In this document: positions 1 through 35,480 of the stretch, piece after piece
Position numbering within the stretch: position 1 is the first letter of the stretch
Layout of the letters: every line of letters starts with the position of its first letter
Assembly (NCBI GenBank): GCA_015163855.1
Contig: JAAOIK010000031.1
Location: 1-35,480, forward strand
Source of the DNA: Pseudobdellovibrionaceae bacterium
GTDB lineage: Bacteria > Bdellovibrionota > Bdellovibrionia > Bdellovibrionales > UBA1609
Direction: 5' to 3'
Length of the DNA: 35,480 nucleotides
Program-made: the position numbers and the translations under genes
Notes under the pieces: model-generated
Seen by the model: only the letters and a program-made list of their open reading frames with translations
Told to the model about the DNA's origin: nothing
Database searches by the model: none

Positions 1-876
1 AGTAATAGAACTATAACTTCCAGAGGCGCTAGCATAGCTGTGTATGCCTGCTTCTACGGCTCTCCAATCATTACCTGTGGCTAATAATATAGGGTCAATA
101 CCGTTTAGCACCCCTTTGTTATTAGTCGCTGCTCTATAAGGGTCTTCTTCTGCAAAGCGAGAAGCCTCTTCAATTTTTTTACCTAATTCGGGGTTTATTT
201 CTTTTAACTGAACCTTTGCTTTAACTAATTTTGTATCTACTAAATTAGTTAAAATACACATACTTACTTTTTCTGAAGTTAATTGTTCAATAGGAGTTTT
301 TAAAAACTCACAAACTTGGTTAATAATATTAGCACCCATAGCTTCGCAAGTATCCACTAGTACATGAACAACAGCCATAGCATTTACTTTTCTAATTTCT
401 AAATTAACCACCCCTCCTCCACGAGCAACTAAACCATGAGCAACCTTTGTATTGGCTTGTTCAATTAATTGTAACTTATTTTTTTCTAAAATATTTTTAA
501 AAGTATTAAAATCTGTTACTTTAGAAATTTGAATTTGCCCAATAGAAAGCGAACCCAAACTTTCTGTACTGATTTTTCCTTTAGCCTTAATCCATTTTGC
601 TGTTTTACTAGCAGCGGCAATAATAGAAGTTTCTTCTACTACCATAGGGATAATATAATCTTTATTATCAATGCAAAAATGAGTAGCTACACCAAAAGGC
701 ATTGGAAAATAACCAATAACATTTTCAATAAAGTTATCGGCAAGTTCCACAGGAATAGGATAAGGCCCTTGTAAAAGTTGAATATCTTTTTGTGTTAAAC
801 AACCTAGTTGTAAAAGTTTTTCAAACCTTTCTGATCGACTTAATTTAGAAAAACCCTCTAAATGGTAATTTGACAT
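1..876 (-). CDS. mvaA: Class II hydroxymethylglutaryl-CoA reductase (3' part cut by window edge)
   Basis: This gene makes the enzyme that interconverts HMG-CoA and mevalonate, the committed step of the mevalonate route to isoprenoids. I translated 292 codons from the ATG at 874-876; the C-terminus lies outside the window. Class II hallmarks are visible: the EETSIIAAAS stretch with the catalytic Glu, DTCEAMGANIIN of the substrate/cofactor region, NNKGVLNG with the catalytic Lys, and ATGNDWRAVEAG with the catalytic Asp. The start is preceded by AAAGGA about 9 bases upstream. It lies 21 bp downstream of fni on the same strand, so the two mevalonate-pathway genes are probably cotranscribed. Family assignment is firm. 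Which nicotinamide cofactor it uses, and whether it works in the biosynthetic direction, cannot be read from the sequence; pairing with fni argues for biosynthesis. Confidence 0.93.
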   Translation of the reverse strand, partial: MSNYHLEGFSKLSRSERFEKLLQLGCLTQKDIQLLQGPYPIPVELADNFIENVIGYFPMPFGVATHFCIDNKDYIIPMVVEETSIIAAASKTAKWIKAKGKISTESLGSLSIGQIQISKVTDFNTFKNILEKNKLQLIEQANTKVAHGLVARGGGVVNLEIRKVNAMAVVHVLVDTCEAMGANIINQVCEFLKTPIEQLTSEKVSMCILTNLVDTKLVKAKVQLKEINPELGKKIEEASRFAEEDPYRAATNNKGVLNGIDPILLATGNDWRAVEAGIHSYASASGSYSSIT

Positions 877-897
877 GCTATCATTCCTTTACTGAAG

Positions 898-1956
898 TTA
901 AATAGATTTTAATACCACTTTATCTTTTAACTCTATAATATTTTTACAACCTGTGCAAAATAAAGCTATCTTTAATTCATATTCTAATAAGTCCATTTTA
1001 ACTAGCAACTGTTCTTCACTAATTTGTAAAGCTTTTAAAATAGGTTGAGCAAAACCCACCGCAGTGGCGCCTAAGGCTAAAGCTTTAGCGGCTTCTAAAC
1101 CATTCCTAATTCCTCCCGAAGCCCAATACTCTAAAGGAGTTTTAAGATTTTTGTTAACTTCCAATGCTCCAAGTAAACTTTGTACAGTGCTTACTCCCCA
1201 AGACGCAAAAGTTTGCGAGGCGCGTTCTTGCAAGCTACCTTGCTTGGCTCTAGCCCCTTCTATTAAACCCCAGTGAGTGCCTCCAAAACCGGCCACATCC
1301 ACAGCAGAAACGCCTAAGGTGGAAAGTTTTAATAAAGTGCTTTTAGAAAACCCACAACCCGTTTCTTTAATAATCACTGGAACTTTTAAAGACTTACAAA
1401 CATTTTCTATAGCTTTAGCGGAGTTTTTAAACTCTGGTGTACCCTCTACCTGCAAAACCTCTTGTAAACTATTTAAATGCACAATTAAAGCTCTAGCATT
1501 GGTGGAGGTAATTAAGGCCTTAATTTTTTCTATGGGGTTAGAAATAAGCTGACTAATACCAATATTGGCTAACAATTGTACCTCGGGAACTTGGGCTCTA
1601 ACTAACTCCCACTCTTTAATAGACGCTTTTTCAAGGCTATTATCCGAAAGCTCTTTTCTTTGTGATCCCACTCCCATAAACCAAGATTTTTTTACACAAG
1701 CTTTTGCTAAGGCTAAGTTAATAGCTAAAGAAGACCCATGCCCCGCGGTCATAGAACTAATAAAAAATGGCGTTTTTTCTGTGCGATTTAAAATGGTAGA
1801 GCTTAAACTCACTTCGGAAAAATCCAAATCCACTAAGGCCTCATGTAGTAGATCCACTTGTTTCCACTGATTAAAATCTACACGAGCTTGATTAGCTTCG
1901 TCTAAAGCTAATCGAATATGATCTTCTTTTCTATTTTCAAACTGTGAAATATCCAT
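898..1956 (-). CDS. fni: Type 2 isopentenyl-diphosphate delta-isomerase (FMN-dependent)
   Basis: This cytoplasmic flavoenzyme interconverts isopentenyl and dimethylallyl diphosphate after the mevalonate pathway. The 352-residue length is normal for the family. Visible signatures are the N-terminal RKEDHIRLA, the HLNSLQEVLQ segment that carries substrate-binding Gln, VPVIIKETGCGFS, DVAGFGGTHWG, and the glycine-rich YWASGGIRNG phosphate-binding loop near the C-terminus. It is unrelated to the Nudix-type (type 1) isomerase. It sits between rplT (43 bp upstream) and mvaA (21 bp downstream). No clear Shine-Dalgarno precedes the ATG; instead a hairpin at 1967-1994 lies just upstream, so expression may depend on read-through from rplT or on the hairpin. 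Confidence 0.93.
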   Translation of the reverse strand: MDISQFENRKEDHIRLALDEANQARVDFNQWKQVDLLHEALVDLDFSEVSLSSTILNRTEKTPFFISSMTAGHGSSLAINLALAKACVKKSWFMGVGSQRKELSDNSLEKASIKEWELVRAQVPEVQLLANIGISQLISNPIEKIKALITSTNARALIVHLNSLQEVLQVEGTPEFKNSAKAIENVCKSLKVPVIIKETGCGFSKSTLLKLSTLGVSAVDVAGFGGTHWGLIEGARAKQGSLQERASQTFASWGVSTVQSLLGALEVNKNLKTPLEYWASGGIRNGLEAAKALALGATAVGFAQPILKALQISEEQLLVKMDLLEYELKIALFCTGCKNIIELKDKVVLKSI

Positions 1957-1966
1957 TGGGTTTAAT

Positions 1967-1994
1967 TTGGTAAAAACCGCGTTCTTTATACCAA
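1967..1994 (-). promoter_or_regulatory. Hairpin in rplT-fni intergenic region
   Basis: A 10-base inverted repeat with one mismatch (TTGGTATAAA / TTTTTACCAA on the minus strand) brackets an 8-base loop, ending 10 bases before the fni ATG. No T-run follows, so it does not look like a normal intrinsic terminator. It could be an attenuator, an RNA-processing site, or a structure limiting ribosome access to fni, which lacks a visible ribosome-binding site. Function is inferred. Confidence 0.4.
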
Positions 1995-1999
1995 GCTAA

Positions 2000-2344
2000 C
2001 TAGGCCTGTGCTTGCTTAACTAAAGCGGCAAAGGCATTGGAGTCGGCCACGGCCACCTCGGCAAGCATTTTACGATTTATATCGATGCCCGCAATTTTTA
2101 AACCATTAATTAATTGCGAATAAGTCACTCCATTTAAACGAGCAGCTGCATTGATTCTTTGAATCCAAAGCCCTCTAAAATCTCGCTTTCTAACTTTTCT
2201 ATCTCGATAAGCATACTGCATGGCTTTATCATTTTTTTCCACAGCAGTAATATAACAATTACTATTAGAACCACGATAACCTTTTGCTCTATCTAAAACT
2301 TTATTACGACGCCGACGGGCTACAAAACCTCTTTTTACTCTCAT
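2000..2344 (-). CDS. rplT: 50S ribosomal protein L20
   Basis: L20 binds 23S rRNA early in assembly of the large subunit. The 114-residue product has the typical basic N-terminus ([15 protein letters not shown]), the [12 protein letters not shown] core and [10 protein letters not shown], and is close to the usual 115-120 residues. The ATG at 2342-2344 is preceded by AGAGG at about 7 bases. It starts 10 bp after rpmI, as in the normal rpmI-rplT pair. In many bacteria L20 represses its own operon by binding an RNA structure that mimics its rRNA site; I could not confirm such a structure here, though the leader upstream of rpmI contains a small hairpin. Confidence 0.97.
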
Positions 2345-2354
2345 GATAAACCTC

Positions 2355-2555
2355 TTATTTAACTAATAATTGTCTTTGAACGGCTTTTAAATTGGCATCA
2401 TCCACATAAGTGCCTTGCCCCAAAGCTCTTTTTCTGGGAGCGGACTTATTTTCTAATAAATGCCTAAGACCTTGCTTTTTTCTTTTGATTTTTCCGCCAG
2501 GTTTAACGCGAAAGCGTTTGGCAGCACCACGATGGGTTTTCATTTTTAACTTCAC
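2355..2555 (-). CDS. rpmI: 50S ribosomal protein L35
   Basis: L35 is a small basic large-subunit protein; the 66 residues include the signature [12 protein letters not shown] and the [10 protein letters not shown] region. I chose the GTG at 2553-2555, because AAGGAGG (2560-2566) ends 4 bases before it, while the in-frame ATG at 2541-2543 is 16 bases away. The family usually begins Met-Pro-Lys-Met-Lys-Thr, so a four-residue lead before MKTHRG fits. Normally infC lies directly upstream; here infC is about 3.5 kb away behind two unrelated genes, and rpmI has its own candidate promoter at 2633-2661. Confidence 0.96.
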
Positions 2556-2575
2556 TTTGCCTCCTTGGAATGGCG

Positions 2576-2593
2576 TTTAGCTTTTTAGCTAAA
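2576..2593 (-). promoter_or_regulatory. Small hairpin in rpmI leader
   Basis: A perfect 7-bp inverted repeat (TTTAGCT, 4-base loop, AGCTAAA) ends 9 bases before the AAGGAGG ribosome-binding site of rpmI. It lies in the untranslated leader predicted from the promoter at 2633-2661. A role in L20-type autoregulation is possible but not shown by the sequence. Confidence 0.35.
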
Positions 2594-2632
2594 TCTTTGT
2601 TATTGCTCAGACTCAAGTTTTTCTCTGGTGGT

Positions 2633-2661
2633 AATCTAACACGGGTAAACAGGCAGGGCAA
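2633..2661 (-). promoter_or_regulatory. Candidate sigma-70-type promoter for rpmI-rplT
   Basis: On the minus strand a -35-like TTGCCC (2656-2661) and an extended -10-like TGTTAGATT (hexamer TAGATT, 2633-2638) are separated by 17 bp. The predicted start would give a leader of roughly 70 bases before rpmI. A local promoter makes sense because rpmI is cut off from infC. Matches are partial, so this is a candidate only. Confidence 0.4.
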
Positions 2662-2681
2662 GGCTTATAAATGCCTCCTTA

Positions 2682-2730
2682 TTATGGGCCATTTTACTTA
2701 ATAATGCTTATGGGCATTTTACTTAATAAT
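2682..2730. repeat. Imperfect tandem repeat just past the gdh stop
   Basis: Two copies of about 23 bases (core GGGC-ATTTTACTTAATAAT), at 2682-2705 and 2708-2730, differ by one inserted C and have a 26-base period. They lie within 6 to 54 bases of the gdh stop codon. The repeat is noncoding. It is one of several short tandem duplications at gene ends in this window. Confidence 0.85.
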
Positions 2731-2735
2731 AGGAA

Positions 2736-4400
2736 TTACCTAGCAGAAACAGGCTCTTTTACCCATTGTTTTAAGGCAAATAACAAGCTCGCCTCTCGCA
2801 GAGAAATATTATTTCTTTTAGCAATTTGTGCTACATTTTGAAAACCAAAAGCGAGTTCTTTTTCTAAGTCCTTACGAACAAACTTTTGTGTTGCATATTG
2901 GGCAGGAGTTTGGGTTAAATTTTGTACCCACTCCAAATAACTTGCCCTAACACCACCGGAATTAGCTAAAATATCTGGAACCATTATAATGTTTTTTTGA
3001 TTTAAAACTTTATCTGCTTTAGCAGTAACCGGACCATTGGCAGCTTCTAAAATTATTTTAGCATTTACTAAATGAGCATTTTTTTTAGTAATTTGTTTTT
3101 CTAAAGCGGCTGGAACTAAAAAGTCTACCTGCTTAACCAATAATTTATTTAAAGCCAATTCTTGATTATAAAATGCCGTTTTTGTTAAAAATGGCTCGGA
3201 AAATTCGGCAATGCTTTTTTTCTCTTCTACTACCCATTTAAAAAGTTTTTTTATGTTAATTCCCTCTTTATTTTCTAAGATAAGAAAGTTTTTTCCATCG
3301 GCTCTAGGAGAAAATTCAAAAAGGCTAACCACCTTTCCTCCTCTTTTATAAAAACCTAAAGCTGCGTGAGAACCCACATTACCAAAACCTTGAACCGCAA
3401 AGCTTAAATTGGTTAAAGGTCTTATATCATTAGTACCTAATTTATAAGAACGAGCTACCGTTTCGGCCAAAGCAGCTACTCCATAACCTGTGGCTTCTTC
3501 ACGACCTTTTAACCCAAAATCAGAAATGGATTTTCCTGTAATAAAACCCGCTAATATGGCTTTATGTTCTGGGTGATTTTTTGTAAATTGAATATACGCA
3601 TCTAGCAAAGGCGTTTCAAAAGCGTTTTTATTTTTATATTTACCTAATGCTTTATACATTACTTTTAACACAGAAACTGTATTTTTTTCCATATACTGAG
3701 TATCTACTGATTTAAAATCTAAACTTTTTGGTTTGTTTTTTAAAGACCAATATAAAAATTCATCTAACATAACTTTCATTATTTTAGGATTAGTTCCCAC
3801 ATCAGGAGCTGGAACATCATTTAATAAACCAATATTTTTAGGATGTTTATTTAAAAAAGTACTAATAAATAATCGACTGATTTTTTCTAATTCATTTTGA
3901 GAGTATTTTTTAGGGTCAATTTTAACCCCACCCTTAGCTCCTCCAAAAGGCAAACCTATTACTTTATTTTTAAGACGCATTCCTAAAGCTAATGCTCTTA
4001 CTTCCATGGTACTTACTGATTCATGAAAACGAATTCCTCCCTTTCCAGGGCCATTAACACTAGGGTATTGTATTCGCCATGCTTTTATAATTTCTGTTTT
4101 TCCGTTATCTAAAGTTAATGGAAACTCTAAGTTTAAAATTTTAGGAGAATTTAAAAGCTGGGTTAATTTGTCGCTTTCTTTAAGAGAAAAAAATTTCTTT
4201 TGTAAGGCTTTAATAGGTATTAAAAAATTGTTATAAAAACTATCACTTTCTTGATTGCTTGTATTTTTTTGAGACACTATTCTGTCTGTTTTTTGATCAA
4301 AAAATAATTTTTGACAACTAAAACCAGCAGCTAAAACTATATTAGTCTCTAAAAACACTAGCACACTGATTAAAATAGATAATTTCATTATTGCCCCCAT
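2736..4400 (-). CDS. Glu/Leu/Phe/Val-type amino-acid dehydrogenase with export signal and insertion
   Basis: The protein belongs to the glutamate dehydrogenase family, which oxidatively deaminates glutamate (or a related amino acid) with NAD(P). Catalytic motifs are intact: GGAKGG with Lys156, PAPD with Asp200, a Rossmann GFGNVG near 338-343, and PDILANSGGV near the C-terminus. Two things are odd. First, residues 1-25 look like a Sec signal peptide (MK, hydrophobic LSILISVLVFL, then NIVLAAG), followed by about 35 residues before the enzyme core. Second, about 50-55 extra residues (roughly 218-282) sit between PAPD and the TGK...REEATGYG segment, making the protein 554 residues against a usual 410-450. 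The ATG at 4400 has AAAGGA 6 bases upstream; Met5 is an alternative. Substrate specificity (Glu versus Leu/Phe) is not resolved. It is divergent from an amino-acid symporter, suggesting joint amino-acid use. Confidence 0.88.
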   Translation of the reverse strand: MGAIMKLSILISVLVFLETNIVLAAGFSCQKLFFDQKTDRIVSQKNTSNQESDSFYNNFLIPIKALQKKFFSLKESDKLTQLLNSPKILNLEFPLTLDNGKTEIIKAWRIQYPSVNGPGKGGIRFHESVSTMEVRALALGMRLKNKVIGLPFGGAKGGVKIDPKKYSQNELEKISRLFISTFLNKHPKNIGLLNDVPAPDVGTNPKIMKVMLDEFLYWSLKNKPKSLDFKSVDTQYMEKNTVSVLKVMYKALGKYKNKNAFETPLLDAYIQFTKNHPEHKAILAGFITGKSISDFGLKGREEATGYGVAALAETVARSYKLGTNDIRPLTNLSFAVQGFGNVGSHAALGFYKRGGKVVSLFEFSPRADGKNFLILENKEGINIKKLFKWVVEEKKSIAEFSEPFLTKTAFYNQELALNKLLVKQVDFLVPAALEKQITKKNAHLVNAKIILEAANGPVTAKADKVLNQKNIIMVPDILANSGGVRASYLEWVQNLTQTPAQYATQKFVRKDLEKELAFGFQNVAQIAKRNNISLREASLLFALKQWVKEPVSAR

Positions 4401-4449
4401 TATTTGTCCTTTTACATTGCATATATCAAGCCACGGGTGATCTACAATT

Positions 4450-4480
4450 TGGACTAGAGTTTAATCCACGATTTGGATTA
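4450..4480. promoter_or_regulatory. Three alternating half-sites in the gdh/symporter divergent region
   Basis: TGGACTA (4450-4456), TAATCCA (4462-4468) and TGGATTA (4474-4480) are alternately inverted and each separated by exactly 5 bases, giving a 12-base period. The last two form a perfect 7-bp inverted repeat. This arrangement between two divergent genes looks like an operator for a dimeric regulator, possibly one controlling both genes. No regulator gene is adjacent, so identity is unknown. Confidence 0.45.
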
Positions 4481-4590
4481 GGTGTATTAACAACCTCTTG
4501 ACATTAAACCGCTTTCATCACAGCATTGATAGGTAACAAAGACTTAATTTTATCTTTAACCACTAATTTTTTATTTTCAAACTCATCAAT

Positions 4591-6069
4591 ATGCTCTATC
4601 CCATTTACTCTATTTTTAGTTTTTTGTTTTTTAGCTTATTAAGTAAAAATAGTTATGCAGGTATTGACGACAGTATTAATCAAATTACTTCTCCCATTGC
4701 CAAAGCTTTTGGTGATTTTGTGTTTTTTAAAATAAGTTTATGGGGTGCAGAGCTACCTATTGTTGTTATCTTGCTTGTTATTAGCGCTTTTATTTTTACT
4801 TTTTATATGAATTTTATTAACCTTCGTGGTTTTAAACATGCCATAGAATTAATTTCTGGAAAGCATGACAAAAAAACCGCTGAAGGAGAAATATCACACT
4901 TCCAAGCCTTGATGACCGCCATCTCTGGAACTGTAGGTATCGGAAACATTGCCGGTGTTGCTGTGGCCATTAGTGTGGGAGGTGTGGGTGCTACATTTTG
5001 GATGATTGTTGCAGGTTTTTTGGGCATGTCTACTAAGTTTGTAGAATGCACTTTGGGTGTTAAGTACCGAAAACATAATGCAGACTCTTCTTTCTCGGGA
5101 GGGCCCATGTATTACTTAACTTATGGACTAGCCGAATTAAACTTTCCTAAACTGGGTCGTTTTCTTGGTATATTTTTCGCCGCAGGAATAGTTTTAGGAG
5201 CTTTGGGCATTGGTAATATGTTTCAATCTAACCAAGCCTTTGTACAATTAAATGTTATTGCCGGTGGCCTTTTAGATAACTATGGCTGGCTAGTGGGTTT
5301 TATTTTTGCCTTTATGGTTTTTATAGTTATTGTTGGAGGTATTAAATCCATCGCCAAAGTAACAGAAAAAATGGTGCCTTTTATGGCGGTGCTGTATTGC
5401 ATTTCTGCTATTATAGTTATTGCTATGAATGCTGAATTTTTACCACAAGCCATTAGTAATATTTTTAGTGGAGCCTTTTCTTCGCAAGGAATAACTGGTG
5501 GTGCTTTAGGTGCAATGATTGTAGGTTTTCAACGCGCAGTATTTTCTAACGAAGCAGGTATTGGTTCTGCCTCTATTGCTCATGCCGCCGTAAAAACCGA
5601 TCAACCCATTACCGAAGGTATAGTTGCTATCTTAGGCCCTTTTATTGACACCCTTATTATTTGCACCCTTACCGCCTTAGTTATCTCGGTAGTTTCTGTA
5701 GCCCAACCAGGATTTGCTGGTGATGCTGTGGGTATTGCCATGACTTCTGCCGCTTTTGAAAGCCAAATTTCTTGGTTTCCTTACCCTATTGCCTTAGCAG
5801 GTTTGCTTTTTGCTTTTTCTACCATGATATCTTGGTCTTATTACGGTTTAAAAGGTTGGACTTATTTATTTGGCGAAGATAAGCAACTGGCTTACAAATT
5901 AATTTTTTGTGTTTTTGTTATGCTAGGTTGCATGGTTAAACTAAAACCCATCTTAGATATATCTGATGCTTTAGTATTTTTAATTTGTATACCTAATATT
6001 ATTGGGCTGTATATGTTGGCGCCTACTGTAAAAAAAGATTTAAAAACTTACTGGTTAAACAAACAGTAA
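4591..6069 (+). CDS. Sodium:alanine (AGCS-family) symporter
   Basis: This is an inner-membrane carrier that takes up alanine, glycine or a related small amino acid with sodium. The 492 residues contain about ten hydrophobic segments and family motifs such as TAISGTVGIGNIAGVA, GGPMYYL and FSNEAGIGSASIAHA. An N-terminal hydrophobic stretch followed by a charged, exported-looking segment (residues 1-45) precedes the first conserved helix. No good Shine-Dalgarno is visible before the ATG, so the start is less certain than the family. It is divergent from the gdh-family gene and convergent with infC; its terminator overlaps the infC stop. With gdh it interrupts the infC-rpmI linkage. Substrate cannot be decided from sequence. 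Confidence 0.9.
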   Translation: MLYPIYSIFSFLFFSLLSKNSYAGIDDSINQITSPIAKAFGDFVFFKISLWGAELPIVVILLVISAFIFTFYMNFINLRGFKHAIELISGKHDKKTAEGEISHFQALMTAISGTVGIGNIAGVAVAISVGGVGATFWMIVAGFLGMSTKFVECTLGVKYRKHNADSSFSGGPMYYLTYGLAELNFPKLGRFLGIFFAAGIVLGALGIGNMFQSNQAFVQLNVIAGGLLDNYGWLVGFIFAFMVFIVIVGGIKSIAKVTEKMVPFMAVLYCISAIIVIAMNAEFLPQAISNIFSGAFSSQGITGGALGAMIVGFQRAVFSNEAGIGSASIAHAAVKTDQPITEGIVAILGPFIDTLIICTLTALVISVVSVAQPGFAGDAVGIAMTSAAFESQISWFPYPIALAGLLFAFSTMISWSYYGLKGWTYLFGEDKQLAYKLIFCVFVMLGCMVKLKPILDISDALVFLICIPNIIGLYMLAPTVKKDLKTYWLNKQ

Positions 6070-6097
6070 CCAAAACAGCTTTCTAACAAAATCGCAA

Positions 6098-6127
6098 CAC
6101 CATTATTTACAATGGTGCTTTTTCTTC
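6098..6127 (+). terminator. Intrinsic terminator of the symporter gene
   Basis: A perfect 7-bp stem (CACCATT / AATGGTG, 6-base loop) is followed by CTTTTTCTTCTTT. It lies 29 bases after the symporter stop and overlaps the stop codon and last codons of the convergent infC. On the opposite strand the same stem is followed only by a weak T-rich stretch, so it may also slow infC transcripts. Confidence 0.65.
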
Positions 6128-6808
6128 TTTTTCTGTTTTTTCTTCTTTTTCTTCTTCTTCTGGTTTTTCTAAACCATCTAATACTTTTTCTTCTTTTTGC
6201 GCCTTTCTTTCTGCAGCTTTTGCCGCTTTTGCTGCCTCTTTTATTTTTAAAGCTTTAGCTTTAGTAATTTTAGGATCTTCTATAACAATAGCAAACATAT
6301 GTCGACCTTCTTGCTTGGGAGGTGTTTCGACAATAGCGATATCTTTTAAAGATTTAATCATTTTTTCAATTAACTGTAATCCTAAATCTTTATGTGCCAT
6401 TTCACGGCCCATAAAACGCAAATTAATTTTAACTTTATCGCCTTCTTCTAAAAATTCACGCGCTTTAGCTAATTTAATATTAAGATCATTTTCTCCAGTG
6501 CGTGGTCTTACTTGAATTTCTCTTAACGAAACCGTTTTTTGTCTTTTACGATTTTCTTTGGCTTGTTTTTTAGAATCATATTTCCATTGACCATAATCCA
6601 TAATTTTACAAGTGGGTGGTTTTGCCTCGGCGGCCACCTCCACTAAATCTAAGCCCTCCTCTCGGGCTTTAGCTAAAGCATCGCGAGTGGAAATAACTCC
6701 CAACATAGCTCCGGTGTGATCAATCACACGAACTTCTGGAACACGAATTCTTCCATTTACTCTTTGAAAAACCGCTTTCTTCTTTCTTTGAAACTTAGCT
6801 TGAGCCAA
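6107..6808 (-). CDS. infC: Translation initiation factor IF-3
   Basis: IF-3 binds the 30S subunit, blocks premature joining of subunits and proofreads the start codon. The N-domain (RVPEVRVIDHTGAMLGV), lysine-rich linker and C-domain (KVKINLRFMGREMAH) are all present. The 233 residues include a C-terminal extension of about 40 residues rich in Ala, Lys and Glu, ending in a Glu/Lys tail, beyond the usual 170-180. The start is a TTG at 6806-6808, preceded by AAGGAGG at 4 bases; no in-frame ATG fits. Non-AUG starts are common in infC because IF-3 can control its own synthesis through them, although TTG is a milder case than the ATT of E. coli. It follows thrS by 20 bp, but rpmI does not follow it. 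Confidence 0.96.
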   Translation of the reverse strand: MAQAKFQRKKKAVFQRVNGRIRVPEVRVIDHTGAMLGVISTRDALAKAREEGLDLVEVAAEAKPPTCKIMDYGQWKYDSKKQAKENRKRQKTVSLREIQVRPRTGENDLNIKLAKAREFLEEGDKVKINLRFMGREMAHKDLGLQLIEKMIKSLKDIAIVETPPKQEGRHMFAIVIEDPKITKAKALKIKEAAKAAKAAERKAQKEEKVLDGLEKPEEEEKEEKTEKEEKAPL

Positions 6809-6828
6809 ATGGCCTCCTTTTTTACAAA

Positions 6829-8775
6829 TTAGGCTTCTATAAAAATAGAATCCATCATTCTAGTTTGCTTTTCTTGTTTTAATTTTTCTACAACTTCTTT
6901 TATAGTTAAATTACTTATGCTTTCACCAGTTCGTAAACGCAAAGACACCTCTTTAGAAGCTTCTTCTTTATCTCCAACAATAATCATATAAGGAACTTGG
7001 TTAATTTGTGCTTCTCTAATTTTAAACCCTAGCTTTTCATTTCTAGTATCTAAAAATGTTCTAAAATGTTTTTTAATTTCTTTATTAATACTTTCTGCAT
7101 AAGCTTTATTTTTATCCGTTAAATTGCAAATAGCAATTTGTACTGGACTCATCCATAAAGCCAATCTTCCAGCAGTGTGTTCTAAATAAGTGGCTAAAAA
7201 TCTTTCTAAAGAACCTAAAATGGCTCGATGAAGCATAATAGGTTGGTGATTTTCGTTATCCTCGCCCACATAAGACAACTTAAAAGCCTCTGGCATATTA
7301 AAATCACACTGTAAAGTTCCTAACTGCCAAGGGCGCTTCATAGAATCAATAAACACAATATCTAATTTAGGGCCATAAAAAGCTCCATCGCCTTCATTAA
7401 TTTCATAAGGTAATTGTAAAGCATCTAAAGCTTGTTTTAAAGCTTCTTCTGACTTATTCCAAGCTTCATCGCTTCCCATACGCTTTGCAGGACGAGTGGA
7501 TAAATAAATTTTATACTCATTCATACCTAAACTTTGATAAACTTCTTTTAAAAAATTCATAAAAGAACAAATTTCTGCTTGTAGTTGATCTAATCGACAA
7601 AAAATATGAGCATCATCTTGGCAAAAACTTCTTACCCTAGATAAACCATGCATAGTTCCACTTCTTTCATAACGATGAAGTCTTCCAAAATCTGCAATTC
7701 TCCATGGCAAGTCTCTATAAGAGTGTCGTTTTTGAGAATAGATTAAGCAATGCCCCGGGCAGTTCATTGGTTTAACAGAAAAAGGTCGTTTATCTACTTC
7801 TGTAAAATACATATTTTCTCTATAATTTTCATAATGCCCCGATTTGTGATATAAATCGACATCAAAAATTTGAGGGCTAATCACTTCCTCATAATTATAC
7901 TTTTTATAAAGTTCTTTTAAATAATTTGTTAACTCGTTATAAATTACCGTTCCTTTTGGTGTGAAAAAAGGAGCACCTGGAGAGTATGGATGAAAAAAGA
8001 ATAAATCTAATTTTTTTCCTAATATACGGTGGTCTCTTTTTTTTGCTTCTTCTAATAAATGTAAATGCGCTTGTAAATCTTTTTCCGAGCCAAAAGCCGT
8101 TCCATAAATGCGCTGTAACTGTTTATTATTTTCATCCCCTTTCCAATAAGCCCCTGCAACACTTAATAACTTTATACTAGAGATTTGACCCAAATGCTGT
8201 ACATGAGGGCCTTTACATAAATCTAACCAGTCGCCTTGTTTATAAATACTAACTTCATTAAAACCTTTAGTTTTTAAATCTTGAATAATTTCTACTTTAA
8301 ATAATTCTTTTTTGTTTTTAAAATAATCAATAGCTTTATCAATAGCCCAAACTTCTTTAGCCACTGGTAATTTAGACTTGATTAGTTCTTTCATTTTTTT
8401 TTCTATTTTAACAAGGTCTTCTTCTACAAATACATAAGGAGAGTCGAAATCATAATAAAACCCTGAATCAATAACAGGGCCAATAGTGACTTTAATTTCT
8501 GGCCATATAAATTGTACGGCTTGGGCTAATACATGAGCTGCAGAATGTCTTAAAATATCTAAACTTTCTGGAGAGGTTTTAGTAATTATTTTAATAGTGT
8601 CTTGATCCATTAACCGCGTTCGTAAATCTTGCACTTCATTATTAGAATTAATTTTCGCACCCAAAGTATCTTTAGCTAAACGCGAACCAATGCTTTCTGC
8701 CACTTCTAAAACACTGGGTGCTTTATCAAAACTTTTAATAGAATTATCCGGTAAAATAACAGAAATTTTAGACAT
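6829..8775 (-). CDS. thrS: Threonyl-tRNA synthetase
   Basis: This class II synthetase charges tRNA-Thr and edits mischarged Ser-tRNA. The 648-residue domain order is complete: TGS domain (about 1-64), editing domain with HSAAH (77-81) and a downstream LDLCKGPH, the catalytic core, and a C-terminal anticodon-binding domain. The zinc ligands expected for the family are visible as the Cys of MNCPGH, the His of DDAHIF and the His of LHRAILGS. Motif 2 appears as GRLHRYERSG. The ATG lies only 3 bases after the stop of actF and has no separate Shine-Dalgarno, so it is probably translated by coupling with the respiratory operon upstream. infC follows 20 bp downstream. Confidence 0.97.
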   Translation of the reverse strand: MSKISVILPDNSIKSFDKAPSVLEVAESIGSRLAKDTLGAKINSNNEVQDLRTRLMDQDTIKIITKTSPESLDILRHSAAHVLAQAVQFIWPEIKVTIGPVIDSGFYYDFDSPYVFVEEDLVKIEKKMKELIKSKLPVAKEVWAIDKAIDYFKNKKELFKVEIIQDLKTKGFNEVSIYKQGDWLDLCKGPHVQHLGQISSIKLLSVAGAYWKGDENNKQLQRIYGTAFGSEKDLQAHLHLLEEAKKRDHRILGKKLDLFFFHPYSPGAPFFTPKGTVIYNELTNYLKELYKKYNYEEVISPQIFDVDLYHKSGHYENYRENMYFTEVDKRPFSVKPMNCPGHCLIYSQKRHSYRDLPWRIADFGRLHRYERSGTMHGLSRVRSFCQDDAHIFCRLDQLQAEICSFMNFLKEVYQSLGMNEYKIYLSTRPAKRMGSDEAWNKSEEALKQALDALQLPYEINEGDGAFYGPKLDIVFIDSMKRPWQLGTLQCDFNMPEAFKLSYVGEDNENHQPIMLHRAILGSLERFLATYLEHTAGRLALWMSPVQIAICNLTDKNKAYAESINKEIKKHFRTFLDTRNEKLGFKIREAQINQVPYMIIVGDKEEASKEVSLRLRTGESISNLTIKEVVEKLKQEKQTRMMDSIFIEA

Positions 8776-8778
8776 AAA

Positions 8779-9969
8779 TTAATACACTACTTCATGACTT
8801 TTAGATTCATCATAAAAGTAATCTTCTTTGGGAATTAAAGATTGTTTGGTTAAAAATTTAGTACTGGTATATAAAAATAAACCTAAAAAACCTAAAAAAA
8901 TACCCACTTCTGCAAAAGAAAACTTAACTACAGAGGGGGAATAATGAGGGTAAACCATCCAATAAACATCTACAAATTGCATTAATAAAATTAAAACCGA
9001 TACTGCAACAAGATGATAAGGATTTCTTTTAGCCCATTGAGGAAGTAAGGCAATAAAAGGAACAATAAATTTAAATATAACTAATGCAATAGATACCCAT
9101 ATCCATTCTCCATCAAAACGATTTAAAAAATACACCGTTTCTTCAGGAATGTTAGCATACCAAATTAACATAAATTGACTAAAAGCAATGTAAGCCCAAA
9201 AAGTGGTAAAGCCAAAAAGCAGTTTTCCTAAATCATGCAAATGATTTTCGTTTACAAAACCTTTAATCCACGATTTTTTTAAAGCATAAACTACAAAAAT
9301 AATGATAAAGGCTAAGGCCGATTGAAATAATCCAGAAAAATTATAAACTCCAAAAATAGTAGAATACCAATAAGGGTTTAAGCTCATTAAAAGATCTACA
9401 CTAAATAAAGAATAAGATAGTGCAAATACTAATAAAAAAATAACCGATGGTTTCATTGCTTTGTCATAAATAGATTTTGCTTTTTCTAATGTAGACGCTT
9501 TAATAATCCATCGCTGCAAAATAATCCATACAGAAAAAAATAAAACTAAACGAATAAAAAAAGCTGTTGGATTTAAATAAGACATTTTACCCTCTAAAGC
9601 ATGATGCCCAATCATGTTAGCCGAATCAAACCATGAATAAATATTTCCTGCTCCTAAAAAAAAGATAATAGCTAAACCAAAAGCCCATGGTAAAAAACTG
9701 CTCATTGCCTCGGCATAGCGACGAATATTTACACTCCAACCCGCTTTAGTTAAAAACTGCAACGCAACAAAAAATAATCCACCTAAAGCTAAACTAGTAA
9801 AAAAGAAAAAACTAACTAAAAAAGAAGACCATGCCCTTACATTGTCGGTAATCATGGTAATGCCAAAGGTGATAACTCCAATAAACATAAAACTTACAAA
9901 CAAAGTTTTTGCTTTAGAAGAAATAATCCATTCTGTTTTTTGCTGATTAGTTATATTACTTGTTTCCAC
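8779..9969 (-). CDS. actF: Alternative complex III subunit ActF (membrane, quinol-binding type)
   Basis: ActF is one of the polytopic subunits of alternative complex III, which oxidises membrane quinol and passes electrons to a periplasmic cytochrome or directly to an oxidase. The 396 residues contain about ten transmembrane segments, including LPWAFGLAIIFFLGAGNIYSW and FWAYIAFSQFMLIWYANIPE, a region typical of ActF. The start is a GTG at 9967-9969 with AGGGG four bases upstream. It follows actE by 8 bp. In many bacteria a cytochrome oxidase or its assembly factor follows; here thrS follows after 3 bp. Identification rests on motif recall plus position as the last act gene. Confidence 0.88.
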   Translation of the reverse strand: METSNITNQQKTEWIISSKAKTLFVSFMFIGVITFGITMITDNVRAWSSFLVSFFFFTSLALGGLFFVALQFLTKAGWSVNIRRYAEAMSSFLPWAFGLAIIFFLGAGNIYSWFDSANMIGHHALEGKMSYLNPTAFFIRLVLFFSVWIILQRWIIKASTLEKAKSIYDKAMKPSVIFLLVFALSYSLFSVDLLMSLNPYWYSTIFGVYNFSGLFQSALAFIIIFVVYALKKSWIKGFVNENHLHDLGKLLFGFTTFWAYIAFSQFMLIWYANIPEETVYFLNRFDGEWIWVSIALVIFKFIVPFIALLPQWAKRNPYHLVAVSVLILLMQFVDVYWMVYPHYSPSVVKFSFAEVGIFLGFLGLFLYTSTKFLTKQSLIPKEDYFYDESKSHEVVY

Positions 9970-9977
9970 TAAAGCCC

Positions 9978-10535
9978 CTATTTATTTATTTTTTGTAAGG
10001 TTCTAATATAATTTATAATAGCCCATCTATCTTTTGGATTAGGAATTTGATTAGCATAACTTCCCATCAAACCTTTTCCTTTTTTAATAATATAATAAAT
10101 AAATCCATCAGAAGATTTTCTTATGGTAGAAGATAGTAAAGAAGGAGGTTTTATAATCATTTTAGGTGCAATTTGTCCATTTCCAGCACCCGTCTGCCCA
10201 TGGCAAAGCGCACAGTAAATAGTAAATAGTTCTTTTCCTTTTAATAATATTTCTGCACTGTATTTTCCTTTTAAAGGATTTTTAAAAGCTTTTCCGGCTT
10301 GCGCTGCTTGAGTGTATAAAAATTTTTCTTTTTCTTTAGAAATACTTCCTTTAGGTGGATTCATAAAATTGGGTTTATTTCTGGTTTTATTAAAACCTTG
10401 TGCTTTTAAAGCCTTTTGTTCAAACATTCCCATGCTAGTTTCATAATTTGTTTGGTTTTTGCCAGCATTACAGGACAACATTAATGTTCCTAGCAATAGG
10501 CTGTATAATAAGTGATATAATCGTTTTCTTTTCAT
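9978..10535 (-). CDS. actE: Alternative complex III subunit ActE (monohaem cytochrome c lipoprotein)
   Basis: This 185-residue protein is a periplasmic membrane-anchored electron carrier in alternative complex III. Residues 1-22 form a lipoprotein signal ending in LMLSC (Cys22 is the predicted lipidated residue). A single CALCHG haem c site (Cys108, Cys111, His112) follows, with Met126 or Met157 as possible axial ligand. I chose the ATG at 10535 rather than an upstream in-frame ATG at 10649, because AAAGGG sits 6 bases before it, it yields a normal signal peptide, and the longer reading frame would run far into actD. It lies 10 bp after actD. Confidence 0.9.
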   Translation of the reverse strand: MKRKRLYHLLYSLLLGTLMLSCNAGKNQTNYETSMGMFEQKALKAQGFNKTRNKPNFMNPPKGSISKEKEKFLYTQAAQAGKAFKNPLKGKYSAEILLKGKELFTIYCALCHGQTGAGNGQIAPKMIIKPPSLLSSTIRKSSDGFIYYIIKKGKGLMGSYANQIPNPKDRWAIINYIRTLQKINK

Positions 10536-10545
10536 AATGCCCTTT

Positions 10546-11133
10546 TTAAAATTCGGATTGCTTAACTTCCACAGCTCCAAATTGATTAAAAATCTGATTA
10601 AGTTCTTTAGCTCGTCCTTTAATTTCTTCTTCAGGAATAAATATTGCAAATTTATGGCTAGTGATATCTGGGTCTAAAATAACAGGATTAACACTAGGTA
10701 ATCCATTAATAAAAAACATTAAAGCCACCGAACCTAAAGCTGCAAATAAAATAGTTAACTCGAAAATAATAGGTATAAAAGCAGCAAAAGACCACATTGG
10801 TTTACCACCAATATTTAATGGCCAATTCACTACAGCAACCCACCAAGTAAACCAAATACCAAAAGCACAACCTGTTAAACCTAAAAAGAAAGTTGCCCAA
10901 GGAATAAAAGAACGAGGTATTTTCATAGCTTCATCAATTCCATGTAAGGGAAAAGGAGAAACTGCTTCAAAGCCAGAAAAACCATTTTCTGTCATTGCAC
11001 GAGCTGCCTTAACTAACTGGTGATCATCGAGCCAAAAAGCAGCAGTACCTTTTTTTGTTGGACTTTTTATGTAATTCTCTATTTTACAAGCTAAAGCTTT
11101 GGCTTTTTGTATTAATGTATTTTTAGTGCTCAT
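10546..11133 (-). CDS. actD: Alternative complex III subunit ActD (DUF3341)
   Basis: ActD is a small membrane subunit of alternative complex III with no cofactor. The product (195 residues from the chosen start) has an N-terminal soluble part with [14 protein letters not shown], the hallmark of this family, then two hydrophobic segments ([20 protein letters not shown] and a second around [18 protein letters not shown]). I chose the ATG at 11131-11133 over one 15 bases upstream, because GTGGGG lies at a suitable distance. It overlaps the end of actC by 11 bases, implying translational coupling. Confidence 0.9.
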
Positions 11134-12475
11134 TATCGTGCCCCACATTTAATACTGTTTTGATTTCTGACATAGAAATAGAAGGAAACACTCTTAAGTA
11201 AATTAAAAATAACATAAAAAATAAACCAAAACTACCAAAAATGGCTCCTAAATCGTAAGCGCTAAAATGAAACATTCCCCAACTGGATGGTAAAAAATCT
11301 CTATGCAAAGAGGTTACCGTGATTACAAATCTTTCAAACCACATACCAATATTTACAAAAATAGAAATAATAAACATTACTATTAAATGGCGACGCATTT
11401 TTTTAAACCAAAATATTTGCGGAATAATTACATTGCAAGAAACCATAATCCAATAAGACCACCAATAAGGGCCAAAAGCACGGTTAATAAATGCATATTG
11501 TTCTACCCCATGGCCCGAGTACCAAGCAATAAAAAACTCAGAAGCATAAGAATACCCTACTAGTAAGCTAGTGGTCATAATGATTTTATTCATTAACTCT
11601 AAATGATTAACGGTTACATAGTGTTTAAAATGAGGGATTACTATTCGTAAAATAGACATTAAAGTCACCACCATGGCAAAACCAGAAAACACTGCTCCTG
11701 CCACAAAGTAAGGAGGGAAAATAGTCGTATGCCAACCTGGTAATTGCGAAACCGCAAAGTCAAAAGAAACAATACTATGCACCGATAAAACTAAAGGAGT
11801 AGATAAACCAGCAAGTAACATATAAACCATTTCGTAATGGTTCCAATGCTTAGCTGTACCCCTCCAACCCATAGATAAAACACCATATATAAATTTACGC
11901 ACTTTATTTTTTGCTCTATCTCTAACTGTTGCTAAATCGGGAACCAAACCCACATACCAAAAAGTCATGGAAACCAAAGCATAAGTGGATACGGCAAAAA
12001 CATCCCATAATAAAGGAGATCTAAAATTTACCCATAATGGCCCTCGTTGATTAGGGTAAGGTAACAACCAATGAGCTAACCATGGACGACCTGTATGTAG
12101 CAAAGGGAAAATTCCAGCTGTCATTACGGCAAATACCGTCATAGCTTCTGCCGTTCTAGCAATAGAGGTTCTCCATTTTTGTCTAAATAAAAATAAAATA
12201 GCAGAAATTAAAGTTCCTGCATGACCAATACCAATCCAAAAAACAAAAGTAACAATGTCTGTACCCCAACCTACAGGACTATTTACTCCCATTAAACCCA
12301 TTCCATAAACGGCAATTAACCCCATGGTAACTATAAAGTAAAGAAGCAAAGATTTAGAAGCAAATAATAAAGCAAAATAATTTTTTCCAGGAACAGTCTC
12401 TATTAAAGAACAAACATCTTCTGTAACTTGTTTATAATCTTTATTGTCTAAAACTAATACGGGTCGTTTAGCCAT
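11123..12475 (-). CDS. actC: Alternative complex III subunit ActC (NrfD/PsrC-like membrane protein)
   Basis: ActC is a polytopic quinol-binding subunit of the NrfD/PsrC family and docks the iron-sulfur protein ActB. The 450 residues from the chosen start carry about ten transmembrane segments and family features such as [27 protein letters not shown] and [11 protein letters not shown]. The ATG at 12473-12475 is used because GGAGGG is 8 bases upstream, giving MAKRPVLV; an ATG 15 bases upstream overlaps that ribosome-binding site and is unlikely. It overlaps actB by 8 bases. Confidence 0.92.
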
Positions 12476-15400
12476 GATTATTCCCTCCATGATGAGAAGG
12501 TTTTTTTTCGGACTTTAATTGTTTTACATTTTTTACTTTGGCCTGATACCTTAAACCAGGTTTTAAATTTAATTCATGTAATAAAGTATAAGCTCTTTTA
12601 TTTGCAAAATCTTTAGAAACTTTTGTTTTTTTATCATTGCTATCACCAAAGTTAATAGCATTAGTAGGACAAGCTTCCTGACAAGCTGTTTTTACTTCAC
12701 CATCATCAATATGTTTTGTTTTTTTATCAATAGCTTTTTTATGACGAATTTCTGTTACTTTATGCAAACAGAAAGAACATTTTTCCATTACCCCTCTATC
12801 ACGAACAGTAACTTCTGGATTTAAAGACATCTCTAAAGGAGTACTTAGTTGAGTAAAATCAAACCAATTAAATCGACGCACTTTATAAGGGCAGTTATTT
12901 GCACAATAACGAGTACCCACGCAACGATTGTAAATCATATCATTAGTGCCTTCGTCGCCATGAACGGTGGCAGCCACTGGACAAACTGTTTCGCAAGGGG
13001 CTTCGTCACAATGTTGACAAGTTACTGGTTGAAAAACGGTATCGGGGTCTTCTGCTTTTCCAGTATGGTACCTATCAATGCGCAACCAATGCATTGACCG
13101 CCCCTCAGAAACATATTGCTTTCCTACTGTGGGAATATTGTTTTCTGACTGACAAGCAACTACACAACTAGAACAACCCGTACAAGTATTTAAATCAATA
13201 CTCATTCCCCATTTTTGCCCTTTGTATTTTATAGTAGACCATAAAGTGGGTTGTTTTTCACGACTTTCAATGGGTTTAGTTAAAGCTAGCATATCATCTA
13301 AAGTTTTTTCAATAACAATACGACGACCCTGCATACTATGTTGATTTTGCGTGCTAGCTAATAAATTAACTTTACTAGTTTTAGTAATAGAAGCCTTTAA
13401 ACCAGCATAAACTTTTTTATTTTTAAAACTTTTTACTAAAGGAAAAGCATTAACTCCCACAGCTTTTGCCACCGAACCATAAGTTTGCCCATACCCAAGG
13501 GATAAAGACATAGTATTATCCGCCTGACCGGGTTGAATATGTACAGGAACTTTTACTATTTGATCACTTACTTTAAGCTCTACCACTTGGCCTTCTTTTA
13601 AACGCTCTTTTTCTGCCATGGATAAAGGGATAGATAAATAATTATCCCAACAAATTTTTGTTATGGGATGAGGGATCTCTTGTAACCAAGCAACATTGGC
13701 CATACTTCCCCAACGATTAGAAAAACTAGATTCTAAAGAGAGTTCATAACCTTGCTCTGGTAAACTTGGTTTTAACCAAGATAAAGCAGACATATTAAAC
13801 TTACGAACAGAGTTATTGGTTTTGTAGCGTTTGGTATTGCCATCTACAAAACCCTTTTGCAAAAGGTTAAACCAAAAGTCATCAAATTTTTGATTTCCTT
13901 TTTTATATTTAGGATAAAATTGATAACGCCAATAGGTTTTTAAATACTCGTAACTATTTTTGGCCGAAAACGATTTTACTGCTTTAATCCAAGTTATTAA
14001 AGAATCTTCAAAAGCTCTAGTTTCATAAAGTGGTTCAATAGTTGGTTGAATAATAGAGTATAATTGGTTCTGCCCCTCTACATCTCCCCACTTTTCTAAT
14101 GCATTATGATCAGGAGCAATAAAATTACTAATTTTAGCAGTTTCATCTAAGTGCGAGCCTACATAAACTAGTAATTTTAATTTTTTTAGTGCTTTTAATA
14201 ATTTTTCATTACCAGGGTGACTATAAACAAGATTGATATCATGAATAATTAAGCGTTTAACCAATCCAGACTCTATGTCGGCAATTAATTTTGTTAAATC
14301 TTTTTCAGAAGATCTAAAAGAAGAATAATTAGACTCTTTATAATCTACAACACTACCATCATTAGACAGCAATGTGTTTAAAAAATTGGCAGCTATGTGT
14401 AGTAAAGTGGATTCTTGTGTTTCTGTGGAAATTCCTCCCACTATAACTAAACTTTTCTTTCGGTTTTTCCATAACTCATCGGCAATGTTAGACAGTTGTA
14501 ATTTTTTATCTAATTCTACCAAAGACACTTTTTCATTGTAACTGGTTAACACTTGGCGAAGGTTTTTATCCCAAGCATAAGAAGAGCGTTTTTTTACTAT
14601 CACCAATTGGTACAATACTCCCATTAAAATATCTAAATACTCCGAAGCCTTTACTGGATAACGACGATCGGCATTTGCACCCGTTAAGGATAAGCCAGAC
14701 TCAAACACAACTAACTTATTCATATTTTTAGAAGGTTTACGCCCTTGAGCAAAAAAACCAGACATTTCTGTTGGAGCTAAATAAGAACCTAAAAAATCGG
14801 CCCCTACAGAGACAATCATCTTTGCTTTGTTTAAACGGTAATGAGGAACAACTTTATCTCCATAAGAAATTTTTTGTGCTTGCTTTAAAGCATCTAAATT
14901 TTCCACATCCCAAGAGTAATGTTTTGCTTTATAAGTTTGTTTAAAATTATAAAGTAAAGCCCTAGTGCTAGGAGAGGTAATACTTTTTGTTAGCACACCC
15001 ACAGAAGATTTTTTTAATTCTTTAACCACTGTAGCATCTAATTTTTTCCAAGATATTGGCAAGCTATCGTAGTTGGTTTTTTTAGGATTTAATAAATGTT
15101 GTATTGGAGCTTTTAACCTATCAGGATCATATAAAGACAACACACTGGCTGTTGCACGCATAGATATTTTGTTTAAAGCTCCTGGATATTCCGAATTACC
15201 TTCTATTTTTATGGGACGGCCTTCTCTAGTTTTTACAACTACTCCAAAAACCTCAGAGCCATCAACAAAACTAGAAGCATAATGATTAGCCACACCAGGA
15301 ATAACATCGTCTGGTCTTTTAACATAAGGTACAATTTTTTGAGTGGGTTTTCTAGTACAAGCAAAAGTACTTAAAGCTAAACTGGCTCCCATTAGTTTTA

Positions 15401-15608
15401 AAAAATCTCGTCTTGCCCAACCCTCTTCTTTACTTTTATCTATGGGTGTGGATTGAAATTCATCAACCACAGATTGTTGAAACTCTGTAGTGTTTTGTAG
15501 CTCTGCAAGACTCTTCCAATAGCCATTTTCTGGTTCTTCAGAAAGAAGCTGCTCGTTAACCTCTTTACTAGTTGTTGTTTTCTTTAGATGTTTTATTTCT
15601 TCTTTCAT
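12468..15608 (-). CDS. actB: Alternative complex III subunit ActB (molybdopterin-like domain fused to Fe-S domain)
   Basis: ActB is the large periplasm-facing iron-sulfur subunit of alternative complex III. The 1046 residues carry a twin-arginine motif RRDFLKLMG (Arg66-Arg67), displaced from the N-terminus as is usual for ActB, followed by a possible lipidation Cys84 (STFAC). The long middle region resembles a molybdopterin oxidoreductase that in this family carries no molybdenum. The C-terminal quarter contains the iron-sulfur cysteine groups: [37 protein letters not shown], and CSFC with CQEACP, enough for several [4Fe-4S] and [3Fe-4S] clusters. The ATG has AAGGA 8 bases upstream. actA ends 37 bp before it. 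Confidence 0.94.
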
Positions 15609-15645
15609 GAGCTAAGTCCTTTTCCTTTAACCAATGCTTTTTTTA

Positions 15646-16203
15646 TTAATAATGACAAGTTACACAACTAGTGGGTGCATTATTTTCTTTTTTTCTATGG
15701 CAATCTACACACCAACCCATAGATAAACTTTCTTTTTGAAAAACCTCTTCCATAGTTTCCACCTGTCCATGACAGTCTTGGCATTGCTTACCGGCATTAA
15801 TATGTTTGGAATGATCAAACTTTACATAATCTGGTAATAAATGTACTTTTTGCCACTCTACGGGTTGATTATTTATATAATGTTGCGTTAACTTTTGAAT
15901 GATAGGACTGCCGGTTTTAACAGACAAGTGGCAGTTCATACAAATATTTAAACTAGGTACAGTGGCATGCCTGGATTTATCAACATTAGCATGACAATAA
16001 CGACAATCAATTTTGTATTGACCTGCATGTACTTTATGAGAGTAAGGAATAGGTTGAGTAGGTTGGTAATTAATATTATAGCCAAAAACCACTTTATTAT
16101 TGGTTACCAAATAAATCCAAATAAATAAAGCCGCTAGTGTGACCACTAAGACAACAGGAACAAGAACTTTACGAGACATTAAAATATTTTTTTTATTTTT
16201 CAC
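15646..16203 (-). CDS. actA: Alternative complex III subunit ActA (pentahaem cytochrome c)
   Basis: ActA is the membrane-anchored multihaem cytochrome of alternative complex III. Five CxxCH haem sites are visible (Cys67, 88, 141, 165 and 180 of 185 residues), matching the pentahaem type, after one N-terminal transmembrane helix (about 12-32). The reading frame can start at the GTG of 16201-16203 or at the ATG of 16177-16179 (eight residues shorter, beginning MSRKVLV). Neither has a convincing Shine-Dalgarno, so the start is open. It is the first gene of a tightly packed actABCDEF operon. Confidence 0.93.
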   Translation of the reverse strand: MKNKKNILMSRKVLVPVVLVVTLAALFIWIYLVTNNKVVFGYNINYQPTQPIPYSHKVHAGQYKIDCRYCHANVDKSRHATVPSLNICMNCHLSVKTGSPIIQKLTQHYINNQPVEWQKVHLLPDYVKFDHSKHINAGKQCQDCHGQVETMEEVFQKESLSMGWCVDCHRKKENNAPTSCVTCHY

Positions 16204-16226
16204 TAGTACACTACTTTAGTTAATCA

Positions 16227-16256
16227 TTAATACCATATCAACAACCAATATTTCAA
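16227..16256 (-). promoter_or_regulatory. Candidate promoter of the act operon
   Basis: On the minus strand TTGAAA (16251-16256) and TATTAA (16227-16232) are 18 bp apart, in the 56-bp gap upstream of actA. The -35 part lies inside a perfect palindrome (16247-16261, AATATTT-C-AAATATT) that also covers the stop codon of the upstream gene, so a bound protein there could affect act transcription. Both hexamers are partial matches. Confidence 0.35.
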
Positions 16257-16259
16257 ATA

Positions 16260-16979
16260 TTATTTAGAAAATTTATTTAATTTTTTAGGGTTAGATACTA
16301 TAGTAAATAAATGCTCAATATATTCCTTAGAATAACCCGAAGTTAAATCTTTAATATATTTTTCTAAAATTTTTTCAGAAACGGCCTTTGCCATATAAGG
16401 CACCTCCCACTTCATTAAAAAGTGTAAACGACACCATTTATGAGCTATAACAATTTGGTCACAACCAGAAACTTCGCAAAATCGATAACCGTCAGCGTCG
16501 GTTAAAACTACATTGTCTTTGCTGGTTAAACTGTCTAGCTCTCCTAAAAATTGAGAAGATAAAATAGAAGGCGTATCGGCAGCTTCTGCTTTTGCGGACT
16601 TAGCCTCTGCCTTTTTACTAACTGCTTTTTTTACTTTTTTAGCGGGTTGTTTTTTTGCAACCTTTTTCTTAGCTACTTTCTTTTTAGTGATTTTCTTTTT
16701 AGTTATTTTTTTCTTAGCAACCTTTTTCTTAGCTACTTTCTTTTTATTATTTTTTTTAGGAGATTTCTTTTTAGCTACTTTTTTCTTAGTAACTTTCTTT
16801 TTAGCTACTTTCTTTTTAGCTACTTTCTTTTTAACTACTTTTTTCTTAGCTACTTTTTTCTTAGCTACTTTTTTCTTAACGGTTTTTTTCTTAGTAACTT
16901 TCTTTTTAGCTACTTTCTTTTTAACTACTTTTTTCTTAGCTACTTTCTTTTTAATTACTTTTTTTTTTGCTTTTGCCAT
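16260..16979 (-). CDS. Lysine-repeat, histone-H1-like protein with C-terminal Cys/His domain
   Basis: About 107 N-terminal residues (4-110) are a tandem array of five-residue units of the type (V/T/I)(A/V/T)KKK, similar to histone-H1-like bacterial proteins and expected to bind DNA or RNA non-specifically. A linker rich in Ala, Lys and Glu leads to a folded-looking domain of about 100 residues. That domain contains FCEVSGCDQ and [10 protein letters not shown]: Cys168, Cys173, Cys183 and His186, a plausible single zinc site. It ends in a helical segment. I recognise the combination only loosely and assign no specific role. The ATG at 16979 is preferred, with AAGGTG just upstream; a GTG two codons earlier lies inside that site. 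It stands alone between the act operon and the beta-repeat gene, all on the minus strand. Confidence 0.8.
16650..16970. repeat. 15-bp coding tandem repeat array
   Basis: About twenty degenerate copies of a 15-bp unit (plus-strand form TTTCTTTTTAGCTAC) encode the KKK pentapeptide array of the histone-H1-like gene. Variation is at the two small-residue codons. Two units around 16741-16776 deviate (SPKK, NNKKK). Such arrays can gain or lose units by slippage in steps that keep the frame. Confidence 0.9.
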
Positions 16980-17092
16980 ATCCACCTTATTAAATAATCC
17001 TTAATCTATAATTTTAATTATCTACTAATATAAAAATCCGTCACTGGTTAATTTAAATACCAAAGTTTAACACAAAGGGCAAACTTTTTGAA

Positions 17093-18130
17093 TTAAAGCT
17101 GTAAGCTAATTCTCCCTTTCTTGCTCTTTAAAACCACAAAAGCCTTAGGATTAATGCCTTTTAAAATACCTTTAACCTGCTCTCCCTTCCCTAAAGATTT
17201 ATGCACTAGCCCGGCTGGAACCTTGGCTTTAAATCGGTGGCTAAGAATAAATATTTTTGCCGACCTAGCCTTTAACCCTACAGCAATAGAGGCTTTCCCC
17301 GTACTAAAAATATTTAAAGAAATAGCCCCTATATCACTAACCTTTACTTTTCCTTTAAGCGTTTTAACCCTGGTTGTAGAGTAAATCTTTTTTAAATTTA
17401 TAGAAGAGTTTTGGGCCTGCACTGTTAATCTTCCCTTAACATCCTCTGCAAGAACACTGGCATTATATGTCGACAAATTAATCTTTGCATCCACTTTATT
17501 TATACTTATAGATCCACTAAAAACATTTAATTGAAAAGCCCCTTTAGAATTATTTACACTCACCTTATTATCATAAGCTTCTATTTTTAATTTTCCTTTA
17601 TGACCCTCTATATTTATAATACCTTTTTGAGAAAAAATACTAATATCCGCCTCAGTATTTTTAATTTCTATAGGCCCGTTCCACTTTTTAATAACTAAAG
17701 AGGATTTCCAAAACTCCACAAAAACAGAACCCAAATCTTGTACTAAAACTACGGGCAAAGAGGGCATTTGTATTAAAAACTCACCAATAAATGGTTTTTT
17801 ATTAACACTTTTAGCTTCTCCCAAAAAAGTCTTTTTAAAAATCCAAAGGTGTAAGTTTTTGCCTTTTTTTAACTGTTTAACTATAACTTTATTTAATAAA
17901 CTATTAGAATTACTAAGTATTTTAATCTTTTTTGCTTCGGCAGAAAATGCACTTAATTTTAATTTAGAATGGGAAGCGTGTAAGAAAACTTTTTTTACTC
18001 CCACTAAAGACAGGCTTTCTTTTAAAACCATTCCCTGTGCCTCTTGTGCAAATAGTTTTTCTGTTGTAAAAAAACACAAAAGAAGAAAAACAGAAATAAT
18101 GAAGTTAACAAAAGGTATTGTTTTAAACAT
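17093..18130 (-). CDS. Secreted protein with beta-strand repeats (DUF4097-like)
   Basis: A signal peptide is visible (FVNFIISVFLLLCFF, cleavage likely after LFAQ). The remaining about 315 residues alternate short hydrophobic strands with polar turns, in forms such as GIINIEGHKGKLKIEAYDN, GAFQLNVFSGSISINKV and GRLTVQAQNSSINL. This pattern is that of a right-handed beta-solenoid as in DUF4097-type putative adhesins or shell proteins. No catalytic motif is seen. The product is expected in the periplasm or at the surface. It is divergent from the thiolase gene. The ATG has GAGG only two bases upstream, and the candidate promoter ends so close to it that the transcript may be leaderless. Domain naming is from pattern only. 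Confidence 0.65.
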   Translation of the reverse strand: MFKTIPFVNFIISVFLLLCFFTTEKLFAQEAQGMVLKESLSLVGVKKVFLHASHSKLKLSAFSAEAKKIKILSNSNSLLNKVIVKQLKKGKNLHLWIFKKTFLGEAKSVNKKPFIGEFLIQMPSLPVVLVQDLGSVFVEFWKSSLVIKKWNGPIEIKNTEADISIFSQKGIINIEGHKGKLKIEAYDNKVSVNNSKGAFQLNVFSGSISINKVDAKINLSTYNASVLAEDVKGRLTVQAQNSSINLKKIYSTTRVKTLKGKVKVSDIGAISLNIFSTGKASIAVGLKARSAKIFILSHRFKAKVPAGLVHKSLGKGEQVKGILKGINPKAFVVLKSKKGRISLQL

Positions 18131-18136
18131 TACCTC

Positions 18137-18164
18137 ACTTTAAACTCTATGAAAAGAAGGTCAA
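18137..18164 (-). promoter_or_regulatory. Candidate promoter of the beta-repeat gene
   Basis: On the minus strand TTGACC (18159-18164) and TAAAGT (18137-18142) are 16 bp apart. The expected transcription start would fall at or next to the ATG at 18130, so a leaderless message is possible. The sequence lies in the 57-bp divergent gap shared with the thiolase. Confidence 0.35.
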
Positions 18165-18187
18165 CCCAGCAAACCTAAGGAGAACAT

Positions 18188-19363
18188 ATGTCTGAAGTTT
18201 TTATTGTTGCTGCAAAACGCACCGCCATTGGAGCTTTTCAAGGTGGGCTTTCGAGTATCCCTGCCACAACGCTAGGAGCAATTAGCATTAAAGCCAGTGT
18301 CGAACAATCTGGTCTTAATCCAGAACTCATTCAAGAATGTATTATGGGCCATGTGCTTAATGCGGGTTGTGGACAAGCCCCTGCCAGACAAGCCGCTTTA
18401 GGAGGAGGACTTTCCGAATCTTGCCAAGCCTTAACTATTAATAAAGTGTGTGGCTCGGGACTAAAAGCCGTTATGCTAGCCACTGATAGTATTTTACTGG
18501 GACACAGCCAAGCTATTGTTGCTGGAGGACAAGAAAACATGAGCCTTAGCCCTCATTTATTAGAAAAATCTCGCTTGGGATTTCGCATGGGGCCTGCAAC
18601 AATGACAGACAGCATGATTAAAGATGGACTATGGGATCCTTATAATAATTTTCACATGGGTAATGCTGCAGAACTTTGTGTAACAAAATATAAAATTTCT
18701 AGACAAGAGCAAGATGACTTTGCCAAACAAAGTTATGAATGGGCTCAAGCCGCGCAAACTAAAGGGTATTTTAAAAAAGAACTTTGCCCTGTGGAAGTAA
18801 AACAACGAAAAGGTAGCAGTATTGTTGAAGAAGACGAAGAACCTAAAAAAGCAAAGTTAGAAAAAATTTCGAGCCTTCGCCCCGCTTTTGACAAAGACGG
18901 TAGCATTACTGCAGCCAATGCCAGTAAATTAAATGACGGAGCCGCAAGTTTTGTTTTAGCCAGTCAAGATTGCGTTAGCAAACAAAACTTAAAACCTTTA
19001 GCAAAAATTATTAGCCAAGCAAGCTTTGCTCAAGACCCAAAATGGTTTACCACAGCCCCTGTTGCCGCAATGAAAAAGGCTTTAAAAAAAGCCAACCTAA
19101 CTATAAATGACATTGATCTTTTTGAAATTAACGAAGCCTTTAGTGTGGTAACTATGGTAGCCATAAAAGATTTAAATATTCCAAGAGAAAAAGTAAATGT
19201 CCATGGTGGAGCCGTGGCACTAGGCCACCCCATTGGTGCCAGTGGTGCAAGAATTTTAAACACTTTAGTTTACGCACTAAAACAACATAATAAAAAATAT
19301 GGAATGGCCTCTTTATGTATTGGAGGAGGAGAAGCCGTAGCAGTGATTGTAGAAAATATTTAA
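18188..19363 (+). CDS. atoB: Acetyl-CoA C-acetyltransferase (thiolase)
   Basis: This thiolase reversibly condenses two acetyl-CoA into acetoacetyl-CoA. The 391 residues have the full catalytic set: Cys88 in NKVCGSGLKAV, His347 in GGAVALGHPIGASG, and Cys377 in CIGGGEA. Length and motifs favour the biosynthetic/acetoacetyl class over the long-chain class. AAGGAG lies 5 bases before the ATG. The Rieske-ThDP gene follows 47 bp downstream on the same strand, so the two are probably cotranscribed. Its product could feed the mevalonate pathway at the left of the window, or work with the CoA-transferase at 26306-27697 in acetoacetate use. Both are inferences. Confidence 0.93.
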   Translation: MSEVFIVAAKRTAIGAFQGGLSSIPATTLGAISIKASVEQSGLNPELIQECIMGHVLNAGCGQAPARQAALGGGLSESCQALTINKVCGSGLKAVMLATDSILLGHSQAIVAGGQENMSLSPHLLEKSRLGFRMGPATMTDSMIKDGLWDPYNNFHMGNAAELCVTKYKISRQEQDDFAKQSYEWAQAAQTKGYFKKELCPVEVKQRKGSSIVEEDEEPKKAKLEKISSLRPAFDKDGSITAANASKLNDGAASFVLASQDCVSKQNLKPLAKIISQASFAQDPKWFTTAPVAAMKKALKKANLTINDIDLFEINEAFSVVTMVAIKDLNIPREKVNVHGGAVALGHPIGASGARILNTLVYALKQHNKKYGMASLCIGGGEAVAVIVENI

Positions 19364-19410
19364 ATAAACTTAATTATTTATTAATTAAAAACAGTAAGCC
19401 CTGGAGTATT

Positions 19411-21342
19411 ATGAAATGGCATAAAGTTGCAGAAGTTAATTCTTTAAAAGAAGGCAGAGTTCGCTCTGTAGTTATTAATAATAAAACCATTGCCTTAACA
19501 AAGTACAAAGGAAAATATGGTGCTTTAGATAATGCCTGCCCTCACCAAGGTGGACCATTAAGTGAAGGCTCTATTGAAAAAGGTTATCTTCGTTGCCCGT
19601 GGCATGGTTGGGATTTTTGCCCCCACTCTGGAAAATCTCCAGGCAGTCATGACGATGGCATAGCCACTTATCCTGTGGAGGAAAGAGAAGATGGCGTTTA
19701 CATTCAATTAAAAGATAAAGAAAAACCGAAAAAAACCATCAGCGACCTTATGGTAGAAACTTTAACTAACTGGGGAATAGACAGCGTTTTTGGAATGGTA
19801 GGTCACTCTAATTTAGGTTTTGCTTCTGCTTTAGAAAAACAAGAAAAAAATAAAAAATTACGATTTTTTGGAATTCGTCACGAAGGGGCCGCCGCCTTTG
19901 CTTGCTCGGGTTATGCCAAAACCATAGGCAAACCCGCCGCGTGTTTTACTATCGCAGGCCCTGGTGCTACTAATTTACTTACGGGTTTATGGGATGCAAA
20001 AGTAGACCGAGCGCCCGTGTTAGCCTTAACAGGACAAGTTAATACTCAAGTGTTAGGCCCTGGGGCTTTTCAAGAAATTGATTTGCTTTCTGCCTTTGAT
20101 GCGGTTTCTACTTTTAGTCAAACCGTTTTAAAAAGCTCTAACCAAATAGAGTTAGTCAACTTAGCGGTAAAAAATGCCATTCTTAAAAGAGATGTTAGTC
20201 ATTTAATTTTACCAGACGAAGTACAAACCATAGAAGTTAGTGAAAGTGAAAAAGCAGGAACTCCCGAAGGCCGATTACCCAACATGGCCATAGCCCCCGC
20301 TATAGAATCTTTAAACAAAGCGGTAGAGGCTATTAAAAAAAGTAAACGACCATTATTTATTGTGGGCTACGGCGCTCGCTCTGCTATGCCCGATATTATT
20401 CAATATGCAGAAACACTAAATGCCGCAGTCATTACCACTTTTAAAGCAAAGGGCCAAATTTCTGATTCCCATCCTTTAGCGGGAGGGGTGCTGGGAAGAA
20501 GTGGAACTCCTGTGGCCAGTTGGTTAATGAACGAATCCGATTTACTTATTGTTTTAGGATCTTCTTTTTCTAATCATACAGGCATCACTGCGAAAAAAAC
20601 CATTATACAAGTGGATTTTGAACCCATGCAAATTGGAAAATTTCACTCTGTGGATATACCCGTGTTAGGAGATATTGGTGTTACTGTAAAAAGTTTAAGC
20701 AAACTTACTGGTAGCAAAAGCGTAGATATTAAAAAAGAAGTTTTAGAACGCTGGAATATTTGGAGAGCCGAAAAAACTTCTCGCGCTAAAGATGATAGAA
20801 AAAAAGGAGTGGGTTCGGCGGCTTTATTTAAAACTTTGCAAGAAAAAATTCCAGAAGACGCAGTAATACCTGTAGATGTGGGTAATAATGCATATTCTTT
20901 TGGAAGGTACTTTGAATGTAAAAACCAAACGATTTTAATGTCTGGATACTTAGGTTCCATTGGGTTTGCCTTCCCTGCTGCTATGGGAGCATGGGCTGCG
21001 GTAAAGGGGAAAAGAAAAGTGGTTTCTGTGAGTGGTGATGGTGGCTTTGGCCAGTATATGAATGAACTTACCACTGCGGTAAAATATAAAATGAATATTA
21101 CTCATATTTTATTAAATAATAATGAATTGGGAAAAATTTCTAAAGAACAACTGGCTGGGGAATGGAATATTTGGCAAACCTCCCTACAGAATCCAAACTT
21201 TGCAAAGTACGCCCAAAACTGTGGAGCTTTAGGCATACAAGTAAAAACTATTAACGAATTAGAAGAAGCTTTAGAACAGGCCTTAAATTATACACAAGGC
21301 CCGTCGCTAATAGAAGTTATAACCGATTCTAAACTGATTTAA
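19411..21342 (+). CDS. Rieske [2Fe-2S] domain fused to a thiamine-diphosphate enzyme (POX/acetolactate synthase type)
   Basis: The first about 100 residues are a complete Rieske ferredoxin domain (Cys43, His45, Cys62, His65; CPHQGGPL and CPWHGWDF). After a short linker, residues about 108-643 form a full three-domain thiamine-diphosphate enzyme: activating Glu158 in GIRHEGAAAF, AGPGATNLLTGL, a central domain with PLFIVGYGAR, and the ThDP/Mg motif GDG (542-544) with NNN at 569-571. The family includes pyruvate oxidase/quinone dehydrogenase, acetolactate synthase and oxalyl-CoA-type decarboxylases; the substrate is unknown. The ATG at 19411 has GGAG 4 bases upstream; the frame extends back into the thiolase gene but has no support there. 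The fusion implies electrons from 2-oxoacid oxidation go to the Rieske centre, which is inferred. No membrane-binding tail of PoxB type is seen. Confidence 0.88.
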   Translation: MKWHKVAEVNSLKEGRVRSVVINNKTIALTKYKGKYGALDNACPHQGGPLSEGSIEKGYLRCPWHGWDFCPHSGKSPGSHDDGIATYPVEEREDGVYIQLKDKEKPKKTISDLMVETLTNWGIDSVFGMVGHSNLGFASALEKQEKNKKLRFFGIRHEGAAAFACSGYAKTIGKPAACFTIAGPGATNLLTGLWDAKVDRAPVLALTGQVNTQVLGPGAFQEIDLLSAFDAVSTFSQTVLKSSNQIELVNLAVKNAILKRDVSHLILPDEVQTIEVSESEKAGTPEGRLPNMAIAPAIESLNKAVEAIKKSKRPLFIVGYGARSAMPDIIQYAETLNAAVITTFKAKGQISDSHPLAGGVLGRSGTPVASWLMNESDLLIVLGSSFSNHTGITAKKTIIQVDFEPMQIGKFHSVDIPVLGDIGVTVKSLSKLTGSKSVDIKKEVLERWNIWRAEKTSRAKDDRKKGVGSAALFKTLQEKIPEDAVIPVDVGNNAYSFGRYFECKNQTILMSGYLGSIGFAFPAAMGAWAAVKGKRKVVSVSGDGGFGQYMNELTTAVKYKMNITHILLNNNELGKISKEQLAGEWNIWQTSLQNPNFAKYAQNCGALGIQVKTINELEEALEQALNYTQGPSLIEVITDSKLI

Positions 21343-21375
21343 TTTTTTATAAAAAAATTTATTTACAGTTTTTTA

Positions 21376-21418
21376 AAATAAACTTATTTAATTTTGTGTG
21401 AAATAAACTTATTTAATT
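21376..21418. repeat. 18-bp direct repeat between convergent genes
   Basis: AAATAAACTTATTTAATT occurs identically at 21376-21393 and 21401-21418, a 25-base period. Each copy contains an AAATAA/TTATTT inverted repeat, so it may form weak A/T hairpins on both strands and serve as a bidirectional termination region. The second copy covers the stop codon of the Spondin_N-like gene. Confidence 0.8.
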
Positions 21419-22104
21419 CTTTCAAAAATAAATTTTCCAACATAGCGGGCATTATTTCTGTGTTTACCGTTTACAAAATTTGTATCTCCTGGTCTAGAAG
21501 TTAATAAACTAATAACCCCGTTAGAGTCTTCGTCTGCAGAAGTAAACACTCTTCCCAAGTCTGTTCCTGCGTCATAAAGGGGAAGGTTTACTTCTAAGCT
21601 TTCTACCCACTGGCCCCTGCTATTTAATAAAGATAAATCATGCACACCCACAAACCAATCAGGGCTTGGTGCTAACATACTAATTAAAGTCACTAAAGGA
21701 TGAGGACGATTAATATCAAATTCAAAAGAAATATTTCCATTCCCTTTTCCAAAGCTTAATCCGCCTCCACTTAATAAAAACTCTGCCACATTATTGCTTT
21801 TTTGAATTTCAATTTCGTTTATGAAAGTCGTTTTAGATCCCGTTTCTGCTACTATTTCTATTCCTTTACTTGCCTGTTTTCCTTCTCTCCAAAAATTTAC
21901 ACGGCTATTATGTGTAGCGCCTACTAAACCAGAAAAATGATCGTTTCCTTCGGGAAAGTTAGTTGAAAATCTCGATTTCGTCCAATTAGCTACAAAAGTT
22001 ACTCGATAAGTTGCATCTGCGTTAGCATCTCTATCAGAAAAGTTCATAGCCTCACAAGAAGTTATAAAAAATAACAATACAAAAATAATTTTCACAATAT
22101 GCAT
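21409..22104 (-). CDS. Spondin_N-like lipoprotein
   Basis: The N-terminus is a lipoprotein signal (KIIFVLLFFITSCEA, predicted lipidated Cys17), so the product is probably membrane-anchored facing the periplasm or outside. The mature part resembles the Spondin_N fold: YRVTFVANWT at the start, HFSGLVGATHN, the hallmark APSPDWFVGV, a segment with acidic DAGTDLG, and a C-terminal GKFIFERI. Spondin_N domains occur in animal matrix proteins and are scattered in bacteria; a calcium-binding or adhesion role is suspected in the family but not shown here. AAGGGG lies 4 bases before the ATG. It stands alone, convergent with the Rieske-ThDP gene. Confidence 0.8.
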   Translation of the reverse strand: MHIVKIIFVLLFFITSCEAMNFSDRDANADATYRVTFVANWTKSRFSTNFPEGNDHFSGLVGATHNSRVNFWREGKQASKGIEIVAETGSKTTFINEIEIQKSNNVAEFLLSGGGLSFGKGNGNISFEFDINRPHPLVTLISMLAPSPDWFVGVHDLSLLNSRGQWVESLEVNLPLYDAGTDLGRVFTSADEDSNGVISLLTSRPGDTNFVNGKHRNNARYVGKFIFERIK

Positions 22105-22193
22105 AAAACCCCTTAAATTATATTTTTTACTCTATTAAATTAAGTATCTAATTATATAAAAAAAGGGTTCAAGGCAATCGTTTTGTAAAAAAT

Positions 22194-23804
22194 TTAAGGT
22201 TTTACTCCCGCAAAAGGCACTCCAGATAATTCGTGCATACTTTTTTTCCATGTAACCAAGTCTTCTAAGGCAAATTGGTTTAAATGGGTATGCCCACAAG
22301 CGCGAGCTAATATCTTCATTAAGTGTACACTAGAGTCTAAATAATTTTGTAAGCGCTTAGCCGAGGCTTGCACAATTAAGCGTTCGCGCAAATGCACTTT
22401 TTGTGTAGCAATTCCAACAGGACAGTTGTTACTATGACAAGCTCTCATGCCCAAACAACCAATGGCCTGTAATGCCGAGTTAGATAAAGCAATAGCGTCT
22501 GCACCCATGGCCAAAGCTTTTGTAAAATCTTCTGCCACTCGCAAACCTCCCGTTATAACTAAACTTACATCTTTACACTTTAAACTATCTAAATGTCTTC
22601 GTGCCCTGCCCAAAGCGGGTATAGTTGGTACCGAAATATTATCTCTAAACAAAGTTGGCGCAGCACCTGTTCCCCCACCTCTTCCATCTAAAATAATATA
22701 ATCTACTCCCACCTCTAAAGCCGCATCGATATCTTTTTCAATGTGTTGAGCCGATAATTTATAACCAATGGGAATTCCTCCCGTGGCTTGTTTAACTTGA
22801 TCGGCAAAAGCTTTAATTTCTTTCGTCTTAGTCCAATCAGGAAAACGCGCAGGAGAAATAGCATCTTCTCCCACCTGTAAACCCCTTACTTCTGCAATTT
22901 TTCCTACTACTTTATTTCCTGGGAGGTGTCCGCCTGTTCCTGTTTTTGCACCTTGCCCTCCCTTAAAGTGAAAAGCTTGGCATTGTTTTACCTTGTCCAT
23001 ATTAAAACCAAAACGACCCGAAGCTAATTCATAAAAATAACGCGAATTAGCCGCTTGTTCTTCGGGCAACATTCCTCCCTCGCCGCTACAAATACCTGTT
23101 CCAGATTGCTCGGCCCCTAAAGCTAAAGCCACTTTTGCTTCTTCCGACAAAGCTCCAAAACTCATGTCAGAAATAAAAAGAGGGATTTTTAGCACTAAAG
23201 GTTTTTTTGCCTTAGGCCCAATCACCACTTCTGAACCCACAGGAACATCATCCAATTGGGGTGCCTTAGATAATTGTGCAGTTATAAATTGAATATCTTT
23301 CCAACTGGGTAGCTCGGTAAGGGGAACTCCCATTGCCGACATAGCTCCATGGTGACCTAGTTTTTTTAATCCATTTTTAGCTAAAGCTTGAATTTGACTA
23401 TTAAATGGTTCTTCGGGAGTGCCGTGAAAATCTTGATAATTGCCTAAGTATTCTTCTCTATTATAAGGTTGAGGGTTTTTTTCTTGCCATTGAAAAATTT
23501 CTTCTTCATCGACCCAAACAGAATCTCCATCTACTCCACCAGTAAATTTATGTAATGTTTCGCTATTGTCATACTCACTAACGCCCGTGTCGTAACGGTA
23601 ATCCCAATTATGAACACCACAAATTAAATTATCTCCCTTAATATGCCCATCAGCTAATAGTGCGCCTCTATGATGACATCTTCCATATAAAACAGAAATA
23701 TTTTTATCATAACGAACAATAACTAAATCGACATTGGCTACTAAAGCATAGTAAGGTTGACGATCTTTAATTTCTGAATATTTAGCTATTACTTTTTTTT
23801 TCAT
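22194..23804 (-). CDS. Rieske domain fused to glutamate-synthase-like FMN domain
   Basis: Residues 1-95 are a Rieske domain (Cys43, His45, Cys62, His65; CHHRGALL and CGVHNWDY). Residues about 145-510 match the FMN-binding domain of glutamate synthase: FISDMSFGALSEEA, GTGICSGEGGM, GGQGAKTGTGGHLPG, DGRGGGTGAAP, and CLGMRACHSNNCPVG, which carries the cysteines that bind a [3Fe-4S] cluster in that family. The glutaminase domain is absent, so it is not a classical GltB. A flavin/iron-sulfur oxidoreductase is a fair description; the substrate is unknown. It is the last gene of the five-gene Rieske operon, 48 bp after the previous gene, with AAAAGGA before its ATG. Confidence 0.88.
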   Translation of the reverse strand: MKKKVIAKYSEIKDRQPYYALVANVDLVIVRYDKNISVLYGRCHHRGALLADGHIKGDNLICGVHNWDYRYDTGVSEYDNSETLHKFTGGVDGDSVWVDEEEIFQWQEKNPQPYNREEYLGNYQDFHGTPEEPFNSQIQALAKNGLKKLGHHGAMSAMGVPLTELPSWKDIQFITAQLSKAPQLDDVPVGSEVVIGPKAKKPLVLKIPLFISDMSFGALSEEAKVALALGAEQSGTGICSGEGGMLPEEQAANSRYFYELASGRFGFNMDKVKQCQAFHFKGGQGAKTGTGGHLPGNKVVGKIAEVRGLQVGEDAISPARFPDWTKTKEIKAFADQVKQATGGIPIGYKLSAQHIEKDIDAALEVGVDYIILDGRGGGTGAAPTLFRDNISVPTIPALGRARRHLDSLKCKDVSLVITGGLRVAEDFTKALAMGADAIALSNSALQAIGCLGMRACHSNNCPVGIATQKVHLRERLIVQASAKRLQNYLDSSVHLMKILARACGHTHLNQFALEDLVTWKKSMHELSGVPFAGVKP

Positions 23805-23852
23805 GTTTTCCTTTTTATTAAAATATTTATTAATTTTAAGAGGTGTAGTTGC

Positions 23853-24617
23853 TTATAAATTAATGCGCTTAATGCTGTTTTTTTTCATTTTATAAAACCA
23901 TAAGTCACCCCATCTTTGCACCTCTCCTTGAAGTTGAACTTGGTCTCCAACAAAAGGTAAAATGGATTCTAATACAGCTTGACCATTTTCATCTAATAAT
24001 AAATAAAATCTTTCTTTAAATAATTGATCTTGTACTAATAGCGCAGGAGGAATTCCTCCCTTAATGCATAAAGTGGCGCAAGCTTTATGCGTTTTGCCAA
24101 GGCCGGGTTTCATAGCGCCAACATAACACTTTGGGTCTATCACTTCGCCTTGCAAAGTTTTTAAACCAAAACTTTTTTTAAAAATAGTTTTAGAAATAGT
24201 GGGTTTGGTTTTTAAAGCAACAATGGCCTCTTTTCCATCTAAAATGTTAAAAACAAAGCGACCTTCATAGTGAGTCATAATACCAGTTAATTTTACCCAT
24301 TGATTGTGCAAGCCTTTTACTCGATTTTTAATTCCTCTTTTATCCATGGCTGTTAAAATGGCCGTGTAAACTTTGGATTGGTGTTTAAATCGAGCTAAAA
24401 CATAAGGCTTAGTTAATAACCAAGCCTTTACAGTAATGGCTGTTTTTCCTGTGGGGTCCCAACCTTTTCCCTTATTAGGCGCATTTTTATAACTGGATAA
24501 AACATAACTCAATACCAATAGGGCTACAAAAAGAAAGGGTAAAAATAGTTTTAAAAAGCGCGAATACTTTTTGGGAAGAGCTAGGTAACCAACAAAAAAA
24601 GTTTGTTCTTTGTTCAT
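23853..24617 (-). CDS. Membrane-anchored protein with conserved-looking Cys/His motif
   Basis: The 254 residues start with a short cytoplasmic segment and one transmembrane helix (about 22-40), followed by a periplasmic domain. A striking motif lies at 157-193: GEVIDPKCYVGAMKPG then HKACATLC, giving Cys164, His177, Cys180 and Cys184, a possible metal or haem site. The rest looks like two beta-rich barrels (residues 60-135 and 195-250; QLQGEVQRWGDLWFY resembles an OB-like strand pattern). I recall similar GxxxDxKCYxGxMxPG sequences beside Rieske proteins in other bacteria but cannot name a family. It sits between the two Rieske genes, 9 bp after the ferric-reductase fusion. AAGGA precedes the ATG. 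Confidence 0.7.
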   Translation of the reverse strand: MNKEQTFFVGYLALPKKYSRFLKLFLPFLFVALLVLSYVLSSYKNAPNKGKGWDPTGKTAITVKAWLLTKPYVLARFKHQSKVYTAILTAMDKRGIKNRVKGLHNQWVKLTGIMTHYEGRFVFNILDGKEAIVALKTKPTISKTIFKKSFGLKTLQGEVIDPKCYVGAMKPGLGKTHKACATLCIKGGIPPALLVQDQLFKERFYLLLDENGQAVLESILPFVGDQVQLQGEVQRWGDLWFYKMKKNSIKRINL

Positions 24618-24626
24618 CTTTTTCCT

Positions 24627-25706
24627 TTATGTATTTTTTAAACAGGGCTTAGTTATGTTTTCTTTATCAAAAGAAGAAGGGTCAATATACACTCCTTCGC
24701 CCTCTGGTTGATAAAATACATACACCATATTATTTTCTATTTTTGTTTTGTAAGTAGCTACTTTTTCTTTAAAAGGAGGAGGGCTTTGCCCGTCTTCGGG
24801 GCGATACTGCCAACCATGCCAAGGGCAAGTAATACAACCATCTATCACCCGCCCCTCACTTAAAGGCCCACCTTGGTGTGCACACAAATCGGTAACGGCA
24901 CTAAAACCTTTTTCGTGTTTAAATACCGCAATTCTTTCGCCAGTGGGTGCTTTAACCATTTTCGCTTTATTCATTGTAAAATTACTAACATCACACACTT
25001 GTAACCAATTATCTTTTTGATTAAATATTTGTTTATCTTTACTGTGTTCTTTCCAAAAAGTTAGTAAGTGTGCACTAATCACCGCAGTTACTCCCACTCC
25101 CATTATCCAAACATAAATAAAATCTTGTTCGGATTGCATAACCCCTAAAGCCACATGAATAACCACAAAAGCATATACAAAATAAATGCCCATATGAATA
25201 GACTTCCAAACATCACGACCTAAGTTTTTTTGCCAAAAATCATGACTAATAGAAGCTAATACCAATAATACAAACAATGCTAGTAAACCAAATAGCTCGA
25301 AAGGAAAAGAAGTAAAACTAGTATATTCTGAGCTACTAGTTAATAAGGATAAAAAAGGGTTTATACTTCCAAAACTGTGATAAAAAAAAGTCACTAAAGC
25401 GCCATGAAAAAGGGCTAAAAAAGCGGTCATCACTCCAAGGTGTCTACGGTTATACAACAAAACCGCAAAAATAGAATTTAATCGAGCAAGAGGGCCAATT
25501 AATAAAATAATATGCAAAAGAATTAAAGAACAACTACCAAAAGCTCTAATTAAAATAATTATACTGCTAAACTGTTGGTCTTTAGGAAAAGTGATCGTAC
25601 TAAATACAGAATACGCAGCTAAGTAAATAACAATAAAAGCTAAAGCAATAAAATCATAATATTTTTTTTGCTTGTTCCAATGTACGGGAAAATATTGTGT
25701 ACTCAT
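24627..25706 (-). CDS. Ferric-reductase-like membrane domain fused to Rieske domain
   Basis: Residues about 15-220 contain six or so transmembrane helices with histidines at 65, 89, 101, 171 and 184, the pattern of ferric-reductase/MsrQ-like haem b proteins. Residues about 233-335 form a Rieske domain (Cys275, His277, Cys294, His297; CAHQGGPLSEG and CPWHGWQY). The Rieske part shares HQGGPLSEG and CPWHGW with that of the Rieske-ThDP enzyme, suggesting common ancestry. The protein could carry electrons across or along the membrane between haem b and a [2Fe-2S] centre. Its ATG is 2 bases after the stop of the 48-residue membrane protein, so translation is coupled. Confidence 0.87.
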   Translation of the reverse strand: MSTQYFPVHWNKQKKYYDFIALAFIVIYLAAYSVFSTITFPKDQQFSSIIILIRAFGSCSLILLHIILLIGPLARLNSIFAVLLYNRRHLGVMTAFLALFHGALVTFFYHSFGSINPFLSLLTSSSEYTSFTSFPFELFGLLALFVLLVLASISHDFWQKNLGRDVWKSIHMGIYFVYAFVVIHVALGVMQSEQDFIYVWIMGVGVTAVISAHLLTFWKEHSKDKQIFNQKDNWLQVCDVSNFTMNKAKMVKAPTGERIAVFKHEKGFSAVTDLCAHQGGPLSEGRVIDGCITCPWHGWQYRPEDGQSPPPFKEKVATYKTKIENNMVYVFYQPEGEGVYIDPSSFDKENITKPCLKNT

Positions 25707-25708
25707 AA

Positions 25709-25855
25709 TTAATTACTTTTTTGAGAGGTTAATTGACCCAAATCTTGAGGAATAGGTTTTGGTCGTAAAATCACTGCCAGCACTAATACCAAAACAATAA
25801 GAATAGATAAACTTACCCATAAACGACCATGCCATAAACGGTGACGACTTTTCAT
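25709..25855 (-). CDS. 48-residue single-helix membrane protein
   Basis: This short gene reads MKSRHRLWHGRLWVSLSI and continues through one hydrophobic helix (about 13-33) to a tail with RPKPIPQDLG. Its ATG overlaps the stop of the upstream 66-residue gene as ATGA, and its stop is 2 bases before the ferric-reductase-Rieske ATG. That packing, the positively charged N-terminus and the clean helix support a real gene. A role as a small subunit of the Rieske membrane complex is inferred from position. Confidence 0.7.
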   Translation of the reverse strand: MKSRHRLWHGRLWVSLSILIVLVLVLAVILRPKPIPQDLGQLTSQKSN

Positions 25856-26052
25856 AATTTCCTTTTGTTAATAATGTACAGTAAGTACGGCCACAATAAT
25901 ATAGAAGCTGGCAATAAAAATAAACGAAACATTGGGCTAGAGACTTTTACCAAAGCATCCATTTTATGAATGGCTTTTAACAAGAAAAAAATAGAAAACA
26001 CCACTCCCAAAGAAAAATAAATACCCATTGCATATAAAAAGATACTTGCCAT
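25852..26052 (-). CDS. 66-residue membrane protein, first gene of the Rieske operon
   Basis: Two hydrophobic segments (about 4-26 and 43-60) flank a short loop with KAIHKMDALVKVSS, and the C-terminus LLPASILLWPYLLYIINKRK is basic. AAAGGG lies 6 bases before the ATG. I recall similar small proteins with an LP..LLWP motif in redox gene clusters but cannot name a family. It is followed by an ATGA overlap with the next small gene. It is divergent from the CoA-transferase genes across a 253-bp gap, which must hold promoters for both sides; I see no decisive elements there. Confidence 0.72.
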   Translation of the reverse strand: MASIFLYAMGIYFSLGVVFSIFFLLKAIHKMDALVKVSSPMFRLFLLPASILLWPYLLYIINKRKL

Positions 26053-26305
26053 ACTTACCCTTTAAAAAATTTAAGACCCTTATTTATCACCACATCTTTT
26101 CTATAAAAAAACCTGTGGCTTTGCTTTATTAAAATAACCTAAATTACTAAAAAAACAAGAGATTCTGTTATTTATTATTTATACAATTGCTGTAAATACA
26201 AGCTAAATCTTTTTCTTAAAAATAAGCAGCTTATAGCTTTTGTGCCTAGACAAATTCACTGCTTCCGTTTATAGAAAGTTATACATTATTTAAAAAGGTA
26301 TAAAT

Positions 26306-27022
26306 ATGAAAAACTCCTCCTCTACAACATCTAAAGTGTATGAAAATGCCGAAGCAGCCATTGCAGATATTACTAGTAATACAAATATATTAGTTGGTGG
26401 ATTTGGACTTTGTGGAATTCCCGAAAATTTAATTAATGCTTTAAGTAAGAAAAAAGAAATAACCGGACTAACTTGTATTTCTAATAATGCGGGAGTAGAT
26501 GATTTTGGCTTAGGCTTACTATTAAAAAATAAACAAATTAAAAAAATGATAGCCAGTTATGTTGGAGAAAATGATTTATTTGCTCAACAATACCTTGATA
26601 AAGAGCTGGAGGTAGAATTTACCCCTCAAGGCACTTTAGCAGAAAAAATTAGAGCAGGAGGCGCTGGCATTGCGGGTTTTTACACCCCTACCGGAGTAGG
26701 AACTTTAGTGGCTCAAGGTAAAGAGGTAAAACAATTTAACGGACGCGATTATCTTTTAGAAACGGCCTTAACGGGAGACTTTGCTTTAATTAAAGCTTGG
26801 AAGGGCGACACCTTTGGTAATTTAATTTTTAATAAAACGGCCAGAAATTTTAACCCTATGATGGCCATGGCAGGAAAGATTAGCATTGTAGAGGTAGAAG
26901 AACTTGTTTCTGTGGGCGAATTAGACCCCGACCACATTCACACCTCGGGAGTATTTGTACAACGCATTTTTCAAGGTAAAAACTACGAAAAAAGAATTGA
27001 ACAAAAAACCATTAGCCAATAA
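26306..27022 (+). CDS. scoA: 3-oxoacid CoA-transferase subunit A
   Basis: Subunit A of a class I CoA-transferase that moves CoA between succinyl-CoA (or acetyl-CoA) and acetoacetate. The 238-residue length is normal. Visible features are [13 protein letters not shown] (31-43), [33 protein letters not shown], and [17 protein letters not shown] lies 7-8 bases before the ATG. Subunit B follows 24 bp downstream. Succinyl-CoA:3-oxoacid versus acetate/butyrate-acetoacetate specificity (atoD) is not resolved by sequence alone. Confidence 0.93.
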
Positions 27023-27046
27023 TTACATAACTACTATAAGGAAAAT

Positions 27047-27697
27047 ATGCCGTTAACTAAAGAACAAATTGCACAAAGAATATCTAAAGAAGTGAAAAAT
27101 GGTTTTACGGTAAATTTAGGAATTGGCATTCCCACACTAGTGGCCAATTATATTACCCCCGAACAAAATGTATTTTTACAAAGCGAAAATGGCTTATTAG
27201 GAATTGGCCCCTTCCCCACCAAAGACAAAGTGGATGCCGATTTAATTAATGCCGGAAAGCAAACTGTAACCTCTACTGCTGGTGCTAGTTATTTTTCTTC
27301 CGCAGATAGCTTTGCCATGATACGCGGAGGTCATATTGATTTAAGCGTGTTAGGGGCTATGCAAGTGGATGAAAACGGCGACATTGCCAATTGGATGATT
27401 CCCAACAAAATGATTAAAGGTATGGGAGGGGCTATGGATTTAGTAGCCGGGTCAAAAAATGTTATTGTGGCCATGCAACATACCGACAGAAAAGGAAATC
27501 CTAAAATTTTAAAAAAATGTAACCTCCCCTTAACAGGATTAAATTGTATTCATAAAATCGTTAGTGACTTGGCGGTAATGAGCATCACCTCTAAAGGCAT
27601 TGTTGTGGAAGAAATCATAGAGGGTATGAGTTTTGAAGAATTACAAAATGTAACAGAGGCAAAGTTAACTGCGAGCAAAGATATTAAGGCTATTTAA
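27047..27697 (+). CDS. scoB: 3-oxoacid CoA-transferase subunit B
   Basis: Subunit B carries the catalytic glutamate that forms the enzyme-CoA thioester: Glu47 in LQSENGLLG. Other features are NLGIGIPTLVANY (23-35), IRGGHIDLSVLGAMQVD and GSKNVIVAMQHTDR. The 216 residues are typical for the bacterial two-subunit form. AAGGAAA precedes the ATG. Together with the thiolase at 18188 it completes a route from acetoacetate to two acetyl-CoA. Confidence 0.94.
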   Translation: MPLTKEQIAQRISKEVKNGFTVNLGIGIPTLVANYITPEQNVFLQSENGLLGIGPFPTKDKVDADLINAGKQTVTSTAGASYFSSADSFAMIRGGHIDLSVLGAMQVDENGDIANWMIPNKMIKGMGGAMDLVAGSKNVIVAMQHTDRKGNPKILKKCNLPLTGLNCIHKIVSDLAVMSITSKGIVVEEIIEGMSFEELQNVTEAKLTASKDIKAI

Positions 27698-27701
27698 TTG
27701 T

Positions 27702-27732
27702 TTGACATAGCTAACAAGTGGTATATATCACT
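27702..27732 (+). promoter_or_regulatory. Candidate feo promoter overlapped by a palindrome
   Basis: A perfect -35 hexamer TTGACA (27702-27707) and TATATC (27724-27729) are 16 bp apart. An imperfect palindrome AGTGGTATATATCACT (27717-27732, two mismatched positions) covers the -10. The expected start of transcription falls at the feoA ATG (27736), so the message may be leaderless; no Shine-Dalgarno is present. The DtxR-like product of the third gene in the operon is the obvious candidate to bind the palindrome. Binding is inferred. Confidence 0.5.
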
Positions 27733-27735
27733 ATT

Positions 27736-27954
27736 ATGCCTTCTAATTTTACTTTCAATACCTATTTAACCATCACGGGCTTATCTGGTGATGAAAATAT
27801 AAAAATGCGATTAATAGAGTTGGGCTTTATTGTTGGGCATAGTTTTAAAATTATTCAACAGTTAAGTTTTGGAGAGCCTTTTATTGTAGAGGTTCAAGGC
27901 ACCACTGTTGCCTTACGCAAAAGGGAATTAAAATGTCTTCAAATTCAAAAATAA
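27736..27954 (+). CDS. feoA: Ferrous iron transport protein A
   Basis: FeoA is a small cytoplasmic SH3-like partner of the FeoB ferrous-iron transporter. The 72 residues from the chosen ATG include LSGDENIKMRLIELGFIVGH and the FGEPFIVEVQGTTVALRK segment typical of the family. The reading frame could extend to a GTG at 27718, but that lies inside the predicted -10 and palindrome, so the ATG at 27736 is preferred. It overlaps feoB by 22 bases. Confidence 0.9.
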   Translation: MPSNFTFNTYLTITGLSGDENIKMRLIELGFIVGHSFKIIQQLSFGEPFIVEVQGTTVALRKRELKCLQIQK

Positions 27955-29828
27955 TAGAAAAAAATATTCCTTCTGTTTTAATGATTGGTTCTCCCAACGC
28001 AGGAAAAAGCACTTTATTTAATAAACTTACCGACAAAAGTGCAAAAACTACCAACTACCCTGGCACCACAGTAGATTATACCACAGGTTATGCTGGATCT
28101 AACTTTAATGTAAAAATTAAATTTTTAGATACTCCTGGTATTTATTCTTTGCACCCAAAAACTGCGGAAGAAGAAATTACTCATCAACTACTTTTTAAAA
28201 ATACAGAAAATCAAAGTAAGAATTTAATTCTTTCTGTTGTGGACTCTACCCAATTTGTAAGACAAGTTTTAATTACTCAACAACTGATAGAGCAAGGTTT
28301 TTCGGTGATTGTAGTACTTAGCATGGTGGATATTTTAGAAAAAAATAACATTACTATTAATGTAAAAGCTCTTTCTGAAAAATTAAAATGCCCTGTGGTA
28401 CCTGTAAATATAAATAATGATGCCGATATTAAAGTTTTAATAAACCAATTACACCACCAAACTATTAATTCTAATTTAGGGCCTACACAAAAAAAAGCTT
28501 TATGGAAAGAAGAAGATTATTTTAACAATTTTTCTCGCTTTCAAAAAATAGAAAAAAATCTTTTTTCCTCCTCTGTAAAAAACTATTCTGCCAATATAGA
28601 TAAATATTTGCTTCACCCCATTTTAGGCCTAGTGTTTTTTATAAGTATTATGACTTTGCTTTTTGCCTCTATTTTTTGGATAGCTACACCCTTAATTGAT
28701 TCCATAGATTTATTATTTGCTAACTTGGGCGAATTTATTGTCCAAATTTCCCCCGATAGTTTATGGACCGCTTTTTTAGGAGAGGGATTAATTTCTGGAG
28801 TGGGGGCATTTATGGTTTTTGTACCTCAAATTGCCATTTTATTTCTTGGTTTAGGTTTACTAGAAGACAGTGGGTATTTAGCTAGGGCCTCTAGTCTTGT
28901 TGATAAACCTTTGTCTAAATTAGGAATGAATGGTCGTTCTTTTGTTCCCATATTATCTTCGATGGCCTGTGCTGTTCCTGCTATGATGGCCGCCAGAACT
29001 ATACCTAATAAAAAAGAAAAATTTTTAACTTTATTTATTTTGCCCTTAATGACATGCAGTGCCCGCATACCTGTTTATGCTTTAATTATTAGTTTTTTAT
29101 TTTTTGGAGAGTCGGTTTTTTTAGCAGGTTTTATTTTAGCACTGCTGTACTTTTCAGGGCTGGTAATAGGTGGCTTAACCGCTAGTATTATTAATCGTTT
29201 TTTATCACAAAAACAAAATTCCTTTTTTATTATGGAGCTTCCCTCTTATAAATTGCCTAATTTTAAAAAAGTAGTTAAACAAATGTTAATCCGCACAAAT
29301 AGTTTTATTAAAAATGCTGGCCCTATTATTTTAGTGTTGTCTATTATTATCTGGGGAGCCTCTACTTTTCCCAATTATAAAATAAAAAATACTAATGAAC
29401 GATTTCATAAAAGTTATGCTGCACAAGTGGGAAAAGTGATCGAACCCATTTTTAAACCTATGGGTGCAGATTGGCGAGTGGGCTTAGGTATTTTATCCTC
29501 CTTTGCGGCTCGCGAAGTTTTTGTATCTACCTTGGCCAGTGTATTTAACATTACCGAAGAACACGATACCGACATACACCAATCTTTATTAAGCACAATG
29601 AAAACCGCACGCTTTACTAATGCAGATGGCAGTGTTGGAAAATTAATTTTTACACTACCTTCTGTTTTAGCTTTATTAATTTTTTTTATGATTGCCCTTC
29701 AATGTATGGCCACAGTTAGTATAGCCAAAAATGAATTTGGTAACTGGAAGGTAGCTTTAATACAATTGTTTAGTTTTAATATTGTGGCCTATGTGCTTGC
29801 TGTAATAACTTATCAAGGGTTAAGCTAA
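27933..29828 (+). CDS. feoB: Ferrous iron transporter FeoB
   Basis: FeoB is an inner-membrane Fe(II) transporter with an N-terminal G domain. Visible are G1 GSPNAGKS (19-26), G2 NYPGTT (41-46), G3 DTPG (66-69), then the membrane part with GVGAFMVFVPQIAIL and the gate-type motif SMACAVPAMMAARTI. The 631 residues fit the shorter FeoB class. The G4 motif, normally NxxD, reads SMVD at 130-133, and the G5 region (VPVNINNDADI) lacks the usual Ser-Ala, so nucleotide specificity may differ. AAAGGGA precedes the ATG inside feoA. The stop overlaps by one base a short duplicated open frame that leads to the regulator gene. Confidence 0.94.
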   Translation: MSSNSKIIEKNIPSVLMIGSPNAGKSTLFNKLTDKSAKTTNYPGTTVDYTTGYAGSNFNVKIKFLDTPGIYSLHPKTAEEEITHQLLFKNTENQSKNLILSVVDSTQFVRQVLITQQLIEQGFSVIVVLSMVDILEKNNITINVKALSEKLKCPVVPVNINNDADIKVLINQLHHQTINSNLGPTQKKALWKEEDYFNNFSRFQKIEKNLFSSSVKNYSANIDKYLLHPILGLVFFISIMTLLFASIFWIATPLIDSIDLLFANLGEFIVQISPDSLWTAFLGEGLISGVGAFMVFVPQIAILFLGLGLLEDSGYLARASSLVDKPLSKLGMNGRSFVPILSSMACAVPAMMAARTIPNKKEKFLTLFILPLMTCSARIPVYALIISFLFFGESVFLAGFILALLYFSGLVIGGLTASIINRFLSQKQNSFFIMELPSYKLPNFKKVVKQMLIRTNSFIKNAGPIILVLSIIIWGASTFPNYKIKNTNERFHKSYAAQVGKVIEPIFKPMGADWRVGLGILSSFAAREVFVSTLASVFNITEEHDTDIHQSLLSTMKTARFTNADGSVGKLIFTLPSVLALLIFFMIALQCMATVSIAKNEFGNWKVALIQLFSFNIVAYVLAVITYQGLS

Positions 29829-29877
29829 TGAACACTATAAAAACTTACCAAGGATTAAGCTAATGAGCACTATACAA
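29808..29877 (+). repeat. 35-bp tandem duplication at the feoB-regulator junction
   Basis: Two adjacent 35-base units (29808-29842 and 29843-29877) match at 31 of 35 positions. Each contains the last codons of feoB (TYQGLS and stop), a TAATG stop/start overlap and the first codons of the regulator. The copy in between creates an 11-codon open frame (29828-29863, MNTIKTYQGLS) coupled by TAATG on both sides. Confidence 0.9.
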
Positions 29878-30363
29878 ACACCAATTACTCACTCCACTGC
29901 CCATTATTTGTGTGCCATTCATAAGCTACATGAAGATAATGGCTATGTACGCATGGTAGATATTTCTAAACTTTTAAATTTTTCTAGAGGCAGTGTTTCG
30001 ATTGCCATTAAAAATTTAAAAAAGAAAAATTTAGTAGAAGAAGACAAAAATGGATTTTTAAATTTATCTAAAGTTTCTCACGAAAAAGTGCACGAAATTT
30101 TAGCCAACAAAACTTTATTGTATTACTTTTTAAAAAACTTTTTGGGCGTAACTAAAAATACTGCCGAATTGGATTCGTGCTTGATGGAGCATGTACTAAG
30201 TGCCGAATCACAAAAAAAATTATTTTTATATATGAAAAAAATGCAAACGGCCGAAAAAGAAAACGGTAATAAATCTTGTGTAAAAACCAATTTAGATTTT
30301 TTAAATACCTGCTCTAATTTTAAGCAGTTTAAAGAAAGTCAGAAAGGGGACACTTTTATTTAA
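29863..30363 (+). CDS. DtxR/MntR-family metal-dependent regulator of the feo operon
   Basis: The 166 residues have an N-terminal winged helix-turn-helix (about 30-65, with ISKLLNFSRGSVSIAIKNLKKKNLV) and a dimerisation/metal domain with HEKVHEIL (His73, His77) and ELDSCLMEHVLS (Glu102, Cys106, Glu109, His110), the DtxR/IdeR-type metal ligands. It lacks the C-terminal SH3-like domain of DtxR, resembling MntR in length, and ends with a lysine-rich tail that has two more cysteines (139 and 150). Cys at the ligand position favours iron sensing. As third gene after feoAB it likely represses the operon when iron is sufficient. AAGGA within the duplicated feoB end serves as its ribosome-binding site. 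Confidence 0.85.
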   Translation: MSTIQTPITHSTAHYLCAIHKLHEDNGYVRMVDISKLLNFSRGSVSIAIKNLKKKNLVEEDKNGFLNLSKVSHEKVHEILANKTLLYYFLKNFLGVTKNTAELDSCLMEHVLSAESQKKLFLYMKKMQTAEKENGNKSCVKTNLDFLNTCSNFKQFKESQKGDTFI

Positions 30364-30377
30364 GGTAAGGTTGTGTA

Positions 30378-30467
30378 TTTAGGCAAATATAATTGGGTAA
30401 ACAGTGCTTGTGTTTTGTATATTTGCCTAAACTAAATTGAAATGGGCAGACAGTGTCTGCCTAATTT
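30378..30467. repeat. Inverted-repeat element downstream of the feo operon
   Basis: A perfect 14-bp inverted repeat (TTTAGGCAAATATA at 30378-30391 and its complement at 30418-30431) encloses 26 bases. A second hairpin follows at 30446-30462 (GGCAGAC, AGT, GTCTGCC). The loop of the first contains GGGTAAACAGTG, similar to GGGCAGACAGTG in the second hairpin. No clear T-run follows either stem. It may be a transcription end for the feo operon, an mRNA stabiliser, a small RNA or a copy of a dispersed palindromic repeat. Confidence 0.7.
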
Positions 30468-30576
30468 AATCTACCAAAGTCCTGTATTAGTATAGAACAC
30501 TTTAGCCTGCTTTCCCCTATCCGATAAAGATTATAAGCTCTTTACAGTAAGACGCTTTAATCAAATAAAGGGAAAC

Positions 30577-30771
30577 ATGAAAAAGTTATTAAGAAAACAA
30601 ACTATACCTAGTAAACTTTCTATTACCAAAGAAAAAGTTATTTGCCCTTTATGTAATAACCCCTTAGAAACCACTCATACGGCGCATTTTGCCGAAGAAC
30701 AAGTTAAAGAAGAAGTCTTTTGCCCACAATGCGAAATCACAAATACGGTGGACTATCACAGTTTGCAGTAA
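30577..30771 (+). CDS. Small zinc-ribbon protein, 64 residues
   Basis: Two CxxC pairs (VICPLCNN and VFCPQCEI), about 26 residues apart, form a likely zinc ribbon. The N-terminus is basic (MKKLLRKQ). AAAGGG lies 4 bases before the ATG. No known family could be assigned; it could be a small nucleic-acid-binding or regulatory protein. It is convergent with tsaE; its last codons are part of a 16-base tandem duplication (30756-30788). Confidence 0.65.
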   Translation: MKKLLRKQTIPSKLSITKEKVICPLCNNPLETTHTAHFAEEQVKEEVFCPQCEITNTVDYHSLQ

Positions 30772-30788
30772 GTCACAGTTTGCAGTAA
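30756..30788. repeat. 16-bp tandem duplication at a gene end
   Basis: TCACAGTTTGCAGTAA occurs identically at 30756-30771 and 30773-30788. It includes the last codons and stop of the zinc-ribbon gene, so the second copy repeats the stop in the noncoding gap before the convergent tsaE end. Confidence 0.9.
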
Positions 30789-30792
30789 AAAA

Positions 30793-31317
30793 TTATTTCG
30801 ATTTTGTATATTTAATTTGTCTAGACGAGCTATTTTTGTCTAAAAAATCTATATCTATGTTATGCACTTGCCAGCCAGGAAAAAATTTTAAAATAGAAAA
30901 TTTTTTAGACCACTCGATAATAACATAAGCATTATCTTCTTTAAAAACATCCCAAAAGTTAAATGATTCTAACTCATTTTCGGAACTTAATCGGTATAAA
31001 TCAAAATGATGAATGGTTAAACCTGCTTTTTGGTAAACATTGTGCAAAGAAAATGTGGGTGAACTAGTAACATTTTCTTTTTTGACATTACCTGCCTCTC
31101 CATTACCTGCCTCTTCATTATCGGCTGTGCTTTGCAAGCTTTGATCGCCAAACATTTGCTTAACAAATAAACTCACCCATTGTGTTTTTCCAACACCTAA
31201 AGGGCCATTTAATAATATAACATCTTTTTTTGAGCTAGATAATTTGTTAATAAACTCTTCACTAATCCAACAGTTTAAATCTTTAACAGAGCTTACAAGT
31301 TTTATATCTTCTGACAT
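30793..31317 (-). CDS. tsaE: tRNA threonylcarbamoyladenosine biosynthesis ATPase TsaE
   Basis: TsaE is the ATPase that works with TsaB and TsaD to make t6A37 in tRNAs reading ANN codons. The P-loop GPLGVGKT (38-45), SSPTF (85-89), HHFDLYRL (103-110) and VIIEWSKKF are all present. At 174 residues it is about 20 longer than usual, due to an insertion at roughly 60-82 that is rich in Glu, Ala, Gly and Asn. The insertion includes a duplicated EAGN encoded by two 15-bp tandem units (31086-31115). It follows glmM by 5 bases. Confidence 0.92.
   Translation of the reverse strand: MSEDIKLVSSVKDLNCWISEEFINKLSSSKKDVILLNGPLGVGKTQWVSLFVKQMFGDQSLQSTADNEEAGNGEAGNVKKENVTSSPTFSLHNVYQKAGLTIHHFDLYRLSSENELESFNFWDVFKEDNAYVIIEWSKKFSILKFFPGWQVHNIDIDFLDKNSSSRQIKYTKSK
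31086..31115. repeat. 15-bp tandem repeat inside tsaE
   Basis: CATTACCTGCCTCTC and CATTACCTGCCTCTT are adjacent, followed by a partial third copy CATTA. On the coding strand they give the repeated EAGN of the TsaE insertion, between the P-loop and the SPTF motif, a place where extra residues can be tolerated as a surface loop. Confidence 0.85.
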
Positions 31318-31322
31318 TTTTA

Positions 31323-32699
31323 TTAATTAATATTTTTTTCTAAAAATTCCGTCATAGTCGTTAAAGATTTATCTAGTAAAGCTTTGTCTTCCCCCTCTAA
31401 AAAAATACGAACTACAGGTTCCGTACCAGAAGGTCTAACATAAATGCGAGCATTGCCGCCTAAATTATCTTCTAATTGTTTTAATGTGTCTGAGTACTTA
31501 GGGATATCAGACAAAACCAAAGACGAATCCATAATTTTACTAAGTTTAACACTATGATTAATTTGCAAAGGCGTTTTAAAAATATTGCGCATTTGGCTTA
31601 ACTTTTTTTTCTCGATTTTCATTAGCTCTAAAATTTTTAAAGCCGCAATACACGCATCTCCTGTAGTACTGTGATCTAAAAAAATAACATGGCCAGAGTT
31701 TTCTCCCCCTAAAACACAATCTTTTTCTTTCATTAAAGCTACTACATTTTTATCACCAACCGGCGCTATATGTACTTGTATGTTTTCTTTTTTTAAATAA
31801 TTTATTAAAGCAATGCTACTCATAGGGGTTAATACCACAGCATCATTGTTTAAGGCTTTTTGTTTTTTTAAATCCATAGCACATAAGCCTAAAATATGAT
31901 CACCACTTAAAATTTGGCCTAGTTCGTCTACCATTAAAATACGATCGGCATCGCCATCTACGGCAATTCCTAAGTCTGCTTTGTGTTCAATCACGGCTTT
32001 TTGTAATGTACTTGGACATAAGGCTCCAAAATTTTTATTAATATTAAACCCGTTAGGATGATTACCAATATTAATAATCTTAGCCCCTAATTCTTCAAAA
32101 ATAGCAGGTGCTACTTTGTAAGCAGCACCATGGGCCGAATCCACCACTATTCTTAAGCCCTCTAAATGCAATGGATGAGGAAAAACATTTTTAACATGAA
32201 CAACATAACGACCCGAGGCATCTTCAATACGGCGAGTTCTACCTATGTCTTGAGGGCTAACTAAATATTGCGACAAATCTTTTAACAGTAATTGCTCTAT
32301 GGATGCTTCGGTTTCTTTAGATACTTTAAAACCATCTGCACCAAATAATTTAATGCCATTATCCATATACAAATTATGAGAAGCCGATATTACCACCCCT
32401 GCATCACAACGCATATTTTTTGTTAAAAATCCTACCCCAGGCGTTGGCAAAGGCCCCACTAATTGCACCGACACTCCCATAGAATTTAAACCACTAGCTA
32501 AGGCTTGCTCAATCATATAGCCCGAAATGCGCGTGTCTTTGCCAATTAAAACCATATGGCCCGAGCCTTTTTTATGAAGCTCTTTTTTTACTAAAACTCC
32601 TAAAGCTTGGCCCACTTTTAAAGCCACATCTGTGGTAATAGGAAATTGATTAGCTAGCCCTCTAATACCATCTGTTCCAAATTTTACTGGACTTTCCAT
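31323..32699 (-). CDS. glmM: Phosphoglucosamine mutase
   Basis: GlmM converts glucosamine-6-phosphate to glucosamine-1-phosphate for peptidoglycan and LPS precursors. The 458 residues show all four domains' signatures: FGTDGIRG (7-14), the phosphoserine loop VVISASHN (Ser107), the metal loop DGDADRI, the sugar-binding GGENSGH, and the C-terminal phosphate-binding RPSGTEPVVRI. It sits 23 bp after ftsH and 5 bp before tsaE, in a compact tilS-ftsH-glmM-tsaE block. Confidence 0.97.
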   Translation of the reverse strand: MESPVKFGTDGIRGLANQFPITTDVALKVGQALGVLVKKELHKKGSGHMVLIGKDTRISGYMIEQALASGLNSMGVSVQLVGPLPTPGVGFLTKNMRCDAGVVISASHNLYMDNGIKLFGADGFKVSKETEASIEQLLLKDLSQYLVSPQDIGRTRRIEDASGRYVVHVKNVFPHPLHLEGLRIVVDSAHGAAYKVAPAIFEELGAKIINIGNHPNGFNINKNFGALCPSTLQKAVIEHKADLGIAVDGDADRILMVDELGQILSGDHILGLCAMDLKKQKALNNDAVVLTPMSSIALINYLKKENIQVHIAPVGDKNVVALMKEKDCVLGGENSGHVIFLDHSTTGDACIAALKILELMKIEKKKLSQMRNIFKTPLQINHSVKLSKIMDSSLVLSDIPKYSDTLKQLEDNLGGNARIYVRPSGTEPVVRIFLEGEDKALLDKSLTTMTEFLEKNIN

Positions 32700-32722
32700 A
32701 TTAACCTTAATAAAAATATAAC

Positions 32723-34720
32723 TTAGCCTGCCACATTGGGATTGGGCTTTAAATTAATATCTGCAGAAACTTCTTGTTTTTTTATAGCAGCCTCTGCCTT
32801 AGCATTTTTTTCACTATTAGCAGCTTCTTGCTTTAAAATTTGCACTTGCTCTTCTCGATAAATTTCTAACTGATCTAAACTTTCACCGCTCATAATTAAC
32901 TCAAATTCTTTATTATCAATAGTTTCAAACTGTAATAATGCTTTGGCTAAAGTGTGTAATAAATTTTCATTGTCTTTTAAAATTTCTGTGGCTTTTATTT
33001 TGGCCGCATGAATTAAAGACGAAATTTCGTTATCAATTTCTTCTGCTTTCTTTTCAGAATATTTACTTTGCCCCACACTTTGCATACCTACAAAAACCGG
33101 TTTGTCAGAGTCTGCAAAATTAATTGGACCAATGTTGTCATTCATTCCCCATTCACAAATAATTTTTCGTGCTAAATCTGTAGCTCGTTCAATATCGTTA
33201 GAAGCCCCTGTAGTAAAATCTTTAAAAATTAATTCTTCGGCAACTCTTCCTCCAAATAAAAAAGATAATAAATTATGCGCTTTAGTTTTCGTCATATTTA
33301 ATTCTTCTTCTTTGGGAAGGGTTTGTGTGACCCCCAAGGCTCGTCCTCTAGGAATAATACTAATTTTATGAATAGGGTCCATTTGTGGCAATAACTTTCC
33401 CACAATGGCGTGACCTGCTTCATGGTAGGCCGTAATTTTTTTATCCTGTTCTGTAACTTTCATGGATTTTCGCTCTGCACCCATTAAAATTTTATCTCTA
33501 GATTGTTCTAAGTCTTCCATGGAAATTTGTTGTTTATTTAAACGAGCAGCTCGCAAAGCGGCTTCATTAACTAAATTGGCTAAATCGGCTCCCGAAAAAC
33601 CAGTGGTTCCTCTAGCTACAGCCTGTAAATCTACATTGCTTGCTATTTTTTCTTCAGGAAGTTTATTAACATAAATTTTTAAAACCTCTTCTCTTCCTGT
33701 TAAATCGGGAACAGGAACCATTACACTGCGGTCAAATCTTCCTGGTCTTAAAAGGGCTGGGTCAAGCACATCTAAACGATTGGTGGCAGCTAAAACAATA
33801 ACTCCATTATTAAATTCAAAACCATCCATTTCTACTAGTAGTTGATTTAAAGTTTGTTCTCTTTCATCATGTCCTCCACCCATACCCGATCCACGGTGTC
33901 GACCTACGGCATCTATTTCGTCAATAAAAATAACACAAGGAGCATGTTTTTTTCCTTGCTCAAACAAATCTCTTACTCTAGAGGCACCCACACCCACAAA
34001 CATTTCTACAAAGTCTGAACCCGAAATGCTAAAAAATGGAGCATCGGCTTCGCCCGCCATGGCTTTAGCTAGTAAAGTTTTCCCTGTACCAGGAGGGCCC
34101 ACTAACAAAACTCCTTTTGGAATTTTTGCTCCCATATTGGTAAATTTTTTAGGGTTTTTTAAAAAGTCCACAATTTCTACTAAATCCTCTTTGGCTTCTT
34201 CTACACCAGCAACATCTTTAAAAGTTATTTTATTTTTAGATTGGTCCATCATCTTAGCTTTGCTTTTTCCAAAGCTCATAATTTTACTTCCTCCCGATTG
34301 CATCTGCTTAAAGAAAAATAAAAAAATAACAATTAAAAATACAAACGGTAACCAACTTAACAACAAAGAGACAAAAAAGGATTCTTTTACTTTTTTATAA
34401 TTAGGAGTTAGTCCATTTTTTTCCACAAGCAATCGCCCTTGCGCACTAATATCCCCTTGTACTTTAAATTTTACAGCACCCTTGTATTCTTTTTTAAACT
34501 CTTCTTTCATAGTACCAACAATTTCGCCAATACTGTCGTTGTCTGCAATTTCAAAAGTGACATCTTTTACATGTTTTACCGTTAAAGCGTGCCTAAATTG
34601 ATTGTAATCAAAATCTTTAATAAAAGCTTTATTCTTTTCTTGATAGTTTTGTATTAACACAATAGCTAACACAACAAATATAGCCCACATTGCAAATGTT
34701 TTTTGAGATGCATTTTTCAT
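32723..34720 (-). CDS. ftsH: ATP-dependent zinc metalloprotease FtsH
   Basis: FtsH is a membrane-anchored AAA+ protease that degrades damaged membrane proteins and short-lived regulators. The 665 residues show two transmembrane helices (about 9-25 and 116-137) around a periplasmic domain, the Walker A GPPGTGKT (208-215), Walker B IFIDEIDA, the second region of homology [20 protein letters not shown], and the zinc site HEAGH (433-437). The C-terminal tail is rich in Gln, Glu, Ala and Lys. It begins 14 bp after tilS, a linkage common in many bacteria. Confidence 0.98.
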
Positions 34721-34734
34721 TTTTACCTCGGTTT

Positions 34735-35480
34735 TTAATCGGTGTTTAGTCTAATACTTTTTGATGAATTATCAAGGATATAAAGCCAAGGTTGCTTTAA
34801 TTTCCAACCCTGTCTAGCTATATGGAAAAATTGCTCTTTTTTTGGAGCATTTAAATACTTTAAGAGCTCTAAAACATGACCCATAGAGTAATTTTTCACT
34901 TTATTACAATATAAATAATGGGCCAAAGTTCGTTTTTGATCCACTACAGAAAGGCTATAAAACACATCCAAATGGATCTTGTTTTTTACAACCACTTTTT
35001 GTAAAAAATCAATATCTTCCTTTTGGTCGCTAGCAATGGCATTTAAAGATTGCGACATATTTTGTAAATATTTTTTATTTTTTTGCGCTATAATTGGCAA
35101 AACTTTTAAACGCAACCAATTGCGCAAAAATTGATCGTTTTTATTAGAAGGGTCTTCAAAAAAAGGCACAGCATTTTGATGAACATAATCTTGCAAAGAC
35201 GATCGCATAACTGTTAACAAAGGTCTTACTAATAAATGATTTTCTTTAATGCTTACTGGTTTAATGGCCACCAAACCTTGCGAGCCCACACCTCTCATTA
35301 AACGCATTAATCGCGTTTCTAGTAAATCATCAGCGGTATGCGCGGTAACTAATAATTTTGAGTCAAACTTTGAAAGTAAAAGTATTTCTTCAAAATAATC
35401 ATAACGGCATTTTCTATATTCTGCTTCAGAATTTTTCACTGCCACTTCTAAATTTTTTATTTCCTCTGTTTCATTAAAAT
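34735..35480 (-). CDS. tilS: tRNA(Ile)-lysidine synthase TilS (5' part cut by window edge)
   Basis: TilS converts C34 of tRNA-Ile(CAU) to lysidine, so it reads AUA. The frame stays open to the window edge, so the N-terminal P-loop (SGGxDS) lies outside. Visible are VTAHTADDLLETRLMRLMRGVG, the conserved HxxDDxxET substrate/ATP region, then KPVSIKENHLLVRPLL and FFEDPSNKNDQFLRNWLRLKVLP, all typical of the family. The C-terminal part (after about the central domain) is short and divergent. It is the first visible gene of the tilS-ftsH-glmM-tsaE block. Confidence 0.93.
   Translation of the reverse strand, partial: FNETEEIKNLEVAVKNSEAEYRKCRYDYFEEILLLSKFDSKLLVTAHTADDLLETRLMRLMRGVGSQGLVAIKPVSIKENHLLVRPLLTVMRSSLQDYVHQNAVPFFEDPSNKNDQFLRNWLRLKVLPIIAQKNKKYLQNMSQSLNAIASDQKEDIDFLQKVVVKNKIHLDVFYSLSVVDQKRTLAHYLYCNKVKNYSMGHVLELLKYLNAPKKEQFFHIARQGWKLKQPWLYILDNSSKSIRLNTD

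Follow-up and report, generated by a model that had tools for sequence, protein, structure and literature searches.

The window analysed here, a 35,480-nucleotide stretch of a Pseudobdellovibrionaceae genome, raises the question of whether a single protein joins a Rieske [2Fe-2S] domain to a ThDP enzyme and, if so, where such an enzyme would send its electrons. The 1,932 bases at 19411-21342 (+) form one uninterrupted frame encoding 643 aa, with GGAG a few bases 5' of the ATG at 19411. The same ORF is also open from an ATG at 19315, overlapping the 3' end of the thiolase gene; homologues align from W3. Pfam placed a Rieske domain (PF00355; E 4e-18; 65.5 bits against a cut-off of 20.3) at residues 2-76 (19414-19638, +), and its ligands C43, H45, C62 and H65 (CxH...CxxH) are invariant among aligned homologues. 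The N, M and C domains of a ThDP enzyme occupy residues 109-636 (19735-21318, +), as identified by Pfam (TPP_enzyme_N 109-226, TPP_enzyme_M 301-429, TPP_enzyme_C 489-636; all above curated cut-offs), alignments and comparison with reference enzymes; POR_N and POR domains were absent from the Pfam result. Landmarks of this part include the catalytic Glu158, an FAD-site signature at ~319-412, GDG at 542-544, N570 and the family-specific K575. Across an alignment of 76 homologues, E158, G542-D543-G544 and N570 are invariant; N570 is replaced by Asp in all four haloarchaeal copies. The sequence-only reading of this DNA, which had proposed an intact N-terminal Rieske domain ahead of an intact ThDP enzyme in one protein, is thus borne out by the Pfam domains and the single open frame, and Glu158, GDG 542-544 and the Asn cluster at 569-571 lie where it had put them.

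Relatives of the protein showed that the fusion is widespread. One scan of species genomes returned 169 candidate relatives, and the best 80 of the 169 were examined; these covered essentially the whole query, with 58-66% identity in the best segment, and came from about a dozen phyla that included Pseudomonadota, Acidobacteriota, Nitrospirota, Nitrospinota, Gemmatimonadota, Planctomycetota, Myxococcota, Balneolota, Calditrichota, Chlorobiota and Poribacteria. Most of the homologue loci derive from metagenome-assembled genomes, many of them incomplete. The frame was open across the match in 79 of these best 80, and the Rieske ligands were present in 79/79 (one with longer spacing). A genome of the same genus encodes the fusion at 91% identity, and one of the same family at 62%. 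Searching plasmids with tblastn added full-length Rieske-ThDP proteins on four haloarchaeal plasmids (55-58% identity) and on one Mycobacteroides abscessus plasmid (51%); the archaeal copies lie on complete plasmid sequences of cultured haloarchaea. Together, the 79 open homologues and the plasmid copies were 51-67% identical to the window protein. The possibility that the Rieske part is encoded separately, through a frameshift or a sequencing join, falls away in view of the 79 uninterrupted frames and the same-genus copy. Just two broken copies speak for an artefact, L113 and L197 (G439), each from a single assembly and the latter with its Rieske and ThDP parts in different frames; they are either assembly errors or decayed genes. 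Against them stand the open homologues and the complete haloarchaeal plasmids, and we reject an assembly or frameshift artefact, whose probability we regard as negligible.

Within individual phyla the enzyme is patchily distributed. It was detected in 3 of the 369 genomes of the window's phylum and, for the phylum of one Holophagae locus (Acidobacteriota by record title), in 16 of 297 genomes at 66-100% identity (one being the query's own genome). Those 16 frames are long enough to include the Rieske domain; after them, identity drops to 35% in the next best match. Ordinary pyruvate oxidases and acetolactate synthases likewise share ~35% identity or less with the Rieske-ThDP enzyme, and no close Rieske-less relative was seen in the limited samples of genomes searched. 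No relatives were found in viral contigs, and a viral origin was rejected on that ground. Among open-licence PMC papers we found no published description of the fusion, or of its pairing with the glutamate-synthase-like (GltB) protein described below. The statement in the sequence-only reading that no characterised enzyme has this architecture agrees with our searches, in which neither a characterised homologue nor such a paper (open-licence PMC) was found.

The predicted fold is that of the pyruvate oxidase group. An AlphaFold2 model of the protein (mean pLDDT 91.5, pTM 0.90) had PoxB (3eya) as its best PDB match in Foldseek (TM 0.92 by target); AHAS and POX came next. When residues were compared with a reference set (POX, PoxB, IlvI, IlvB, Gcl, Oxc), the FAD-site positions matched L. 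plantarum POX at the motif level (GxGAR, T343, R363, D402, K410, H412), and on the roles that we assume for these residues from POX-type families the enzyme is predicted to bind FAD. It had been suggested that electrons leave through iron-sulfur instead of FAD. An Fe-S exit is still the natural reading; replacement of FAD by the Rieske domain was rejected, as the POX-like FAD-site residues are retained. Because this signature is kept, transfer from FAD to Rieske in series appears likelier than a Rieske cluster acting instead of FAD. Ser and Tyr near bc1-type Rieske clusters raise the cluster potential, and because Trp67 and Phe69 take these positions here, the cluster of the ThDP enzyme is expected to have a low potential.

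E. coli PoxB, a pyruvate:quinone oxidoreductase, and C. glutamicum PQO share with the Rieske-ThDP enzyme the three-domain ThDP fold, the catalytic Glu, the GDG motif and the FAD-site signature. However, PoxB (28% identity) has no Rieske domain and carries a C-terminal membrane-binding tail, whereas the chain described here ends at PoxB residue ~532 and the tail is absent. Phosphate-dependent POX from L. plantarum, whose electron acceptor is oxygen, is nearest in its FAD-site residues (~26% identity) but also lacks a Rieske domain. The invariant Lys575 stands at the position of PoxB Phe465 and POX Phe479, a Phe that lies between ThDP (HE-ThDP) and FAD in those enzymes. Acetohydroxyacid (acetolactate) synthase has the same fold (~27-29% identity to IlvI and IlvB), whereas the Rieske-ThDP enzyme combines POX-like FAD-site residues with the fusion and falls below the NCBIfam cut-offs. 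Pyruvate:ferredoxin oxidoreductase (PFOR)-type enzymes also couple ThDP chemistry to an Fe-S outlet, a likeness in concept; they and other 2-oxoacid:ferredoxin oxidoreductases belong to a different protein family, and here the Rieske domain is fused and the FAD site kept. The window's genome also encodes E1_dh-type and separate POR_N-type proteins, so the Rieske-ThDP enzyme would be an accessory route, and the idea that it is the sole pyruvate-oxidising route of a reduced genome found no support.

With regard to substrate, the best-scoring NCBIfam model was pyruvate oxidase PRK08611 (419.9 bits, below the cut-off of 742), and the AHAS equivalog model TIGR00118 scored 311.4 bits (cut-off 538.35). 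Placement among POX and AHAS by tree was rejected, the reference branches being too long to trust. Family-specific residues fall in active-site motifs (H132-S133-N134, Q548-Y549, H389-T390 and K575) and are also kept in the archaeal and mycobacterial copies. The architecture is that of a POX-type flavoenzyme, yet the family tests failed, and the substrate may be another one. Pyruvate is a possible but doubtful substrate, and the need for caution in assuming it comes from H132, Q548-Y549 and K575, which are family-specific and may point to a different reaction.

The 1.24-Mb genome has three Rieske domains, all of them within the window, and two of these belong to fusions that the sequence-only reading had left out. 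One is a conserved neighbour of the ThDP gene: a 536-aa Rieske-fused FMN/3Fe-4S glutamate-synthase-like enzyme at 22194-23804 (-), identified by its Pfam Rieske and Glu_synthase (PF01645; 292 bits) domains, for which glutamate synthases ranked first in Foldseek. It retains the 3Fe-4S cysteines C450, C456 and C461, together with E242, K287 and R307, which match what we take to be the 2-oxoglutarate site of ferredoxin-dependent glutamate synthase; His stands for Gln at 293. Pfam detected neither a glutamine amidotransferase nor a C-terminal GXGXG domain, and the N-terminus is the Rieske domain. The ThDP and GltB-like genes converge in the window, and between them lies a Spondin_N-domain gene (21409-22104, -; Pfam) that is kept in the sister genome.

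In some lineages two CDGSH domains take the place of the partner's Rieske domain, and some ThDP homologues carry two CDGSH domains, or CDGSH-Fer4_19-CDGSH, ahead of the Rieske domain. Such extra upstream Fe-S adaptors are what would be expected of an electron relay. CDGSH-Glu_synthase proteins have been noted earlier, in a study that records combinations of CDGSH with Glu_synthase domains and with Rieske_2 domains and whose main text does not mention thiamine enzymes (PMC5859297); these proteins correspond to a CDGSH-adaptor version of the Rieske-GltB partner. CDGSH occurred on the partner in 4/8 typable pairs with a CDGSH-bearing ThDP enzyme and in 1/~50 otherwise, a correlation that is tied to phylogeny. 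A matched CDGSH swap in both enzymes was rejected, considering that CDGSH on the ThDP enzyme marks one clade and yields only one independent pair.

To evaluate the association, genes were clustered around the best 80 homologues, the window and two relatives. The Rieske-GltB family was present in 38 of these loci (a raw count that ignores relatedness), and it lay within three genes and on the same strand in 32 of the 35 loci measured, again with relatedness ignored. Among 49 ThDP-positive genomes, most of them selected for lacking an adjacent partner, 36 encode a GltB relative (E < 1e-130, ~61-92% identity); the other 13, many of them incomplete, gave no partner orthologue. Across 147 genomes of one gammaproteobacterial order, the ThDP enzyme was found in 9, Rieske-GltB in ~23 and both in 7, against ~1.4 expected. 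Rieske-GltB often occurs there without the ThDP enzyme, and strict dependence of the Rieske-bearing GltB on the ThDP enzyme was rejected. In the window's phylum, Rieske-GltB was seen only in the two genomes of the window's genus, both ThDP-positive; eight other genomes have Rieske-less GltB forms, and those typed are CDGSH forms. Of 72,556 plasmids, only three gave matches covering 99% of the Rieske-GltB query, and all three are among the five ThDP-positive plasmids. That the pairing spans phyla and reaches archaea speaks against simple descent as its only reason. Its recurrence in many bacterial phyla and in haloarchaea points to two self-wired metabolic enzymes that may form a hitherto undescribed pair, and functional coupling of the ThDP enzyme with its GltB-like partner is in our view probable.

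Other neighbours recur less widely. The third Rieske fusion is a ferric-reductase-type transmembrane protein of 359 aa with a C-terminal Rieske domain (24627-25706, -; Pfam Ferric_reduct and Rieske), a possible membrane electron acceptor or donor, which was present in six of the clustered loci and, besides the window, lies beside the ThDP enzyme in L051, L068, L071, L092 and L100. It is accompanied by a 254-aa protein of unassigned family with no Pfam match (23853-24617, -). This family (cluster 11) is present in L051, L071 and L092, and beside or near ferric-reductase-Rieske genes in L191, L197, L200 and L205; these two genes co-occur in Balneolota, Planctomycetota, Pseudomonadota and further loci. 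DUF5996 proteins were found in 30 loci of several phyla, within three genes and on the same strand as the ThDP gene in 30/30 (relatedness ignored). These loci span L036-L113 (e.g., L061:11265-12125), and no paper mentioning DUF5996 was found among open-licence PMC papers. A Na+/H+ exchanger (PF00999) occurs in 19 loci, within three genes and on the same strand in 16 of the 18 measured, also ignoring relatedness. On a Halorarius plasmid the ThDP gene is followed directly by an exchanger and a potassium-channel gene, and an exchanger lies near the ThDP gene of the Mycobacteroides plasmid. A possible tie to homeostasis of salt or pH is suggested by the gene neighbourhood only.

The best overall explanation, in our view somewhat probable, is a cytosolic ThDP/FAD oxidoreductase with a Rieske outlet that works in a module with the GltB-like partner. 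It builds on features read directly from the loci (the fusion, cofactor motifs that remain intact, conservation in both Bacteria and Archaea, a genetic partner that is likewise conserved, and a chain that lacks the PoxB tail); FAD occupancy, the substrate, the direction of electron flow and exchange between the partners are what we infer. A 2-oxoacid-like substrate would be decarboxylated or otherwise cleaved at ThDP, and two electrons would pass to FAD. From there they would move one at a time to the enzyme's own N-terminal low-potential [2Fe-2S] cluster, and not to oxygen or to membrane quinone. The module would comprise this enzyme and the glutamate-synthase-like partner, which is fused to Rieske or, in certain lineages, to CDGSH; some genomes would add the ferric-reductase-type membrane protein ending in a Rieske domain. 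These domains may let the members of the module share an electron carrier or swap electrons directly. That the ThDP enzyme is an oxidoreductase delivering electrons through its Rieske domain we consider fairly probable.

It is possible to read the same loci differently. The ThDP part could catalyse non-redox chemistry, as an acetolactate-synthase-like carboligase or a diketone-hydrolase-like C-C hydrolase that holds a structural FAD, and its Rieske domain could be a redox sensor or docking domain. In AHAS and Gcl the bound FAD takes no net part in redox chemistry, AHAS models also score well here, K575 replaces the oxidases' Phe, and the GH.N motif at H132 is common to an IolD-like protein. 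Nonetheless, the top family score is a pyruvate oxidase, the top fold match is PoxB, the FAD-site residues are POX-like, and whatever is added at the N-terminus, on the partner too, is always an Fe-S domain of the electron-transfer type; we consider this reading unlikely. An alternative that keeps the Rieske outlet has it export to a generic Rieske or ferredoxin reductase, with the GltB association reflecting a shared setting (e.g., salt or pH stress) and no electron coupling. The exchanger and DUF5996 neighbours, including exchangers beside the archaeal and near the mycobacterial plasmid gene, and the many genomes with the partner alone are consistent with it, but the partner bears the same kind of N-terminal electron-transfer domain; we consider a mere shared setting rather unlikely, if less so than a non-redox enzyme.

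Both Rieske-fused enzymes might also oxidise in series. The GltB-like enzyme would convert glutamate to 2-oxoglutarate, for example, and the ThDP enzyme would turn 2-oxoglutarate or another dicarboxylic 2-oxoacid into the decarboxylated acid, with K575 or H132 binding the distal carboxylate and both enzymes feeding the ferric-reductase-Rieske protein. The invariant K575 and H132 in active-site motifs, the partner's 2-oxoglutarate-site residues and the adjoining ferric-reductase-Rieske gene in several phyla would fit such a scheme. However, glutamate synthases normally run reductively, the membrane protein is present in few loci (6) and the substrate is guessed from single residues, and we regard serial oxidation as improbable. 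The fullest version of the favoured module is itself speculative and unlikely to hold in every part: a mobile, cross-domain two-enzyme system in which a Rieske-wired ThDP/FAD 2-oxoacid oxidase would hand electrons over by direct Rieske-to-Rieske transfer, needing neither NAD(P)H nor free ferredoxin, to a Rieske/CDGSH-wired glutamate-forming FMN enzyme. In marine bacteria and haloarchaea this system would be tied to Na+/H+ antiport and to stress from salt or pH.

If the Rieske outlet is real, a ThDP flavoenzyme with its own Rieske domain would be a new electron route from 2-oxoacids, between PoxB (quinone) and PFOR (ferredoxin). The recurrent pairing in Bacteria and Archaea points to a widespread uncharacterised redox module, present on plasmids of cultured haloarchaea, and DUF5996 gains a genetic context. 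In the plasmid records examined, the pair carries no annotation beyond 'thiamine pyrophosphate-binding protein' and 'glutamate synthase-related protein'.

The acetyl-CoA C-acetyltransferase-type thiolase (18188-19363, +) had been offered as a functional clue. It adjoins the ThDP gene only in the window and the sister genome and is distant in L090, and it was rejected as a member of the system, its neighbourhood not being conserved. Together with a CoA-transferase pair (26306-27697, +) it might serve acetoacetate use, a possible function that is not conserved with the ThDP gene. The window also holds an alternative complex III-like cluster (ActD, NrfD, molybdopterin/4Fe-4S protein, cytochrome c, multiheme cytochrome; 9978-16203, -) and a FeoB-type iron transporter followed by an iron-dependent repressor (27933-30363, +), the latter two genes adjoining the Fe-S enzyme cluster. 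In Candidatus Thiodiazotropha (L049, L055, L113), DinB/FGE-sulfatase (EgtB-like) and histidine-specific methyltransferase (EgtD-like) genes follow the cluster. On the haloarchaeal plasmids (L240-L243, L246), nearby genes encode MFS transporters, PAS sensor kinases, DsrE and TauE/SafE proteins and MerA-like or dihydrolipoyl-dehydrogenase-like flavoproteins; an M20 hydrolase gene follows the GltB gene, and together they may form a set for redox or sulfur stress.
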